Positions 1 to 56,465 of a stretch of 56,465 nt of DNA are shown here, piece after piece. The translations under genes and the position numbers were made by a program. The first letter of the stretch is position 1; every line of letters begins with the position of its first letter. Location: positions 1 to 56,465 of IMG/VR virus record IMGVR_UViG_3300032093_012241; one strand, 5' to 3'. The notes under the pieces were generated by a model. It was not told where the DNA came from. It searched no databases and was given only the letters and a program-made list of their open reading frames with translations. The DNA comes from a virus.

Positions 1-368
1 TCTGATGTAAAAATATAAAAACGATTTGGTGTATTTGGTCTTTCAACAATTATTGCCGATTGTGTTGATGAAGTATTACCGTTCAATGACGTTCCCATTG
101 CGGCATTTCCGTTTGGCATCGGTAAATTTTGTGATGTCCAAACTGTCCTTCCGTCTGTATAAAATAACAAACCTCCACTTGAATTTGATATTGACGCAAC
201 TCCTTCTGTGGTAACCAATTGTCCTGTGAGTATAGGAACCGGTACGCCAGAATTAAATGTGATTGCGGCTCTATTTCCGAAAAACCAATTTGTGGTAGGT
301 CCTGGTATTTGTGATAAGATATTTAAACTGAATAGTAAAAATAAAACATTAAATACCGTTTTTTTCAT
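1..368 (-). CDS. Secreted Bacteroidota-type surface protein, N-terminal part (runs off the left edge)
   Basis: An open reading frame of 122 codons starts at ATG 368 and continues past base 1, so the C-terminus is missing. The first 20 residues (MKKTVFNVLFLLFSLNILSQ) look like a signal peptide of the kind common in Bacteroidota. The mature part reads NWFFGNRAAITFN, then GLLFYTDGRTVW, MPNGNAAMG and SSTQSAIIV. This series resembles the N-terminal domain of large Bacteroidota cell-surface proteins that often end in PKD or type IX secretion sorting domains; that family match is from memory. The start codon overlaps the stop of the glutaredoxin gene by one base (TAATG), so it is probably translated by coupling. 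An exported protein in a phage operon is odd; it could act in the host envelope or be a virion adhesin. The C-terminus would decide. Confidence 0.75.
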   Translation of the reverse strand, partial: MKKTVFNVLFLLFSLNILSQIPGPTTNWFFGNRAAITFNSGVPVPILTGQLVTTEGVASISNSSGGLLFYTDGRTVWTSQNLPMPNGNAAMGTSLNGNTSSTQSAIIVERPNTPNRFYIFTS

Positions 369-652
369 TAGATTGAAAAATGTTCTTTGATTATGGTCAG
401 ACCTTCCTCAATTTCGTTGAAATCTCTTTCAGGTGCAAATAAATGTGTGTAAGGATTTTCTTCGGGTGATTCTATAATCATAAAAGCAGGCACAAAGTCG
501 TTTTGAGTAATCTCTTTAAACATATCATACTCTTGCTCATAAACATTGATATCTCTCTCATGAAATTCTATTTGTTCCTCATTTAATCTGTCTTTCATAA
601 TTTGACAGAAAGGGCACCCTTCCATAGTAAATAAAATAAGTAATTTATCCAT
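368..652 (-). CDS. Glutaredoxin-like protein
   Basis: A 94-residue thioredoxin-fold protein with a glutaredoxin-type active site CPFC at residues 13-16, after a hydrophobic strand (LLILFTMEG). The length is close to classical glutaredoxins. The expected TVP cis-proline motif is replaced by the stretch FVPAFMII near residue 55, which keeps the cis-proline position. It overlaps the upstream thioredoxin gene by 8 bases (ATGGATAA), so the two are probably co-translated. Family knowledge: such proteins reduce disulfides, including those of ribonucleotide reductase. An NrdA gene sits at the other end of this window, so a role as its electron donor is a reasonable inference. Confidence is high for the fold and moderate for the partner. 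Confidence 0.85.
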   Translation of the reverse strand: MDKLLILFTMEGCPFCQIMKDRLNEEQIEFHERDINVYEQEYDMFKEITQNDFVPAFMIIESPEENPYTHLFAPERDFNEIEEGLTIIKEHFSI

Positions 653-971
653 TAACCAATGTTTCTATAAGTTTATTGATCTGACCTTCATCTATCATAC
701 CAACAGATGTATTAACCTCTTTACCGTCACTAAAACTTTTTATTGTCGGTACACCCCTTAGTCCGAGTTCCACTGCCAATTCTCTATTTTTATCTACATC
801 CATAGTGTAAAGTTTAACCGATGAATTTTCATCTATAAGTTTTTTAGCTACTTTTTCAAAAGTTGGTTTCATTACTTTACAAGGACCACACCACAAAGCA
901 TGGAAATCAATCAATAATTTATCTCCGTTTTGAATTTTTTGTTTTAATTCTTCTTGTGTTATTTCAATCAT
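645..971 (-). CDS. Thioredoxin
   Basis: A 108-residue protein of typical thioredoxin length. The active site WCGPCK lies at residues 27-32, following the strand LLIDFHALW. The cis-proline motif GVPTIKSF is present near residue 75, and the C-terminal helix (INKLIETLV) is as in the family. It is a cytosolic dithiol reductase by family. It overlaps the preceding gene by ATGA and the following glutaredoxin gene by 8 bases, forming a redox pair. Phages with their own ribonucleotide reductase often carry such donors; the NrdA fragment at 55058-56465 fits this. Confidence 0.93.
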   Translation of the reverse strand: MIEITQEELKQKIQNGDKLLIDFHALWCGPCKVMKPTFEKVAKKLIDENSSVKLYTMDVDKNRELAVELGLRGVPTIKSFSDGKEVNTSVGMIDEGQINKLIETLVNG

Positions 972-1309
972 TTTGTATTAATTATTCTGTTTATTTGAAA
1001 TATTATATCATTAACCTTTTTTGATTTTGAATAATATATTTTTAATGCATAAATATTTTCTTTAGTTTTTTTGGAGAAATACATAAAAAACCCCTCCTTC
1101 ATTTTAATTATCAGTTCATTTATATCAGAAATTTTTTGTTGTTGATCATAAACGCTATCACAATATACTATTTCATCAATAAAATTATTTTTAATTTCTA
1201 AAAATAAATTAGGATCAAAGTTATATTCAATACCAAAATAGGTCAATACACTCAAAATTTGATTTTGACTTTCTAAGAAGGGTTTTTCTATTTTGAAAAT
1301 TTCATTCAT
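968..1309 (-). CDS. Hypothetical protein, 113 aa
   Basis: I do not recognise this protein. It is 113 residues, mostly predicted helical, lysine- and isoleucine-rich (KMKEGFFMYFSKKTKENIYALKIYYSKSKK), with no cysteine pair or membrane segment. It lies 2 bases after the stop of the PcfJ-like gene and its stop overlaps the thioredoxin start (ATGA), so it belongs to the same transcription unit as the redox genes. A tight operon position with a clean ATG start is the main support for it being real. Confidence 0.65.
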   Translation of the reverse strand: MNEIFKIEKPFLESQNQILSVLTYFGIEYNFDPNLFLEIKNNFIDEIVYCDSVYDQQQKISDINELIIKMKEGFFMYFSKKTKENIYALKIYYSKSKKVNDIIFQINRIINTK

Positions 1310-1311
1310 AA

Positions 1312-2949
1312 TTATATCGGCAAATCCATAATTTCTTCGTTTTCGGAATATTCACAATCCCAAACTACGAATCCTTTTTTGTTAAAAACGGCTTTACTAT
1401 AAGTATTCTTTCCGTTCTTAAATTTAACAATCATTTCAGGTAAGGTAAATACGTTTGATGAACCCAAAATTTTCATTCTATCATCAAGTTTTTGAAGAGC
1501 ATAATTCCATTGGTCGGGTAATTCGTGGTTAAATCTTCCTAATGATTGAATATTTTTTAAAATAACCTTGTTTGACTTTTTACTACAATTGTATTCAATA
1601 GTAGCCCTTTCTTTTGATGATGGGTCTCCTTTTCTTAAAGAAATTATAACCGACGAAGCTTTATCTGAATAACCTCTAACACAATTACTTTGAACTGCTG
1701 ATTCTTGATTATATTCCTCAGTTGTTGTCAATATTATGGGGTAATAGTTTTCTTTATCAAAAATGGGGATTTGCACTCTATTGACAAAATCTTGATTATA
1801 AAATCTATAAACAAACCCATTTTTGTATGATTGTAAAATTGAGGAAAAACTAGCGTGTTCCTCTGTAAAATCATTTTCAGTTTTAGCCCTCAGTTTTACA
1901 TTTTCACCAAATTCCTTTAATTTGATAATGAAGTTCAAATGTTCAAGTAACGAACCATAATGAATATCACCATTTGCCGATGATATAAATAATTTCCAAA
2001 AATTGGAGATTTCTTGTTTAGACAAGTTACATTTGTTAAAATAATCAATAAAATAATTATAAGAAAGGTCATAATGTTTATCAAAATTTATAATTTTGAT
2101 TACCTCACTTGTATTTTGATTTTTTATAAACTCGGGTCCGAAACATTTAACCGCAGATTCAAGTGCTTTACCATTAATATTAGTCAATTGATGGAAAATT
2201 TTTCTAAATTTATCACCATTTAAACCATAAAATGATTGTAAAGCCTCTATATATTTGAAATCATATTTTCTTAATAATTTTTTACTTGGTGTTGGATAAA
2301 TATTGTGGAATATCCTCCAATTATCAGGTAGCTTAACTCCTATGGAGTCAGATCTTAATTTAAATATTTTTTCATTGGGATTCAAATTATCATCAATGTT
2401 AGAATTTGGTATGTTTTTAAAAAATATTTTTATTATGTGTTTGGTAATCTGATCTATATTTTCTTTTTGATTTGGGAACAATACTGATTTTATATAATCT
2501 ATAACTATTTGCATGGGTTCCCTCCAAAACTGATTTCTGAAAAGTTTTTTTTGGAATTTCCTCTTTTTATGATAGTTTGTGATTGTACCGTGATATAAAT
2601 CGTGTGTTTTAAAATTATAAGTTAGAAATGTTAGATTTGTTGATAATTCAAAATAAGGATTACCTACTTTTCTTAGAGTCCTATTATAAAAAATTTTAAT
2701 TGATATTTTATTGGTTTCTTTTTCAACTACAATGAGTTTATTCATCCTAAGTAATGAACATAATGGATTCCCATAATTTTTTTCAAAATCACTCTCAAGT
2801 TCTGAATTATGTGATATCTCAAAACCTTTATAGTTATTATAATATAAATTTTGTTTATTGGGCGATATTAATTCGCAACTGGTTTTGAAAAAAGTTACAA
2901 AATATTTTTTTGATTCGTAACGAAATAACTCTTCTCTATTTTTTTTCAT
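1312..2949 (-). CDS. PcfJ-like protein
   Basis: A 545-residue protein. Its C-terminal third resembles the PcfJ family (named after a conjugative-plasmid gene, function unknown). Seen are HASFSSILQSY, the region YYPIILTTTEEYNQES, then the Cys-containing signature NCVRGY at about 422-427, ISLRKG, and RATIEY. The N-terminal 300 residues are basic and Asn/Lys-rich with no domain I can name. Upstream lies a promoter-like TATATTTG (2960-2967), 10 bases before the ATG, matching the Bacteroidota -7 element. It precedes 968-1309 and the thioredoxin pair. The two genes upstream of 3007-3300 carry a comparable W-C-T motif, so this locus may hold three distant relatives. Family call is from memory; no enzymatic role is claimed. 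Confidence 0.6.
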   Translation of the reverse strand: MKKNREELFRYESKKYFVTFFKTSCELISPNKQNLYYNNYKGFEISHNSELESDFEKNYGNPLCSLLRMNKLIVVEKETNKISIKIFYNRTLRKVGNPYFELSTNLTFLTYNFKTHDLYHGTITNYHKKRKFQKKLFRNQFWREPMQIVIDYIKSVLFPNQKENIDQITKHIIKIFFKNIPNSNIDDNLNPNEKIFKLRSDSIGVKLPDNWRIFHNIYPTPSKKLLRKYDFKYIEALQSFYGLNGDKFRKIFHQLTNINGKALESAVKCFGPEFIKNQNTSEVIKIINFDKHYDLSYNYFIDYFNKCNLSKQEISNFWKLFISSANGDIHYGSLLEHLNFIIKLKEFGENVKLRAKTENDFTEEHASFSSILQSYKNGFVYRFYNQDFVNRVQIPIFDKENYYPIILTTTEEYNQESAVQSNCVRGYSDKASSVIISLRKGDPSSKERATIEYNCSKKSNKVILKNIQSLGRFNHELPDQWNYALQKLDDRMKILGSSNVFTLPEMIVKFKNGKNTYSKAVFNKKGFVVWDCEYSENEEIMDLPI

Positions 2950-2959
2950 AAAAAGGAAT

Positions 2960-2967
2960 CAAATATA
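2960..2967 (-). promoter_or_regulatory. Bacteroidota-type -7 element upstream of the PcfJ-like gene
   Basis: On the minus strand this reads TATATTTG, matching the Bacteroidota -7 consensus TAnnTTTG. It ends 10 bases before the ATG at 2949. A well-spaced -33 TTTG is not evident, so this is a weak call. Confidence 0.35.
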
Positions 2968-3006
2968 TATCCCTTAATAATAACATTAATTATTTAAAAA
3001 AACAAA

Positions 3007-3300
3007 TCAATTAAGGCCAATCAGACCAAATTTCGTTGATTGAAATACCTTATCAACAATAACCACCATTTTTGAATTTTTCACATCAACTTTCTTTAAT
3101 TTAATAACAATATCAATAATCTGATCTTGTGTTAGTGTGACATCATCTCCTTGAGATTTATTTTTTTCACACTGACTTTTTACCAAATCATAAAATTCTT
3201 GCTTATTCAAATCTCCAATAAGATCTATTAAGTCATTCGGATTTGTTTCAAAAAAATTAATGAATTGACTCATATAGATTTCAACATCAATATTACTCAT
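3007..3300 (-). CDS. Hypothetical protein, 97 aa
   Basis: I do not recognise a family. The 97-residue product is mainly acidic in its first half (NPNDLIDLIGDLNKQEFYDLV) and ends with a hydrophobic strand-like stretch (SKMVVIVDKVFQ). The stop of the WCT-LRR gene 3303-4676 lies 2 bases before its ATG at 3300, so the two are in one transcript. No signal peptide, membrane segment or metal site is visible. Confidence 0.6.
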   Translation of the reverse strand: MSNIDVEIYMSQFINFFETNPNDLIDLIGDLNKQEFYDLVKSQCEKNKSQGDDVTLTQDQIIDIVIKLKKVDVKNSKMVVIVDKVFQSTKFGLIGLN

Positions 3301-3302
3301 GA

Positions 3303-4676
3303 TTAGTGGGCATTATGTACGTAAAATTGCGAAGCATGTGACTCTGTATCAAATTGATCTTGGACATCTTTTGGTAATGTTTCAAATAATTTTGGATTAC
3401 CTCCCATTAAATTCAAAACAACTAAACTATCCAATTTACCTATTGATGCGGGTAATGATTTCAAACTTTTATTATTTGATAAAACCAACATAAATAAGTT
3501 TTTCAAGTTACCAATTTCATCGGGTAATGTTTTCACAATATTATCCAATTGTAACATTGTAAGATTTTTGAATTTTCCAATAGTTGCTGGTATATCATAG
3601 GCAATATTTTCATTTGATTTATTTGTAAATGAAAACTCGACTATATTATCAGGTAAATTTTGAATGAGTTCTTCAAATCCATATAAGGCGATATATTTTC
3701 CTGCAGTACTATTAGGGTAAACCACATCAACTTTATCACCACCTTTTGATGCCAATCCTTGTGCGAACTCAGGTTTGAAATATTCTTTTAGTTCAGATCC
3801 TTTTGTATTTAAAAATTCAACCAAATTAATAGATGAATCCAACCTATCCATAAATTGATCGGATTGAAAATGAAATTGGTATCTTTCTTGAGGTAACCCA
3901 GTTCTTGATCCTACACTGCCACCATCATTATTTGCTAAAATAACATAAAGAGGTCCGTCTTTGATATAACCTTTAAAATAATTAGAATTAGGTGGTGATG
4001 TACACCATCTTGATTCACCGTTTTTAAAATCATAATACCCACCATACCAAGATGCGGCTTCTTGTCCTAACTCATCAGATCTTTCTATTTTTACAATAGT
4101 ATAATCATTACCGACAAAATCTATTTTTGCCCCCGGATGTTTAAAACCTTCTCTTTCTTTTCTAATTTCTTTTTTTACTTCTGATTTTTTTAATTTTTGC
4201 TTAATCTTTTCTGGTAATTGAAAATTATTGATAAATGCAAAAAGACTAGACGGGGTGAATTTGTTTATATCGCGGTTCTCTATAGGAAAATATTGTTTGT
4301 ATTTCGTAAAATAAGTTAAATCATCTGTAAGTTTAAAAAGGTCTTCCATGAAAAGTTCTCTTGCCCTTCCAATATTTCCACCTTCATCTACTTGTGGGTT
4401 TTCAAAGTTTTTTAACATCCAATTTACATATTGGCCAGGTTGAACCTTTTTAAGATTTTCCAAACTTAAATCACTTGTGTCAAAATCACCTTGTGGTTTT
4501 TTAGTTGTTGGATCTGCAAATATAATTTGTGCTAAAGTATCCAAACCCATCAATGATGTTGGAGTACGTCCTGATTTATCTTTTTTTGGTTTCGCGTATT
4601 TGTCAATCAATACATCTAATCTAGTACTTTCCGAAAGTATTGTCTTTAATAAATTATTTAGTCTTATATTTTTCAT
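3303..4676 (-). CDS. WCT-domain protein with C-terminal leucine-rich repeats (paralogue 1)
   Basis: A 457-residue protein with two parts. Residues about 200-300 hold a block with SRWCTS at 222-227, then NYFKGY and GPLYVI, followed by RYQFHF and QFMDRLD. Residues about 365-445 are leucine-rich repeats of the short bacterial type, for example LTMLQLDNIVKTLPDEIGNL followed by a further repeat with SLPASIGKL. The neighbouring gene 4696-6519 has the same order of parts and a shared stretch GKYIALYGF before the repeats, so the two are tandem duplicates. The N-terminus MKNIRLNNLLKTILSES resembles start peptides of other genes here. A TAACTTTG element (4681-4688) ends 4 bases before the ATG, which suggests a leaderless transcript. 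Function is unknown; LRRs suggest protein binding. Confidence 0.7.
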   Translation of the reverse strand: MKNIRLNNLLKTILSESTRLDVLIDKYAKPKKDKSGRTPTSLMGLDTLAQIIFADPTTKKPQGDFDTSDLSLENLKKVQPGQYVNWMLKNFENPQVDEGGNIGRARELFMEDLFKLTDDLTYFTKYKQYFPIENRDINKFTPSSLFAFINNFQLPEKIKQKLKKSEVKKEIRKEREGFKHPGAKIDFVGNDYTIVKIERSDELGQEAASWYGGYYDFKNGESRWCTSPPNSNYFKGYIKDGPLYVILANNDGGSVGSRTGLPQERYQFHFQSDQFMDRLDSSINLVEFLNTKGSELKEYFKPEFAQGLASKGGDKVDVVYPNSTAGKYIALYGFEELIQNLPDNIVEFSFTNKSNENIAYDIPATIGKFKNLTMLQLDNIVKTLPDEIGNLKNLFMLVLSNNKSLKSLPASIGKLDSLVVLNLMGGNPKLFETLPKDVQDQFDTESHASQFYVHNAH

Positions 4677-4680
4677 CTTG

Positions 4681-4688
4681 CAAAGTTA
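4681..4688 (-). promoter_or_regulatory. Candidate leaderless promoter (-7 element) for the WCT-LRR gene
   Basis: Minus-strand TAACTTTG fits TAnnTTTG and ends 4 bases before the ATG at 4676, so transcription would start at or very near the start codon. No ideally spaced TTTG is seen upstream (one lies only about 12 bases away). Confidence 0.3.
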
Positions 4689-4695
4689 ATAAAAA

Positions 4696-6519
4696 TTAAT
4701 CAAATTTTATTCTGTAGAAAAAATTATCCCCCATATCTTCAAAATAGTCATAAAACCCTGCTGGGGGTTCAAAATCATTAGGCGCATTTCTTAAAATCAC
4801 CATATCCAAATTAGACATTTTCAAAACAGATGGTGGTAAAGTTTTAAGTTCCTGATTATTTTTCAGATTTAGAACAGTTAAATTTTTCAAATTATCTAAA
4901 TTTTCAGGTAAAGATGAAACAATATTCTCTAATACCAATGTTTCCAAATTGGTGAATTTTTGTGCAAAACTGCTTGGTAAATCATATTGTGGATAGTTCT
5001 TCTCTGAAGATATCAATTCAAAAAATCTAATATCATTTGATAAATTTTTAATTAATTCGTCAAAACCATAAAGGGCGATATACTTTCCTTCCTTTTGAGA
5101 AGGAATTTTTATTGTAACACTTTCACCTGATTGAAAATCTGTTGCGAACTTAACTTTCATTTCATCTTTTAATTTTGACATGCCAGGTAAATTAAGTATT
5201 GCGATATCAGAGTCAGATAATTGACTTAATGATTTTGTCTTTATAGTGTCAATTTTTTTACTAATGTAGTATTTTTTGGTCTCTGGATCAGCAACCGCAA
5301 TCATACCCGCAGTTAATTCATGTCCTAACGCTATATATTTTTTTCTTAAATTAACCGTCAGATTTTCAAATTGTTTATCTTCCAATCTTGGTGACCTTAT
5401 TTCAAGCCAAAGTTCAGCCATCTTCTCGTTACCCAAACTTTCTATCGGATTATCACCAACAGACGTATTTTTTACCTTTTTAATTAGATCTAGCTCTTCA
5501 CTTGTAAGTGGTTTTGGTTTAAATAAATTTTTAAGATTTTTTAACTTAGGTATTTTTTTTGTTATTTCATCCCAAGGTATATTTTGATGTCCAGAATATC
5601 TTCCTGAGTTTGAACCATCTGCTAATGACATATCTCCATCTGGGTCAACCAAAACAACAACCGCAAAATTTAAATCCGAAAAATCTTTATCTTGATCTAT
5701 AACGTAATATAAAGTCCTTTTGTTGTCTAATCTATAATTATAAAATAAGTTTGAACCTCCTTCACGGGACGTACACCAACTACGACCATTTTTAAGTCTA
5801 ATACATTGATCCCTTGTTTTTGGTTGGAAGATCATCAAATTATTTTCATTATAAACAACCTCAATGTCTTCAGTTGATGACTTTTCTTGATTCATTATAC
5901 CTTTGTTCATTCCATCAATATAATGTTCAAAATCCGCAAAACTTAATTCTGTCGGAGGTGGCATTGTCGTATATAATTCATCAAAATTGTCAATATACGC
6001 ACTTACATAATATTCTATTATGTCATCTGTTATATTTGTATTTTCTTTTTTAAACCTATCAATCAAAATTTCTCTAATATACTTAGGGTAAAGTTGATTT
6101 ATTAGTTTATAAAAATCTAAGAACTTATAGTTGGATGGGTCTTTTGCTTTACCAAATTTGGATTGTATTTCCAAAAATTTTCTAACCGCCTTTGCTAACT
6201 CAGTTCTTTCAAGTTTTTCTTCTTTCTTTTTGAAAGAATTGAAAAGATCTTTTTCTTTTTTCTGAAATCTTTTAGTTTCAATTAGTTTTTTTAAATCATA
6301 ATAATTGTAAGCTCCCAAATCTCTTTTATCTGCAGGCAATCCGTTTTTATATTTTTCAAATTCATCAATATACTCTGCGATTTTTTCAGTAGAATCAGTT
6401 GTTTGTTCTTTGAATTTAGCGACTAAGGTCGTTTTTAATTTATTAGATATTTCTAATATAACTGATTTTGGAGTTGATTTTTCAGTAATTACTGAAGATA
6501 AAACTTTAACTAATCTCAT
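4696..6519 (-). CDS. WCT-domain protein with C-terminal leucine-rich repeats (paralogue 2)
   Basis: A 607-residue paralogue of the gene at 3303-4676. The N-terminal 200 residues are helical and lysine-rich with coiled-coil character (KKEKDLFNSFKKKEEKLER). The shared block contains RSWCTS at 246-251, then a YRLDNKRTLYYVID stretch. After a stretch with PDGDMSLADGSNSGRYSG, the shared GKYIALYGF motif leads into leucine-rich repeats (for example LETLVLENIVSSLPENLDNL). The start peptide MRLVKVLSSVITEKS resembles those of other genes in the window. A TATTTAT element lies 19 bases upstream of the ATG. The Asp-rich stretch before the repeats could bind metal, but that is only a suggestion. Function unknown. 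Confidence 0.7.
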   Translation of the reverse strand: MRLVKVLSSVITEKSTPKSVILEISNKLKTTLVAKFKEQTTDSTEKIAEYIDEFEKYKNGLPADKRDLGAYNYYDLKKLIETKRFQKKEKDLFNSFKKKEEKLERTELAKAVRKFLEIQSKFGKAKDPSNYKFLDFYKLINQLYPKYIREILIDRFKKENTNITDDIIEYYVSAYIDNFDELYTTMPPPTELSFADFEHYIDGMNKGIMNQEKSSTEDIEVVYNENNLMIFQPKTRDQCIRLKNGRSWCTSREGGSNLFYNYRLDNKRTLYYVIDQDKDFSDLNFAVVVLVDPDGDMSLADGSNSGRYSGHQNIPWDEITKKIPKLKNLKNLFKPKPLTSEELDLIKKVKNTSVGDNPIESLGNEKMAELWLEIRSPRLEDKQFENLTVNLRKKYIALGHELTAGMIAVADPETKKYYISKKIDTIKTKSLSQLSDSDIAILNLPGMSKLKDEMKVKFATDFQSGESVTIKIPSQKEGKYIALYGFDELIKNLSNDIRFFELISSEKNYPQYDLPSSFAQKFTNLETLVLENIVSSLPENLDNLKNLTVLNLKNNQELKTLPPSVLKMSNLDMVILRNAPNDFEPPAGFYDYFEDMGDNFFYRIKFD

Positions 6520-6538
6520 TTTAATTTTGTTTTTGTTA

Positions 6539-6545
6539 ATAAATA
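6539..6545 (-). promoter_or_regulatory. TATTTAT element upstream of paralogue 2
   Basis: Minus-strand TATTTAT with 19 bases to the ATG at 6519. One of a set of similar elements before gene starts in this window; a candidate phage promoter core. Confidence 0.35.
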
Positions 6546-6564
6546 CTTATTAAACCGAAAAAAA

Positions 6565-7410
6565 TTAATAATTCATTATTAAAAGTTCCTCACCAATTGA
6601 TTGTTTGCCTCCTTTTTTTGCTCCTGCGGCTTTTGCAAATGACTTTGACTCCCAATGGTATTTGTCTTTTGGAAACCATTCCTCTAACTGTGGAAAATAA
6701 TAATATGACATAGAGAACTTCCCTTTCATAGATTTTAAGGTTTTTGCCAATCTTTCGTGATCCTTTAGTCCGAAGTCGTGATTAGAGTAATAATCCTCTG
6801 TTTTATAGTAAGGAGCGTCAACATAGACATAAAATTGTTCGTTATCATATTTTTTTATAAACTCTTCAAAATCCATATTTTCAACAACTTGAATTTTCTT
6901 AAACTTCTCAACCCATAAAGGATTTTTTAGTTTATCTCTGAATGTGAGATACTTAGATTTATATTTTCCTTTAAGGTCTATATATGAACTCTTTTCGGGT
7001 TTGCTTCCCGAGAATACTTGTGTTAATATGTAAGCGTACTGTGCTGCTATTTCATAATCAGGTTCTTCTGATACTTTGAACTCGTGATCAAATAACTTTG
7101 TTTGAAACGTAATGAACAAATCTTTATATTGAGTCGGTGTTGATGTCTGACCTTTTTGCTGACAAGGTATTTTCTCTATTTCAATCAATAGTTGTTCGGG
7201 GTTTTTAATACACCTGAAGAAATTTGCATTTAAAGGGTTAAAATCGTTATATATAACATTGGTTAATTCTGTGAACTCTTTGAGGTTCATATTGAAATAA
7301 CACCAAAACATTCCACCAAAACACTCGGAATATGTTTTAATGTCTTTAGGATAGTAGGGTACAATCCATTTACCGATCTTTGATTTGCCACCGATGTAAC
7401 TTAAAGCCAT
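6565..7410 (-). CDS. D12-class N6-adenine DNA methyltransferase (Dam-like)
   Basis: I take the ATG at 7410 (MALSYIGGKS) as start because D12 enzymes begin this way; an in-frame TTG at 7455 would add 15 residues. The 281-residue product shows the SAM/first motif YIGGKSKIGKWIV at 5-17, ECFGGMFW near 29-36, NDFNPLNANFF near 55-65, and the catalytic motif as DAPYY at 198-202. The usual D12 tetrapeptide is DPPY, so Ala replaces the first Pro; DAPY is tolerated in some amino-methyltransferases. Family function: methylation of adenine N6 in a short DNA site. In a phage this commonly protects the genome from host restriction. No restriction partner lies beside it. It is separate from the methyltransferase pair at 18926-20552. 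Confidence 0.85.
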   Translation of the reverse strand: MALSYIGGKSKIGKWIVPYYPKDIKTYSECFGGMFWCYFNMNLKEFTELTNVIYNDFNPLNANFFRCIKNPEQLLIEIEKIPCQQKGQTSTPTQYKDLFITFQTKLFDHEFKVSEEPDYEIAAQYAYILTQVFSGSKPEKSSYIDLKGKYKSKYLTFRDKLKNPLWVEKFKKIQVVENMDFEEFIKKYDNEQFYVYVDAPYYKTEDYYSNHDFGLKDHERLAKTLKSMKGKFSMSYYYFPQLEEWFPKDKYHWESKSFAKAAGAKKGGKQSIGEELLIMNY

Positions 7411-7464
7411 ATATTTTTTTTGTTTAAATATAGCATTTAATGTATGGTTTATCAATATATGACA

Positions 7465-7590
7465 TTAAAAATATGACTTCTTTGACTTGTTTCGGTCATA
7501 AGTCTTGCCAGAAGGTTTGACCTTTTGTATCATTTTTCGACGAATGATCTGTGCTACGTGACGTTCTGACAATCCTTCAAAAGTTTTCAT
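7465..7590 (-). CDS. Small basic protein, 41 aa
   Basis: A short reading frame from ATG 7590 to TAA 7465 fills an otherwise empty stretch. The product begins MKTFEGLSERHVAQIIRR and ends YDRNKSKKSYF; it is strongly basic. A TATTTATA element ends 3 bases before the ATG, as before other genes here. I know no family. Support is the element, the clean start and the lack of any other gene in the gap. Confidence 0.45.
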   Translation of the reverse strand: MKTFEGLSERHVAQIIRRKMIQKVKPSGKTYDRNKSKKSYF

Positions 7591-7593
7591 ATT

Positions 7594-7601
7594 TATAAAT
7601 A
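7594..7601 (-). promoter_or_regulatory. TATTTATA element upstream of the 41-aa gene
   Basis: Minus-strand TATTTATA, 3 bases before the ATG at 7590. If it is a -10-type element the transcript would be leaderless or the true start internal. Confidence 0.3.
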
Positions 7602-7680
7602 TTTCATTTTTTTTACAAAAGTATAAAAAATTATTTACCAAACAAAAAATGAAGTTATTTTTTATTAAAAATCAAAGACT

Positions 7681-7866
7681 TTGGAAACAATTTATGCTAA
7701 GGAGGTTATTACTGAAAACCCTCAAAAACCTTGTAACACTTGTAAAAAATCAAAATTAAACAAAAATATGACCGCAATCACAATTTTTGGAACATACATC
7801 TTATTTTCCGCAATATACGGAAATTATGTTATAATCAAAAATCTGATTGATTTTATTTTCGGGTAA
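7681..7866 (+). CDS. Small membrane protein with CxxC motif, 61 aa
   Basis: A plus-strand reading frame with TTG start at 7681 (an upstream in-frame TAA at 7666 excludes a longer form; the first ATG is codon 30). Residues 17-25 carry KPCNTCKKS, a CxxC pair followed by basic residues. Residues about 32-58 form one membrane helix ([20 protein letters not shown]). This layout, a CxxC plus one helix, is familiar to me from small hypothetical proteins of related Bacteroidota phages, but I cannot name a family. It converges on the DnaJ gene and overlaps its 3' end by 14 bases. Confidence 0.5.
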
Positions 7867-8776
7867 ATTTTACATTAAGTTTTATAAATAAGTCACCCTG
7901 AGCCGGAACTTTAAATCCTTTCTGAGGCACCCTAAGAGGTTTTGATGTGTCAAATTCTTTTGGTAACTTAACAGATAATAATCCATCTGGGTGTGGAACC
8001 TCAAAACTTTCGGATTGCAAATTTTCATAATCAAAAAACTTATTATAAACCAAATTTTGATCGTGCTTTTCAAAGTTATCAGATGGTTGGACATTAAATC
8101 TGATAATTAGATTACCATAAGTTATTTCATCAAAATCACCCCTACCTTGGATCATTATCATCTGACCTGTATCAACTCCGTGTGGTATTTTGATTGCCAG
8201 TTCCTCCATCACCGGATTAACGCCATTACCATTACAAGAATGACATTTGTTTAAAAAAGTGAATCCTTTTCCTGAGCAAGCATCGCAATCAGTTTGCATT
8301 ATTTGCATAAACATCGCAGTTCCAACTCTTTTGGTTATTACACCACTACCACCACATTTATTGCAAGTTTGCCTTTCACCACCTTTTCCCGAACAAGTTT
8401 CACATTTATGATTTCTATTAAAGACAATATTTTTTCTTTCTGATTTGAATGAATCCAAAACGGTTATATTAACATCAATTAACTTTTCTGAGACCGGTCT
8501 TTGTCTTTGGCGATTTCTGTTAAACATATTCATAACCTCCTCCATAGAAGGTCCGCCCATATTAAATAATGGATTGTTTTTTTGATTATCGTATTGACTT
8601 CTTTTATTTTCATCTCCCAAAACACCATAAGCCTCGGCGATTTCCTTAAATTTTTCCTCAGAACCACCTTTATCGGGGTGATGTTCAACGGCAAGTTTCC
8701 TATATGCCTTTTTTATTTCCTCTTGTGTTGCTTTTTCACCAACGCCCAATGTTTCATAGTAGTTTCCCTTTGACAT
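7853..8776 (-). CDS. dnaJ: DnaJ-type co-chaperone (J domain plus zinc-finger domain)
   Basis: A 307-residue type I J-protein. The J domain is residues 1-65 with the HPD motif at 33-35 (EHHPDKGG). A Met/Asn/Arg-rich linker replaces the usual Gly/Phe region. Four zinc-binding CxxCxGxG repeats follow: CETCSGKG (125), CNKCGGSG (138), CDACSGKG (164) and CHSCNGNG (178). The C-terminal substrate domain ends early, so the protein is shorter than the roughly 375 residues of bacterial DnaJ and probably lacks the dimerisation part. By family it stimulates the ATPase of DnaK and delivers clients. No DnaK or GrpE is in the window, so it presumably recruits the host chaperone, perhaps for virion assembly or replication. 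Confidence 0.92.
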
Positions 8777-8815
8777 AACGATTTACTTAACAGTTTTGAA
8801 TAATATTTTTTTTCA

Positions 8816-9478
8816 ATGGAGTTTAATTATATTGTTGTCCTTTTCAAAAATAGGACCAAACAAAAAGTCCTCAAAAAATTTAAGACATTAGAAAGAGTTA
8901 ATCAATACTTTAAAAAATTAGAGATAAAATCACATAAGGTTGTTTTTGAAAAACAATATGAAAATGGTCTTAAATGTGATTTTCAACTTGGTCTATTAAA
9001 GTTCGGTAAAGGCGGAGTAAGCTCATTGTATATGCAAGATTATTTGGGTCGTAATGTAAAAATACAATTTGAAGACCCTGATTATGTACTATTAAAAATG
9101 GTTGAGTATAGGGTTGAAGAACTAATTTTTGATGTGGATAAGAAAAAGAGGATTTCTGTGGATCAGTTTGTTAAACAATATCTTGATAAGTCTGGTATGA
9201 AAATGGTATCAAAAATTAATAACAAAGTTATTTTGCAATATGAAGAAAAGTTTAAAATATTTTCTTTAAAGACCGACGATGATGCTCAAAGGTTTGTTGA
9301 CAATATGTCAGAAGATTTTGTAACAAAAGGTAGAATGGACTGTATTTTTGTTCAGGACTGGACCACAGAACAAAGAAAATATCTATATGATTTTTTAGAT
9401 AAAAATGGAATACCTAAGAAGATACTTTATCGTCACTCAACGACATTTCCTCTAAAACACCATCAAGAAGAAAAATAA
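8816..9478 (+). CDS. Conserved hypothetical phage protein, 220 aa
   Basis: A plus-strand gene of 220 residues, starting 39 bases from the divergent DnaJ gene. The product is lysine-rich with alternating strands and helices (FNYIVVLFKNRTKQKVLKKF; VNQYFKKLEIKSHKVVFEKQ) and ends with TTEQRKYLYDFLDKNG and YRHSTTFPL. I believe similar proteins occur in related large phages but know no function. Its last 65 bases overlap the end of the opposite-strand gene 9414-9671. No catalytic motif is evident. Confidence 0.65.
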   Translation: MEFNYIVVLFKNRTKQKVLKKFKTLERVNQYFKKLEIKSHKVVFEKQYENGLKCDFQLGLLKFGKGGVSSLYMQDYLGRNVKIQFEDPDYVLLKMVEYRVEELIFDVDKKKRISVDQFVKQYLDKSGMKMVSKINNKVILQYEEKFKIFSLKTDDDAQRFVDNMSEDFVTKGRMDCIFVQDWTTEQRKYLYDFLDKNGIPKKILYRHSTTFPLKHHQEEK

Positions 9479-9671
9479 ACTCGGTACCTGAAATATCAAT
9501 TTTAAATTTTTCACCAGTAGGTTCTTTTCTTAATTCTATTTGTAACTTTCTAAATTCAGTTACAGGTAATTCAAATATTACAGTCGCCCTACCATTAAAT
9601 AAATTTTGAGAAGCGTCGGCAATTAACGCCATTTTTTCTAAAATCCCAATGTTTTTACTATCTTCTGCCAT
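9414..9671 (-). CDS. Conserved hypothetical protein, 85 aa
   Basis: An 85-residue product with the central stretch RATVIFELPVTEFRKLQIEL and the C-terminal strand GTEFIFLLDGVLEEM. No family recognised. It overlaps 9638-9835 at its start, which places it in the minus-strand small-gene run, and its last 65 bases overlap the converging gene 8816-9478. Both overlapping genes look coding in their own frames. Confidence 0.6.
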   Translation of the reverse strand: MAEDSKNIGILEKMALIADASQNLFNGRATVIFELPVTEFRKLQIELRKEPTGEKFKIDISGTEFIFLLDGVLEEMSLSDDKVSS

Positions 9672-9835
9672 AACGTAAGTTTTACCTCGTCTGAATTTGA
9701 TATTTCAGCTTTTCTAAATTTTCTTATTTCTTCTATAAATTTTTTCTTGTCTGCAAGAAGCTCCGCAGAATCTTTGAGTTTTTCTTTTTCAAGCCAATTT
9801 AATACTTTGGCTTTTTCATGGCTCTGTAAGTTCAT
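9638..9835 (-). CDS. Hypothetical protein, 65 aa
   Basis: A 65-residue, highly charged, helical product (HEKAKVLNWLEKEKLKDSAE; KKKFIEEIRKFRKAEI). No family recognised. It overlaps its upstream neighbour by 20 bases and its downstream neighbour by 34 bases, typical for coupled small phage genes. Confidence 0.5.
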   Translation of the reverse strand: MNLQSHEKAKVLNWLEKEKLKDSAELLADKKKFIEEIRKFRKAEISNSDEVKLTLWQKIVKTLGF

Positions 9836-10220
9836 CGTTTAAAGTCATTTTTTTTTCGGTTAATTCAAAACTAAGATTTTTTAAATTTTCTAAATTTTGT
9901 TTATCAAAAATTTGCTTCAACTCAACAACTTTACTTTCAAAAAGTTTTTCTTTCTCTTCTCTTTCTTTATTATACTTGATAACACCATTTAGGTTAATTA
10001 ATAAATCCTCAACACTTTTTTCATCAAAAACTGAAACAAAAGAAAAGGACCTATAATCTTTAATATTTGATTCATTTTCTATCACAGAATTCTCGGGTAC
10101 ATATTTTTTAGGTAACTTCCATGTTGTTGGAAAAGTTACGTCTATAGATAAATAGTTTTTAAGTTTTCTAACGCTTAATAAATAAGGATTAATTACTGAT
10201 AATTCTTGGAAAAAGGTCAT
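9816..10220 (-). CDS. Hypothetical protein, 134 aa
   Basis: A 134-residue product. The N-terminal half is mixed (NPYLLSVRKLKNYLSIDVTF), and the C-terminal half is a likely coiled coil (EREEKEKLFESKVVELKQIF). Its ATG overlaps the stop of the upstream membrane protein gene by ATGA. No function can be assigned. Confidence 0.6.
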   Translation of the reverse strand: MTFFQELSVINPYLLSVRKLKNYLSIDVTFPTTWKLPKKYVPENSVIENESNIKDYRSFSFVSVFDEKSVEDLLINLNGVIKYNKEREEKEKLFESKVVELKQIFDKQNLENLKNLSFELTEKKMTLNDELTEP

Positions 10221-10411
10221 CTTATATGTTGTATTATGTATGTTATTATGTAGGTTATAGCCAATCCTTGAAGGATAAGTGGGGTGCCGCTCTTATAAAT
10301 CGGTTGTGGATTCTTCTGCGACACCGCACTTATAATTTTAACTATTGTTGTTAAAATAGTCAAAATAGAAAATATGAATATAAATAAAAATATACTATCT
10401 ATATTATTCAT
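10217..10411 (-). CDS. Small membrane protein, 64 aa
   Basis: I take the ATG at 10411 (MNNIDSIFLF), which overlaps the end of the histone-like gene by 8 bases (ATGAATAA). An in-frame TTG at 10435 would add a basic octapeptide. Two hydrophobic helices are visible: IFLFIFIFSILTILTTIVKI near the N-terminus and LILQGLAITYIITYII at the C-terminus. A small two-helix membrane protein in a phage could be a holin, but the lysis-type genes lie 5 kb away, so I leave it unnamed. Confidence 0.55.
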   Translation of the reverse strand: MNNIDSIFLFIFIFSILTILTTIVKIISAVSQKNPQPIYKSGTPLILQGLAITYIITYIIQHIR

Positions 10412-10586
10412 TTTCGTTCTTTTTTCTTTCTTCAAGAATTTCTTTTCTCAAGCCTTGTAAAAGTTCTTTCAATTCTTGAGCGGTTCCGCGAGCACGTGTT
10501 CCTGCGCTTTTGTTTCCTTTGTAGAATTTACCGGCGTCAATTGATAATTGCTCGGTGAGTTCTTTGATTTTTTCGATTGTTTCCAT
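10404..10586 (-). CDS. Histone H1-like (Hc1-type) DNA-binding protein
   Basis: A 60-residue protein starting at ATG 10586 (METIEKIKEL; an in-frame TTG at 10592 adds two residues). The segment KGNKSAGTRARGTAQELKEL followed by LQGLRKEIL matches the Bacteroidota histone H1-like protein family (Hc1), which has a GNKxAGxRARK core and a following helix; this match is from memory. The lysine-rich tail of host versions is short here (EERKKNENE). Family role: binding and compaction of DNA. In a phage it could package DNA, coat the host nucleoid, or mask phage DNA. It heads a coupled run of small genes. Confidence 0.75.
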   Translation of the reverse strand: METIEKIKELTEQLSIDAGKFYKGNKSAGTRARGTAQELKELLQGLRKEILEERKKNENE

Positions 10587-10655
10587 ATTCAATTAGAATT
10601 CAATAGTTTATTTGTTTTCTAAAAAATAGTATTTATGGTTAGTTAGTAAAGGTTT

Positions 10656-11123
10656 TTATCGTTTTAAATTCTTATCTAATGACTTATATAAGTCAGTTAG
10701 CATATCCAAATCAGATTTTGTAAATGGTTTTTTCAAATCAAAAATGTCTTCAAAAAAACTTTTGATTTGGTTTTTAATTTTAACGTCTTTTTGTTTATAG
10801 AAAACCTCATCAAAAAATGATTTAAAATGATCAAAGTGTTCTCCTTTATAAAAAAATTTAAGGTTTTCCTTTGCAAAGTTATCAATTGTTTTTTTCCAAC
10901 ACCATTCAAAATGTTTGGTATTATCCTCCTCTGACATTATTATTTGGTTTTCGTTGTTATCATTTTCAACCCCCAAATATGTGTCTAAAATCAATTGATG
11001 TAATGAATTTGCAAAATCATAATATAACTCTACCTTCTCAGGTATGATATTATTCATATCTAACCATACTTGTACATCGTCGGGATGTACTGGTTTTGAT
11101 ATATAGTTAAAAATATTCTCCAT
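10656..11123 (-). CDS. Conserved hypothetical protein, 155 aa
   Basis: A 155-residue acidic protein with aromatic-rich segments (DDVQVWLDMNNIIPEKVELY; KHFEWCWKKTIDNFAKENL). I have a sense that similar proteins recur in related phages, but no function is known to me. Its start codon lies inside the left arm of a 12-bp perfect inverted repeat (11113-11146), so in the mRNA the ATG can pair with the upstream leader. This is the best sequence sign of translational or operator control in the small-gene region. Confidence 0.65.
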   Translation of the reverse strand: MENIFNYISKPVHPDDVQVWLDMNNIIPEKVELYYDFANSLHQLILDTYLGVENDNNENQIIMSEEDNTKHFEWCWKKTIDNFAKENLKFFYKGEHFDHFKSFFDEVFYKQKDVKIKNQIKSFFEDIFDLKKPFTKSDLDMLTDLYKSLDKNLKR

Positions 11124-11146
11124 AAGAATTTACCTATGGAGAATAT
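11113..11146. promoter_or_regulatory. Perfect 12-bp inverted repeat over a start codon
   Basis: Left arm ATATTCTCCATA (11113-11124) and right arm TATGGAGAATAT (11135-11146) are exact reverse complements, separated by 10 bases. The ATG of 10656-11123 (CAT at 11121-11123) is in the left arm. In the minus-strand transcript the leader arm can pair with the start codon and the first codons. As DNA it could equally be a dimeric operator. It is not followed by a T run and is not a terminator. Confidence 0.7.
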
Positions 11147-11170
11147 AATTACACTCCATAATATTTTATA

Positions 11171-12427
11171 TTATTGCGTCTTTTTATTATACCCTAATAA
11201 ATGATTCATTTTTTCAATTTCTTCATTTATAAGTTTTTCTTTTTTGTTTTCTGTTGATTCTAAAGCTTGGAATATTCTCGCAACATCTTTTTCTTCTTCG
11301 CTATCTTGTTTATAATCATAAACAGGTTGAGCTTGTCTATTGTAACCTTCTTTTTTCTTTAAAACAGATAACAAATTTCTTTTTCTGACTTTGTTTCTTC
11401 TTTTATTCACATCAGTTTCAACAGCATTTGCCCATTTAGGATTATTACCAGCTTTAGAGGATCCTTCCATATATTCATCCATTTTGGCTTCATTTGGATG
11501 TATTTCATCGTATGCTATGTTTTCTAACCCAGCTCCTGCGAAATTTTCTATATATTCATCAACTTCTTTTGTTGCTTTATAAGTTTTTTTATCCATTTTA
11601 GCCAATTCACCATTACCTTTTGGAAAAATTTTAGGTTCAAAATCAAAATCTCCTTTTGACCCATCTTTCAAATAATCTTTCATTTTTTTGGTAACAGATT
11701 TAATATAATCTTCGTTTTCTTTTTTTGATTTATCAAGATTTCTTCTTGTTGTACTTACACCAGGAGGATTAGATTGTTTTCTAATATTCTCTTTTTGTTC
11801 TTTAACAATCTTCTCAATCAAATCAATCATTTCGTTTTCAGTTAATTTAACTGATTCTTTTTTAGTTTTACCTCCATTTAACTTAACACCTCTACCAAGT
11901 AAAACATCTTTACGTGTTACTTTTCCATCACCACTTAGATCAGGAAATTTTTTACCTTCTTTAGTTTCAGATTTATGTTTTCTTAAAAGTTTGAAATCTT
12001 CTGAATCAATTTTGTTATTTTTATTTTTATCTAATTTTTTTTGGCCACCAAATAACTTTTCAGTAATTTCTGAACCTGCGTATTTTTGATGACTATCGCA
12101 AGCTTCCCTACTAAATTCTGGACTTTCTTCATCACAAACCTTTTTAAGTTTTTCAGCCTCGTCAAAATTAGCTTCATATATTGATTCCATTTTATAACCG
12201 CACTCAGAACATTCACCTTCCATCATTACACCTTCTCTGCATTGTTCGCATGTTTCACCTTCTTCAAATTCTTCTTCATCAAGGTTAATTTCATCAAAAC
12301 CTTCAAACTCATCTTCTTCAGTAACATCTGACTTGAGTTTATTGATAATTTCATCTGCCTTTTCATCTAATGATTCACGAAGAACTTTATTTACAACAGA
12401 ATCGATATAATTTTTAATTGTTTTCAT
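11171..12427 (-). CDS. Zinc-ribbon and double EF-hand protein, probable virion component
   Basis: A 418-residue acidic protein. Residues 60-76 carry two CxxC pairs (CEQC, CSEC), a zinc-ribbon pattern. Two calcium-loop motifs follow: DKNKNNKIDSED at 133-144 and DLSGDGKVTRKD at 163-174, each matching the 12-residue EF-hand/dockerin loop. Residues 193-212 read VKLTENEMIDLIEKIVKEQ, a motif that also occurs in diverged form at the start of 18261-18890. The N-terminus MKTIKNYIDSVVNKVLRES resembles capsid-targeting peptides of T4 internal proteins. A TATTTATA element lies 14 bases upstream. Placement beside other low-complexity acidic genes suggests a structural or internal head protein; this is inference. 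Confidence 0.6.
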   Translation of the reverse strand: MKTIKNYIDSVVNKVLRESLDEKADEIINKLKSDVTEEDEFEGFDEINLDEEEFEEGETCEQCREGVMMEGECSECGYKMESIYEANFDEAEKLKKVCDEESPEFSREACDSHQKYAGSEITEKLFGGQKKLDKNKNNKIDSEDFKLLRKHKSETKEGKKFPDLSGDGKVTRKDVLLGRGVKLNGGKTKKESVKLTENEMIDLIEKIVKEQKENIRKQSNPPGVSTTRRNLDKSKKENEDYIKSVTKKMKDYLKDGSKGDFDFEPKIFPKGNGELAKMDKKTYKATKEVDEYIENFAGAGLENIAYDEIHPNEAKMDEYMEGSSKAGNNPKWANAVETDVNKRRNKVRKRNLLSVLKKKEGYNRQAQPVYDYKQDSEEEKDVARIFQALESTENKKEKLINEEIEKMNHLLGYNKKTQ

Positions 12428-12441
12428 ATTTTACGTTTTTG

Positions 12442-12449
12442 TATAAATA
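12442..12449 (-). promoter_or_regulatory. TATTTATA element upstream of the EF-hand gene
   Basis: Minus-strand TATTTATA, ending 14 bases before the ATG at 12427. Part of the recurrent set of candidate phage promoter cores. Confidence 0.4.
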
Positions 12450-12452
12450 TCT

Positions 12453-13541
12453 TTATTTTTTATAATTTCTAAATATATGTAGATTATCTCTTAATATATT
12501 TTTAATTACACTCTCACTAATATTGTGTTTTTTTGACACATTTTTTATCACTTCTTTAATTCTTTCGTTTTCAAAAATCTTTAACGCTTTGATATCACCT
12601 TGATTACAATATGGATATTTTTGACATTTGCGTTTTACTTCAACAAATTTTCCTCCAGGTATTTGTGTTTTTTTGGCACCTCTCCAGTTTTTTTTGGTTG
12701 AAGATTTTGCCCATACCATTGGGGTAACATAAGAACCTGATGATGAGGATCCTGTAGCCTCTTTTGTTTCGGTTTTTTTGACCTTACCTTGACAATGTGC
12801 TTTTTGACTAAATCCTTTTGGGTTATCACAATCAATACTTTTTTTGTATTTTTCACTCCAATTTTCTCCCATATCCATTTTTTTTTCATTTTTGTTTCGT
12901 GAATTTCCAAAAGACTCTATCCAATTTTGAGAATTTTTATCCTTGTCAGTTGTTTTTATGTATTTGATAACATCTTTATCAACTTCGTCTTTACTTAGTT
13001 TATCTAAAACAATTCTTTTAAAGATGTCCTTTCTCATAATTTTAAAATCATCAATATTTTTTTTAACAAGCCAATAAGGTATTTCAATGAATTTAAAATT
13101 TTCAAATCCTGTGTCTTGATCCAAAATATTTATTTGAGATTTTGGTAATTTTATGCGACGTATTTTAATCAGATAAGGCTCCGCTTCATCACCAAAGGTT
13201 GATTTTCTTGGATATATTTCTTGTATATTCAAAATTTCAATAAATTTATCTGATGAATCATCAACTATATAATAAGCAGCAATAAATTTTTTACTTTCAG
13301 ATTCATATGAAGATTTGAAAAAATCCAAATCATTTGAATTTTCATTTTCTTCTTTCATATCTCCGAATAATGGAGCTGAGAATGATCCGGCTGATGATGC
13401 GCCTGTGGCTTCTTTTGTTTCAGATTCAGGAATATTATTCATAGTATCTCGAACAACTTTACTTGATGATGAATCAGTAATTTTTGATGCTAATTGTTGG
13501 AAAACACCATCTCTAATCTTATCCGCCATTGTATTTTCCAT
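12453..13541 (-). CDS. Probable virion protein with duplicated ETKEATG motif
   Basis: A 362-residue protein. Two near copies of a short linker, ETKEATGASSAGSFSAP at about 40-56 and ETKEATGSSSSGSYVTP near residue 262, divide it. Just before the second copy is a Cys motif DCDNPKGFSQKAHCQG; I recall similar motifs in structural proteins of other marine and freshwater phages. The C-terminal part is basic and has four cysteine/aromatic positions (KCQKYPYCNQGD). Repeated Ala/Ser/Gly linkers often mark protease sites or flexible tethers in virion proteins. A virion role is inferred from composition and neighbourhood, not proven. Confidence 0.55.
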   Translation of the reverse strand: MENTMADKIRDGVFQQLASKITDSSSSKVVRDTMNNIPESETKEATGASSAGSFSAPLFGDMKEENENSNDLDFFKSSYESESKKFIAAYYIVDDSSDKFIEILNIQEIYPRKSTFGDEAEPYLIKIRRIKLPKSQINILDQDTGFENFKFIEIPYWLVKKNIDDFKIMRKDIFKRIVLDKLSKDEVDKDVIKYIKTTDKDKNSQNWIESFGNSRNKNEKKMDMGENWSEKYKKSIDCDNPKGFSQKAHCQGKVKKTETKEATGSSSSGSYVTPMVWAKSSTKKNWRGAKKTQIPGGKFVEVKRKCQKYPYCNQGDIKALKIFENERIKEVIKNVSKKHNISESVIKNILRDNLHIFRNYKK

Positions 13542-13544
13542 AAA

Positions 13545-13790
13545 TTAAGCCCTCCTTATTCTTCCTTCCCAAGTACCTCTTTGTGTCCATAAAAATTGAT
13601 AAAACTCAGACATACTTTTAACTATTAAATCTTTTATTTCAGTTTCCAACTTACCACGTTTGATTTCTTTTCCTATCTCATCAATTAATTTATTTTCAAA
13701 TTGTCTGGCAGTTTGAGAACCAAGAAATTCTTTAATTTCTTTTCTTATGATGGTTTCAATTTCTTTTTTTTGTGAGGATGAAAGTGACAT
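13545..13790 (-). CDS. Hypothetical protein, 81 aa
   Basis: An 81-residue, helical, charged protein (SSQKKEIETIIRKEIKEFLG; KLETEIKDLIVKSMSEFYQF) ending in the basic aromatic tail LWTQRGTWEGRIRRA. No family recognised. It lies 1 base after 13792-14427 and 3 bases before the ETKEATG protein gene, so it belongs to the same run of probable virion or lysis genes. Confidence 0.6.
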   Translation of the reverse strand: MSLSSSQKKEIETIIRKEIKEFLGSQTARQFENKLIDEIGKEIKRGKLETEIKDLIVKSMSEFYQFLWTQRGTWEGRIRRA

Positions 13791-13791
13791 T

Positions 13792-14427
13792 TTATTTTTT
13801 AAATTTTATTTTCCAATAAACAGAACCCATTAAAGTTGGTTGTCTATTAGAGTTTATTCCAAGTCCTAAACCATACAATTTATCGTTTTTATCATTGTAA
13901 AGTAAGTTAATACCCCCATAATTAACTATATCAGTTCTGTCAAATCCTCCTTGTAATCCAATAAAGAATTTTCTTTTTGGTGGTTCCTTCAAAAAAAGAG
14001 TATCATTTATAATTCTTTCGGTTATAGATGATTCGAACATTCTTGCGTATATTTTGTTTTCAGTAATCGTGTCTTTTATTATAACAAAAGAACTTTGACC
14101 CAAATCGAGAGTATCGATATAAAATCTTTTGGAAAAATAATCTTTTAAAATTAAGATTGTATCCGCTTCTTGTGGAATATAAACAGGTACTTTAACCTCA
14201 ACTTTAATATCTTTCCCCTTTCTATATACAATTGAATCTCTTGTTATGTAAGTGGTATCTTTCTTATGATCGACCAACTCATATTTTTTTCCTTTAACTT
14301 TAATAATATCTCCTTTATTGATATCAGTTTTTCCGTCACCACAAAACCTTAATAACAGAATTACAATAATAAGCCCTATTATTAATATAGTTTTAAAATC
14401 AATTTTTTGTTTTTGATTATTTTTCAT
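13792..14427 (-). CDS. Membrane-anchored protein with beta-rich C-terminus
   Basis: A 211-residue protein with a basic N-terminus and one membrane helix at about 13-29 (ILIIGLIIVILLLRFCG), then a short beta-type domain (KGDIIKVKGKKYELVDHKKD) and a C-terminal part rich in aromatic strands (FFIGLQGGFDRTDIVNYGGI; LYGLGLGINSN) that resembles beta-strands of outer-membrane proteins. An inner-membrane anchor plus such an end would suit a protein bridging the envelope, perhaps a spanin-like role next to the amidase. This is inference; no spanin family match is claimed. It overlaps the upstream gene by 11 bases. Confidence 0.5.
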   Translation of the reverse strand: MKNNQKQKIDFKTILIIGLIIVILLLRFCGDGKTDINKGDIIKVKGKKYELVDHKKDTTYITRDSIVYRKGKDIKVEVKVPVYIPQEADTILILKDYFSKRFYIDTLDLGQSSFVIIKDTITENKIYARMFESSITERIINDTLFLKEPPKRKFFIGLQGGFDRTDIVNYGGINLLYNDKNDKLYGLGLGINSNRQPTLMGSVYWKIKFKK

Positions 14428-15037
14428 TTGTTGGTTCAGTTCTTTTTCTTTGAGCTACAACTTTTGCCCATTTTGATTTAAATTTTTCGTAATACTGTCT
14501 TAATTTTTCAATTACACTGTCAAACTCTTGATCTACTTTAACCATTTGACTATTGATATATATCCCGTTTGTTTCACCGATTCTGAACATAAAATCCATG
14601 TCAAACTCAATTAATTTACCTGACCATTCTACGCTATCGGCATATACGTTTAATGGTTTAAAATCTACCATATCTGATACTTCTTGAACGAATTCATCCA
14701 TAGTATCTTGAAATGATTGTTTGTCTAATGTTGTTATTTGCAGTTCCTTTTGGTTTTTTCCGTGCATTGTTAAAATTCCACCTGAAATTCTATAGGACTG
14801 CTGCTTATTATCTTTTGACTCGGTATCAAAATCTATTTCGGTTTCAACAGAAGACGGAACATTTACTCTGTCAATGTTATCGTCACCAGTTGATTCTTCT
14901 TTGAATTTAACATCTTCAGTGATAATACCATATCTTTTTTTAATTTTTTTGATATCTTCCATCAAATTTTTATCATTTTGAGATATCAAGTTTCTTGATA
15001 CTTTAAGAAGATTTTTTATTTCGTCATGTTTGTTCAT
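14417..15037 (-). CDS. Conserved hypothetical protein, 206 aa (possible virion protein)
   Basis: A 206-residue protein. A charged N-terminal helix (KNLLKVSRNLISQNDKNLME) is followed by a compact domain with SYRISGGILTMHGKNQKEL, MDEFVQEVSDMVDFKPLNVY and VEWSGKLIEFDMDFMFRIGE. I recall this middle region as conserved among related large phages, with no known function. It sits between the amidase gene (overlap 14 bases) and the membrane-anchored gene (overlap 11 bases). Confidence 0.6.
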   Translation of the reverse strand: MNKHDEIKNLLKVSRNLISQNDKNLMEDIKKIKKRYGIITEDVKFKEESTGDDNIDRVNVPSSVETEIDFDTESKDNKQQSYRISGGILTMHGKNQKELQITTLDKQSFQDTMDEFVQEVSDMVDFKPLNVYADSVEWSGKLIEFDMDFMFRIGETNGIYINSQMVKVDQEFDSVIEKLRQYYEKFKSKWAKVVAQRKRTEPTNEK

Positions 15038-15626
15038 AATTTAAAAGTTTGTTAAATTTTTCAAAATCAAAAGCAGGGCTTACATCAGTAAATATCACAT
15101 CATAGTTACTTTTTGTGACAATTCCCTCAAATTTTTCAATTCCGTTAATTTTTGTATTATGACCTATTGTTTTTTTGGTTATACCGTGTAGGTCGCATAG
15201 TTTGTCACATAAATACTTCAACCTTTCATACTGTATTTCAGTATAAGGTTGCCAAAAGAAATAATCTCTCCATTTTTTATCTACAACGGATCCTTTGTGT
15301 ATTGAACCTATCCAATTTTTATAAAAATCTTTAAGAGGTTCTTTTTCTAACCAACCTAAATTTTCTAAGGAGATAACAATCGCATTTCTGTTTATATTCT
15401 CCTCTTTGAAGAATTTAGAGTGCCCGATATCAGGAAGTAATCTTAGTATCGTACCTTCCCTTGATATTACATAATTTGGTATTCTATCAAATTTACCGTT
15501 TAATCTATATTTCAAGGAAGATAAGTATTCTCCTATCTCCCTTGATGTATGACAAAGTATTATTTGTTTTTTCTTTTTTTGTTTTCCGGTAGTTTTGAAA
15601 TCTCCATACTCAATAATCTCAGACAT
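15024..15626 (-). CDS. N-acetylmuramoyl-L-alanine amidase (endolysin)
   Basis: A 200-residue protein of the Amidase_2/PGRP fold. Seen are the zinc histidine in IILCHTSREI (H26), the strand PNYVISREGTILRLLPD, the core AIVISLENLGWL, the conserved segment YTEIQYERLKYLCDKLCD, a second histidine in IGHNTKIN, and the ending DVSPAFDF, matching the family's DPGPxFxW. These residues bind the zinc that cleaves the bond between MurNAc and L-alanine. There is no signal peptide, so release would need a holin. The start overlaps the end of the four-helix membrane protein gene by 8 bases, which makes that gene and 16599-16874 possible lysis partners. Confidence 0.85.
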   Translation of the reverse strand: MSEIIEYGDFKTTGKQKKKKQIILCHTSREIGEYLSSLKYRLNGKFDRIPNYVISREGTILRLLPDIGHSKFFKEENINRNAIVISLENLGWLEKEPLKDFYKNWIGSIHKGSVVDKKWRDYFFWQPYTEIQYERLKYLCDKLCDLHGITKKTIGHNTKINGIEKFEGIVTKSNYDVIFTDVSPAFDFEKFNKLLNYEQT

Positions 15627-16602
15627 TATTTTTAGTGTAAGTTAGTCGTTTTATGCCGGAGTCCTCGGCTAACTTATCTTTAAGTTCTTCTACTGTTTGA
15701 TCCTCTACAACTATTTCTTCTTCTTGTTCAACAGCGTTTTCTTTTTCATCTTCAGCCGCTTGTACTATTTCAGGTTCCTCAATTACTTCAACTTCTTGCT
15801 CAATTTCAGGTTCCTCAATTACTTCAACTTCTTCAATAATTTCTGGTTCTTTAACCTCTTCAATTACTATTTCAGGTTCCTCAATTATTTCAACTTCTTG
15901 TGCAATTTCAGGTTCCTCAATTTTTGGTTTTTCTTCAACTACAATTTGTTCAGGTTCAGATATTGGCGTTTGAATTGATTTTGGAAATTTTATATCTTGT
16001 AACCTATTCAAATAGCTTTCAAGTTCATTTAGTTTTTCTTGCGATATATTTACAGTTTCTTCTTTTAATGTTTCTTTTTCAATTAAACCAGCTTTTTTTG
16101 ATATTTCATCAATATTAATCACCGGAGTTAAAGTTTTATTTTGATTAGAATACACGACAAGCATGTGTGCAAACGTCAATGATATTATGGGTAACAGCCC
16201 ACCGCTGAAAAGAGCCAATATCAACTTATGGGTTGATATGTCAGTTGATTCAATACCCATAGGTTCAAAAAGAGGTGAAGCCATTTCCATCCATAATTTG
16301 AATAGATCTGACGTTTCATTAATATATGAGAATGAGAAAAACAAATTTCCAACAAACTGAATGAACGTTACAAGAATAAAAGGAAAATAAATAAATCTGC
16401 CAAGTTTTACAGAAACTCCGGCAAGAGCCGATATAGCCGCAATCTCAACTGCCACGGACAAATAAACCGCCCAAACCATAGGATTTGATATTTCATAAAA
16501 TGATGTTACATGTGATATTGAAACAAACGCAACTAGCAATATAGGAATAACAAAAGCAGTTACAATTATACTTTTTAGATTTCTTTGGATCCAATTTTTC
16601 AT
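15619..16602 (-). CDS. Four-helix membrane protein with acidic EPEI repeat tail
   Basis: A 327-residue protein. The first 175 residues contain four hydrophobic helices: IIVTAFVIPILLVAFVSI, MVWAVYLSVAVEIAAISALA, IYFPFILVTFIQFVGNLFF and ILALFSGGLLPIISLTFAHM. The C-terminal 110 residues are almost all Glu, Pro, Ile and Val, built from repeats such as EEPEIVIEEVKEPEIIEEV. The repeat is visible in DNA at 15771-15927 with a 36-base period. The acidic tail should lie in the cytoplasm or periplasm as an extended spacer. Its position right before the amidase suggests a lysis or envelope role, but it is unlike small holins. Function unassigned. Confidence 0.6.
   Translation of the reverse strand: MKNWIQRNLKSIIVTAFVIPILLVAFVSISHVTSFYEISNPMVWAVYLSVAVEIAAISALAGVSVKLGRFIYFPFILVTFIQFVGNLFFSFSYINETSDLFKLWMEMASPLFEPMGIESTDISTHKLILALFSGGLLPIISLTFAHMLVVYSNQNKTLTPVINIDEISKKAGLIEKETLKEETVNISQEKLNELESYLNRLQDIKFPKSIQTPISEPEQIVVEEKPKIEEPEIAQEVEIIEEPEIVIEEVKEPEIIEEVEVIEEPEIEQEVEVIEEPEIVQAAEDEKENAVEQEEEIVVEDQTVEELKDKLAEDSGIKRLTYTKNNV
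15771..15927. repeat. 36-base tandem repeat encoding EPEI units
   Basis: Units starting CAGGTTCCTCAATT or close variants begin at 15771, 15807, 15843 (diverged), 15873 and 15909. Spacing is 36, 36, 30 and 36 bases, so one unit has lost 6 bases and the frame is kept throughout. Confidence 0.75.
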
Positions 16603-16874
16603 TTATCCATATTTTTATAATAGTTTACTGGAACTTTGTTTTTATCGGATAATTCCTCAATTTCCAAAGTTTTCCAATTTGGAGTTTCTTTAATTATTTT
16701 CACCATATCATTTGATTTAATGGTTGCAGAATCAATTTTATTGATTTTGTTATTAACAGTTTCAATTTCCTTTGAAAGGCCCTTTAAATCGGATGCGGTG
16801 CCGCATGACCTCAAGAAGGTGAAAAATGACAATACAAGAATTGCCAATGTGAAATATTTTTGATATTTTTCCAT
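16599..16874 (-). CDS. Small membrane-anchored coiled-coil protein, 91 aa
   Basis: A 91-residue protein with one N-terminal hydrophobic helix ending in Cys (FTLAILVLSFFTFLRSCG), then a helical region with coiled-coil periodicity (LKGLSKEIETVNNKINKIDS). The Cys after the helix resembles a lipoprotein site, although Arg-Ser before it is not ideal. The stop overlaps the ATG of the four-helix protein (ATGA). Single helix plus coiled coil beside an endolysin would fit a spanin; that is only an inference. A TATTTATA element lies 8 bases upstream. Confidence 0.55.
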   Translation of the reverse strand: MEKYQKYFTLAILVLSFFTFLRSCGTASDLKGLSKEIETVNNKINKIDSATIKSNDMVKIIKETPNWKTLEIEELSDKNKVPVNYYKNMDK

Positions 16875-16882
16875 AGTTTTTA

Positions 16883-16890
16883 TATAAATA
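16883..16890 (-). promoter_or_regulatory. TATTTATA element upstream of the lysis-region run
   Basis: Minus-strand TATTTATA, 8 bases before the ATG at 16874. It precedes the coupled genes 16599-16874, 15619-16602 and the amidase. Confidence 0.4.
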
Positions 16891-16902
16891 TTTTAAAATT
16901 TA

Positions 16903-17703
16903 TTAAATGTAGTCAAAAAGTTCAGAACTTTCGTTTCTCAATTTACGAAGCGCTTTTTCTTTTATCTGCCTTACCCTCTCTTTTGTAAGACTAAAGTCCT
17001 CACCGATATCCTCCAATGTTCTTGGTGTTCCCGAAAGACCAAAATAATCTTCAATAATCATTCGTTCCCTTTGATCCAAAACATTTAATGTTTCCATTAA
17101 TTTTTGTTTAAGGGTATCTTTGGTGTTGAAATATTCGTCAGGCATTGAAACATTATCGTTTGATATTACATCAATTAATGTGTCTCCATCTTCGTTAATT
17201 TCATCATTTAGATTAACCATAGAAGGTAAATTTGTGAATTTTTCAGGTAATTGTTTTCCTGAGGTTTCAATCTCCTTTTTTGCTCTATGAAGATCTTGAA
17301 CAACATTGACCGGAAGTCGTATCGTTCTTGCATTTTCATTTAATGATTGCAATATACATTGTCTTACCCACCACACGGCATAAGAAATAAAACGAAGGTT
17401 TTTTGACCAATCAAAATTATCAATTGCTTTGATTAGTCCCATATTTCCTTCAGCGATTAGATCAGGGAAATCCAATCCTTGATTTTGATATTGTTTTGCC
17501 ACGGTAATTACAAACCTTAAATTACCTTCGACAAGTTCTTTATTAATTTTTTTCCTTTCATCTGCAGATAAACTACCTGATGAAATTAACTTTGCCAATT
17601 CTTTTTCCCGGTCGGGGGTCATAACCTTAATTTTTCTCAAATCTTTAAGATAAGATTGAATTTCCTCTTGGTTGATCGGTTGTGATGTGTTTTTCTCCTT
17701 CAT
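16903..17703 (-). CDS. Sigma-70 family factor related to Bacteroidota RpoD
   Basis: A 266-residue sigma factor. Region 1.2 is around EEIQSYLKDLRKIKVMTPDR; region 2 is NLRFVITVAKQYQNQG (61-76), DLIAEGNMGLIKAIDNFD (81-98) and FISYAVWWVRQCILQSL (105-121), the core-binding and -10-melting part; region 4 is TLEDIGEDFSLTKERVRQIK (229-248), the -35 helix-turn-helix. It strongly resembles the short housekeeping RpoD of Bacteroidota. Between about 140 and 175, where host sigma has region 3, the sequence is shorter and diverged. By family it directs host RNA polymerase to promoters. It follows 17707-18204 by 3 bases and would be expressed from the promoter at 18222-18254. Confidence 0.93.
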   Translation of the reverse strand: MKEKNTSQPINQEEIQSYLKDLRKIKVMTPDREKELAKLISSGSLSADERKKINKELVEGNLRFVITVAKQYQNQGLDFPDLIAEGNMGLIKAIDNFDWSKNLRFISYAVWWVRQCILQSLNENARTIRLPVNVVQDLHRAKKEIETSGKQLPEKFTNLPSMVNLNDEINEDGDTLIDVISNDNVSMPDEYFNTKDTLKQKLMETLNVLDQRERMIIEDYFGLSGTPRTLEDIGEDFSLTKERVRQIKEKALRKLRNESSELFDYI

Positions 17704-17706
17704 ATG

Positions 17707-18204
17707 TTAGTTTGAGTATTTTTTCAAAATTGATTTTTCTTGTTCGCTCAATGAACTTACACCTTTTTCGTTTATTTTATCCAAAATATCGTCCAAAGAT
17801 AGATCTTTTATTTGGTTTTCACCATTTATTTTTTGTTTTTTCAGATCTTGTTTTGGGGATAGTTGGCTTATGATTGCTTCATCCTCTATATCATAATTAT
17901 CATCATTTTGATTTTCAGACATACCAAATATGTATTTGTGCAAATCCATAGGTAATGAAGTATAAACATTTTCTGTGAATGGGACAAGTAAATAAAGTGA
18001 TGTGACATCAATAAAAAGGTCATTTATAAATAAATCAACATCATCTTGTTCATCTGAACATTGAAATTTGATTATCAGTAGTTGATCACCGTAACTATAT
18101 TTGACATCTTCTTTTTCAGATATTATTGATACTGACTCTGCTAAATTTCTAACAAGATTTGATTTTCCTGTAAATTTTCCAAATGCGACCAAAAGATATT
18201 TCAT
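17707..18204 (-). CDS. Hypothetical protein with C-terminal LxEQEKxIL motif, 165 aa
   Basis: A 165-residue acidic protein. The N-terminus MKYLLVAFGKFTGKSNLV looks like a nucleotide-binding start (GKFTGKSN) but lacks a full P-loop. The C-terminus reads LDDILDKINEKGVSSLSEQE then KSILKKYS, which matches a short C-terminal motif I know from Bacteroidota rhomboid-type and other proteins. It is the first gene of the sigma-factor transcript, 3 bases upstream of it, and has the best Bacteroidota-type promoter in the window. A regulatory partner for the sigma factor is possible but unproven. Confidence 0.6.
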   Translation of the reverse strand: MKYLLVAFGKFTGKSNLVRNLAESVSIISEKEDVKYSYGDQLLIIKFQCSDEQDDVDLFINDLFIDVTSLYLLVPFTENVYTSLPMDLHKYIFGMSENQNDDNYDIEDEAIISQLSPKQDLKKQKINGENQIKDLSLDDILDKINEKGVSSLSEQEKSILKKYSN

Positions 18205-18221
18205 AGTGTTTGATTATTTTA

Positions 18222-18254
18222 CAAAGGTAAGGATATTTATTGGATAAACACAAA
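18222..18254 (-). promoter_or_regulatory. Bacteroidota-type promoter for the sigma-factor operon
   Basis: On the minus strand TTTG (18254-18251), 21 bases, then TACCTTTG (18229-18222), matching the -33 TTTG and -7 TAnnTTTG elements of Bacteroidota housekeeping promoters. The ATG at 18204 follows after 17 bases. It overlaps the TATTTATT element that faces the opposite way, so the two may exclude each other. Confidence 0.6.
18234..18241 (+). promoter_or_regulatory. TATTTATT element upstream of 18261-18890
   Basis: Plus-strand TATTTATT, 19 bases before the ATG at 18261, inside the divergent minus-strand promoter. Confidence 0.4.
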
Positions 18255-18260
18255 TATTTT

Positions 18261-18890
18261 ATGAGAAAAATAGTTAAATTAACAAGAGAAGAATTAGTTG
18301 AACAGATTAGAAAATCTATCACTAAAAATTTAAACGAACATGATTATTCTTCTGACATTGAGAGATCCACTCAACCGAGAGAATTTCAAGTAAAAGACAT
18401 TTTCGGTAAAAAATATTCAAGGTATATACCAAATGATGTTATTCGTTATATGAGAAAAAACCCTTATTTGATATTTCAAAGGTTGTATGACATATACGGT
18501 GAAGAATCTTTCTCTTATTTAGAAAAGGCTAAAAGTCAAAAAGGTGGATCTTCCTCTTCAATTGATGAACCAATGATGGAGCAAGTTGATGATGAATTAG
18601 AAACAAATCCAATGATGGATAAATTAAAAGAGGTTGTTGAAAATGACGGTGAATTTGATGATTCAGACATTGAAGAAATTTTTAGTTTTACGGGACCCAA
18701 AAGATCGTTTAGAGGTTCAATATATATAGATGGTATTGTTCCTGAATCAGAGGATAAGGAATTTGATAGAAAAGTTGCGATGAAGGTAATGGAATTTTTT
18801 GCTAAAAGAACTCAAGCCGATCAATACGTTGGTGGTGTTGGTTTTAAACAAAGAAGTTTAACAAAACCTTTTGATACTGAAGATTTTTAA
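18261..18890 (+). CDS. Hypothetical protein with LTREEL start peptide, 209 aa
   Basis: I take ATG 18261 rather than the in-frame TTG 18240. The product starts MRKIVKLTREELVEQIRKS, close to the internal motif of the EF-hand protein (VKLTENEMIDLIEKIVKE) and to start peptides of other genes here. The middle is basic with FGKKYSRYIPNDVIRYMRKN, then a Gln/Ser/acidic linker, then a globular C-terminal domain (FRGSIYIDGIVPESEDKEFD; AMKVMEFFAKRTQADQYVGG). A virion internal protein is possible by the start-peptide likeness. The gene ends in a bidirectional terminator. Confidence 0.6.
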   Translation: MRKIVKLTREELVEQIRKSITKNLNEHDYSSDIERSTQPREFQVKDIFGKKYSRYIPNDVIRYMRKNPYLIFQRLYDIYGEESFSYLEKAKSQKGGSSSSIDEPMMEQVDDELETNPMMDKLKEVVENDGEFDDSDIEEIFSFTGPKRSFRGSIYIDGIVPESEDKEFDRKVAMKVMEFFAKRTQADQYVGGVGFKQRSLTKPFDTEDF

Positions 18891-18895
18891 AAAAT

Positions 18896-18922
18896 AAACC
18901 CCACCTTAGGATGGGGTTTTTT
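18896..18922. terminator. Bidirectional rho-independent terminator
   Basis: Stem AAACCCCA (18896-18903) and TGGGGTTT (18912-18919) with an 8-base loop and a T run on the plus side; the A run before it gives a T run on the minus side as well. It lies between the converging stops at 18890 and 18926. Confidence 0.85.
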
Positions 18923-18925
18923 GTT

Positions 18926-19348
18926 TTATTTAAATTCGTAATCGTAAGTTAATCCATCAGCACAAACTATATTTTTATTTAATATATCCCATATATCTGG
19001 TGTGGGATTAGGACCTGCTAATCTTTTTTTACACTCTTCTATATTGTCCTCCATTAAATCAACACCATAAGTTGTTGATAATGCCTCCTCTAAAGAACAA
19101 TCACTTTTTTCCATTTTTCTGATAACAATTTCACCTAAAAATTCACCATCACCACAACTATTATCTATAAATGTTTTAGTTGGGTCTGAGAAAAGTTGGG
19201 GATTTTCTTCTTCTAATTTATCCAACATTTCAGTTACTAAAAAGGGTGGGGTGAAAACTTCAGCCGTTTGTTTTATTCTGAGTTTGTCTCTATCAACACC
19301 TGACATGTAAATTCTGTTTCTTATGTGGTCTTTATAATTGTTCAACAT
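18926..19348 (-). CDS. Truncated methyltransferase-fold protein lacking the catalytic motif
   Basis: A 140-residue protein with the same opening as its neighbour 19332-20552 (QTAEVFTPPFLVTEMLDKL versus GEVFTPIGLVRMILDKI). It has a SAM-binding motif DNSCGDG (62-68), a second SAM-loop region YGVDLMEDNIEECKKRL and the stretch NIVCADGLTYDYEFK, where it stops. The NPPY/NPPF catalytic motif, normally just after this point, is absent. It may be a non-catalytic partner, a SAM sensor or a degraded copy. It overlaps its neighbour by 17 bases and ends in the terminator region. No full catalytic activity should be expected. Confidence 0.75.
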   Translation of the reverse strand: MLNNYKDHIRNRIYMSGVDRDKLRIKQTAEVFTPPFLVTEMLDKLEEENPQLFSDPTKTFIDNSCGDGEFLGEIVIRKMEKSDCSLEEALSTTYGVDLMEDNIEECKKRLAGPNPTPDIWDILNKNIVCADGLTYDYEFK

Positions 19349-20552
19349 TCTGATTAAAGTTCGGCTCGATTATGTTCCCTTCTTCATCGAGGAACTCTTT
19401 CCAAAAATTTTTACGAAATGTTGCCAATATTTTTCTGTTAAATCTATCCCCATTACTCATATAACAATATGTAATTAAATTCAAAAAAACATCACTTTCC
19501 ATAACTCGTTTTATTTCAGTTAAATTTTTTACATCATCAACTATGGCATAAGCGTATTGTGTTAATCCATATTTACCATTTTCATCAACAATTGGTGGTG
19601 ATGCCATACCATTAGACCAAATAACTTTTGGTATTCCAAAATGTCCTTTGTCTTTAGTATTACTATAAATAAGATTTATTATTTCACCTTTAATAATACT
19701 ATAAACACAAGGATAGATATGATTTTCTGTTTTTATTTTAGACATATATTTTCTTTGATGATGGTAAGAACTATTTGATAAGATTTGAACTCTTTCTTGA
19801 TTATCATTAGCAATTAAAGATGATATTGTACTAAAATTACCATTTGGGATGAATTGTAAATTTTTTATGTTAATTTTATCAATTTTACCATCAAATCCTT
19901 TTATGGTTGTTTTTAACAAATTATCCGATTCAATATTTTTGATAACATACCAATCAAAGGATGTTGTAGCATTAAAAATTTTCATTCCATCTTTTTCGTC
20001 ATGTATTTCAATATATTTAACTTGTTTGGATTTAATGAGTTCTTGTGTATTTTTAAATTCACCACTAACATTTCTCCAACCACTTGGGTGAATTAAACTT
20101 ACATAACCGCCATCTTTACAAATTTCAAATGATTTTTGGACAAATTTAGGCCACAAATTTTCAGCATTTGCCGCACCTGTTTCTTTTTGATACGGAGGAT
20201 TTCCCAATACTACATCAAATTTCATTTTAAATAATTCTTTCAAACTGTCTTTGTGAAAGACATTTTTATACCCCCTTCGTTTCAAATAATTAACATATTT
20301 TACACGAATATCATAACCGAAGACACGGGATTTTGCATCTTCCTCACTATAACCATAAATATCTACTAAACGTCTAACAATTTCAATTAAAAAAACTCCT
20401 TTACCCATACATGGGTCAATGAATATACTATTAGGATTAGTCCACACTTCATTTGGAATCTTATCAAGAATCATTCTAACCAATCCAATAGGTGTGAAAA
20501 CTTCCCCCTTAGACGGATTTGCTTTCCAATTCAAATATAGAGTATTTTTCAT
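19332..20552 (-). CDS. N6-adenine DNA methyltransferase (NPPY type)
   Basis: A 406-residue enzyme. Residues 16-31 read GEVFTPIGLVRMILDK, the SAM motif is DPCMGKG (46-52), and the catalytic motif is NPPY at 118-121 (FDVVLGNPPYQ). The C-terminal 230 residues would hold the target-recognition part. This architecture is that of gamma-type N6-adenine methyltransferases such as those in type II fused or type I systems. It starts 1 base after the stop of the helicase C-terminal gene, so it is in one transcript with the GIY-YIG/helicase pair. A restriction-modification-like unit is the simplest inference. The C-terminal half is unusually basic and shows no second catalytic motif. Confidence 0.88.
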   Translation of the reverse strand: MKNTLYLNWKANPSKGEVFTPIGLVRMILDKIPNEVWTNPNSIFIDPCMGKGVFLIEIVRRLVDIYGYSEEDAKSRVFGYDIRVKYVNYLKRRGYKNVFHKDSLKELFKMKFDVVLGNPPYQKETGAANAENLWPKFVQKSFEICKDGGYVSLIHPSGWRNVSGEFKNTQELIKSKQVKYIEIHDEKDGMKIFNATTSFDWYVIKNIESDNLLKTTIKGFDGKIDKINIKNLQFIPNGNFSTISSLIANDNQERVQILSNSSYHHQRKYMSKIKTENHIYPCVYSIIKGEIINLIYSNTKDKGHFGIPKVIWSNGMASPPIVDENGKYGLTQYAYAIVDDVKNLTEIKRVMESDVFLNLITYCYMSNGDRFNRKILATFRKNFWKEFLDEEGNIIEPNFNQNVEQL

Positions 20553-20553
20553 A

Positions 20554-21861
20554 TCACGAATATAAACTATTTTCTTGTTTATTGTAGGAAGTAATAATTG
20601 TGTTTAATAATTTATGAGAAACCCCACCCATCAAAATAATTTTTTTGACAGTTTTACAATCAACGCCGACCTCAAAAACAACCTCTTCTGAATATCCTTT
20701 TGATTCTATCATATCCAAAGTTTTGATTATATCATTTGATTCACAATTATTGATTTCAGAAATCTCAACAATATTTTCAACAATATTTTTTAAAAATTCT
20801 TTCAGTTTAAATCTAATATCTTCAACTTTTTTTTCTGATTTTTTATCTTCTTTGATTTTTTCAAAACTATCACTACGTATTATCGTATTAGAATCAATAC
20901 CAAATAATTTTTCTTTTTCTGTTTTAGATATTTCAATACCAAGTAACTCCTTAACCAAACCAGTATCGTTTATTATATTATCTACTTTAGATGATTCGGC
21001 GCCAATCTTAATCAAAGATGAAGAGTTAATTAATTTTTCAGCATATTCGTCTTTTTCTAATTCTATTTCTCCATGTGGCCCGTTTGTAAATAACTGTACT
21101 GAACGTAGTACACGATAAATACCGTCGTTTAAGTCATCAACTTCTACTTTTTCTGATTCATAAATAATATATTCATCAATAGGGTTATTATCTTCACGAT
21201 TTGGGTCTAATGATAAAGAAATAATATTACCAAAAATTTTTGGTTGTCCATCTAAAGTATTACCTGGTGTAAAACCTCGAGATATTTTTTGAATAGTTGT
21301 AAAATAGGAACCTCGGTCATACATGAGCATCACTGTATCAATTTCAGGTGCAGAAAGACTACGTGAACCCATTTCTTTACTAACAATAACAACTCTTTTA
21401 TTTTCTCTTTTTGCTCTTTTGATAAGACTTTTAACCTCGATTTCTACCTCACGGTTTGAGGTTTCATCACTATTAACTAATTTTACTAAATAACCGTTTC
21501 CTAATACTTGTTGGATTAACTCTACTAATTTTTTTTGTTGGATCTTGTCTTTTGTGTTTGCAAAAATTTGAGTTACAAGTCTTGGAGCAATTGTCATATC
21601 CAAATCTAAAAGACCGACCATTTCACCACTATAGAGTCCGAATAATGATTGAATTAATGTGGTTAGTACTCCTCTTGATTTATCAACATCCATTAATAAT
21701 TTGGTCCAATCGGTGCGGTATTCTTTTGGCACTGTGTTGAATCTTGAAACCGCTTTGTCAAGAGAAAGTCTCATAAAACGAGGAATTACAATATCCTCTA
21801 CAGATTTTTTACTTTGTTCTAAAGTGTATTTTTGTTTTAATCTATTTAAAATAGTTACCAT
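20554..21861 (-). CDS. C-terminal half of a split superfamily 2 helicase
   Basis: A 435-residue protein that holds only the second RecA-like domain. Motif IV is near VTQIFANTKDKIQQKKLVEL, motif V is RVVIVSKEMGSRSLSAPEID, and motif VI is QKISRGFTPG. No P-loop or DEAH box is present, so it cannot act alone as a helicase. Motifs I to III are in the gene just upstream, 21882-22823. The reading frame is -1 relative to that gene, with 20 bases between them and nine T before the ATG. The rest of the C-terminus is acidic and ends near ELLGIEISKTEKEKLFGI and a further 90 helical residues. It stops 1 base before the methyltransferase start. Confidence 0.82.
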   Translation of the reverse strand: MVTILNRLKQKYTLEQSKKSVEDIVIPRFMRLSLDKAVSRFNTVPKEYRTDWTKLLMDVDKSRGVLTTLIQSLFGLYSGEMVGLLDLDMTIAPRLVTQIFANTKDKIQQKKLVELIQQVLGNGYLVKLVNSDETSNREVEIEVKSLIKRAKRENKRVVIVSKEMGSRSLSAPEIDTVMLMYDRGSYFTTIQKISRGFTPGNTLDGQPKIFGNIISLSLDPNREDNNPIDEYIIYESEKVEVDDLNDGIYRVLRSVQLFTNGPHGEIELEKDEYAEKLINSSSLIKIGAESSKVDNIINDTGLVKELLGIEISKTEKEKLFGIDSNTIIRSDSFEKIKEDKKSEKKVEDIRFKLKEFLKNIVENIVEISEINNCESNDIIKTLDMIESKGYSEEVVFEVGVDCKTVKKIILMGGVSHKLLNTIITSYNKQENSLYS

Positions 21862-21881
21862 AAAAAAAAATTTGTTCTGAT

Positions 21882-22823
21882 TTAAATTAAATGATTTTGT
21901 ATTGGATGTTCACCATTTTTTACCATAAGCATATCGGTATATGACCAACGAATAATATTATCATCAATATGGTTTAAAGGTGATACTACTTTATCAATTG
22001 CGGTTCCTGTCATATAAACATTCAATCCGCATCCTAAAAAATTGATAAGGTCTTGGCTATTTTTTCGATGACAACCGAAATCAGACTCATCAATGAATGA
22101 TACCTTATCTTGTTTTGGTAAATCACTAATTGATTTGTATTTGGTCATAAACTCAGAGGAATGGAGTGAAATGGGTAATATAATCATTTTTTTTCCATAA
22201 TACTGTTTTATAACATCTTCTATGGGTTCATTCTCGCGAACAAAAATCATTTCTTTATAGAATGAATCATAAGTATAGAATTCTTTTTGGAAACTACTTA
22301 GAGCTGTTAAAACGTAAGCCGGTATTAAACATATTTTATATCCATAATCAATGAATAATGTTTTCATTAGGTCTAAAGACCATAAGGTTTTACCAAAACG
22401 TGGTGCCAACTCCAATGCAAACTCTTTAATTTCTTTAGTGTTTGATTCTAACTTTTCCTCGAAAACCATTTTTACGTAATCTTGATAAAATCTAGGATTG
22501 TAGGTTTTTGGTTCAGGGTTATCTCCCTCTGATATAATTTCTAGAAGTGCCGCAACTGCTTCTTCATCAGATTTGAAACCACCGAACCACTCTCTACCCC
22601 CTCCAGTAATTTCATGGACCCTATAATATCCTCTTTCCTCAAGTCCATTATGTACGTAATGGTCTGGAAATTTCGATTCTTTTTCAAAAATAAGTTGTAA
22701 CTTCTCTGAATTGCCAGTTTGTTGACCCCTAACCCTTTTTTCTGATTCCTTTAAAGTTTCACCGAACTTGTATAAACCTTTTTCTCGGTCAGATTCTGTG
22801 GTAAAGACATAATTTTTATTCAT
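21882..22823 (-). CDS. GIY-YIG-like (T5orf172-type) domain fused to the N-terminal half of an SF2 helicase
   Basis: A 313-residue protein. Residues 1-95 resemble the T5orf172 type of GIY-YIG nuclease: YVF near residue 5, GLYKFGETL (16-24), R30 in SEKRVRGQQTG, and REWF (77-80) with its conserved Glu. Residues 105-313 are the first RecA-like helicase domain: P-loop APRFGKTL (140-147), DEAH-like IDESDFG (244-250) and motif III MTGTA (271-275). The second domain is in the next gene. Family knowledge: GIY-YIG domains cut one strand of DNA near a target or junction, and SF2 helicases translocate on DNA. The pair plus a methyltransferase suggests a restriction-like or anti-DNA function. The nuclease assignment is moderate because the first GIY motif is weak. 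Confidence 0.68.
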   Translation of the reverse strand: MNKNYVFTTESDREKGLYKFGETLKESEKRVRGQQTGNSEKLQLIFEKESKFPDHYVHNGLEERGYYRVHEITGGGREWFGGFKSDEEAVAALLEIISEGDNPEPKTYNPRFYQDYVKMVFEEKLESNTKEIKEFALELAPRFGKTLWSLDLMKTLFIDYGYKICLIPAYVLTALSSFQKEFYTYDSFYKEMIFVRENEPIEDVIKQYYGKKMIILPISLHSSEFMTKYKSISDLPKQDKVSFIDESDFGCHRKNSQDLINFLGCGLNVYMTGTAIDKVVSPLNHIDDNIIRWSYTDMLMVKNGEHPIQNHLI

Positions 22824-22881
22824 AGATTTATTTAAGTTGTAAAACTTGTTGGGTTTTGTTTTAAAACAAATATATAAAATA

Positions 22882-25215
22882 TTACTGAATAACTCTACTT
22901 ATATTATCTTCTTTTTTTACTTTTATCACATTATCAGCCCAATTAGAAATTAAAGGGTTGTGTGAGATAAGGAAAATCTTCTCAAAATAATCTTTTATTT
23001 TAACGAAAAAGTCAAATACCATATCCAAATTTTCGTTTGATATTTTTCCGAAAACTTCATCCATAACAATTACGTTTGGTTTTGGTAATGAACAAACCTT
23101 ACTAAGAACTGATCTTAAAGCTAAAGAAGCGATAGTTTTTTCATAACCTGACCCCGATGTCATAAGTTTCTCAACTTGTGTATTGTTATCGATCATCACA
23201 AACTCAACCTCGTTTTTGTCATTTATTCTGATTTCCAACTTAAAGTATGAGCTATCTTGAAGTAACCTCTGTAATTCTGAATTTATTACTGGCATCATAG
23301 TTTTCATTATGTTCTTTGTGATACCATTTTTACCAAAAATTTCTAAGTATAACTTGTATATTTTTTCTTTTTCAGCCTCTTCTGAAATCTTTTGAATAAG
23401 ACCGTAATTTTCTTTTATTTTCTTATTCAATGTTTCGTTTTGAAATTTGAATTGATTAATATCCCTATCATACTTGGTCATCTCTTGATTTAGTTCATCC
23501 ATCCTAAGGTTCGCCTTAATCAACTTTGTTTCAATTGATTTATTTTCCTCAATTTTGGTTTGGATATTATAATATTTGTTAAGTTTATCCTGAGTGGTTG
23601 ATATCTTCAAAAGATTACTTTCATAAGTTACGTCAAGTTTTTCTTTAATTAGTTTGTTTTTCTCATACTCGTCAAACTCTTTTTTTAACTGTGTAAATGA
23701 CTTTTCTTTGTCTGATAACTCATTCATTAAACCTATTATTTGGTCTTTTTGCACGTTTAATGATGCAAGTTCTGACAATTTTGTTTTGGTAATCTCTGCG
23801 TTTAATAACTCAATTCCGCAATGTTCGCACTTGATACCACCTGATACAGATTTTGCAAGTTCATTCAGGTTATTAATTTTTGATTCAACTTCAAATTTAT
23901 TTTTTAACTGAACGTTATAACTTTCTTTAATCTGATCGTGATCATTTTCGTGGTAATACGATGATGGCTCAACAACATTAATTTTTGAAATATCATCCTT
24001 AATTTTTTGATTGTTAAACTCATAAGTTTGAATTTCTGATTTTAATGTTTCAGGATTTAGAATTGCAATTGAATTATCAATGTCGGTATGTTTATGTGAT
24101 ATCAAATCATCTCTATACTTCTGACCTGTTAATATTCTTTCTTTAACATCTTTAAGTAACTTTTCAGTGTTTTCAATTTGATTTTCATTTTCAACAATTT
24201 TGTTTTCAAATTCCTCAATGTCTTGTTTTAACTTTTCTGAATTATAGACATTGGACATCATTGACCTTGAATATTCTGAATATAGTTCTTTTGCTGCTTC
24301 TTCCTTTTTCTTTAAAAAATCTAATCCAAGAAATCTTGATAAAACTTGACCTCTAGCGGTTGGTTTTGATTCCAATAGATCTTCCAAATTGGATGATGTG
24401 GTTAGAATTGTCATAAGAAAATCTTCCATTTCACCAATAGATTTTTTGATGAAATTTTCTGTTTCTCTCCTTTGTTCTCCTGTGAAATTTTGCAAGGAAC
24501 CATCTGACAGTTTTTTGAAGAAATCCAAATTTGTTTTAACATTCCATTCTCCTGATTTTGATAATTTTCTTTCAATGGTTCTTACAAGAATATATTCTTC
24601 ACCATCAATCATAATATCTCCTCTGACAAATACCTTATTTTTTTCTGAAAAACGATTGAATATTTCTTCAGCTTTTTGTGTTTTTGTAGTTGTATTGAAG
24701 AAAAGAAATAAAAGCAAATCTACGGTTAGAACCGTTTTTCCACCAAAATTCGGAGGATCGGACTCAATTACTGTAATTCCATCACATTTATCAAAATCGA
24801 GCACTTGATCATCGCCATAAGATAAGAAGTTAGAAAACTCTATTTTTTTAATAAACCATTTTTTGAACGGAGTTACCTCTGAATCATTAAGAGCTAGTTT
24901 ATTTTCAACTTGAGAATCAATATTTAAAATATTATCAAATTGATCTTCTTGAGATTTATTTATTAAAATACTCCTTATTAACTCCTTCTGATAATTTTGA
25001 TCTAAAATATTAAATGAGATATCTACTGACTGAATATCATCAGAACTTGTTTGCTTAACTTTAGTTATGACATTAACATTACTGGATACGTATTTTTTTT
25101 GAAAGTAGTGTTTAACGCTTTTGATTTTTTCTTGTGTGAAATTTTCGGCAGTATCTTCCCAAACTACTTGCACGTATGGATTATCCATAGTTTCTATGTC
25201 CAACTTATGTGTCAT
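22882..25215 (-). CDS. SbcC/T4 gp46-like ATPase of the recombination nuclease
   Basis: I take ATG 25215, which follows the stop of the upstream gene by 10 bases; an in-frame ATG at 25314 would add 33 residues and overlap that gene heavily. The 777-residue protein has a P-loop PNFGGKT near 155-161, a long coiled coil, a zinc hook CEHC (463-466) in the middle, a second coiled coil, an ABC signature region LMTSGSGYEKTIASLALRS, Walker B VIVMDEVFG near 717, and the H-loop ISHN. This is the Rad50/SbcC/gp46 layout. The first 118 residues before the ATPase domain are an extra region without a match I know. By family it forms a complex with the gp47-like nuclease 26162-26944 for end resection in recombination and repair. 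Confidence 0.9.
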   Translation of the reverse strand: MTHKLDIETMDNPYVQVVWEDTAENFTQEKIKSVKHYFQKKYVSSNVNVITKVKQTSSDDIQSVDISFNILDQNYQKELIRSILINKSQEDQFDNILNIDSQVENKLALNDSEVTPFKKWFIKKIEFSNFLSYGDDQVLDFDKCDGITVIESDPPNFGGKTVLTVDLLLFLFFNTTTKTQKAEEIFNRFSEKNKVFVRGDIMIDGEEYILVRTIERKLSKSGEWNVKTNLDFFKKLSDGSLQNFTGEQRRETENFIKKSIGEMEDFLMTILTTSSNLEDLLESKPTARGQVLSRFLGLDFLKKKEEAAKELYSEYSRSMMSNVYNSEKLKQDIEEFENKIVENENQIENTEKLLKDVKERILTGQKYRDDLISHKHTDIDNSIAILNPETLKSEIQTYEFNNQKIKDDISKINVVEPSSYYHENDHDQIKESYNVQLKNKFEVESKINNLNELAKSVSGGIKCEHCGIELLNAEITKTKLSELASLNVQKDQIIGLMNELSDKEKSFTQLKKEFDEYEKNKLIKEKLDVTYESNLLKISTTQDKLNKYYNIQTKIEENKSIETKLIKANLRMDELNQEMTKYDRDINQFKFQNETLNKKIKENYGLIQKISEEAEKEKIYKLYLEIFGKNGITKNIMKTMMPVINSELQRLLQDSSYFKLEIRINDKNEVEFVMIDNNTQVEKLMTSGSGYEKTIASLALRSVLSKVCSLPKPNVIVMDEVFGKISNENLDMVFDFFVKIKDYFEKIFLISHNPLISNWADNVIKVKKEDNISRVIQ

Positions 25216-25225
25216 TGTTTTATAA

Positions 25226-25432
25226 TTAAAGTTCGGAGGTGGATTGAATAAGTCCAGCGTCCTGTGCTGATTGATTTTCTGTTTCACCTGAAGATTGTGA
25301 TCTAATTTCCTCAATTTGTTTCATCATAAGCTCACTCATTTTCTTTTGAAAACTTTTTTGTTGAGCATTGATTTTTTGAGTTCTTGCAACTGATTTTTGT
25401 TTTTGGTTTTTTCTGTTTTTAGATTTTGGCAT
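25226..25432 (-). CDS. Small basic hypothetical protein, 68 aa
   Basis: A 68-residue, very basic N-terminus (KSKNRKNQKQKSVARTQKIN) followed by a Gln/Ser-rich helix (FQKKMSELMMKQIEEIRSQ). No family recognised. It sits between the DUF1360-like gene (3 bases) and the gp46-like gene (10 bases). The gene order and clean ATG support it. Confidence 0.5.
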   Translation of the reverse strand: MPKSKNRKNQKQKSVARTQKINAQQKSFQKKMSELMMKQIEEIRSQSSGETENQSAQDAGLIQSTSEL

Positions 25433-25435
25433 AAG

Positions 25436-25795
25436 TTATAGTATTTGATTGTTATTATTTGGTCTATTTTGTTCAAACCATTCGATTATTGCATTGATTG
25501 CCCATACGGATCCTGACGCTAACAATCCATCAAAAACCCACGACACATAATGATTTACACCTAAGATTTGATTTACAGGTGAATAAATAAACAACCCGAG
25601 AAAAAATCCCAACCAAACCCCAAAACACATTATACATTGTATCATCTCAGAAATAAATCTGAAAATTGGTGATCCAGGTAATTTACTTTGCCCATAATCA
25701 TAAATTGATTGTCTCATATTAGCAAATATCTTGCCATACACTACGACATTAGCAGTTCCGTATGCTAATATCATCCATAAAATTAATGCTGTCAT
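25436..25795 (-). CDS. Membrane protein of the DUF1360-like type
   Basis: A 119-residue protein with two or three hydrophobic segments (ALILWMILAYGTANVVVYG; CIMCFGVWLGFFLGLFIYS; DGLLASGSVWAINAIIEW) and a CxxC-F-G-x-W segment, CIMCFGVW. This resembles the small DUF1360 membrane family I know from bacteria and phages, whose function is unknown. Its ATG overlaps the stop of 25792-26190 by ATGA. Confidence 0.6.
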   Translation of the reverse strand: MTALILWMILAYGTANVVVYGKIFANMRQSIYDYGQSKLPGSPIFRFISEMIQCIMCFGVWLGFFLGLFIYSPVNQILGVNHYVSWVFDGLLASGSVWAINAIIEWFEQNRPNNNNQIL

Positions 25796-26190
25796 ATTCT
25801 TGTATTTAAATTTGAATTTGAATGGTATATCGCTCCTCTTGATACTACGACTTCTTTGAAGTGATCGACCATATCTTGTAGTTTATTTATTTTTTCGTCT
25901 CTTAATTGTAGTTCTTTTTTTAGTGTCTGTAAAGTACCTTCGAGTAATTTGATTTTTGTTTCGTCGCATGGCTTATCAACTATTTTCTCAACAACTTTTT
26001 CAACCTCAATTTCAATTATCTCAGGTTCTTTCCCATTTATAAGTCCATATTTATCAATCGCGTATCCTTTTTTAAAACAGTAATGTACATACTTTTGTGG
26101 ATCATCAATTTTATTAAGATCACAAAATGTTACCACATCTTTTGTTTCTTTATCGTTTAGATTAACTATTAACAAGCTGTTCTGTTCCAT
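25792..26190 (-). CDS. Coiled-coil hypothetical protein, 132 aa
   Basis: Start taken at ATG 26190 (an in-frame TTG lies one codon upstream). The N-terminal 45 residues include YVHYCFKKGYAIDKYGLING; then a Glu/Val/Lys-rich stretch (EIIEIEVEKVVEKIVDKPCD), then a clear coiled coil (LLEGTLQTLKKELQLRDEKI). Function unknown. It overlaps the gp47-like gene by 29 bases and the DUF1360-like gene by 4, so it is translated in the SbcCD operon. Confidence 0.6.
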   Translation of the reverse strand: MEQNSLLIVNLNDKETKDVVTFCDLNKIDDPQKYVHYCFKKGYAIDKYGLINGKEPEIIEIEVEKVVEKIVDKPCDETKIKLLEGTLQTLKKELQLRDEKINKLQDMVDHFKEVVVSRGAIYHSNSNLNTRI

Positions 26191-26944
26191 CAACTAAATT
26201 ATCTATTGAGTTTATCTTAAAAGACAGAAATGGTTTTGGATTGAACAAATCTCTGTTTTCATATTCCATTGTTGTTAGATTCAAAATACCATACCCATGT
26301 CTATTTAAACTTTCACCATATCCTTGTTGTACGGCCGATCCAATCATATATCCTTTCTTACCATTTGGTATGTCAAATGAAGCTCTTTTATGAATGTCCC
26401 CACATAATACAACATCTAAACCACCAAACTTTTCAACATTATAAGCATGATCACCAAAATCATAACCCAAATCTGTTTTAAGACCAGATATCGGTCCGTG
26501 AAATAATCCAATTTTTATACCCTTTGCTTCTGTAATGTCAGGTGGAATGTTTCCTTGGAACTGTGAATATACGCACCAAGATACATTTTCATCCTCATAA
26601 ACTCCTCTATCCTTATAATAAACAACATCAGAATTTCTCATAGATTCTACAATAGGTGTTATTGAATCTAATCTTTGATTGTTATTCACCAATCCATCGT
26701 GATTTCCAAATATTAATATTGTTTTTGCAATTTTTGAACATTCATTCAACAACCAAACTGATATTTCAATGAGTTCGGGTGTTAATTGATTTTTCGAATG
26801 CAGTAAGTCACCAGTGAAAACAATTCTATCGGGCTTTATTTCTCTAAACTGATTTAACATATCAGTTAGAATTTTTCTATAAAGATCGTGATCTTTGAAT
26901 AACCTAAGATGTAAATCTGAAAAATGAACTATCTTATTAATCAT
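26162..26944 (-). CDS. SbcD/T4 gp47-like nuclease
   Basis: I take ATG 26944, which overlaps the zinc-protein gene end by 8 bases; an in-frame TTG at 26956 would add 4 residues. The 260-residue product shows the calcineurin-like metal motifs in order: SDLHL (9-13), GDLLHS (45-50), GNHD (80-83), LFHGP, and GDIHKR, then GSAVQQGYGESL. These bind the two metals of the Mre11/SbcD family. With the SbcC-like ATPase encoded three genes downstream, it would form the exonuclease/endonuclease complex for phage recombination. The length is shorter than bacterial SbcD (about 400) but close to phage gp47. Confidence 0.9.
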   Translation of the reverse strand: MINKIVHFSDLHLRLFKDHDLYRKILTDMLNQFREIKPDRIVFTGDLLHSKNQLTPELIEISVWLLNECSKIAKTILIFGNHDGLVNNNQRLDSITPIVESMRNSDVVYYKDRGVYEDENVSWCVYSQFQGNIPPDITEAKGIKIGLFHGPISGLKTDLGYDFGDHAYNVEKFGGLDVVLCGDIHKRASFDIPNGKKGYMIGSAVQQGYGESLNRHGYGILNLTTMEYENRDLFNPKPFLSFKINSIDNLVDGTEQLVNS

Positions 26945-27170
26945 TTGATTCTTCAATATAGAAAGGGTTAAAATCTTTGTTCACATGACCACACTTTTCA
27001 CACATATAAGTAGGAAAAGGAACATCTGCATCTTTTGGGCTTCCGGTTAATAGTTTTGAAACTCTTTTAATGATAACTACCTCTTTAAAGAACATGCTCT
27101 GACAATTTTCACATACAATTGTTGGTTGTTCTCTCAAATCAATTTTTGGTTTTGTAATATCTAAATCCAT
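26937..27170 (-). CDS. Small zinc-ribbon protein, 77 aa
   Basis: A 77-residue protein with two CxxC knuckles, CENC at 20-23 and CEKC at 57-60, spanning FKEVVIIKRVSKLLTGSPKD and VPFPTYM. I recall this pattern as a widespread small phage protein that lies near gp47, but no role is known to me. It overlaps the gp47-like gene by 8 bases. Confidence 0.7.
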   Translation of the reverse strand: MDLDITKPKIDLREQPTIVCENCQSMFFKEVVIIKRVSKLLTGSPKDADVPFPTYMCEKCGHVNKDFNPFYIEESND

Positions 27171-27228
27171 AAGTTATAAGTTTATTGTAATATTATTAAG
27201 TTTAGAAAGAAAATCATCTATAATTTGT

Positions 27229-27999
27229 TTATTTTTTATTTGAAGTTTCCAACATTAACATTAATTCCGCTTGAAGATCTTTACAAGGTATTATTTTATA
27301 GGTGTCATTAATCTCGTTTATCCAAACTAAATATAGATTTCCAAGTTTAAGATTTGTGTTTTTTTCAATTATGTGTTTGTATAGTCCGAGTTGTAAAGAA
27401 TATGTATTTAATTCACAATAATCAAGGTGTGATATCGGGTTTTTAAATTTCTGTTTATATTGATTTGACTTTTTTATCTCTTTGTTTGTTTTATAGTCAT
27501 ATATTTCAAGCATCTGAGATTTTTTATTATAAAAAAGACAATCAACCATTCCTGCAATTCCATAATCAGTATCTCCGACCACAAATTCCATCTTCACCGG
27601 TATTAAATTCTTCACAGCGTCTTTGTAAAATAATTTGAAATTATTAACGCATTTTTCAAATTTTTCTTTTATTATGTCGCTTCCAAATTTTCTAATTACA
27701 GGAACAGCATCATATGGAAAAACTTTGTTATACCAATAGTTTTCGGCGTAGTTATGAATTAAAGTTCCTTTTACCGTTGAGATATCTCTTTTGAGATCCC
27801 ACTCATTAATCACATCTTTAACATCAAGACCACGTTTATTCGCATAACTCTCCGCTATGTTTTCAGTGTCAAATTTTTCTTTAAATTTTCCGATAAAAGT
27901 TGTTGCACTGACCAACTCTCTATTATCTATAAAATATTTATGAGGTTCGTCAAAATATTTTATATCAGAAAACTTATTTAATTCAAAAATTATATCCAT
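27229..27999 (-). CDS. PD-(D/E)XK family nuclease (RecB/Cas4-like)
   Basis: A 256-residue protein with nuclease motifs in order: GTLIH (78-82), a Glu in VKMEFV (E138), the aspartate of AGMVDCLF (D153), the catalytic EIYDYKTN with D168 and K170, and the following helix YSLQLGLYKHII that holds the QxxxY motif. All core residues are intact. Family knowledge: such enzymes act as metal-dependent exo- or endonucleases in recombination. It lies upstream of the zinc protein and gp47-like genes, with a 58-base gap. A role in DNA processing during recombination is inferred. No iron-sulfur cysteines are visible, so it is not Cas4 proper. Confidence 0.85.
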   Translation of the reverse strand: MDIIFELNKFSDIKYFDEPHKYFIDNRELVSATTFIGKFKEKFDTENIAESYANKRGLDVKDVINEWDLKRDISTVKGTLIHNYAENYWYNKVFPYDAVPVIRKFGSDIIKEKFEKCVNNFKLFYKDAVKNLIPVKMEFVVGDTDYGIAGMVDCLFYNKKSQMLEIYDYKTNKEIKKSNQYKQKFKNPISHLDYCELNTYSLQLGLYKHIIEKNTNLKLGNLYLVWINEINDTYKIIPCKDLQAELMLMLETSNKK

Positions 28000-28042
28000 A
28001 TCTTTTTTTTAAGTATAATGTTTTTTTTTCACAATACCAAAC

Positions 28043-28050
28043 TATTTATT
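28043..28050 (+). promoter_or_regulatory. TATTTATT element upstream of 28066-28608
   Basis: Plus-strand TATTTATT, 15 bases before the ATG at 28066, on a gene that is isolated on its strand. Confidence 0.4.
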
Positions 28051-28065
28051 TGTTAAAAAGTAACT

Positions 28066-28608
28066 ATGAAAACATTATTAAACACAATTACTCAGGACGA
28101 GAAAAAAAGAATTTTAGAAATGCATAAAAATGCGACTAAAAGGAATTATTTGCAGGAACAAGGTGATGTTACCAATCCTACCACATCTACAACTAATTCA
28201 CAAACACCACAACCTAATATATTAAGTTTAAAAACAGATAAAAAACTTTACAATAAGTTTATAACTTTAGATGAAAATGATCAAAATAAAATAAGAGAAT
28301 TTTTTACGAATCCCACAGGATCTGATTGGAAAAGTGTGGCGCCATTTCCACTTATTGGTATAGTTCAAGAAACTTTGATTAAATATGCAAATGCTGGCGC
28401 GACACCTAAACAAATTCCGTTTTTGGAAGTTGCAAATAAAACAGAGAGATCTAAATCATATTGGATTGATCCAAAAACAAATCAAAAAAGTAAAGATTCA
28501 AACTATAATGTAATATTTTCACAAAATTCACCATACAAACTCGTACAAATAGCGAATAAGGCCTTTGATAAATTTTTCAATTATAAATTAACAAAAACAT
28601 TTACTTAA
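28066..28608 (+). CDS. Hypothetical protein with ITQDEKKRILEMH start peptide, 180 aa
   Basis: A 180-residue plus-strand protein. It opens with MKTLLNTITQDEKKRILEMH, followed within 20 residues by YLQEQG. I recall this opening, including the ATxxxYLxEQ part, from virion-like proteins of related phages. A Thr/Ser/Pro linker (TNPTTSTTNSQTPQP) then leads to a folded domain with NPTGSDWKSVAPFPLIGIVQ. The opening peptide may direct it into the virion; that is inference. It ends at a terminator shared with the converging secreted-protein gene. Confidence 0.6.
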   Translation: MKTLLNTITQDEKKRILEMHKNATKRNYLQEQGDVTNPTTSTTNSQTPQPNILSLKTDKKLYNKFITLDENDQNKIREFFTNPTGSDWKSVAPFPLIGIVQETLIKYANAGATPKQIPFLEVANKTERSKSYWIDPKTNQKSKDSNYNVIFSQNSPYKLVQIANKAFDKFFNYKLTKTFT

Positions 28609-29092
28609 ACTTAAAAATAGTAAAAAGATTATAAAAAAGGGACGATAGTCCCTTTTTTTGTTTTACCACTTCCACTTTATTAGTGAAAAATCCAACCATT
28701 TTATTATTTTCAGGTTCTGTTTTTATAACAATTAATCCCATATCACCAAATATGTTTAATTTAAAGTAATATTGGTAAATTCCTTTATTTGTGATATCCA
28801 CCTGAACCACTAAACCATCTGAGTTTTCAGTATAATTCAGAACATCATAGATTTCTTCAACACCATCGTAATTTACGTAACTGAAAATTCCATTGGTTTT
28901 ATCAACAGTATATAAAGTGTTAGCTTTATATTTTAGAGAGTCGTATTCTATAAGCGAGGAATCTATTGATTCTTCTAATGTCTTGCCTACCGGATATCTA
29001 AAATATTTCATGTCGGTCATTCTATAATTAACAGTTTGACTAATCAATACTGACACGAAAAAAACAAATATAACAGTTAGGAGAGTTTTCAT
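28601..29092 (-). CDS. Secreted protein, paralogue A
   Basis: A 163-residue protein with a signal peptide (MKTLLTVIFVFFVSVLISQ) and a compact beta-rich body. It resembles 29127-29570 in length, signal, and the ending GFFTNKVEVV versus GYFTNDVKVN. Here 18 more residues (KKGLSSLFYNLFTIFKFK) follow, read through the terminator hairpin at 28633-28658. It is preceded by a Bacteroidota-type promoter with a leader almost identical to that of its paralogue. Export to the host envelope is inferred. The function of either copy is unknown. Confidence 0.65.
   Translation of the reverse strand: MKTLLTVIFVFFVSVLISQTVNYRMTDMKYFRYPVGKTLEESIDSSLIEYDSLKYKANTLYTVDKTNGIFSYVNYDGVEEIYDVLNYTENSDGLVVQVDITNKGIYQYYFKLNIFGDMGLIVIKTEPENNKMVGFFTNKVEVVKQKKGLSSLFYNLFTIFKFK
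28633..28658. terminator. Strong bidirectional terminator lying inside the secreted-protein gene
   Basis: Stem AAAAAAGGGAC (28633-28643) and GTCCCTTTTTT (28648-28658) with a 4-base loop GATA. It would end the plus-strand gene 28066-28608 and, because both flanks give T runs, also the minus-strand transcript, 30 bases before the minus-strand stop codon. Confidence 0.88.
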
Positions 29093-29113
29093 AGTTTTTA
29101 AAGGTTTATACTA

Positions 29114-29121
29114 CAAATATA
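29114..29121 (-). promoter_or_regulatory. -7 element and shared leader of secreted paralogue A
   Basis: Minus-strand TATATTTG, followed by TAGTATAAACCTTTAA and, 21 bases from the element, the ATG at 29092. The leader is nearly identical to that of the other paralogue. Confidence 0.55.
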
Positions 29122-29126
29122 CAAAA

Positions 29127-29570
29127 TTATTGATTCACTTTAACGTCATTTGTGAAGTAACCGACAACATATCCATCTTTTGTTTTGTGACGACTTCTAA
29201 CAATCATGGACATTTTATCATTAATGTTTTCAGCAATTAAAAAATTAAAAAACACTCCTTGTTCTGTCAAAATATCGCAATCTATTTGATCATATTGTGT
29301 ATTATAAGCAATAATTTTGTTTCTAACTCTATGCCCATTTGGATAAGTGATAAACATTACGTTGTTATCAAAATTGAAACTAATCTTGGTATTACAGTTA
29401 AGTTCAGTCTTACCAAATACAATTAAATTACTGTCTCGAGCATCTCCCATCGTAGATAAAGATGGATATTTGAAATTAGTTGAATCTGTCATTGTAAGAT
29501 TCAAAGTTTTAATTTGTGCGTTAGAGATAAAAGATACAAGAATAAACAAAAAAGAAAAAATGGTTTTCAT
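29127..29570 (-). CDS. Secreted protein, paralogue B
   Basis: A 147-residue protein with signal peptide MKTIFSFLFILVSFISNAQ, ending in NAQ as in many Bacteroidota exported proteins. The body has MTDSTNFKYPSLSTMGDARD, a strand-rich middle and the ending VVGYFTNDVKVNQ. The same order and ending are in paralogue A. Its promoter (29599-29627) has TTTG, 17 bases, then TATCTTTG. It is separated from A by 34 bases and has its own promoter. Exported phage proteins like this can alter the host surface, for example to block other phages, but nothing here shows that directly. Confidence 0.68.
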   Translation of the reverse strand: MKTIFSFLFILVSFISNAQIKTLNLTMTDSTNFKYPSLSTMGDARDSNLIVFGKTELNCNTKISFNFDNNVMFITYPNGHRVRNKIIAYNTQYDQIDCDILTEQGVFFNFLIAENINDKMSMIVRSRHKTKDGYVVGYFTNDVKVNQ

Positions 29571-29598
29571 GATTAAAAGGTGTTAAAGGTTTATACTA

Positions 29599-29627
29599 CA
29601 AAGATACAAAAATTATTTGATTTCAAA
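29599..29627 (-). promoter_or_regulatory. Bacteroidota-type promoter of secreted paralogue B
   Basis: Minus strand: TTTG (29627-29624), 17 bases, TATCTTTG (29606-29599), then TAGTATAAACCTTTAA. It overlaps the last codons of the primase gene. The ATG at 29570 is 28 bases from the -7 element. Confidence 0.6.
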
Positions 29628-30512
29628 GAAAAAGTTATCAATTTTTCCCTGTAAATCACAAACGTCTTGATTATCAGGTAATTTAATTATTTTTATTTTT
29701 CCAAACAATCTACCCCCATTTAATTCGTGAAATAGTTTGATACCATTTTTCCAAGCATCTCCATCCAAAGCTATGATTATGTTACCATTCGCTTTTTGAT
29801 ATAAGGTATCAAAAAGTAGTTGTGACATAGTTTTTCCAAGCATTGGTATTGAATTTGGTAGAAATACCGCATCAAATGCTCCCTCACATATATAAATATC
29901 TTTATCCCAATCAATTAAACTTTCATTAAATATTATTTTATCTTTTTCTGCTTGTGGATTTTTATACTTTGATCTTGTAGTTTTATTCCAAGATCTTGCA
30001 ATAAAATAATTTGCATTACCTTGACTATCAAAGGAGGGTATTATTATTCTTCCAATAAAATCCCCTTTATCACAAAAACCTATCTTATATTTTTTTATAA
30101 TATCATTTGTGATATTTCTTTCTTTAAGATATTTTATAGCTTGTTTATAGACAGGATATATGGGGTTTGAATCTTCAAACAATGTATAACCTTCAGGTAA
30201 TCTGAATTTTGGTTTTTTTATTTCTTGTTTTTTTTCTTCTTCGGGTTTAAAAAGTGTATAAATTTTCTTTTGTTTTTTGGTTCCGAATTCATCTATTAGC
30301 TTTCCTAAAGGTCCGTGAGTTCCGTTTGAATCGGAGCAAGCCCAGCACTTATATACGTGTTTTAATACATTTACCTCTAGGTTACCTTTGTTTTGCCCTT
30401 GATCACAATATGGACAGTTAAAGGAATATTGACCTTTGGATTCATAATGAAGTTTTTCTTTACCCAAAAAACTTCTTACAATATCAACAACTATGTCTTG
30501 TTCGTCTTGCAT
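29613..30512 (-). CDS. DnaG-type DNA primase, short phage form
   Basis: I take ATG 30512 (MQDEQDIVVD) because a TATCTTTG element ends 5 bases upstream; an upstream in-frame start at 30548 would add 12 residues that match no family. The 299-residue protein has a zinc-binding module with CPYC at 33-36 and CWAC at 56-59, then a linker, then a TOPRIM-like fold with IYICEGAFDAVFL and later NIIIALDGDAWKNG. These hold the acidic metal residues that make the RNA primer. Bacterial DnaG is about 600 residues; here the helicase-binding end is missing, as in many phage primases. It would prime lagging-strand synthesis of the phage genome. Confidence 0.88.
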   Translation of the reverse strand: MQDEQDIVVDIVRSFLGKEKLHYESKGQYSFNCPYCDQGQNKGNLEVNVLKHVYKCWACSDSNGTHGPLGKLIDEFGTKKQKKIYTLFKPEEEKKQEIKKPKFRLPEGYTLFEDSNPIYPVYKQAIKYLKERNITNDIIKKYKIGFCDKGDFIGRIIIPSFDSQGNANYFIARSWNKTTRSKYKNPQAEKDKIIFNESLIDWDKDIYICEGAFDAVFLPNSIPMLGKTMSQLLFDTLYQKANGNIIIALDGDAWKNGIKLFHELNGGRLFGKIKIIKLPDNQDVCDLQGKIDNFFFEIK

Positions 30513-30517
30513 CTTAA

Positions 30518-30525
30518 CAAAGATA
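30518..30525 (-). promoter_or_regulatory. -7 element for the primase gene, leaderless layout
   Basis: Minus-strand TATCTTTG ending 5 bases before the ATG at 30512, so the transcript would begin at or next to the start codon. Confidence 0.4.
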
Positions 30526-30574
30526 ATACAAAAATTAAAACCAATCAATATTCACAACTTTCCATAAAATTCTA

Positions 30575-30582
30575 TATTTATT
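30575..30582 (+). promoter_or_regulatory. TATTTATT element upstream of 30597-30833
   Basis: Plus-strand TATTTATT, 14 bases before the ATG at 30597. Confidence 0.4.
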
Positions 30583-30596
30583 AAACAAATTTAATT

Positions 30597-30833
30597 ATGC
30601 CAACAAATATTGTTATTAGTGGTGTTACTGGTCTTTCTCCTTATAATGTTTATGTTTGTGACACATCTACAGTTAATTGTACGTGGATCACACAATTCAC
30701 ATCTTCGCAAATTCCATATACATTCGAATTACCATACATTTATTCCTTTTTACCTGATTTTGCAGTAAAGGTAATTGATAATAACGGATGTTTTGTGGTA
30801 AAATTAAGCGGCACAACTTACCCTGAATGTTAA
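30597..30833 (+). CDS. Small Cys-containing tail-module protein, 78 aa
   Basis: A 78-residue protein that aligns by eye to the first 80 residues of 36145-36885: VVISGVTG-like start (NIVISGVTGLSPYNVYVCD) versus IILSSITGYTPPYEIYVCD, then an NC pair, an F-E-LP stretch, VKVIDNNGCF and a final Cys. So it is a free-standing copy of a module present in the tail-fibre region on the other strand. The cysteines may pair or bind metal. With 30845-31477 it forms a short plus-strand pair ahead of the minus-strand fibre genes. Function is inferred to be a tail tip or adhesin part. Confidence 0.6.
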   Translation: MPTNIVISGVTGLSPYNVYVCDTSTVNCTWITQFTSSQIPYTFELPYIYSFLPDFAVKVIDNNGCFVVKLSGTTYPEC

Positions 30834-30844
30834 AATAAAAAAAT

Positions 30845-31477
30845 ATGGATTATTGTCTTTCAACTTACTACGGAATTTACTCTCAATACGATGGAAATTA
30901 TTATTCTGCCGGAACATATGACGGTAATTCATATTATACGGGAGATAGTGTAACTACAGCTTACATATATTATAACACAGGTCAAACAAGATGGTGTTTA
31001 TCAACATCTTTAGGGGGTAGCTGTATTTTATTCGGAGGAAATAGATGTCAAAGTTTGTCACCAAATTTATCTGAAGAATTTTTTAATTCTGGCCTATGTT
31101 TGACTCCGACTCCAACACCCACAATAAATTGTAGTGTGCTTGATTTTGATGCGTTTTTTGATTGTGATATTGTACCTCCAACACCTTCGGTAACTCAAAC
31201 AATGACACCGTCTCCCACATCAGGTTACACATACCCAACTAATACGCCAACGATGACAAATACGCCAACACCTTCTGGCGATATTTGCGGTAATGTAAAT
31301 TTTTGTTTTGTAGTTCAAAATGTTTCTCCAACACCAACACCTACACCTACTATGACCCCTTCTAGCGCGGCCGCTAGAAATACACCGGCTGACGGTGTTG
31401 TTACATTTACAACAATTGATTCAAACTTTATTTGCCCTCCTCAAGTTGGATCTTCATCGACTCAAATACTACCGTAA
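30845..31477 (+). CDS. Tail-tip-like protein with Thr-Pro linkers, 210 aa
   Basis: A 210-residue protein. The N-terminal 80 residues are Tyr/Gly/Cys-rich (YYSAGTYDGNSYYTGD; RWCLSTSLGGSCILFGGNRC). Three Thr-Pro linkers follow (TPTPTPT, TPSVTQTMTPSP, TPTPTPTMTPS) separated by short Cys-containing domains. The same TP-linker type occurs in 34424-36106, so the two are probably related structural adhesins. Near residue 175 the sequence becomes Ala-rich at an unusually GC-rich 40-base patch (31360-31398). No enzyme motif is seen. A surface-exposed fibre protein is likely. Confidence 0.6.
   Translation: MDYCLSTYYGIYSQYDGNYYSAGTYDGNSYYTGDSVTTAYIYYNTGQTRWCLSTSLGGSCILFGGNRCQSLSPNLSEEFFNSGLCLTPTPTPTINCSVLDFDAFFDCDIVPPTPSVTQTMTPSPTSGYTYPTNTPTMTNTPTPSGDICGNVNFCFVVQNVSPTPTPTPTMTPSSAAARNTPADGVVTFTTIDSNFICPPQVGSSSTQILP
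31360..31398. repeat. Two GC-rich inverted repeats inside an AT-rich gene
   Basis: First: TTCTAGCG (31360-31367), CGGC, CGCTAGAA (31372-31379), containing the 8-base palindrome GCGGCCGC. Second: ACACCG (31382-31387), GCTGA, CGGTGT (31393-31398). They lie in frame within 30845-31477 with no T run, so a terminator is unlikely. Confidence 0.6.
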
Positions 31478-31479
31478 AT

Positions 31480-32085
31480 CTATTTCCAAAGATTTTCTTG
31501 TTTCATATACCCCAAACAACAAGTATATGCATCTGACATATCAAAATTTTCTTTTTTAAGTGTTTGATTTTTGGTATATAACCATTTAATCTGAGGTTCT
31601 TTTTGAGCCACCAAATTCCAAATTATCATTTTTTTATCAACATCTCTTGGTAACCCCCCAAATAATACAAATTTTTTCTTATCATTTTCTTTTACAAGAT
31701 CAGGAAATGCAAATTTTCTTGAATTATATGTTGAAATATATTCGGGAACAATTCCTAATGTATTATAAATTTCTTTTGATATAAGGGTATTAAACCTCAG
31801 AAGTGTTTGTATGGTATAAACATTATTTGAATTGAGAAGTGGTTCTTCTATAATAACTTTTGTAATACCTAAATTTTTATAGTCATCTAACTTTTGTCTA
31901 AAAATTTCAGATTTTAAAAAAAGTTCCTTGATTTTATTATCCTCTTTTGGTTTTGGTACTGGTGAGATATGAGTTAATTCTAATAATTCTCCACTGATCA
32001 TGTCAAAAAGCGCCCATCCGATTGTTCGTGTTGATACGTCTAAACCCAAAACTTTTGGGTTATTTTTAATTTGTTTCTTTACCAT
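31480..32085 (-). CDS. RuvC-like Holliday junction resolvase
   Basis: A 201-residue RNase H-fold protein. The first acidic motif is LGLDVSTRTIGWALF with D16; the second is KVIIEEPLL; the last is FDMSDAYTCCLGYM, with the acidic pair that completes the metal site. This matches the RuvC/phage RuvC-like group. By family it cuts four-way DNA junctions during recombination or before packaging. Its stop lies 3 bases from the converging plus-strand gene 30845-31477. Confidence 0.78.
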   Translation of the reverse strand: MVKKQIKNNPKVLGLDVSTRTIGWALFDMISGELLELTHISPVPKPKEDNKIKELFLKSEIFRQKLDDYKNLGITKVIIEEPLLNSNNVYTIQTLLRFNTLISKEIYNTLGIVPEYISTYNSRKFAFPDLVKENDKKKFVLFGGLPRDVDKKMIIWNLVAQKEPQIKWLYTKNQTLKKENFDMSDAYTCCLGYMKQENLWK

Positions 32086-32131
32086 ATATTAACTATGGTA
32101 ATATAAACTATTTAATAGTCAATAATTTATA

Positions 32132-34396
32132 TTAAAAGTCGAATTTGACAAGGAATTGCTGTAGACTTTGTCTTTTAATTGGTGACTGCAATTTTGATAT
32201 CGCCATAAGATTTTTTTTGTCATCCAAAAGTGCAATTTCTGTTATATAAGAATCTGTTCCTGATGTCCAAGTCGGATTTGATGTAAATGTAAATTCGTTT
32301 TGACTTAAATTACAAAGATATCTCATTTCATAAATTGAAGCTTGTATTTCTGTCTCTAAATTACCATAAAAATAATACTCATCTCCGAAGTTTAATGTAA
32401 GACCGGTTTGACCAACTTGTGGTAATAAAATGTTATCGTTTAAATTATATGTTGTAGCAGCATTATAAAGTGCATCGGTAATAACAAAAGTTGTACCTGT
32501 TAATCCTTGTATTGTTAAAGTTCCTCCTGATATTTGGTTTGTAACATTAATTTTTCTCCATAAAGTCGGATCTGGTCTTCCTGTTCCGTTAACCCTTTGA
32601 CATAAAATTTCAATTGAAGAATAGTATGAAGATATATCAGGAATACATCCAAATTCATTTCCAAACGTTACAGTTACGTTTTGTGAGGTTGAGTTACAAC
32701 TTTCATTTGGACCTTGTATTATCTGATAATAATTATTATGTAATGAATTGGTAAACCCAACATTACTATTTAATCTATATGTCACGTGCATATATTGAGT
32801 ATTACCCGTTAAAACACCTTGCTGCGACCCATCAGGAGTTAATAACGCAACTCTTGGGGCCGGCATTGTCCAATTGCGATTTGACTTATATGACATCGCA
32901 GCGATTATCTCTTCATCATCAATAACAATTGTATGTAAATCAGGAAATACTTTACCTATTCTATTTGGATAACCATCAACATTCGGATTTGTATCCCATA
33001 AATGATAATACCTATGTCCAGGATGATTCATATCATTATTTAAATTTGATGTTAGATAATGCTCCTCAAATAAGTTCAAACCATCAAAACCTGCAGGATC
33101 AACATAAAAAGTTTGTCCGCTACAACATCCATAATCTGACTTATGCCACTGAATTGTTGGTAAGTGTAATCTGAAATTTCTTGCCATACCAACAGTATTG
33201 GTTACATTATCAGGATCAAAAGGTTGTAATGCAAATTTTTCACCATAAACAAAATCTATTGTGTTATTTGTGTAATGTATTATAGCAATTGCTTTTTGTT
33301 CTTTTCCCGTTACAGTAATTTTATCTCCTAAAGAATTGTAATAATATACCGAATCGCTATCCGTCTGTCCTGTGCTATTACTATAACCGAAATATTCTTT
33401 ACTACCAAGATAATTTACAGATCCAAATGTTGTATAATCTTTATAAACTGAACCATTAAGTCCTGCGGGAGATTCACTCCAAGGAATATTCATATTCCAT
33501 ATATTAACATTAAACATGTCAATATCGCAAACTGATTGAAAATTTAAAACATCTTGGTTCCAGTGCGGCTCGGGAGTTTGACTGTCATAAATTACTGTCA
33601 TTCCTGATGGATAAATTAATGCTCTAGCGTCACCAATAATACCAAGTGTTAAAAAATTCGGTAAATACCTATCCAAAGTTAATGTTAAACCCGTAAAAGA
33701 CACAATACGGTATGTTAATATAGGGTAACAACTTTGGATCGATAAAAAACAGGATCTATCTGTTGGCGGTAATGGTGGGCATGGATCAAAAGTTGAATAT
33801 GGTGAGGTGCAAGTTCCTGATGTTGGCGTATAATCACAATTACAAATAGAAGAATTTGTTTGATCAAAATATAGTGTAATAAAATCTCCCGCAGAGAAGG
33901 ACATTGTGGTTGCTGTGTTACAAACAGATGATATTAAAGTTATTTGGTTATTCGCGTTCCCTAACAAATTCATATCAACGTAATAATTCGCAGTTTTTAC
34001 ATATTCAGATCCTGTTCTAGCACTCCAAGATGTTGGTATCGTTGATGTATCGGCACTAAAAAATCCTCTCATAGGAGCAACATTATATATATTACTAACA
34101 ATAGAATCCATAAAAGGAATACCATATGTGCTTCCTGCACTTCCATCAACATAATATGGATATTTTACATTTTGAAAATTTGATGCCGGCGCTGCCGCGC
34201 TATTTTGTGAATTAAACGCCGGTTCTAATACCATACCATTTGGGTGGTAAAAATTTGGTATCGCATTGTAAGAAACCTCGCTATCTCCAATTTGGAAATA
34301 ACTTATATTAAAATTACCCTGAGACATTTTTTCTCGTCCCGCATCTGTAATTCTTGTATTAATTAACGCCGATGTATTTTTTAATATGTAAGCCAT
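32132..34396 (-). CDS. Tail fibre or baseplate-attached protein, 754 aa
   Basis: A 754-residue protein starting MAYILKNTSALINTRITDAG then EKMSQGNFNISYFQIGDSEV, an opening I know from fibre-type proteins at the end of baseplate operons. The body is strand-rich with many Tyr, Asn, Gly and Thr, and a Cys-rich segment near 193-228 (SICNCDYTPTSGTCTSPYS). The C-terminus reads LMAISKLQSPIKRQSLQQFL. It lies last but one in the minus-strand tail run. A host-facing virion protein is the likely role. The exact attachment cannot be read from sequence. Confidence 0.65.
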   Translation of the reverse strand: MAYILKNTSALINTRITDAGREKMSQGNFNISYFQIGDSEVSYNAIPNFYHPNGMVLEPAFNSQNSAAAPASNFQNVKYPYYVDGSAGSTYGIPFMDSIVSNIYNVAPMRGFFSADTSTIPTSWSARTGSEYVKTANYYVDMNLLGNANNQITLISSVCNTATTMSFSAGDFITLYFDQTNSSICNCDYTPTSGTCTSPYSTFDPCPPLPPTDRSCFLSIQSCYPILTYRIVSFTGLTLTLDRYLPNFLTLGIIGDARALIYPSGMTVIYDSQTPEPHWNQDVLNFQSVCDIDMFNVNIWNMNIPWSESPAGLNGSVYKDYTTFGSVNYLGSKEYFGYSNSTGQTDSDSVYYYNSLGDKITVTGKEQKAIAIIHYTNNTIDFVYGEKFALQPFDPDNVTNTVGMARNFRLHLPTIQWHKSDYGCCSGQTFYVDPAGFDGLNLFEEHYLTSNLNNDMNHPGHRYYHLWDTNPNVDGYPNRIGKVFPDLHTIVIDDEEIIAAMSYKSNRNWTMPAPRVALLTPDGSQQGVLTGNTQYMHVTYRLNSNVGFTNSLHNNYYQIIQGPNESCNSTSQNVTVTFGNEFGCIPDISSYYSSIEILCQRVNGTGRPDPTLWRKINVTNQISGGTLTIQGLTGTTFVITDALYNAATTYNLNDNILLPQVGQTGLTLNFGDEYYFYGNLETEIQASIYEMRYLCNLSQNEFTFTSNPTWTSGTDSYITEIALLDDKKNLMAISKLQSPIKRQSLQQFLVKFDF

Positions 34397-34423
34397 TTAT
34401 ATCTAAATATCTTAAAATTGGTT

Positions 34424-36106
34424 TTATGGGGTAAAAACTTGACTGTTAAATGTTGTTGTCATTTGTGTTGATTGAGGAAGTCCTGTAACATTACAGCACG
34501 AACACCCTGATTTACTTGAACTCACGATCTGTACTTTATCTAATGAAACCACATAACATGGAATTCCAGGATGCGTTTGTCTATTAACTTGAACTATTAT
34601 TGACCCTGTTATAACGTCATTGCCTGATATTGTGATAGGTTGATAATTAGTTGTGGTTGCTGTAGTATATTCTAATACCCCTGGACCACAACTTAAAGCG
34701 GGTACAGGTGATGGTGTGAATGTTGAAACAGTATTTATTAAAGTTAATGGGGAACCATTTTTCAAAATTAAAGTGGTAGTAGTTCTTGATCCCTTTGTTG
34801 GGCTATTCGTTACTTTAAAGTCATTAACATGCGCTAAATTGAATGTTATTTGTGTTCCTGCAGGTAAAGTTGTTACTGGTTGTGACTGTGAATTCAATAC
34901 TTGTATTGTGAAATCCAGTCTTTGTACTTCAGAATTAGGTGTAGCAGATATCTGCGTAATATTTGATGTAATAGCAAGTGTATATATCGTTTGGGTAGGA
35001 GCTGGAGGTATAGTTACGGTTTGGGTAAGTGTAGTCAGTGTTGAGTCTTGTACCCAAATATTATAAGACCCACTAACTAAATTATTAAAAATTGGTGAAG
35101 TTTGTGTTGATGTCCCATTATTAATTGAATATAAAACGGGTTGTATGGCATTTATAGTATTTATCGTAATTGACCCTGAGTTTGGTTGCGCACTACAAAG
35201 TGGGGCTGATATAGTAGGATTTGATAGTGTCATAGTCGGGGCAACACAAGGGCCATTTGTAACTGTATATTGAGCCCCTGCATTATAACCCACAACAGTA
35301 TATGTTCCTAACGGTGATAAAGGATTTAGGTTATATATAAAATTACCAGCAAAAGTATTAAAATTAATTTGCCAAGATGGTTGTGGTGTAAGTGACCATT
35401 GTAATGTAAACGTATCTGAAGACCACGTAAATTTACCGTTAACAATGTTTTGAGTAGGATATAAAGGGTATTGGGTTGTAGTTTGAGTAGAAGGACCGCC
35501 TCCAATCTGACCCACAGATTCAATTGATGTCAAACATAATGTTTGTGTATTGACTGGAATAGGAGTCGGAGTTGGTGTTAAAGTAGGTGTTGGCGTAGGA
35601 GTTAATGGTGGTAATGAACATATAGTAGTTGCTGTAAAATCAGGGCCGCTATTTGGCCAATCAAAATCTGTAACAGTTATCGTATAATTTTGACCACGAA
35701 CCGCATTGGATAAAGTAGAGCCCAAATAACCGTTTGACCAAGAAATTTTATAAGGGGGGGTTCCCCCCGATACATTAATTGTAATACTTGAGTTATTTAT
35801 GTTGGGATTACAACTTATTTCCAAAGGTAATATTGTAACAATATCACATTCATTTGTTGCTGTTACTCTAATACAAGGATAGGTTTGATTACAATTCGAG
35901 CAATCTGAATACATTGTTAGTGTCGCTTGTGATGAAGAATATATCGCCGAATTAGGTAAAAGTTCAAAATTTTCGATTATTTCAGTACACCCTGAAAAAG
36001 AGTTTGGTATCTGTACATAAAAATAATCTCCAATAGGAAGTGACATAAAATTTACGATTGTAAATGTTATATTAGGATCACAACATGATTTAAAATATAC
36101 TTGCAT
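34424..36106 (-). CDS. Modular adhesin-like tail protein with TP linker and homopolymer tract, 560 aa
   Basis: A 560-residue protein of separable modules. Residues 1-85 are a Cys module (SCCDPNITF ... CSNCNQTYPC) that matches the second half of 36145-36885. Next is a SprB-like unit with SGGTPPYKISWSNGYLGS; its DNA holds a G7/C6 tract at 35754-35768. A TPTPTPTLTPTPTPIP linker follows, then a strand-rich segment, then a second block (TLAITSNITQISATPNSEVQ) and a Cys-rich end (SSSKSGCSCCNVTGLPQSTQ). The order suggests an elongated surface protein. Function as a host-binding tail protein is inferred from these modules. Confidence 0.65.
   Translation of the reverse strand: MQVYFKSCCDPNITFTIVNFMSLPIGDYFYVQIPNSFSGCTEIIENFELLPNSAIYSSSQATLTMYSDCSNCNQTYPCIRVTATNECDIVTILPLEISCNPNINNSSITINVSGGTPPYKISWSNGYLGSTLSNAVRGQNYTITVTDFDWPNSGPDFTATTICSLPPLTPTPTPTLTPTPTPIPVNTQTLCLTSIESVGQIGGGPSTQTTTQYPLYPTQNIVNGKFTWSSDTFTLQWSLTPQPSWQINFNTFAGNFIYNLNPLSPLGTYTVVGYNAGAQYTVTNGPCVAPTMTLSNPTISAPLCSAQPNSGSITINTINAIQPVLYSINNGTSTQTSPIFNNLVSGSYNIWVQDSTLTTLTQTVTIPPAPTQTIYTLAITSNITQISATPNSEVQRLDFTIQVLNSQSQPVTTLPAGTQITFNLAHVNDFKVTNSPTKGSRTTTTLILKNGSPLTLINTVSTFTPSPVPALSCGPGVLEYTTATTTNYQPITISGNDVITGSIIVQVNRQTHPGIPCYVVSLDKVQIVSSSKSGCSCCNVTGLPQSTQMTTTFNSQVFTP
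35754..35768. repeat. G7-TT-C6 homopolymer tract in a tail adhesin gene
   Basis: Plus strand GGGGGGG (35754-35760), TT, CCCCCC (35763-35768). On the coding strand it encodes Ser-Gly-Gly-Thr-Pro-Pro in a SprB-like unit. Such tracts are rare in this AT-rich DNA, and they can slip in replication or form a tight hairpin. Confidence 0.75.
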
Positions 36107-36144
36107 TAAATATTTTTATTTATAAGTATTTTATTTTTTATTAT

Positions 36145-36885
36145 TTAACAAGAATTAATTTCTGTACAATCAGAACAAGTTTTCATTTCAGGAAACGGAT
36201 ATAATAATGATAAGTTCGTATTTGTTGTAAAATCCCAATCTGACTGATGATATGTTTGATCAGGAGTTTGAAAATTACTAATTACCACTGTACATCCCGT
36301 ATATCCTGTACCTGTTCCTATACCTGATGGGGGTATATTCACATACCAAGAAACATTAGGTTGAAAATATGTCGATTGAAATAATTGATCAAAAGTGAAT
36401 GTATAGTTACTACAACAAGCACTAAAATATGTTGGAGCAACTATATCAAAACATTCTTGACAATTACCAAAATCTTCAATTATTGTTATATCTTCAGAAG
36501 TTTGATTTGTAAATTGATACCCCGAATACTGCCAACATTTATTGTAACCTAAAAGGATAACTGATTTCCCAATCTCAAGATCTACTTCATTTTCTGTATA
36601 GATACAATTTGAAAAATCGCTACAATCGCAAAATGTATGAAGTACGTTGCCAAAATAAGAACATATAACATTTTCCTCTTTTTCACATCCTGAGTTAATA
36701 CCAACTATTTTTACATTAACTGCAGGTGCTCCGCTAAAAAAATCAGGTAACGGAAAAACATCAATAGGAGGTACTGTATTTGTAATTGTCTTTACAAATT
36801 GACAGTTGTTACCTAAAAAGTCACAAACATATATTTCATAAGGTGGCGTATATCCTGTTATTGATGATAAAATTATATTTTTCAT
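36145..36885 (-). CDS. Two-module Cys-rich tail protein, 246 aa
   Basis: I take ATG 36885 (MKNIILSSIT), which overlaps the SprB-like gene's stop by ATGA; a TTG at 36894 is also in frame. Residues 1-80 form module A (IILSSITGYTPPYEIYVCDF ... VKIVGINSGC) shared with 30597-30833. Residues 155-246 form module B (FSACCSNYTFTFDQLF ... YTGCTVVISNF ... TCSDCTEINSC) shared with the start of 34424-36106. A middle segment has CDCSDFSNCIYTENEVDLEI. Cysteine count is high for a phage tail protein. The protein joins both shared modules, so it may be the ancestral or central copy. Role inferred as tail-tip or adhesin. Confidence 0.65.
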   Translation of the reverse strand: MKNIILSSITGYTPPYEIYVCDFLGNNCQFVKTITNTVPPIDVFPLPDFFSGAPAVNVKIVGINSGCEKEENVICSYFGNVLHTFCDCSDFSNCIYTENEVDLEIGKSVILLGYNKCWQYSGYQFTNQTSEDITIIEDFGNCQECFDIVAPTYFSACCSNYTFTFDQLFQSTYFQPNVSWYVNIPPSGIGTGTGYTGCTVVISNFQTPDQTYHQSDWDFTTNTNLSLLYPFPEMKTCSDCTEINSC

Positions 36886-39113
36886 GGCGGACAACTAACA
36901 CAATTTATATCATATACTATTTTTAACTGAGTTGTTACATTTTGATTTGCTAAACCATAATCAACCTCATCACAATCTGTATTGAGTGTAATTGTATTAT
37001 TTTGGTCATCAACTATAACGTCGCCAATTCCTGTTGTACCGCTTAATAATGCTGTTATAGTATTTGTCCAAGCTGAAAGATTAGGATAACTACTTAACGT
37101 TGTTGCTGTAAAAAAAGATTGACTGTAACCTGTTCCAGCAACATTTGTAACTGCTGAAAATATAGCACTTGTCAATAAACAATCTGTACATCCTGATGTT
37201 AAGTCTAAATATCCTTCAATTAACATTTTTTCCATTGTTCTTTCAGTTAAATTACCTGTTGATGAAATAACTGAGTCACATATATTAAAAAGCACTGTAT
37301 CACTTTGATTGTATGTTCCACCTAAAGTAATTAATCTTTCAGTTATACATCCCGCTGCATCTTGTACAATTAAAGAATAGGTTCCCGCCGATAAATTTTG
37401 TACAGTAGTTCCCGTTTGTCCATTTACGTTAGGTGACCACGTTAATGTAAAAGGCGGAGTACCATTTACTATATTTGCAAATATTTGGCCATTTGATCCG
37501 TTTGTTGAATTGGTAGGATAAAGGTAAAAATCAACCGATGGACTTTGGTTTACAGTAAAGTATATGTTTTGTTCACACAATGCCTGGTCTTCAACAGTAC
37601 CTATATAGGACCCTGCCGCTAAATTATTAAACGTATATGAAGAGGTTCCTGTATTTGTAGCAACTTGATTATTATTCCCATTAATATCTATGATAGAAAA
37701 TGTATATAGTCCTGTCTGACCTGTTGAAGCGGTTATTAAAACTGAACCATTATTTTCATTACAAGACGTGCCAGTAACCGAATAACTTACTGTGAATGGA
37801 GATTGTGATGTTAAGGTATATAGTCTAGAGAAAGTACATACACCATCACTTATTGTTAATAAATAATTATTAGGGGGTAATCCTGTAAAGATATTACTAG
37901 TAGTTGAGATATTCTCTGTCGTTATTGTAGAAGATGATAATGTATATGTATAAGACTTACTTTGATCTCCTATTAGGCTAATTGAAATTTGTCCGTTTGA
38001 ATTACCACATTTAGGATTTGTTATATTAACTGATCCTATTGAAAAACTATTTGGTTGATTAAGTTGTACCGTTGTTGTGTCTTGACACAATGCCGAATCA
38101 GTAACTATTATTTCGTAATTTCCACCTGGTAATCCTGAAAAAGTATATGTTTGTGAATAAGATATATCAATAAAAGACCTTGAGGGTATATAATATCTAT
38201 AAGGAGGTGTTCCGTTACTTACAATTATCGTGATTTGACCGTTTTCATCAAAACAAGTTGGTGGGGTCGGTTCGACCACATTTATCACAACAGGCGGTAT
38301 TTCGTCAATTGACGCCGACTGTGTTAACTCACACCCTTGTGAGTCGGTTACTGTTACACTATAAAGTCCAGATGTAAGACCTGTAATAGACGTACCGCTA
38401 GTTATTTGTCCTGTACCGATTAAATAATTTGAATTAACTTGAGTCCACTGATATGTATAAGGTGCTACACCTGTAAGACCTGTAATATATATTTTTCCAA
38501 CACCTGACGCAACATTACCACAATCTGCATCATTAACAACATAAAGACCATAATTAATAGATGTTGAACTTAAAACAATAGCAGTTTCACTATTTCCAGT
38601 ACATCCACCACCATTATCGGTATTTACATAATAAATACCAGGTTCTAAATTGTTAAAAACATAAAATGTGGTATTAGTAAATGCGGTTTCTATTGGTATT
38701 CCATCTTTATATAAAACTATAGTTGCTGTATTATTAATATTCTGAGTAGTGGCCGTTAATATTCCATTATTTAATCCGCAAGTTGTAGAAACAACCCCAT
38801 CAATATTGACACATGAACTACCTGAAGATACTGTTATATTTATAGTTTCTCTATTGTTCTCAGGAGAACAACTATCATTTATCTCAAAAACATAAGTCCC
38901 TGCTAATAAGTTAGAATATGTTATAGACCCATTAAGAATATTTGGTTCTACTGGTGGACCACCACCTAAATTAGGAGACCAAGGATTTGGTTCGTACCAA
39001 GTAATACTCATAGGTTCTGCTGAAGTTTCTAAAAAAAGCGTAAAACCTCCAGAACCGTTATTCTCACAGTCACCTGTTACTGTAAATTGTGTAAAATTAT
39101 ATATACAAGCCAT
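36882..39113 (-). CDS. SprB-like repeat adhesin in the tail operon, 743 aa
   Basis: A 743-residue protein built of repeated units of about 70-90 residues. Typical pieces are GVAPYTYQWTQVNSNY, GLTSGLYSVTVTDSQGC, NGTPPYRYYIPSRS, GGNYEIIVTDSALC, NGTPPFTLTWSPNVNGQTG and LSAGTYSLIVQDAAGC. They match the SprB repeat of Bacteroidota gliding adhesins (N-G-x-P-P-Y ... G-x-Y-x-v-x-v-x-D-x-x-x-C). The C-terminal 140 residues are a separate domain with CTDCLLTSAIF. SprB repeats are a host-surface feature; a phage that carries them may have taken host adhesin modules for its fibre. The start MACIYNFTQFTVTGD lies 5 bases after the stop of 39119-42121. Confidence 0.75.
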   Translation of the reverse strand: MACIYNFTQFTVTGDCENNGSGGFTLFLETSAEPMSITWYEPNPWSPNLGGGPPVEPNILNGSITYSNLLAGTYVFEINDSCSPENNRETINITVSSGSSCVNIDGVVSTTCGLNNGILTATTQNINNTATIVLYKDGIPIETAFTNTTFYVFNNLEPGIYYVNTDNGGGCTGNSETAIVLSSTSINYGLYVVNDADCGNVASGVGKIYITGLTGVAPYTYQWTQVNSNYLIGTGQITSGTSITGLTSGLYSVTVTDSQGCELTQSASIDEIPPVVINVVEPTPPTCFDENGQITIIVSNGTPPYRYYIPSRSFIDISYSQTYTFSGLPGGNYEIIVTDSALCQDTTTVQLNQPNSFSIGSVNITNPKCGNSNGQISISLIGDQSKSYTYTLSSSTITTENISTTSNIFTGLPPNNYLLTISDGVCTFSRLYTLTSQSPFTVSYSVTGTSCNENNGSVLITASTGQTGLYTFSIIDINGNNNQVATNTGTSSYTFNNLAAGSYIGTVEDQALCEQNIYFTVNQSPSVDFYLYPTNSTNGSNGQIFANIVNGTPPFTLTWSPNVNGQTGTTVQNLSAGTYSLIVQDAAGCITERLITLGGTYNQSDTVLFNICDSVISSTGNLTERTMEKMLIEGYLDLTSGCTDCLLTSAIFSAVTNVAGTGYSQSFFTATTLSSYPNLSAWTNTITALLSGTTGIGDVIVDDQNNTITLNTDCDEVDYGLANQNVTTQLKIVYDINCVSCPP

Positions 39114-39118
39114 TTATT

Positions 39119-42100
39119 TTAATCTAAAATACCAGCATTTACCGAAATGCAACTTAATGTGAAATTAATACCAACGTTTATTTTAAACTCTGAATTTAAA
39201 TTTAATCCATCACAAGTAACAGTAAATATAGTTACTTCATTTTCAGATACTATATAATCTAAACCATAATTTATTAATGTATCTAACTGAGTTTGAAGTG
39301 CTGTTAACCACTGAATTTGAGTTGGGAAACTTATTCCTTCTAAAGACAATCCGGCCCCATCAAAGAATTTATAATTAATAATTGTTGATCCGCCCAAACT
39401 TATATTTACATACCATTGAGTAACTAAAGTATTAGGGTTACAATTTGGATTTTGTATAGAATTACTAACAACTTGACTTAATATTCCGCCAAAATTACTA
39501 CCCAAAGATGGGTTAGAAATCCAAGGATATAAATCACATGTTGTAGAAGCTTCAGTACAATCATTTAAAATAATAGGACCTGTTAATGTACAAGGAACGC
39601 AAGGAACAGGTATTAATTGACAACCACGCTGCCTTCTCCAAACAAACTTTTGTCTATGAAATATAGAATTTTCAAATCTAACACCTGTATTCCAAATTGT
39701 AGTTGCTGGAACCATTTGCTCAACCAATCTAATCCAATAATCTCCCAGCCCTTGTACATAATCTATCATTTTTTGATAAGTTACAACAGCATCTGGCAAT
39801 CCTGATATGGTGTTTGATTGGAGATATTTCCAAAAAATAGATGATAGACTAGGATATCCCCCTGTTTTTCCATCTGTAATAAACTGTCTATCTCTAACGT
39901 TTATCATATTTTGCCAGAAGGTCTGCGCAAACTCAAAGAAAGTTTTATCCGAAGGATTTGGATCAAAAAGTGTTTTATCTAAAATCGTTGGATTAAGGTA
40001 AGTTGGGCAGTAACAATTTCCTCCTACCGTATATCCTGTTGATGGTATTGGATAATTAAAGTTTGATGACAAATACCAAACCTCGTAGGCAAATACTTGG
40101 CCTGGATTTAAATACAAATCAACATTTTTTACATTTAATATAAGTTTTTCATTATCAACAAAATAAAAAGAATTATTTCCATCAGAATTTCTTCTTAATC
40201 CCGTTTGATTATCAACCCAACTTTTTTTATTATCCTGAGTTTTTGTAAGCGAAAACCCTAAATCCGTATATGGAAAATCTCTAAACCTATCTAAATATTT
40301 TTGACCATAAGTGAATCCTTCCAAATATGTTTGATAATTCGGATTTTGGCCTGTAAATGAACTTGTTGTTGGATTAAAAAGTTCGTTCGCCCTATGTTGT
40401 GGCGTTTGTTCAAACCAACCAGCTCCCATTTGAAAAAAGAAATCGTCAGTATCTTCAGGGGCTTTTGGATAACCTTGGTCGTCAACAGGAAAATCGTCTC
40501 TTCCTAAACTTACATCCTCAGTTATTGTTTGAATTGTAAAACCTGTAAATTGCCTTCCAAATATTTTAAAAGTATTTCCTGGTTCTAAAACGGGCAATTC
40601 TGTTGCAAATGTTCCACCTGAGATAAAAGAAAATTCATCATTAAATTGATTCATATTAATTCTTTGATCTGCGATGTAGATATGTTCATTAAAATCCACT
40701 AACGCATCAGGCGCCCCAATTAATCTTAGCAGGTTTTGAATTGATGATCTTGTCCCTTTTGATTTGAAAAGATATGCCGAATTTAAAATTAAATTTCTAT
40801 AATATTGGTAACTTAACTCATCAGGTGTTGATGAAATTGGTTGACCAGGAAATTGGCTCGGTGTGTTATTATTAAACAAAGTATCCAAAAGACCTTCATT
40901 TGTGATCGGAGATATATTTTGTGTCCAACCTAATGTTTGAGATAAGTTTTTTAATAACTGAGAAGGTATATCATTTTTAACCGTATAATTTACAGAATTC
41001 ATATAGGCCAATGCTTCAATAAATTTTTTAACTTGGTCAAAACTTCTTCCGTATATTTCAAGTAACTTCGTAATTTTTTGATCATCTGTATCAAAATCTT
41101 TAAAAGCACCTGTTGTCAAAAATCTTACAATAAGCCTTGTTCTAAATTCATCAAAACTAGCAGAGATATCATTTAATTTTGTTAGGTAACTTGTAAACCT
41201 TGATGTTATAATATCTAAATTCCAATTACCAAAGAAAGGCCATGTTACATAATCTTTTGTTATATATGCAGTTCCATCATCAGCTTCTCTTACTACGGTA
41301 AATTCTGCGGTATATTGTGGATTTGTTTTTCTATTTAATAAAAACTTTTCTACCTCGTCAAAATCTTGAGTAAATATAGTTTCAGTTGTAACCGGATTTG
41401 GTCTGATAACCAAATAATCATTTGTTGATGACAAGCCAGAAAATGGATTTCCTTTAACAGTAATTCTTAAAATACCATTTGTCAAACTTGTAGTTGGTGT
41501 GATAAACACCAAAGGATAATTTTGATCATTAAGATATAAACTATATTTGGATAAATTTGTCACCATATCCCTAATTGGTGACACTTCTATTTCTGATAAT
41601 TTTAAATTTCTTGCAGCATTTATTGTAAAATCAATATTAAATGGGTTTTGAATATTTGCGGCGTCTAGTTCAAAGTAAGTTTCGTTATTTTGAGAGTTAT
41701 ATACAATATTTGTAGCGGTTGATGCGGTTGTATAATTCGCACCATAAAAAGAAACTTCTAATGCCGCAGGAAAATAATTAATTATCTTAGTTATTGAAAC
41801 TGACATTCGTTTAACTAATGAACCGTACTGCGAAAAAGTGGTTACATTACTTAAATCAAAATTAGGATAGACCTTGAAATTTTTCTCTACGATTGCTTTT
41901 GATTCCTCAACTGATTTTATACCTAAAGTATCTAATGTTATAGGATCTGAAAATGTACCAATAATAAATTCCCTATTTGACTTTTCGCTTACAGAAGTTG
42001 TAAATTCGAAATTACCTTGAGTCAAACCTCCTCCATTAACAACTTGAAAACCTACCAAATTGTCTGAAAATGTGTTATCCGCAGTTGCTTGTTGTGGAGG

Positions 42101-42121
42101 ACAGGTATATTTTTTAGCCAT
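39119..42121 (-). CDS. Large baseplate-associated protein, 1000 aa
   Basis: A 1000-residue protein. The middle region (IYGRSFDQVKKFIEALAYMN; LSQTLGWTQNISPITNEGLL; QYYRNLILNSAYLFKSKGTR; IQNLLRLIGAPDALVDFNEH) resembles the tail protein I/P2-type baseplate component that connects wedge to fibres; this match is from memory. The C-terminus is Cys-rich (CQLIPVPCVPCTLTGPII; CTEASTTCDLYPW). It shares one base with the next gene's stop (TAATG). It may form the fibre-attachment end of the baseplate. Confidence 0.62.
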   Translation of the reverse strand: MAKKYTCPPQQATADNTFSDNLVGFQVVNGGGLTQGNFEFTTSVSEKSNREFIIGTFSDPITLDTLGIKSVEESKAIVEKNFKVYPNFDLSNVTTFSQYGSLVKRMSVSITKIINYFPAALEVSFYGANYTTASTATNIVYNSQNNETYFELDAANIQNPFNIDFTINAARNLKLSEIEVSPIRDMVTNLSKYSLYLNDQNYPLVFITPTTSLTNGILRITVKGNPFSGLSSTNDYLVIRPNPVTTETIFTQDFDEVEKFLLNRKTNPQYTAEFTVVREADDGTAYITKDYVTWPFFGNWNLDIITSRFTSYLTKLNDISASFDEFRTRLIVRFLTTGAFKDFDTDDQKITKLLEIYGRSFDQVKKFIEALAYMNSVNYTVKNDIPSQLLKNLSQTLGWTQNISPITNEGLLDTLFNNNTPSQFPGQPISSTPDELSYQYYRNLILNSAYLFKSKGTRSSIQNLLRLIGAPDALVDFNEHIYIADQRINMNQFNDEFSFISGGTFATELPVLEPGNTFKIFGRQFTGFTIQTITEDVSLGRDDFPVDDQGYPKAPEDTDDFFFQMGAGWFEQTPQHRANELFNPTTSSFTGQNPNYQTYLEGFTYGQKYLDRFRDFPYTDLGFSLTKTQDNKKSWVDNQTGLRRNSDGNNSFYFVDNEKLILNVKNVDLYLNPGQVFAYEVWYLSSNFNYPIPSTGYTVGGNCYCPTYLNPTILDKTLFDPNPSDKTFFEFAQTFWQNMINVRDRQFITDGKTGGYPSLSSIFWKYLQSNTISGLPDAVVTYQKMIDYVQGLGDYWIRLVEQMVPATTIWNTGVRFENSIFHRQKFVWRRQRGCQLIPVPCVPCTLTGPIILNDCTEASTTCDLYPWISNPSLGSNFGGILSQVVSNSIQNPNCNPNTLVTQWYVNISLGGSTIINYKFFDGAGLSLEGISFPTQIQWLTALQTQLDTLINYGLDYIVSENEVTIFTVTCDGLNLNSEFKINVGINFTLSCISVNAGILD

Positions 42122-43029
42122 TATTGAGTAATATTTGTAAAGTTTTTACTATAGTCTATATTATTACCTCTATCTTGTCTAACCTCATATAGAAGCTCGT
42201 TGAAATCATTTCTAATCTCATAAAGGTTATATTGTCTGTAAATATTATTATCTTTGTCGTAGATAGTGTAAATTCCATCATCCATAGATTTTGTTTGGTT
42301 CCCGTAAAGAGCTAATGAAAGGGTTGAGAAATCATCTTCAACAATTTCTACCTCTAAGGTAATTGGATTAAAATATGTATTTGTTATAATAACATTTTGA
42401 TTTGGCTGACCTATAAATGGTGTTGCGTTTGGTTTGTTTGTTGGAGATGATGAAGGTGTTAATGTACAAAAAATCAAATTGGTTGGGCTATCGACATATC
42501 TATACCTGATCGCCTTTTGGGAACTGTTTGTTAAATTCTCCGTTACTGGTTCGCAGAAAAACGATGAAGTAATAATCCTAAAAAAGTTTGGTATTTTGGA
42601 TCCATCATCGTTTAGATATTCTACTCTAAAACCCACAAGACCTTGTGCAACAAACTTATTTCTAAATTGAGACGGTATTTGTTCTAAGTTAAAAATAAGT
42701 CCTCTAACATTTGGAAATGCAGATAAAACACCGCAATCATTTATGTTAGTTCTTATTTGTGCGGGTCTAATATAAACTGTATATATGCCTAATGCGTTAA
42801 ATTGATTTGCCGGTAATTTCAAATTATATAAACCACCTAATATTTCAATATCAGGGTTTCCTCCTGTTTCCGTATTATTAAAATATGGCGTTAATACTTC
42901 TTGCGAATTTAAAGTTGTTAATGTGAAATTTGCGGTGTCATCTCTAGTTGGTGTATAATTTACTATAATTTCAACATCAACTGGCGAAACGTCCGCCGGT
43001 CTTATTGTTCCATAACTTCCTGTTGCCAT
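42121..43029 (-). CDS. Baseplate-associated protein, 302 aa
   Basis: A 302-residue protein, strand-rich (VDVEIIVNYTPTRDDTANFT; GVLSAFPNVRGLIFNLEQIP) with no catalytic motif. Its stop overlaps the start of the 1000-residue protein gene by one base, and a TATTTATA element lies 12 bases before its own ATG. It belongs to the tail run by position and Thr/Asn/Gln-rich composition. No family recognised. Confidence 0.55.
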   Translation of the reverse strand: MATGSYGTIRPADVSPVDVEIIVNYTPTRDDTANFTLTTLNSQEVLTPYFNNTETGGNPDIEILGGLYNLKLPANQFNALGIYTVYIRPAQIRTNINDCGVLSAFPNVRGLIFNLEQIPSQFRNKFVAQGLVGFRVEYLNDDGSKIPNFFRIITSSFFCEPVTENLTNSSQKAIRYRYVDSPTNLIFCTLTPSSSPTNKPNATPFIGQPNQNVIITNTYFNPITLEVEIVEDDFSTLSLALYGNQTKSMDDGIYTIYDKDNNIYRQYNLYEIRNDFNELLYEVRQDRGNNIDYSKNFTNITQ

Positions 43030-43041
43030 AGTTTTTTTTAA

Positions 43042-43049
43042 TATAAATA
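43042..43049 (-). promoter_or_regulatory. TATTTATA element upstream of 42121-43029
   Basis: Minus-strand TATTTATA, 12 bases before the ATG at 43029. It sits inside the tail gene run, so it would be a second start point for the distal fibre genes. Confidence 0.4.
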
Positions 43050-43056
43050 GTTAATT

Positions 43057-44247
43057 TTATGTTTTTACCACGTTAAAAAATTTATAACCATACGACGATA
43101 AACCTCCAATTGTTGACACCTCGTTTAATCTTCTAACTTTTTCAAATGCGGAAACTTTACCTCTCTCTATATAAACATTAGAGAAAATTTGAGGCTCACT
43201 TATAACATTCATAAGTGTCTCCTCCTTAGTTAATCCACTTGATACTAACCATTCTGAGGTAAAACCTGATGACTTTGTAACAAATACTGTGGTTCCATCG
43301 TTAAAATCATAATAATCCACACCATTTATATTGTATGAAACAGATAATCCATTATTTGATGATCCATAAAAAGTTCCAATAGTACCACTTGTTCCTGTTA
43401 TTTGTTGATTCAATTTATAAGAATATCCATTTATTGTTGTGGTTCCCTTATATACTGATAAATCAGTTAAACTTGATTTTGTAAAGCCTGTAACCAAAAA
43501 TGGTGTTGTAGTGTAGTTTGAACTAAAATGATCGGCTAAATCAGTATTTGAATCTCCCGAAAAAATATAATCGTATGATATTGGTATTCCTGACCAACTA
43601 CCACCTTGAGCAATAAAATAAGCGGTCCCATTTGGATTTGGTATTGTTGTTCCTGTAAACGGAATTGATACTTGCTTTTCTATTATTGTTAACCCGAAAT
43701 TTGATAAACCTGATAAAGTAATTTTATAGTTTTTAGTAACTAACGGATATTGGTGTGATATATTATTTGGTGCAAAATTGGTTACTTGCTGAATTGGCGT
43801 TCCGTCACCCCAATTAACATAAAATGTAGAATTAGATAAAAACTTTTTATATTGTGTATCCGATGTGTTATATAAATAAATTGTGGATGAATTAAGACCA
43901 GTAACTGCAGAAAATACAAAATTTGTAATTACATCTTTTTGCAGTATTGCTCCGTCAAAAACAGAATAGTATCCGATATCAACCGTATTTTGAGTAATTA
44001 AAATTGGAATTGTTAATCCTGTCATTAAAGATGTTCCATTTGTTGATCCTGTAACAATCTGAGACATACTTAATCTAATTTTGGTCGATCCTGTTACATA
44101 ATTTATAGATTCGGTAAATGATGTAAAATCACAGCACTCCTTATCTAATGTTAATGTAATACCTGTTGAAGCGGTATATATCACATTATTAACATAGCTT
44201 TTAATTGAGCTAGGTGATATTTTAATATAATATTTTTGATCTTCCAT
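43057..44247 (-). CDS. Structural tail protein, 396 aa
   Basis: A 396-residue, Thr/Ser/Gly-rich, strand-rich protein. A PKD-like piece is seen in FYVNWGDGTPIQQVTNFAPN and HQYPLVTKNYKITLSGLSN, the WGDGT plus H-x-Y pattern typical of PKD domains. The rest has no known match. PKD domains are common in extracellular proteins, so this adds another adhesin-like fold to the tail. It abuts 44248-45066 directly. Confidence 0.6.
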   Translation of the reverse strand: MEDQKYYIKISPSSIKSYVNNVIYTASTGITLTLDKECCDFTSFTESINYVTGSTKIRLSMSQIVTGSTNGTSLMTGLTIPILITQNTVDIGYYSVFDGAILQKDVITNFVFSAVTGLNSSTIYLYNTSDTQYKKFLSNSTFYVNWGDGTPIQQVTNFAPNNISHQYPLVTKNYKITLSGLSNFGLTIIEKQVSIPFTGTTIPNPNGTAYFIAQGGSWSGIPISYDYIFSGDSNTDLADHFSSNYTTTPFLVTGFTKSSLTDLSVYKGTTTINGYSYKLNQQITGTSGTIGTFYGSSNNGLSVSYNINGVDYYDFNDGTTVFVTKSSGFTSEWLVSSGLTKEETLMNVISEPQIFSNVYIERGKVSAFEKVRRLNEVSTIGGLSSYGYKFFNVVKT

Positions 44248-45066
44248 TTAACTTGGATTTATATATTCATACCAGTTTATGGGGTTTGATTCACTTCCAA
44301 CGCGAATGTCAGTACCTGTTTTATAATCAAAAAATTGATAAGTGAAATCAGAATAATCCAACTTTATTTTATAATAAAAATATATTTCATCTTTAAAATT
44401 GAATTTTGAAAATGTTATCTTTGGATCGGCCTGATTTGTATTTATCATTCTAACAAATTGACCTGTTGACCCATTAAAAAATTTTGCAGAGACATAAAAT
44501 GTATCAAGATTATAGAATTCCTTTGATTTTAACCAATAAATAAAATAACCCTCTTTTTGCTTTACATAATCCAATTTATATTTTGGAATACTAATATTAA
44601 CTTGTGGTAAAAAAGTAGATATTAATTTTAGTTCATCTTGGCTTTGATTTGCCGGTAAAATTATTGTAAAATAGTTTTTTTGTGTTTTTTTTTGATTTGT
44701 GTCGTAAAAATCAATTTTAAAAAAAGATTTCAAAAAAGGTTTTGTTGTATAATAAATTTCTTGATTTGTAAAACCTTGTGAATTATATGTTAAACTCCAA
44801 TCTGAGGTAATTGATGAAGTAACGCTAGCACCTGTAAAAAAATAAAAATTATGATTTAAAGTAGTATCAAAAGAATTGACATATTGTTTATTTTGAAATC
44901 TTGCAAGTTCAAAATCTTTTGGAACTCCTATCGCTTTTTCTACGGTATCTTCTTGAAATTTTTGAAGGTCCTGCTCTTGTCCAAATGAATCCCATTTTAT
45001 TTCAATTGGGATATCAATTTGTTTATCTATAGAGGCTCTTATTATTTTATATTTATTCACACTCAT
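44248..45066 (-). CDS. Structural tail protein, 272 aa
   Basis: A 272-residue, aromatic-rich protein (FYFFTGASVTSSITSDWSLT; FSKFNFKDEIYFYYKIKLDY). No domain recognised. It overlaps the upstream gene by 14 bases and the downstream gene begins at the next base, so it is part of the tightly packed tail run. Confidence 0.55.
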   Translation of the reverse strand: MSVNKYKIIRASIDKQIDIPIEIKWDSFGQEQDLQKFQEDTVEKAIGVPKDFELARFQNKQYVNSFDTTLNHNFYFFTGASVTSSITSDWSLTYNSQGFTNQEIYYTTKPFLKSFFKIDFYDTNQKKTQKNYFTIILPANQSQDELKLISTFLPQVNISIPKYKLDYVKQKEGYFIYWLKSKEFYNLDTFYVSAKFFNGSTGQFVRMINTNQADPKITFSKFNFKDEIYFYYKIKLDYSDFTYQFFDYKTGTDIRVGSESNPINWYEYINPS

Positions 45067-46825
45067 CAGTTGTCGGTAATGGAACTACGTTTAGTGGTAT
45101 TGATGTTGATCCCTCCGGTATTAATCTAAATATCAAGTTTCTAAATGGATAATGAACACCGTTCAAAAATGGATAATCAACCCCAACACCATCATTATCT
45201 ATAAACCCATAAGGATATATATCTCTCCAAATAAAATTTTGACTTAATTGGTCATACACCGCCCAATCAGGAATGTTTGTTACACTTGCAGCGTCGCCTT
45301 CTTCAATATAAGATGAAAAACTTTTTAAAGTTATCGGGTGATGAACTTGGTAATAATATCCAAATGGATTTGTTGCATCAGATTGCCCTATTATATTGAT
45401 ATCAAAAACATTATCATTAAATGTAAATTTGTGATATATGTTTGAAATTACTCTCTCTTGATATTCTGAATCATTCCATTCGCAGAAATCACCATCTATT
45501 TCATCTCCTTTTACTAATGGCTTGTTATAATAAAAATTAATAGGTGGTTTTGCAGGTGGTCCAGGTTTTGAATAAGATAAAGTAGAAATACCTGCAGTAG
45601 AAAAAGGATTTACCCACCAACTATTTGGTTTTCCTGTTGATAATGTTGGTAAATTAAAATCAAAACCTTGTCTTAAAGGAAATCCATTACCACCAGGTTT
45701 AGATGTCCAACCGAAAATTCCAACCCATTGAAATGTAAAAAATAACTCGGAAATTGGTCTTTTTTGATTATCTATTAAATTTTGTAAATCAACATCGTTT
45801 GCAAAAGACAAATTATATGTTTGACTACCTTCTTTAACGGAAACTCTTGAAATGTTGTTTGGTGTTAATGCCGAAGGTTCATATTGTTTAGTCAATTTGA
45901 ATGAATTGAGTTCGAATCCCGCATTTGTTAAAATTGATTCACTTTGATTTGTTAAAATTTTATGTCTTCTAACATAATATTCTGACCTTGTTGATATTGG
46001 ATTATTGTCATTTAAAACCCTTTTTAAAGTTCCTTGTTTTCCGGTTGCAAATGTGTTACCAGTGTATCCTATATTTGTTATGCTGAAAACATAAAGTTCG
46101 GAATTATAAGTTCCATCTCCTAAATCTGATACTTGAAATAGATTTTGTCCATTATAATTAAAAGAAAGTTCAACAAATTCTCCAACACTTAGTCCGTGTT
46201 TACAAACCGACCTAAATGTTATATAATTTTGACCATTAGAAATTGAATTATCAATAACAAAGGGTATTCCTTGAAATGCATTCCAATTAAATGTTATGTT
46301 CTTTTTGGTGTCAATTGCTGACATTAATTTATCAACATTTTTATAACCATAACTTAGAAAAAAGTTCCAATTATATGAACTAGCACTTGTGCTTACAAAG
46401 TTTATATGTCCATTTGTATTTGGTTTTGTATATCCCACAACATCATTATCAGTCCTACTCAAATCAAACTCATTGTATAATGGATAACCTGACCAATAAA
46501 CATTTGGATTACCATTAGCGCAAAACTGACGACTACTTTCTATCGCATTTACATAATATAAGTTTTCATAGAATGGTCTATAATTTGTTTCACCCACATA
46601 TGTGTTTTTAAATAAAAATGTAATTTTAGTTAGCGGTCTAAATTTTTTTGATTTTTCTCTTTCTTGATTATAAACATCTATCAAATCAATATTTTGACTT
46701 CTATCGTATTCAGTAATGTTTTTTACATTTTGGTTAAAAGGTACTGTAATCTGCGAACCTAATTGCGGTGCAGACTTAAACTTTAAAGTACTTAAAACTA
46801 TTTTTGTTGTATCATTTACTCCCAT
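45053..46825 (-). CDS. Structural tail protein, 590 aa
   Basis: A 590-residue protein rich in Asn, Tyr, Phe and Gly with many short strands. It contains FRPLTKITFLFKNTYVGETN, WWVNPFSTAGISTLSYSKPG and FRLIPEGSTSIPLNVVPL. No cysteine cluster or enzymatic motif. It lies 1 base from the giant protein gene and overlaps the next gene by 14 bases. A baseplate or tail-fibre network protein is likely by position. Confidence 0.55.
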   Translation of the reverse strand: MGVNDTTKIVLSTLKFKSAPQLGSQITVPFNQNVKNITEYDRSQNIDLIDVYNQEREKSKKFRPLTKITFLFKNTYVGETNYRPFYENLYYVNAIESSRQFCANGNPNVYWSGYPLYNEFDLSRTDNDVVGYTKPNTNGHINFVSTSASSYNWNFFLSYGYKNVDKLMSAIDTKKNITFNWNAFQGIPFVIDNSISNGQNYITFRSVCKHGLSVGEFVELSFNYNGQNLFQVSDLGDGTYNSELYVFSITNIGYTGNTFATGKQGTLKRVLNDNNPISTRSEYYVRRHKILTNQSESILTNAGFELNSFKLTKQYEPSALTPNNISRVSVKEGSQTYNLSFANDVDLQNLIDNQKRPISELFFTFQWVGIFGWTSKPGGNGFPLRQGFDFNLPTLSTGKPNSWWVNPFSTAGISTLSYSKPGPPAKPPINFYYNKPLVKGDEIDGDFCEWNDSEYQERVISNIYHKFTFNDNVFDINIIGQSDATNPFGYYYQVHHPITLKSFSSYIEEGDAASVTNIPDWAVYDQLSQNFIWRDIYPYGFIDNDGVGVDYPFLNGVHYPFRNLIFRLIPEGSTSIPLNVVPLPTTDECE

Positions 46826-46826
46826 A

Positions 46827-49800
46827 TTATCCTACTAATTCTTCAGTATCAATCCATTTAGTTGTAAATCTATCAAAAGCGCTAGCCCCTTGTTTCAATC
46901 CAAAATAAAAGTAAAAAGGAGCCCCTAAATTATAATCATTCGGTGTTCCAAATCCAGGTTCAGGGCTATAATTTGCTTCACCTGTGGCTGAATTTGTCAC
47001 ATTTGTATCCACATTATAAATCCAACCCTTATTATAATTTATAATATTTACATTATTTGGTTTATACATTTTAGTATCAGTATAGGGCGCTAATCTATCC
47101 AAACCTTGATAATTGTAAGACCATACATTTTTACTCCAGTCATTTGACTGAGTTCCAAATATATTTGTATTTGTAGGGTTAAATTTTATTTCCCATAAAT
47201 AAAATGGAACAAATTGCGTTTTTAAAGGTATATAACTGTAAGCACATTTACTACCTATTTGTCCAAAAGGATCATAAACTATTCTATTTGGAGATACATA
47301 GTCTCTACTTTGCGAATCTCCTGTATAAAAAATACCAAAAACAATATCATCTCTATTACCATTATCAGGATTAATTGGAAAATATAATGATGATCTACTT
47401 ACTGTATCAGCAGTACTTGGTTCGGGATAATCCTCAGGATCATAATCAGAAATACCAAATTGAGAGTTTGTGGCCACCATCTGCGCAAAATCAGCGTCAA
47501 CAAATTTTTCAGGTCGTGTATTGAAAAAATTAAGGATACTAGCACCTTTTTGTGATTTAAAAAACTTAGTAAATGAAGTGTTTGCTAATCTTGATAAAAC
47601 GAAAATATTTAATAAATTAGATGTGTCGCCAAATGTTGTTGAATTTAATTTATTCATTATATATCCATCCCAATTACCACTTTGAGATAAAAACTTTTGG
47701 AGTTCATCTCTAGGCCCAAGATCCATAATTGTTGTCGGATACATTAAATTTGTACCATTTCCTACCGTTTTGCCTCTTATTTTAGTACCATCTCTACCAA
47801 ATTTTTTTGAAGTATCATTATAAGGGGCGCTTCTATAATAGAAATTAAATGTTTCTGGATGTAAATACACGGTATCTTTACAGAATTTATTATATGGTTG
47901 ATTTGGTGGATTTTCATTGATCCCTGTGAAATACCTTGTATTTCTAAATGGAAACATATATAATGTACCATTTATCCAATTATTAACAAATAAATGAGAA
48001 AACACTTCTCTACAAGCACCAAAATTTATATTCATTCTTGCAAACCATTCATTAACTAAATCTAAATCGTTTCTTACATTTTGTTTCTGTAAAAATGGGG
48101 GTCTTACCAATGAATAGCAAGATCCTTGTATGAAATATTGAGTTCGATTATCACGTCCATCTCTACTGAATGTCACAAATTGACAAGTCCCACTAGGTTC
48201 AACAGTAACTTTATCTAATTTGGTATCACCTTTATAACATTGAATTGGTACTAATGAACCGCATGAGAATGTATTTAATAAATTAGCAATAGAATTTTGA
48301 GTTTCTCCTGATTCAGGTATTTCAGGTTCATTTACAACAAAAGGAAATGCCGGAGTTTCTAATCCTGCGTTTACAATACCACCTTCTGGTAATTCATAAA
48401 TTTGAAATCTACCATTTGTCATTAAACCCATACTGTTTTGCCCAAATGTTTGCAATCCGTCAGAAGTCGGTAATCTGTCAGATCTAAAAACAATTCTTTG
48501 TGAATCATTCATTGTGAATTTATTATCATCAGGAATTAAACTACATTTTGGTTCATACTTTCTTGACCAATAAATTGGTGTTAGTTTTGCTCTTCTACAA
48601 AAGAAATCTGAAGATGAACATTGATTGAAATTAGGCCATCCAACAATCATCATAAAACCAATTCCTTCTACACACTCATTTGGTATGTAACCTGCTTCAC
48701 CATTAGATGCGACTGTATTAGCACCACGTCTAGCAAAATAATTATCAATATGAATTCTTAAGCCTTTACCATTACTGTTTGAAACATAACTATAAAAATT
48801 TAGATTATTATTTATAGAATTTAATCCAGGATAATTTGGTATCTGTGATATTGGAAACGATCCAAAATCGGATTCTGATGTTGCAATATAATTATAAATT
48901 GATGTGGATTTGAATTGTTTCCATTGCAAAATAGAAGGACTAAAATGATATGATGGATGGAATAATCTCCTTCCAGCATAACTATCATTTATGATTGTGT
49001 TGTTACAAGTATTGTGTTTTGTACATCTTAATGCGTTTGATGTTGCTAAATTATTGGATAATGTTGTACCTGCAACACCAAATTCTAGATTATCATTAGG
49101 TTGTAGAGGTATATTCATCTTAAAATTACCTGTCACAGTATACCCCCAATGATTTTGGTCACCAAATATTCTGCCTAACCCTATTTTCATTGGTTGCGGT
49201 GTTGAATGCGGATCCACACCTCTCATTAAAATAGTTATATAAGTCGAATCTTTATTTTCGTAATTATCCCACGCATTGTATGAACTCCAATCAGAATCTC
49301 CTTGGACAGGTACTGATCTCATTAAAGAATAATTCTGGCTGAACGCTCCTCTTAAAGCTCTTTTGTCCAAACTATTAGAAATCATATCATCAGATGGATA
49401 TGGCATATCTTTGACTAATCTTGATTCTATAACTTGAAAGTATTCTATATCTGTAGGATATCTTAAATATCTATTTTCATCTTCGCTCGATCCTGAAATT
49501 TTGTATTTTGTTATTAATCTAGCACCTGTTATTGGATGGGTATGAGATACGTTTATTTGTGTTTCACCTGTATTGATTGGCGTGCCAGTTATAGAAAAAG
49601 TATCGTAATCATTTTTTGTTTGACCCGATAAATTCAGATCGTTGAATTTGGTTGGATTCTCAAAAGTTAACAATGTTCCTTTTTGATAAACTTCTTCTGT
49701 CAGAATAACCACAACATTGTCATAATGAAATCCTCTATTTTCTAAAGATGTTGTCAATAATTGTGTTCGTTGGTAAAGATTTCCTGATTTTACAAAATCA

Positions 49801-52028
49801 GTATTAGTGTCAGGTGCGTTTAAATTTTCATTAAAACAAACTTTTATCTGATTTACTCCACCCCCTAAAGATCTGTTACCTAACCAATTTAAAGGAGATT
49901 CCTGAGATTGATTAATTCGGTCGGTATTAAGACCTGATCCAAAAAATTTAGCCCTTGAATTAAATAGGTTTATTCTTTCTGAAATAGGTAATGAAAACGT
50001 ACCGAATGCAAATTCTGTTAAAGCGCCATTAGAGTCTGCGGTACTAAAAGTTATTGGTAAAGTTGCTCTGAAGCCAAATGATAATGTCTGATCGTTTCTT
50101 TGAGACCCCGCCCCTATTTGTTGAAAAACTTCAGTAAAATCATTACCATTAGGATCTGGATTTGAATTTAACAAGAAAGAGTCTGCGTTTATGACATCTG
50201 ATAATGGACTATTATTAATAAAATTACTTTGCTCTGAAAATGAAGCAATTCCTGGTTGCGCTTGATTTACAGTATCTTTACAACTACAAATTTCGCAGTC
50301 TGGAAAACTATATAGAGGAAGATTAAAATTAGCAATATTACTTAATACTTCTTTCATATTATTTATAAACCTTCCAACTTTAACAACTTTATTAATTTTT
50401 TCCAAAACATTTATTATTATTTCTACAATTCTTGCAACAACATGTAATATTCTTACCAATATTTTAATTAGTGGCAACATAATAAACATTAATATTGTGA
50501 ATAAAATAAAAATAAAATCAGTTTTATATTGTCCATCATTTGAAGGAAACTTATAATTTTCACTATCACATTCAGTGTCAGTTATAGACTTTATTGCGGA
50601 AAATCTATTTTTCAAAGTTCCTTTGGTGTATCTTGTAATTAACTGAGAAACCGTATATACTTTGTTATACGACATCTCATAAAAAGTATCTTTACAGTCA
50701 ATAGCATCTTGGATCATTTGCTGTCCATTTGGAGTTATACCTGAATAACCGTAATCATTCCAGTCTAAACTGAATGCATAAGATGATTTTAATAATTGAT
50801 AATCTTGGTTATTGAATGAATCATTTATTGGATCATAAGATGGTCTTGTCCATCCGTGTTCCTTAACATTAGGCACTAAAAAACTTGCTCTTTTTACAGG
50901 TGCTGATAAGTCAGGTGTTTGATTCCATTTTATCTTGAACCTATATTTCGCCTTAGTAGGAATTCCTTTTTTGGTGTCATTTGAAAATATCTGTTCTCCG
51001 AATTCATTGGTCACAATATAATCTAAATTCATTGGTACGTCCAAAAGCCAAGTTCCATTTTCATCAATAACATTACCATTATTTTCTAATTCAAGTACTT
51101 CTAAAATTGGCTTACCTGAATTGTCTTGTCTAATAGTATGTCTTATCGCTAATATTTGACCCGGTGCCGCAACCAAAGAACACATATTCCCTGCTTTAAG
51201 CCTTGGTTTGCAATTTTTTTTGATTGTGTTTCTATCACTATCAGAAAAAATTGATCCCATAAATATTGCTGTTGGTTTTATTTCAACTTGTAATTCATTT
51301 GTTAGATCAAAATCTGTTCTTGTTATTGATGATTGGCATAAATCCTGTTCGCCCCATAATGGTTCGACTATAATATCCTTTGATAATGTTATTATCTGAG
51401 GAAGAATACTTATATTTTCTGAGGTTTTAAATTTTGTACCATTAACTTGGCTATCAGTCGCAATTCCTAATCTTATTAAATCTTGCGGCGATAATGAAAA
51501 TGGACCTATGTCTGACAAATCAACATTCATAACTAATGTCTGACTACCAACAGGAACGCCAAATATCATAAAGTCCCCACTGTCATTTGTAGTCACAGTG
51601 AATTTATAATACTTATCATAAATTTCAATCGCTGTAGGATTAATAAGAACATCCTCTAAATCAGGAAATGAACCTGTTGCCGCATGTCCAGGATAAGAAG
51701 GTTTATAAGGTAGTAAATTATACTTATAACCATCTTCATTTATATCATCCACAGTTTTATAAGGATATATTGCACTTATTATAGGATTTAATTCGTCCTG
51801 CTGCGTTATAGGAATAAAAATTGATAATTTTGCGTTTGGAACACCAAAACCATTATTGATTGAAACTCTTCCAACAACGACTCCATAATCAGAACATTGT
51901 CTAACATACAATTCTGATTGAGATAATTTTAAAGATAGAATTTCTAAAAATTCAAAATCTTGATCTAAATTAACATCTAATTTTTTATCAACGCCGACTT
52001 GCGTTCTTATCCTATATGATTTTGGCAT
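46827..52028 (-). CDS. Giant baseplate/tail protein with central hydrophobic region, 1733 aa
   Basis: A 1733-residue protein, by far the longest here. Residues 45-75 and 140-175 form a carboxypeptidase-regulatory-like beta domain (GVVVGRVSINNGFGVPNAKL; TVTTNDSGDFMIFGVPVGSQ). Residues about 505-550 are strongly hydrophobic (DFIFILFTILMFIMLPLIKI; LVRILHVVARIVEIIINVLE), unusual for a baseplate protein. A Cys cluster (CEICSCKDTV) follows. The remaining 1100 residues are strand-rich with many Asn and Tyr. The hydrophobic part may enter the host envelope during infection. It follows the gp6-like gene, so it probably belongs to the baseplate or central hub. Confidence 0.6.
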   Translation of the reverse strand: MPKSYRIRTQVGVDKKLDVNLDQDFEFLEILSLKLSQSELYVRQCSDYGVVVGRVSINNGFGVPNAKLSIFIPITQQDELNPIISAIYPYKTVDDINEDGYKYNLLPYKPSYPGHAATGSFPDLEDVLINPTAIEIYDKYYKFTVTTNDSGDFMIFGVPVGSQTLVMNVDLSDIGPFSLSPQDLIRLGIATDSQVNGTKFKTSENISILPQIITLSKDIIVEPLWGEQDLCQSSITRTDFDLTNELQVEIKPTAIFMGSIFSDSDRNTIKKNCKPRLKAGNMCSLVAAPGQILAIRHTIRQDNSGKPILEVLELENNGNVIDENGTWLLDVPMNLDYIVTNEFGEQIFSNDTKKGIPTKAKYRFKIKWNQTPDLSAPVKRASFLVPNVKEHGWTRPSYDPINDSFNNQDYQLLKSSYAFSLDWNDYGYSGITPNGQQMIQDAIDCKDTFYEMSYNKVYTVSQLITRYTKGTLKNRFSAIKSITDTECDSENYKFPSNDGQYKTDFIFILFTILMFIMLPLIKILVRILHVVARIVEIIINVLEKINKVVKVGRFINNMKEVLSNIANFNLPLYSFPDCEICSCKDTVNQAQPGIASFSEQSNFINNSPLSDVINADSFLLNSNPDPNGNDFTEVFQQIGAGSQRNDQTLSFGFRATLPITFSTADSNGALTEFAFGTFSLPISERINLFNSRAKFFGSGLNTDRINQSQESPLNWLGNRSLGGGVNQIKVCFNENLNAPDTNTDFVKSGNLYQRTQLLTTSLENRGFHYDNVVVILTEEVYQKGTLLTFENPTKFNDLNLSGQTKNDYDTFSITGTPINTGETQINVSHTHPITGARLITKYKISGSSEDENRYLRYPTDIEYFQVIESRLVKDMPYPSDDMISNSLDKRALRGAFSQNYSLMRSVPVQGDSDWSSYNAWDNYENKDSTYITILMRGVDPHSTPQPMKIGLGRIFGDQNHWGYTVTGNFKMNIPLQPNDNLEFGVAGTTLSNNLATSNALRCTKHNTCNNTIINDSYAGRRLFHPSYHFSPSILQWKQFKSTSIYNYIATSESDFGSFPISQIPNYPGLNSINNNLNFYSYVSNSNGKGLRIHIDNYFARRGANTVASNGEAGYIPNECVEGIGFMMIVGWPNFNQCSSSDFFCRRAKLTPIYWSRKYEPKCSLIPDDNKFTMNDSQRIVFRSDRLPTSDGLQTFGQNSMGLMTNGRFQIYELPEGGIVNAGLETPAFPFVVNEPEIPESGETQNSIANLLNTFSCGSLVPIQCYKGDTKLDKVTVEPSGTCQFVTFSRDGRDNRTQYFIQGSCYSLVRPPFLQKQNVRNDLDLVNEWFARMNINFGACREVFSHLFVNNWINGTLYMFPFRNTRYFTGINENPPNQPYNKFCKDTVYLHPETFNFYYRSAPYNDTSKKFGRDGTKIRGKTVGNGTNLMYPTTIMDLGPRDELQKFLSQSGNWDGYIMNKLNSTTFGDTSNLLNIFVLSRLANTSFTKFFKSQKGASILNFFNTRPEKFVDADFAQMVATNSQFGISDYDPEDYPEPSTADTVSRSSLYFPINPDNGNRDDIVFGIFYTGDSQSRDYVSPNRIVYDPFGQIGSKCAYSYIPLKTQFVPFYLWEIKFNPTNTNIFGTQSNDWSKNVWSYNYQGLDRLAPYTDTKMYKPNNVNIINYNKGWIYNVDTNVTNSATGEANYSPEPGFGTPNDYNLGAPFYFYFGLKQGASAFDRFTTKWIDTEELVG

Positions 52029-52041
52029 TTACAACTTTTTG

Positions 52042-52049
52042 AATAAATA
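52042..52049 (-). promoter_or_regulatory. TATTTATT element upstream of the giant tail gene
   Basis: Minus-strand TATTTATT, 13 bases before the ATG at 52028, in the 71-base gap after the gp6-like gene. Confidence 0.4.
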
Positions 52050-52099
52050 GTTTATATTCTATTTTCAAAAATAGTTGATCACACTTAAAAATAAATTAA

Positions 52100-53938
52100 T
52101 TAACCGAAATTGACCGTTTTAAGGTTTTTAACCCTAACTGAAACGTCTTTATTTGGAAATCTAACTTGATATATTTGAACCGGCTCTGCAAATATCGTAT
52201 CATCGATTAGTTGAATTTGTCTTGTTTGAGTATCGGAATATCTTTGAGAAGTTTGAGAAGACGAATATTGACCTCCAATCAAATTAAAAACATCCACTTG
52301 TGCAATTGAAATCACTCCATTTAAGTTTTGAATATTTTTCTTAATCTCTGCGACATAAACATTTTCACCCATCTCTCTATTTGATGGTGAAAAATAATTT
52401 GAAACAATATCAACAATCTGTGTTATTATTGTACCTTGATTCTGACTTGAATCTAAAACTACATATATATCAAATTTCAAATCTACAACTTGAGCGCTTT
52501 CTACAACAACATAATCATTTATCATTCTATAATTTGATAGGTAATTTGCGAGATTTGTTTTAAGTGTATTTGATATAAAATTTGTTAACTTTCCTGACGA
52601 ATCATAAGATAAACATTGTATTCTAATTTTATTATCTTGTTCTGTAATTGCTACTTTTGCCGGAGCTCCAAATTGTGATGGCATATTTCTGATTATTGAT
52701 TCGTAATCATTTACTGTTACAGCTCTTTTTTGCGCAGCAAAATTAAATGAAACATAATTTCTAACTTCCTCTACCGATGGTACATTTGCTCCTCCAATAG
52801 CGGCGGTTGTATTCGTACAACTTAATGAATTAATAACAGAAGTATTTTGAGTTTGTGAAGGGCCATTAACTGCAAAATTTATAGTTCCTAATTGAGTTAT
52901 GACATTAACACCAACATTTGATGAAATACCTCCACCTATTCTATATTGAACAAATAAAGTTGAATTGGCCTTTAAAGTACTACCTAAGGCAAAATTATTT
53001 GAATATTTTTGTAAATTAAGTGGATTTCCTGTTGAAGCAAATTCTCTTAACTGCTCTTCAGAAGATTGATTTCCTCCTCCGAATGTCATTTTGAAAAAAC
53101 TTTCAGGGGTAAATTCTGTTATAAACTTATTGTTTGTTGATATGTATTTCCCCACCTTTATACCAGGTTGATCTGAAACTTTTGTAGGGTCTTCAACAAA
53201 TACCTTATCTTGTATTAAAGCATCAACTTCATACCATCTATTTGCTCTTCCTAAGAATTCTTGATCTGATGGTATATTTGCATATTGCGTTCCGTCTTTT
53301 AATAAAACACTAGTTACTCCTAATACATTTTTTTCAGGTAAAAATATTTCAAAAAATGGAAAAACATCATTTGGTAAAATAGTTCTTTTAAATACCTTTG
53401 TTATTCCATTAACCACAGTTTCTCTTTTTGTTATAGTATAATTTAATATTTTACCATTCGGATCAAAGTTTGGAACTTTTGTTCTATTTGGAAACCCTTC
53501 GTTATTGAACGGTGATGAAAAATCAATATCATAAACAGTTTCAAAAACTTGCCCTGCACCAACACATTGCGATCCTCTCCTTAATATACCACAATATCTA
53601 ATATCTTCTTTATCACCAAATGCCGGAACAATAATTGAAAAATCAACCAATGCCACTGATGGTCTTTGACCTGGTATTTTTAACCCGTATGTTCTTGCTA
53701 TGTTATAGATAGACGATCTTTGCTGAGCATATTGTAGAACGGTCTCTTGAATACTTCTGTCTATTTGAAATTGTAGGTTATCTGAAATGGCGGCATTTAA
53801 ATCAAGTAACACAGAGAAAACTGAAGCGTCATTAACATTGGATAGTAAATCAGGATAATATGTTTTGACAAAATTTATTAATTCGGTCCTAATTGATTGG
53901 AAATCTCTTGTTGTGTATGATATTTTTTTATTTGCCAT
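52100..53938 (-). CDS. Baseplate wedge protein, gp6/J-like
   Basis: A 612-residue protein. Its N-terminus ISYTTRDFQSIRTELINFVK and the following FSVLLDLNAAISDNLQFQID and QQRSSIYNIARTYGLKIPGQ match the start of T4 gp6-type baseplate wedge proteins and the broader baseplate J family. The C-terminal part has the typical core with VEEVRNYVSFNFAAQKRAVT followed by VNDYESIIRNMPSQ. It follows the gp25-like gene by 4 bases, the same order as in many contractile tails. Role: joins wedges to form the baseplate ring. Confidence 0.85.
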   Translation of the reverse strand: MANKKISYTTRDFQSIRTELINFVKTYYPDLLSNVNDASVFSVLLDLNAAISDNLQFQIDRSIQETVLQYAQQRSSIYNIARTYGLKIPGQRPSVALVDFSIIVPAFGDKEDIRYCGILRRGSQCVGAGQVFETVYDIDFSSPFNNEGFPNRTKVPNFDPNGKILNYTITKRETVVNGITKVFKRTILPNDVFPFFEIFLPEKNVLGVTSVLLKDGTQYANIPSDQEFLGRANRWYEVDALIQDKVFVEDPTKVSDQPGIKVGKYISTNNKFITEFTPESFFKMTFGGGNQSSEEQLREFASTGNPLNLQKYSNNFALGSTLKANSTLFVQYRIGGGISSNVGVNVITQLGTINFAVNGPSQTQNTSVINSLSCTNTTAAIGGANVPSVEEVRNYVSFNFAAQKRAVTVNDYESIIRNMPSQFGAPAKVAITEQDNKIRIQCLSYDSSGKLTNFISNTLKTNLANYLSNYRMINDYVVVESAQVVDLKFDIYVVLDSSQNQGTIITQIVDIVSNYFSPSNREMGENVYVAEIKKNIQNLNGVISIAQVDVFNLIGGQYSSSQTSQRYSDTQTRQIQLIDDTIFAEPVQIYQVRFPNKDVSVRVKNLKTVNFG

Positions 53939-53942
53939 ACTA

Positions 53943-54398
53943 TTAAATATTAATTATTATGAAATTACTTGATTGAAATACATTTGTGGTTATTACATAA
54001 TCTAGTTTAACTCTTGCAGTGTGTTCTTTTGTTCCTGCACCTGGTAATCTATATACCCTATCGTCACCACTTGCAACCCTTATTTCTTCGGTTTCTTCTG
54101 TTGAAGCGTCGTATACAGTTATTGAGGTTACTTTTAAATTTGGTATATATCTTTTTATTGATTCCCTGATTTCAGCTTCTATTTCTGAAAAACTTGTCCC
54201 ATCCATAGGTTCAAAAATGTATTCCAACAATCTTGTACCAAAATCAGGTAAAAAATATCTTGTTCCTTTTCTTGTTAATAATAGATGAATAAGGTCTGTC
54301 CTTATCTCTTCGTCAATTGTGTCAGATAAATCTAAATATCTTCCGTCAAATGAATCTCTAAAAGGAAAATTAATTCCATATGTTACCGGATTTGCCAT
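53943..54398 (-). CDS. Baseplate wedge protein, gp25/W-like
   Basis: A 151-residue protein of the gp25/GPW family. Seen are FRDSFDGRYLDLSDTIDEEI, LLLTRKGTRYFLPDFGTRLL, IFEPMDGTSFSEIEAEIRES and RYIPNLKVTSITVYDA. The family fold recalls lysozyme but is structural; no enzyme activity is implied. It pairs with the gp6-like protein. A TATTTATA element lies 4 bases before the ATG. Confidence 0.9.
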   Translation of the reverse strand: MANPVTYGINFPFRDSFDGRYLDLSDTIDEEIRTDLIHLLLTRKGTRYFLPDFGTRLLEYIFEPMDGTSFSEIEAEIRESIKRYIPNLKVTSITVYDASTEETEEIRVASGDDRVYRLPGAGTKEHTARVKLDYVITTNVFQSSNFIIINI

Positions 54399-54402
54399 AT
54401 GT

Positions 54403-54410
54403 TATAAATA
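54403..54410 (-). promoter_or_regulatory. TATTTATA element upstream of the gp25-like gene
   Basis: Minus-strand TATTTATA, 4 bases before the ATG at 54398, at the head of the baseplate run. Confidence 0.4.
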
Positions 54411-54417
54411 TATGGTT

Positions 54418-55044
54418 TTAAATTTTCTGTTCTGTTATGTCATAATAATAACTATCAGTATCTTCTGATACCCACTTATCCGAAATTGTTTCAACCGAGG
54501 GTAATTGATAATCAACCTTTATATCTTTTAAATCCATCGGAAAATCTTTTGTTATCCAATTTGAGTCCTTCCAAAAAATTCTATTGTTAGGTTGGCAAAG
54601 TAAATACCCATCATCTGCGACCAAGATATGACCGCATTTATAATCTGATGGTTCATCTGAATACGAATTTTTAAACCAATCAACTGTCATTAAATATGTA
54701 GCCCAAACTTTATCACCATTTCTTAAAACAACTTGACATCTTTTTTCGTGTAAGTGGTCATACACTATAACTGAAACATTTTCCGAAAAACAATCCCATA
54801 ATTGTTTAAAATGAAAAGGTATATCTTTTTTTGGTTCTTTCAAAAAAATTTCAGAAATAGGAACTCTTGACCTTAACATTCCATAATCTGTCATAATATG
54901 AAATGTTAATATTTTTCCTGAGATAGATTGTATCGCGAATGCATATGCGTTATGAAATATATTTGAATCTTTTTCATTTTTAGTAAAGTGTGAAACCCTT
55001 ACCAAACATTTAAAAAAATTAATGTTGTGATTCAAAACATTCAT
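54418..55044 (-). CDS. Conserved phage protein of unknown function, 208 aa
   Basis: A 208-residue protein that I recognise as a widespread phage hypothetical: the pieces YAFAIQSISGKILTFHIMTD, LWDCFSENVSVIVYDHL, TYLMTVDWFKNSYSDEPSDY, KCGHILVADDGYLLCQPNNR and IFWKDSNW recur in many unrelated phages. No function is known to me. It has no membrane segment or enzyme motif. It lies between NrdA (13 bases) and the baseplate run, with a 19-base gap before the gp25-like gene. Confidence 0.75.
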   Translation of the reverse strand: MNVLNHNINFFKCLVRVSHFTKNEKDSNIFHNAYAFAIQSISGKILTFHIMTDYGMLRSRVPISEIFLKEPKKDIPFHFKQLWDCFSENVSVIVYDHLHEKRCQVVLRNGDKVWATYLMTVDWFKNSYSDEPSDYKCGHILVADDGYLLCQPNNRIFWKDSNWITKDFPMDLKDIKVDYQLPSVETISDKWVSEDTDSYYYDITEQKI

Positions 55045-55057
55045 AACTAAATTATTT

Positions 55058-56465
55058 TTATGATGAACATCCGAAACAATCCACTAGACTATTTTCAGGT
55101 TTAGGAGGTAAATTCATTTTACTATAATCAATTTCAGGTAAAGGTTGCGGTTTCACTTCTTGACTTATATCTACAGCCAAATGCTTTGCTCCTGTTGAGA
55201 TAGCCTTTGTTCTTACATAATAACAAAGTGTTTTTAGTCCGTTTTCCCAAGCCCTAAAGTGAGATGACGTAATTTTAGATACCGTAGGATTTGATAAATA
55301 TATGTTCATAGATTGTGATTGGTCAATAAATGGAGCTCTATCGGTTGCCATATCAATCAAATCTTTTTGAGATATCTCCCAAATCGTTTTGTATTTCTTT
55401 AAAAGATGTTCAATTCTTTTGACTTTTTTGTTGTAATTTTTATCCTCAACATCCAAATATTTGTTGAAATTAATTGATTGAACTGATCCTTCATTGATGA
55501 TAATTTCATTTTTTATTTGTTCATTCCACAGACCAATTTTTTCAAAATCATTGATTAAATACTTATTGACAATCATAATTTCACCACCAACAACTCTACG
55601 ATTAAACAAAGCAGAATGTGCTGGTTCTGTCATTTCATAAGATCCTGTGATTTTTGCTGATGACGCTACTGGCATTTGAGCTGTTGTAAGTGAATTACAC
55701 ACACCCCAAAACTCAACCTCTTTTTTTAACGTATTCCAATCCCACATTCCCGATAAATCATTTTCACTTAATCCCCACATATTAAATTGAAACACTCCTT
55801 GTGACATTGGTGATCCTTTAAAGAAGTCGTATGGTTTATAAAGCGCTCTCCTACATAAATCATTTGATTCATATATAGCCCCATAATATATGGTTTCAAA
55901 AATTTGTTTATTTAATTTTCTTGCTTCTTCTGACGTGAATTCATAATCCAATAAATAAAACACATCAGCCAACCCTTGAGTTCCAATTCCAATTGCCCTC
56001 TGCTCTAAACCACCTTTTCTACCCTTTTCAGTAGAATAAAAATTAATATCAATCACTTTATTTAAAGCTCTGACAATTTTTCTAGTTTGTTCAAATAACT
56101 TTTGAAAGTTGAACTTACCATCCTCAATAAAATTCTTTAGAATTAGAGATGATAAGGTACATATAGCGGTTGTTTGTTCGTCTGTATATTGATAAATTTC
56201 ATTACACAGATTTGATTGTTTTATTACACCAATGTTTTGATGGTTGGTTTTTTTGTTTGCGTTATCTTTAGAACATAAATAAGGAACACCTGTTTCAATT
56301 TGAGATTCAATTATTTTATACCAAAGTTCTTGAGCACTTACTTTTTTTCCTAAACCTAAGCTAACCGCCTTATTGTAATTTTGTTCATATTCTTCACCGT
56401 AACATTCTTGCAAAGGTTTGATACCCGATTTTAATATGTCATCAGGACAGAAAAGATACCAAGGT
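55058..56465 (-). CDS. nrdA: Ribonucleotide reductase large subunit NrdA, C-terminal part (runs off the right edge)
   Basis: The reading frame is open to base 56465, so the N-terminus lies outside the window; an internal TTG is not the true start. The part inside has about 469 residues. Conserved pieces are WYLFCPDDILKSGI, YGEEYEQNY, QSNLCNEI (the catalytic Asn, Cys and Glu), TQGLADVFYLL, MPVASSAKITGSYEMTEPAH, NRRVVGGEIMIVNKYL, and QSQSMNIYLSNPT. The tail ends DCFGCSS, the C-terminal Cys pair that receives electrons from thioredoxin or glutaredoxin. Role: reduction of ribonucleotides to deoxyribonucleotides for phage DNA synthesis. The thioredoxin and glutaredoxin genes are at the other end of this window. 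Confidence 0.95.
   Translation of the reverse strand, partial: PWYLFCPDDILKSGIKPLQECYGEEYEQNYNKAVSLGLGKKVSAQELWYKIIESQIETGVPYLCSKDNANKKTNHQNIGVIKQSNLCNEIYQYTDEQTTAICTLSSLILKNFIEDGKFNFQKLFEQTRKIVRALNKVIDINFYSTEKGRKGGLEQRAIGIGTQGLADVFYLLDYEFTSEEARKLNKQIFETIYYGAIYESNDLCRRALYKPYDFFKGSPMSQGVFQFNMWGLSENDLSGMWDWNTLKKEVEFWGVCNSLTTAQMPVASSAKITGSYEMTEPAHSALFNRRVVGGEIMIVNKYLINDFEKIGLWNEQIKNEIIINEGSVQSINFNKYLDVEDKNYNKKVKRIEHLLKKYKTIWEISQKDLIDMATDRAPFIDQSQSMNIYLSNPTVSKITSSHFRAWENGLKTLCYYVRTKAISTGAKHLAVDISQEVKPQPLPEIDYSKMNLPPKPENSLVDCFGCSS

What the first reader, a model, noticed from the sequence alone, without database searches (positions are those of the whole stretch)
18926..22823. Four-gene cassette: GIY-YIG-like domain on a helicase, helicase second half, N6-adenine methyltransferase, catalytic-motif-less methyltransferase
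Seen: four minus-strand genes with gaps or overlaps of 20, 1 and 17 bases, ending at a terminator. The first joins a T5orf172/GIY-YIG-like N-terminus (GLYKFGETL, R30, REWF) to helicase motifs I-III; the second has motifs IV-VI; the third has DPCMGKG and NPPY; the fourth has only the SAM site. Known: nuclease, translocase and methyltransferase are the parts of restriction-modification and related defence systems. Inferred: the unit is a phage-borne restriction-like or superinfection-exclusion system, with an order I do not recognise as a described type. It could alternatively serve phage recombination or host-DNA degradation.
Basis: partly seen in the sequence, partly recalled or inferred. Interest (0 to 1): 0.82.

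Follow-up and report, generated by a model that had tools for sequence, protein, structure and literature searches.

The report
Phage-borne restriction system, split methyltransferase
Four neighbouring virus genes encode the pieces of a DNA-cutting and DNA-marking machine built like a bacterial Type ISP restriction enzyme but with a different cutting domain and a detached cofactor-binding piece; dozens of uncultured phages carry it and almost no bacterial genome does, which suggests phages use it to mark their own DNA and destroy unmarked DNA.

Summary
Four minus-strand genes A (21882-22823), B (20554-21861), C (19332-20552) and D (18926-19348) end at a bidirectional terminator. A joins a T5orf172/GIY-YIG domain to helicase lobe 1. 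B is helicase lobe 2 plus an all-helical region. C is a complete N6-adenine methyltransferase with a variable C-terminus. D is only the SAM-binding half. Fused in relatives (L007, 1144 aa), A-B-C best matches the Type ISP enzyme LlaBIII (Foldseek E=9e-17, 1078 columns). Of 59 distinct loci with usable context, 45 keep C+D, 9 replace them with an unknown gene plus Mom or Dam, 4 have C without D, 1 has neither. The motor lobes are split at 28 loci, fused at 33. A census of D found a catalytic NPPY chain directly beside it at 53 of 55 loci; 25 of those chains have no recognisable SAM half. D is therefore most likely a trans-acting cofactor subunit. Tandem C arrays keep near-identical catalytic halves with unrelated C-termini: specificity diversification. 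Two scans of 84,980 prokaryotic genomes found one short contig. Most likely a virus-specific restriction-modification system; activity is untested, and this copy has Phe at the GIY tyrosine.

The parts
22530..22823 (-). A, residues 1-98: T5orf172/GIY-YIG-family nuclease-like domain (K19, G21, R30, D54, E78; F7 in place of the usual GIY Tyr)
   Evidence: T5orf172 in homologues 3.6e-6, 0.012 in the window; alignment of 38 sequences; AF2 pLDDT 83 and BFVD fold matches
21882..22529 (-). A, residues 99-313: SF2 helicase lobe 1 (Walker A APRFGKT, DESD, TGT)
   Evidence: ResIII in 5 of 7 homologues; conserved motifs
21076..21861 (-). B, residues 1-262: SF2 helicase lobe 2 (QKISR = motif VI)
   Evidence: Helicase_C sub-threshold 0.0065; alignment A2; on one chain with lobe 1 in fused homologues
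20554..21075 (-). B, residues 263-435: predicted all-helical region, at the position of the Type ISP coupler
   Evidence: AF2 of the fused homologue L007: only helices from about 576 to 745; conserved
20223..20552 (-). C, residues 1-110: SAM-binding half (motif X FTP, motif I DPCMGKG)
   Evidence: N6_Mtase 5e-9 over residues 13-129; 69-72% identical to the closest homologues
20013..20222 (-). C, residues 111-180: catalytic half with NPPY (N6-adenine type)
   Evidence: Eco57I 9e-15 over residues 95-181; matches solved CamA and BrxX enzymes
19332..20012 (-). C, residues 181-406: variable region, probable target recognition domain
   Evidence: 27-48% identity where the SAM half is 69-72%; exchanged between tandem C copies in relatives
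18926..19348 (-). D: free-standing SAM-binding half of an N6-adenine methyltransferase (motifs X and I, ends before NPPY)
   Evidence: phrog_4376 4.5e-18; D profile matches residues 11-107 of M.BseCI; none of 115 D ORFs has NPPY; beside an NPPY chain at 53 of 55 loci
18896..18919 (.). bidirectional intrinsic terminator

Best explanation
The four genes encode a phage-borne, ATP-dependent restriction-modification system that works like a Type ISP enzyme taken apart. C, with its C-terminal target recognition domain and the SAM-binding partner D, methylates adenines at a specific site in the phage's DNA. A and B together form an SF2 motor with a helical coupler that docks on C; at unmethylated sites the motor translocates and the GIY-YIG domain of A cuts. 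The DNA destroyed is foreign or host DNA lacking the mark. Shown here: gene content, order, fold relationships, conservation of the linkage, swapping of the recognition region, and the association of D with catalytic chains that lack a SAM half. Inferred: complex formation, ATP-driven translocation, cleavage, and which DNA is attacked. In this window C still has its own SAM site, so I infer that D replaces or assists it; that step is the least certain.
For: (1) Domain order nuclease, two RecA lobes, helical region, gamma-type N6A methyltransferase, C-terminal variable region equals the six-domain order described for LlaGI/LlaBIII (PMC4872093). LlaBIII 4xqk is the top Foldseek hit of the fused homologue, E=9e-17 over 1078 columns; the hits below it are mostly motors or methyltransferases alone. 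(2) Linkage: 45 of 59 contextual loci have C+D, 9 of 59 have an unknown gene plus Mom (8) or a Dam-type methylase (1). (3) Specificity exchange: five tandem C genes in L043 are about 92% identical in DNA over most of the 5' half, about 33-53% over the variable region, and 74-84% downstream; L085 and L078 share one C variable region (75%) while their other copies do not. (4) D: directly beside an NPPY chain at 53 of 55 loci, 25 of those chains without a recognisable SAM half; at least 5 changes between the two states are forced by supported branches of the D tree. (5) The GIY-YIG core is conserved: K19, G21, D54 in 38/38, E78 in 34/38, R30 in 28/38; a T5orf172 nuclease is used in phage conflict (ICP1 Odn, PMC8263062).
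Against: No biochemical or methylome data. This copy of A has F7 at the GIY tyrosine, and the S-CAM7 copy lacks the YIG pattern, so some nucleases may be weak or dead. The Foldseek match has a low global TM-score (0.25), the model has modest confidence (pLDDT 71) and the variable region is poorly predicted. C is complete by itself here, so D could be dispensable for methylation. Four loci have C without D and one (L124) has neither.
Confidence: 0.7

Rival explanations
1. A modification-and-remodelling system without restriction: C and D protect phage DNA from host restriction, and the A/B motor with a weak or dead GIY-YIG domain helps methylation, replication or recombination, as proposed for T5orf172 proteins in phages.
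For: The GIY tyrosine is F7 in the window; S-CAM7's domain is degraded; the genes lie beside SbcC/SbcD genes; Iyer et al. 2021 proposed a recombination role for T5orf172 proteins (PMC7824862).
Against: K19, G21 and D54 are invariant in 38 sequences and E78 nearly so; the motor-nuclease module keeps company with different modification enzymes (methyltransferase, Mom, Dam), as expected for a restriction partner rather than a recombinase; exchange of recognition regions is not expected of a general recombination factor.
Confidence: 0.18
2. Host-takeover nuclease: the same machine, but its main job is degrading the unmethylated host chromosome early in infection, with exclusion of other phages secondary. 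(This is a sub-case of the best explanation, about the target only.)
For: Carried by phages with their own DNA-metabolism and sigma-factor genes and nearly absent from sequenced prokaryotes, as for an infection-phase tool; Iyer et al. 2021 proposed attack on host or superinfecting DNA for Mom-endonuclease fusions.
Against: Exchange and multiplication of recognition regions fits variable competitors better than a constant host chromosome; no expression-timing data.
Confidence: 0.3
3. D is not a methyltransferase subunit but a decoy or regulator (for example a SAM-sensing repressor of the operon) that happens to be encoded next to C.
For: In the window and about half of the loci C has its own SAM half, so D is not needed on paper.
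Against: 25 loci have NPPY chains with no recognisable SAM half, several starting at the catalytic strand (MKFDxxxGNPPY), each with D beside them; in Aeromonas phage Aeh1 the two halves are fused in permuted order; 3 of the 4 loci that lack D have a C with an altered NPPY (NPAH, NPNF, APPF).
Confidence: 0.12

Closest known systems
[quoted passage not shown]
   Same: Same linear order: nuclease, two RecA lobes, helical coupler region, gamma-class N6A methyltransferase, C-terminal recognition region; best structural match over nearly the full length; both show a conserved front part and a variable back part.
   Different: GIY-YIG/T5orf172 nuclease in place of an Mrr-type one; two or more chains, with the motor often split between its two lobes; extra SAM-half subunit D; found in viruses; no significant sequence match of A or B to solved chains.
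Mom-endonuclease fusions and permuted DNA adenine methylases of jumbo phages (Iyer et al. 2021, PMC7824862)
   Same: Phage-borne pairing of a DNA-modification enzyme with a nuclease, proposed to attack host or superinfecting DNA; permuted adenine methylases noted there.
   Different: The sections read do not describe a GIY-YIG-SF2 translocase cassette or a free SAM-half subunit; in the second branch found here Mom is a separate gene beside the translocase.
Naturally two-chain DNA methyltransferases M.AquI and M.EcoHK31I
   Same: One methyltransferase activity made from two polypeptides (PMC3404938).
   Different: Those are cytosine-5 enzymes with break points elsewhere (motif IX-X side); here the break lies between the SAM half and the NPPY half of an N6A enzyme, and many complete chains also carry the extra half.
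ICP1 Odn and other T5orf172 nucleases
   Same: T5orf172 domain of the GIY-YIG superfamily used by a phage in DNA conflict.
   Different: Odn uses a RepA-like DNA-binding domain; no motor or methyltransferase is described for it in the passages read.
CglI-type ATP-dependent restriction enzymes
   Same: Nuclease plus helicase-like ATPase made of separate chains (PMC5737866).
   Different: There the whole ATPase is one chain and the nuclease another; here the nuclease is fused to one lobe of the motor.

Membership tests
Type ISP restriction-modification enzyme | single polypeptide | tested here: not met
   Window: four genes; even in the fused homologue L007 D is separate
Type ISP restriction-modification enzyme | N-terminal Mrr-family PD-(D/E)XK nuclease | tested here: not met
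   N-terminus is T5orf172/GIY-YIG-like
Type ISP restriction-modification enzyme | SF2 ATPase with N-core and C-core | tested here: met
   motifs I, II, III in A and VI in B; ResIII 4e-4 in homologues
Type ISP restriction-modification enzyme | all-helical coupler between ATPase and methyltransferase | tested here: inconclusive
   predicted all-helical at the right place, moderate confidence
Type ISP restriction-modification enzyme | gamma-class N6A methyltransferase (motif order X, I, IV) | tested here: met
Type ISP restriction-modification enzyme | C-terminal target recognition domain | tested here: inconclusive
   C-terminal region is variable and exchanged but its fold is not resolved in the model
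Type ISP restriction-modification enzyme | ATP-driven translocation and collision-dependent cleavage | not testable with these tools
   needs biochemistry
GIY-YIG nuclease superfamily (T5orf172) | fold and profile similarity | tested here: met
   Pfam T5orf172 3.6e-6 in a homologue; BFVD T5orf172/GIY-YIG matches E<1e-3; PDB not significant
GIY-YIG nuclease superfamily (T5orf172) | catalytic residues: GIY Tyr, YIG Tyr (or Lys as in R.Hpy188I), Arg, Glu | tested here: inconclusive
   window F7 (Tyr in 36/38), K19, R30, E78; Lys at the YIG position is known from R.Hpy188I
Restriction-modification system (general) | nuclease and cognate modification enzyme linked | tested here: met
   45 of 59 loci with C+D, 9 with unknown gene plus Mom or Dam
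Restriction-modification system (general) | restriction of unmodified DNA | not testable with these tools
   no activity data
MADS / BREX | cognate system genes besides the methyltransferase | tested here: not met
   PADLOC hits only in the methyltransferase parts C and D (mad2, MTase_II, weak PglX); none in A or B; the rest of the window was not scanned with PADLOC

The most novel reading that the evidence does not exclude
Phages have evolved their own lineage of restriction-modification in which the SAM-binding half of the methyltransferase has become a shared, separate subunit (D). It serves exchangeable catalytic-plus-recognition chains, sometimes several in tandem, docked on a GIY-YIG translocase whose two motor lobes are repeatedly split and re-fused; the same translocase also pairs with Mom or Dam modification.
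Probability: 0.5. Interest if true: 0.85.

Novelty: new variant of a known kind. Interest (0 to 1): 0.72.

Why it matters
If true, phages carry a restriction lineage of their own. It would offer a natural two-part N6A methyltransferase that can be rebuilt from a common cofactor subunit and interchangeable recognition chains, a motor split between its two lobes, and a series from complete, through duplicated, to split and permuted methyltransferase, which makes the evolution of permuted methyltransferases directly testable. It also suggests a function for the widespread phage family phrog_4376 (listed without function) and predicts m6A in cultured phages such as S-CAM7, P-SSM2, Aeh1 and KpV477.

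Tried and rejected
Sequence search of solved structures with A (A1, A9) gave nothing; with B only chance-level hits. Foldseek of the N-terminal domain against the PDB gave no significant match (GIY-YIG proteins At-HIGLE and Slx1 only at E>1), so the viral library was used. A sequencing-error origin of the A/B split was considered and rejected: relatives L001, L025 and L006 are split between the same two lobes, and 28 of 61 scored loci are split, with at least 7 changes forced by supported branches. D as a decaying copy of C was rejected: D is the best conserved protein (74-83% to the close relatives), and C halves and D form largely separate groups in the tree (3 changes, on a poorly resolved tree). 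Kinship of the unknown gene E in the Mom branch to C is only hinted at (hhalign probability 12%, E 0.0024) and not claimed. A Pfam-profile search for T5orf172 in four related phage records found none, so that profile is insensitive to this branch. Circular-permutation intermediates in methyltransferases are already in the literature, so I do not claim that as new in itself. The scan of prokaryote genomes with A1 found no relative and with A9 one.

Full report
What is there. The window is a 56,465-base virus record. Four minus-strand ORFs lie at 21882-22823 (A, 313 aa), 20554-21861 (B, 435 aa), 19332-20552 (C, 406 aa) and 18926-19348 (D, 140 aa), with a 20 nt gap, a 1 nt gap and a 17 nt overlap. 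They end at a hairpin-plus-T terminator (18896-18919) that reads on both strands. Upstream is an SbcC-type gene, and a sigma factor lies further down.

Protein families. A has sub-threshold T5orf172 (0.012) and ResIII (0.015) matches, B Helicase_C (0.0065), C is Eco57I (9e-15) and N6_Mtase (5e-9), and D is phrog_4376 (4.5e-18). Homologues firm up the first two: T5orf172 3.6e-6 and ResIII 4e-4 among 7 members. The AF2 model of A 1-105 (pLDDT 83) matches T5orf172 and GIY-YIG proteins of viruses at E 3e-4 to 1e-3, though nothing significant in the PDB. In 38 aligned sequences K19, G21 and D54 are invariant, E78 is kept in 34 and R30 in 28. Position 7, the GIY tyrosine, is Tyr in 36 but Phe in the window. 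A lysine at the YIG position is known from R.Hpy188I (PMC2630997). The D profile matches residues 11-107 of the N6A methyltransferase M.BseCI, i.e. the SAM-binding half, and none of 115 D ORFs contains an NPPY motif.

The same cassette elsewhere. Scans of IMG/VR with A, B and D gave many relatives. Among the closest the arrangement varies only in which neighbours are fused: A|B|C|D in the window, L025 and S-CAM7; AB|C|D in L002; A|BC|D in L006; ABC|D in L007, whose neighbours resemble the window's (SbcC upstream, the 165-aa relative downstream). In the final census 65 distinct helicase-bearing loci were found, one of them the window itself (L015). Six are truncated; 59 have usable context, counting the window. 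Of these, 45 have C and D (for L043, D lies just past the first locus and was found through L207), 4 have C without D, 1 (L124) has neither, and 9 have a conserved unknown gene E followed by a Mom-family gene (8 loci; Pfam Mom 2e-36 and 2e-39 in the two tested) or a Dam-type methylase (1 locus, 2e-20). The nine E loci form one side of a branch in the helicase tree (86% of bootstrap trees). The motor lobes are on one chain in 33 loci and on two chains in 28, with at least 7 changes forced by supported branches.

Where it occurs. Two scans of 84,980 prokaryotic genomes with two different alignments gave no relative and one relative, the latter on a 6.9-kb metagenome-assembled contig. The pattern pre-filter can miss distant relatives. 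Plasmids gave none. Among 50,697 phage records only S-CAM7 and the huge phage LR756508 gave a helicase match by tblastn; MA10 (L023) and two gut phages (L022, L024) were reached through D. The system is therefore strongly biased to, and probably specific to, viruses.

Works like Type ISP. Published Type ISP enzymes have an Mrr-family nuclease, two RecA cores, an all-helical coupler, a gamma-class N6A methyltransferase and a C-terminal TRD (PMC4872093). The AF2 model of the fused L007 protein (1144 aa, pLDDT 71) has the same order, with only helices from about 576 to 745. Foldseek puts LlaBIII first (E=9e-17 over 1078 columns); the next hits are motors (SNF2-type remodellers and others) or the methyltransferase CamA. 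The global TM-score is low (0.25), in a model whose domain placement is uncertain. Nuclease type and chain number differ, so I file it as working like Type ISP, not as a member.

Specificity exchange. L043 carries five C genes in a row. Their DNA is about 92% identical over most of the 5' half (81-95% per 60-column block, including the upstream 150 bp), falls to about 33-53% through the variable region, and rises to 74-84% downstream. L075 has three C genes between A and B and one after B. L085 and L078 share one variable region at 75% while their first copies share 28%. The window's C is 69-72% identical to its four closest relatives in the SAM half but 27-48% in the variable region, and its variable region is 36% identical to that of an NPPY-only chain of LR756508. 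This is the behaviour of target recognition domains.

D as a cofactor subunit. Of 62 distinct D loci from the best 80 hits, 7 are truncated and 53 of the other 55 have an NPPY chain directly beside D. In 25 of these the profiles find no SAM half on the NPPY chain. Some chains start at the catalytic strand (MKFDxxxGNPPY, for example L177, L179, L199 and L206; P-SSM2 PSSM2_036 and L088); others keep a degraded SAM half (L188, L172). In Aeh1p090 the NPPY half and D are fused in permuted order; in KpV477 a GIY-YIG domain is fused to the NPPY half with D two genes on; S-SKS1 has a comparable arrangement. On the D tree at least 5 changes between intact and missing SAM halves are forced by supported branches (the intact/lost labels were set by hand). 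Three of the four loci with C but no D have an altered NPPY (L098 NPAH, L130 NPNF, L086 APPF). The simplest reading is that D supplies the SAM site to the catalytic chain. In the window C still has its own motif I, so D may replace it or assist; this is inferred. Two-chain methyltransferases are known for cytosine enzymes (PMC3404938), and duplication intermediates of permuted methyltransferases are in the literature (PMC3320104).

Mechanism and target. I propose methylation of phage DNA by C+D and translocation-coupled cleavage of unmarked DNA by A+B docked on C. Exchange of recognition regions favours variable opponents (other phages, plasmids) over a constant target, but host DNA degradation is not excluded. 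Iyer et al. 2021 (PMC7824862) proposed both targets for Mom-endonuclease fusions in jumbo phages and a recombination role for T5orf172 proteins; in the literature searched here I found no description of this cassette or of D's role, but the library lacks most subscription papers.

Limits. No activity data; one modest-confidence large model; census thresholds are profile-based, and the absence of a SAM half is a profile result plus inspection, not a structure; the pool consists mostly of uncultured contigs, so near-identical contigs were merged by helicase sequence; F7 in the window's GIY motif leaves its own nuclease activity open.

Noticed in passing
window 6565-7455 (-): A second, unlinked adenine methyltransferase of the D12/Dam class (Pfam 1.5e-17; phrog_56 6.8e-36).
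   Followed up: no
L035, L037, L039, L040, L041, L042, L045, L047 (and L038): A second branch of the same GIY-YIG translocase is followed by an unknown ~290-aa protein and a Mom-family gene (Dam-type in L038) in place of C and D.
   Followed up: partly
L043:3311-9817 and L207:3866-6236: Five tandem C genes with near-identical front halves and unrelated recognition regions, closed by D and then a 229-aa protein with a GLEVKTR motif that could be a PD-(D/E)XK nuclease.
   Followed up: partly
L019:7950-8500 (Prevotella phage Lak-B7): The D homologue reads as one long open frame when TAG is read as glutamine; under the standard code only a 60-aa piece was found.
   Followed up: partly
L017:5986-9933 (Synechococcus phage ACG-2014f): D, a ~200-aa protein with a nuclease-like motif, an NPPY methyltransferase with degraded motif I and an SF2 helicase lie together: possibly a related system with another nuclease.
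   Followed up: no
L016, L017, L031, L035, L037-L039, L041, L042, L052: A further SF2 helicase (~400 aa, same family) recurs within a few kilobases of the cassette or of D.
   Followed up: no
window 34424-36106 and 11171-12427: SprB-repeat and dockerin matches, and DUF6576 in 17707-18204, might hint at a Bacteroidota host; not tested.
   Followed up: no
L022, L024 (human gut phages; L024 is Heliusvirales): Order D, complete methyltransferase, then a ~970-aa protein with weak matches to the A and B profiles: a rearranged version of the cassette.
   Followed up: no

Follow-up and report, generated by a model that had tools for sequence, protein, structure and literature searches.

The window, the whole stretch of 56,465 nucleotides analysed here, is a 56-kb myophage fragment that encodes baseplate wedges, a gene run leading to g1000 and g743, the locus under study, a RuvC-like gene and a primase (Table 1). 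Genes of the interval lie on the minus strand throughout, except for two plus-strand genes, A78 and TP210, that separate the RuvC-like gene from the primase. All coordinates and strands given for these genes in a preliminary description of the DNA were correct. Contigs of relatives extend to 261-322 kb, and jumbo phages therefore belong to the group. They are large uncultured phages, and their hosts are probably Bacteroidota. In this large myophage the locus has the baseplate genes on one side and the primase on the other, and it probably encodes host-contact fibres.

Table 1. Genes, modules and flanks of the locus, in positions of the window.
Feature	Position	Strand	Evidence or remark
DnaG-like primase; fixed right-hand flank of the locus	29613..30548	-	Pfam DNAG_N over cut-off
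A78; stand-alone module A (residues 4-65, 30606-30791)	30597..30833	+	pairwise and profile comparison
TP210; Cys-containing core domain, then TP linkers	30845..31477	+	
RuvC-like gene; one end of the orientation-changing block	31480..32085	-	PHROG 159, E 2.7e-6; acidic residues
g754; probable structural (tail/fibre) protein, always adjoining the RuvC-like gene	32132..34396	-	
g560; N-terminal module B (residues 4-82, about 35861-36097), SprB repeat, TP linker	34424..36106	-	
g249; N-terminal module A (about 36685-36879), C-terminal module B (about 36148-36435)	36145..36885	-	
g743; SprB-repeat / Hoc-like protein, flanks the rearranging interval on the left	36882..39113	-	
g1000; conserved baseplate-side gene, used for finding and orienting relatives	39119..42121	-	
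gp25- and gp6-like baseplate wedges	52100..54398		
Block g249-g560-g754-RuvC	31480..36885	-	whole block inverted relative to g1000 and primase in C2-type relatives

The proteins of the locus are built as chains of small modules, most of which contain Cys (A, B, the TP-gene core and SprB repeats), with TP linkers joining them. The preliminary description had placed a common module A in A78 and at the N-terminus of g249, a common module B at the C-terminus of g249 and the N-terminus of g560, and TP linkers in g560 and TP210, and each of these is present. For module A, residues 4-65 of A78 and about 3-67 of g249 are 38% identical over 65 aa (BLASTP E 4.5e-8, in a small set consisting of the window proteins), and separately built profiles match in HHalign at 97.9% (E 4.4e-13, 61 columns). 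The two B modules are same-strand neighbours, one ending g249 (residues ~151-246) and the next beginning g560; their pairwise match is weak (E 0.024), and their kinship was borne out by profile comparison (HHalign 96.8%, E 2.3e-10, 76 columns), with six other stretches of g560 scoring 0.1-13% against the module B profile as controls. Profile-profile significance, on which the idea of shared modules had been staked beforehand, was thus obtained for both. At the DNA level, module A retains a single 24-nt stretch of 83% identity, and DNA repeats, sought in the window as the footprint of recent duplication, occur at chance level. Since the DNA copies of the modules are nearly unrecognisable, the duplications are old and do not reflect a recent DNA repeat. 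Searches of Pfam, PHROGs and PDB sequences gave no useful match to known families for module A or the TP-gene core.

Pfam SprB (PF13573) matches g743 and g560 over the curated cut-off, a feature absent from the preliminary description. In g743 the match (1.6e-15) covers five stretches and is accompanied by a Hoc-like PHROG match (1.3e-7). Module A was also considered as a plain SprB domain, a reading that was set aside as doubtful: none of 30 members matches PF13573, and independent profiles of module A and the SprB region of g743 agree weakly (34-81%) and out of register. An iterated module A HMM did match g743 strongly, which was treated as partly profile drift. Within the locus, conservation is lowest in g560, whose median is 44%, compared with 71% for g1000 and 88% for the RuvC-like protein. 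Fibre or adhesin proteins, which may be under diversifying pressure, would fit the location of these genes behind the baseplate, their SprB repeats and TP linkers, and the poor conservation of g560; the role in host-range change proposed for the locus is plausible.

The RuvC-like protein (201 aa) carries both marks of a RuvC-like Holliday junction resolvase, a family match and conserved acidic catalytic residues, with D16, E80/E81, D182 and D185 conserved in 35 relatives; Pfam RuvX falls below the cut-off. A Piv/IS110-type DEDD invertase was tried as an identity for this gene and discarded, given its length of 201 aa and a Pfam result consisting of sub-threshold RuvX alone, with no Transposase_20. 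In the outgroup LR756508, the RuvC-like gene is close to the primase. Most simply, it would be a recombination gene that once lay close to the primase, as in LR756508, and was carried along with the block.

Viral contigs were scanned for relatives, yielding 80 loci around g1000 and 80 around the RuvC-like gene; g1000 has 145 relatives in viral contigs, and many relatives' contigs stop inside the locus. Across 49 non-redundant groups, the RuvC-like gene runs with g1000 in 22 and against it in 24 (three unplaced). Where primase and g1000 could both be seen they point the same way, group L141 being the one exception. An arrangement static in all relatives, the result named in advance as telling against a history of exchange and inversion, was therefore not what we found. 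Full gene maps of 35 intervals show five layouts. C1 is g743> A> g560> g754> RuvC> <TP <A78 primase>, found in the window and in seven relatives, as well as in five phages further removed that have additional fibre genes; C2 is g743> <RuvC <g754 <g560 <A <TP <A78 primase>; C3 is g743> g560> g754> RuvC> <A <TP <A78 primase>. The left part of C4 is as in C3, with the primase turned too and A78 forward behind it, and in C5 these genes are all forward. Three units recur across the layouts, namely g1000-g743, g560-g754-RuvC and A78-TP. The borders of the turned block fall at gene ends, often with few nucleotides between convergent genes in C1. The borders also differ, A being inside the turned block in C1 versus C2 and outside it in C3, and the primase being included in C4, so that a single kind of rearrangement cannot account for all of them.

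In quick trees whose root is not settled, a concatenation of g1000, the RuvC-like gene, the primase and the N-terminus of g754 requires no fewer than four changes of orientation and seven of layout, and each single-gene tree requires 4-6 changes of orientation. A single origin of the flipped layout (C2) is rejected (AU p 3e-7), with single-gene values of 2e-7, 1.5e-4, 3e-13 and 0.018. Some of these changes may reflect the import, by recombination, of a single older inversion or of cassettes, and the number of separate inversions is uncertain. The interval is on one strand in the outgroup LR756508 and in Immutovirus, which suggests an all-forward ancestor. The window's closest kin have the same layout as the window, as does the contig nearest to it (L002, 99.98% over 17.7 kb) as far as that contig goes.

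Modules are reused in different settings among the relatives. Module B was found in four contexts: at the end of g249, at the start of or inside g560 relatives, as an N-terminal extension of some g743 relatives (L071 and L078), and in some relatives of the TP gene. Among the loci of the g1000 set that reach far enough, nearly all have an A gene behind g743 (exceptions, L018 and L019), and in some (L026, L032 and L065) module A is fused to a TP-rich protein. One clean 845-bp module distinguishes the TP genes of the sister phages L176 and L179 (78-86% DNA identity), the window having the short form. These module contexts, the fusions and the L176/L179 difference are direct evidence of domain gain, loss and exchange. 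In a tree of 75 A modules, which is based on 74 columns and is unsure in its finer branching, all 31 copies directly upstream of a TP gene fall in one clade of 37 (support 98). Copies beside the TP gene cluster together whatever the layout, and the g249-type copies, found on either strand, form the remainder of the tree. Module A is, as judged from this tree, two ancient paralogues, an A78-type beside the TP gene and a g249-type. Because the paralogues are separate in every layout, their duplication is older than the split of the lineages. Inversion had been invoked as part of the history of the locus; a later rearrangement did place the window's paralogues on opposite strands, where they are now fixed in its clade, but according to the paralogue tree the strand difference did not come from the duplication itself.

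Exchange of whole cassettes is suggested by two related phages, L199 (C3) and L196 (C2). On the baseplate side, in the direction leading away from g1000, 10 kb of the two are 86.5% identical; identity is 93% at the A end and 94% across A78 and the primase, and past the primase it is 97% and 89% and then drops to 76-78%. The intervening part, which runs from the baseplate genes adjoining g1000 and takes in g754 and the RuvC-like gene, is 65-76% identical with the block inverted, and the TP genes are 70-74% identical. A diverged, inverted cassette between flanks that are mostly 86-97% identical argues that cassettes are also swapped horizontally, and the simplest reading is that one of the two received a different putative host-recognition cassette. 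Several metagenomes (e.g. 3300042691, 3300034062 and 3300032116) hold contigs of different layouts, which provides an opportunity for such exchange.

We consider it probable that this is a Cys-module fibre locus with reused A and B modules, shaped by recurrent reorientation of a block and by cassette exchange, with no active switch. The orientation changes would be rare illegitimate or short-homology recombination events, and rearranged layouts could spread further via cassette exchange. Such rearrangements may be tolerated since they leave the transcription units g1000-g743, g560-g754-RuvC and A78-TP intact, and the benefit would lie in new combinations of receptor-binding modules.

Both orientations among relatives would also be expected if the block flipped within populations in the manner of Mu or P1, with an alternating host range, and TP arrays on opposite strands in some lineages offer exact inverted matches of up to 24 nt as a possible recombination substrate. 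Against such phase variation, no serine recombinase (PF00239) and no tyrosine recombinase or integrase was found in 18 contigs of up to 322 kb (the window and some others being fragments), in searches whose positive controls matched; a reverse transcriptase (PF00078), as in a diversity-generating retroelement, was likewise found in none of the 18. In the window interval, sought for inverted crossover repeats, the longest exact inverted matches are 13-14 nt, the same as in shuffled sequence. No inverted segment was seen within 14 clusters of near-identical contigs (45 contigs), and no inverted alignment between loci at 80% identity or above. We therefore regard a phase-variable inversion as very improbable. 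A flip independent of a dedicated recombinase, in which short inverted homologies such as the opposite-strand TP arrays recombine and the RuvC-like resolvase at the end of the block resolves the junctions, the block thus continuing to flip over evolutionary time while the units stay whole, is somewhat less improbable, yet we would still not expect it. As the layout is static in the nearest relatives and in near-identical clusters, the arrangement appears to record evolutionary history and not a current switch: the picture is one of slow, recurrent rearrangement with domain shuffling, not phase variation. The duplication, exchange and inversion of domains put forward in the preliminary description stand on the comparison of relatives, but not as change that is under way.

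Alternatively, transposition or cassette import may have placed the A78-TP pair, in reverse, between the RuvC-like gene and the primase in a window lineage whose block never inverted. All-forward relatives and LR756508 have the RuvC-like gene near the primase with no A78-TP between them, and insertion alone can produce the window layout; it leaves unexplained C2, where g754 and the RuvC-like gene have themselves been turned and lie apart from the primase. We consider this account unlikely for the locus, although insertion and block inversion can both be true on different branches. Assembly error is a natural suspicion, as the relatives are all metagenome contigs and TP linkers are repetitive, but each main layout recurs with identical gene order in independent assemblies (L168-L171, L143-L146 and L132-L135 come from different metagenomes), and the borders lie at gene ends and not in TP arrays. 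The presence of L199 and of L196 in four separate assemblies each also speaks against it, and we give misassembly almost no weight. Similarly far-fetched is a likeness of modules A and B by composition alone (Cys-, Pro- and Thr-rich) without common ancestry; the non-significant pairwise value for module B would permit it, but the profile-profile matches with clean controls, and a motif order conserved across many relatives, would not be expected. Recurrent reorientation of the block with cassette exchange thus remains our preferred reading.

Phages Mu (Gin) and P1 (Cin) have invertible tail-fibre segments. The present locus resembles them in having a tail-fibre block in two orientations, but differs in that no serine recombinase, no crossover repeats in the window and no mixed orientation in near-identical contigs were found, and in that the change of orientation lies between lineages. 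Tail-fibre loci of T4-like phages are modular and mosaic. As in these, a fast-evolving, putative receptor-binding part adjoins baseplate genes and undergoes domain and cassette exchange; here, in addition, a block that also carries a RuvC-like gene changes orientation recurrently. The SprB repeat (PF13573) occurs here in putative phage structural genes. The closest cultured phage to emerge, with links confined to baseplate and primase, is the Flavobacterium phage Immutovirus immuto (NC_055915), whose baseplate wedge, fibre genes and primase have the same order; its gp6-like protein and primase are 25% and 29% identical to those of the window. The N-terminal profile of g754 matches an Immutovirus protein (E 1.6e-5) encoded immediately ahead of the genes annotated there as tail fibre and tail spike. 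The fibre genes of this phage share one strand, and a profile search found no modules A or B and no RuvC-like gene among them. Among annotated phages, none was found to carry g249, g1000 or the RuvC-like gene, and the search with g743 gave one 642-kb uncultured phage (28%).

By description, the closest published group is the moraphages, mostly freshwater aquatic jumbo phages with predicted Bacteroidota hosts, which likewise have large genomes, gp6 and gp25 baseplate wedges and a primase (PMC12619734, Perez-Hernandez et al. 2025). Both wedges, a primase and a size above 200 kb are found here too, the size being that of relatives' contigs and not of the 56-kb window, and these traits are not specific to moraphages. 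Several inversions and other rearrangements are stated for that group, and the available text of the account contains no analysis of this locus, its modules or its orientation changes (PMC12619734).

Recurrent reorientation of the same putative host-recognition block across lineages, with no invertase found, is undescribed for this group in the literature searched. Mosaicism of tail fibres as such is well known. The locus points to candidate receptor-binding proteins in phages that have no close relatives in culture, and is a concrete, mapped place at which to ask how large environmental phages recombine their receptor-binding modules.

In these phages the TP linkers of the TP gene are preceded by a conserved core domain, about 107 positions long and with the pattern IYYNTG..WCLS.SLGGSC; searches of Pfam, PHROGs and PDB sequences gave no useful match to it. 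In more distant relatives (L203, L205, L051 (L085) and L034), the A gene, which carries a small reused Cys-containing module, is followed by a TP-rich protein of up to about 80 TP units and then by very large, nearly Cys-free fibre-like proteins of up to 3343 aa, with all of these genes lying on a single strand throughout.

Window genes discussed here
Gene	Position	Strand	Feature
Plus-strand gene	28066-28608	+	protein start MKTLLNTITQDEKKRILEMHKNATKRNYL
First short gene	28601-29092	-	start resembles that of the adjoining second short gene
Second short gene	29127-29570	-	start resembles that of the adjoining first short gene
TP gene	30845-31477	+	
Baseplate-adjoining pair	54418-55044	-	
Baseplate-adjoining pair	55058-56413	-	

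Directly upstream of each short gene lies a copy of one 39-nt stretch; the two copies (29088-29126 and 29573-29611) are 87% identical and perhaps constitute a common promoter. A homologue at L090, a locus of a relative, matches both genes. The plus-strand gene has homologues in L090 and L098 but was not seen at the equivalent position in several other relatives compared.

Beside the baseplate genes is a neighbouring pair, one member of which matches a PHROG annotated as ferredoxin (E 1.8e-36) and adjoins a ribonucleotide reductase large-subunit gene.

One contig (L001/L002), which shares 99.98% identity with the window, stops 3 nt past the stop codon of g560, an SprB-repeat gene, at a gene border within the putative host-recognition interval where block orientation varies among lineages. 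Possibly the assembly broke off here because the site is variable.
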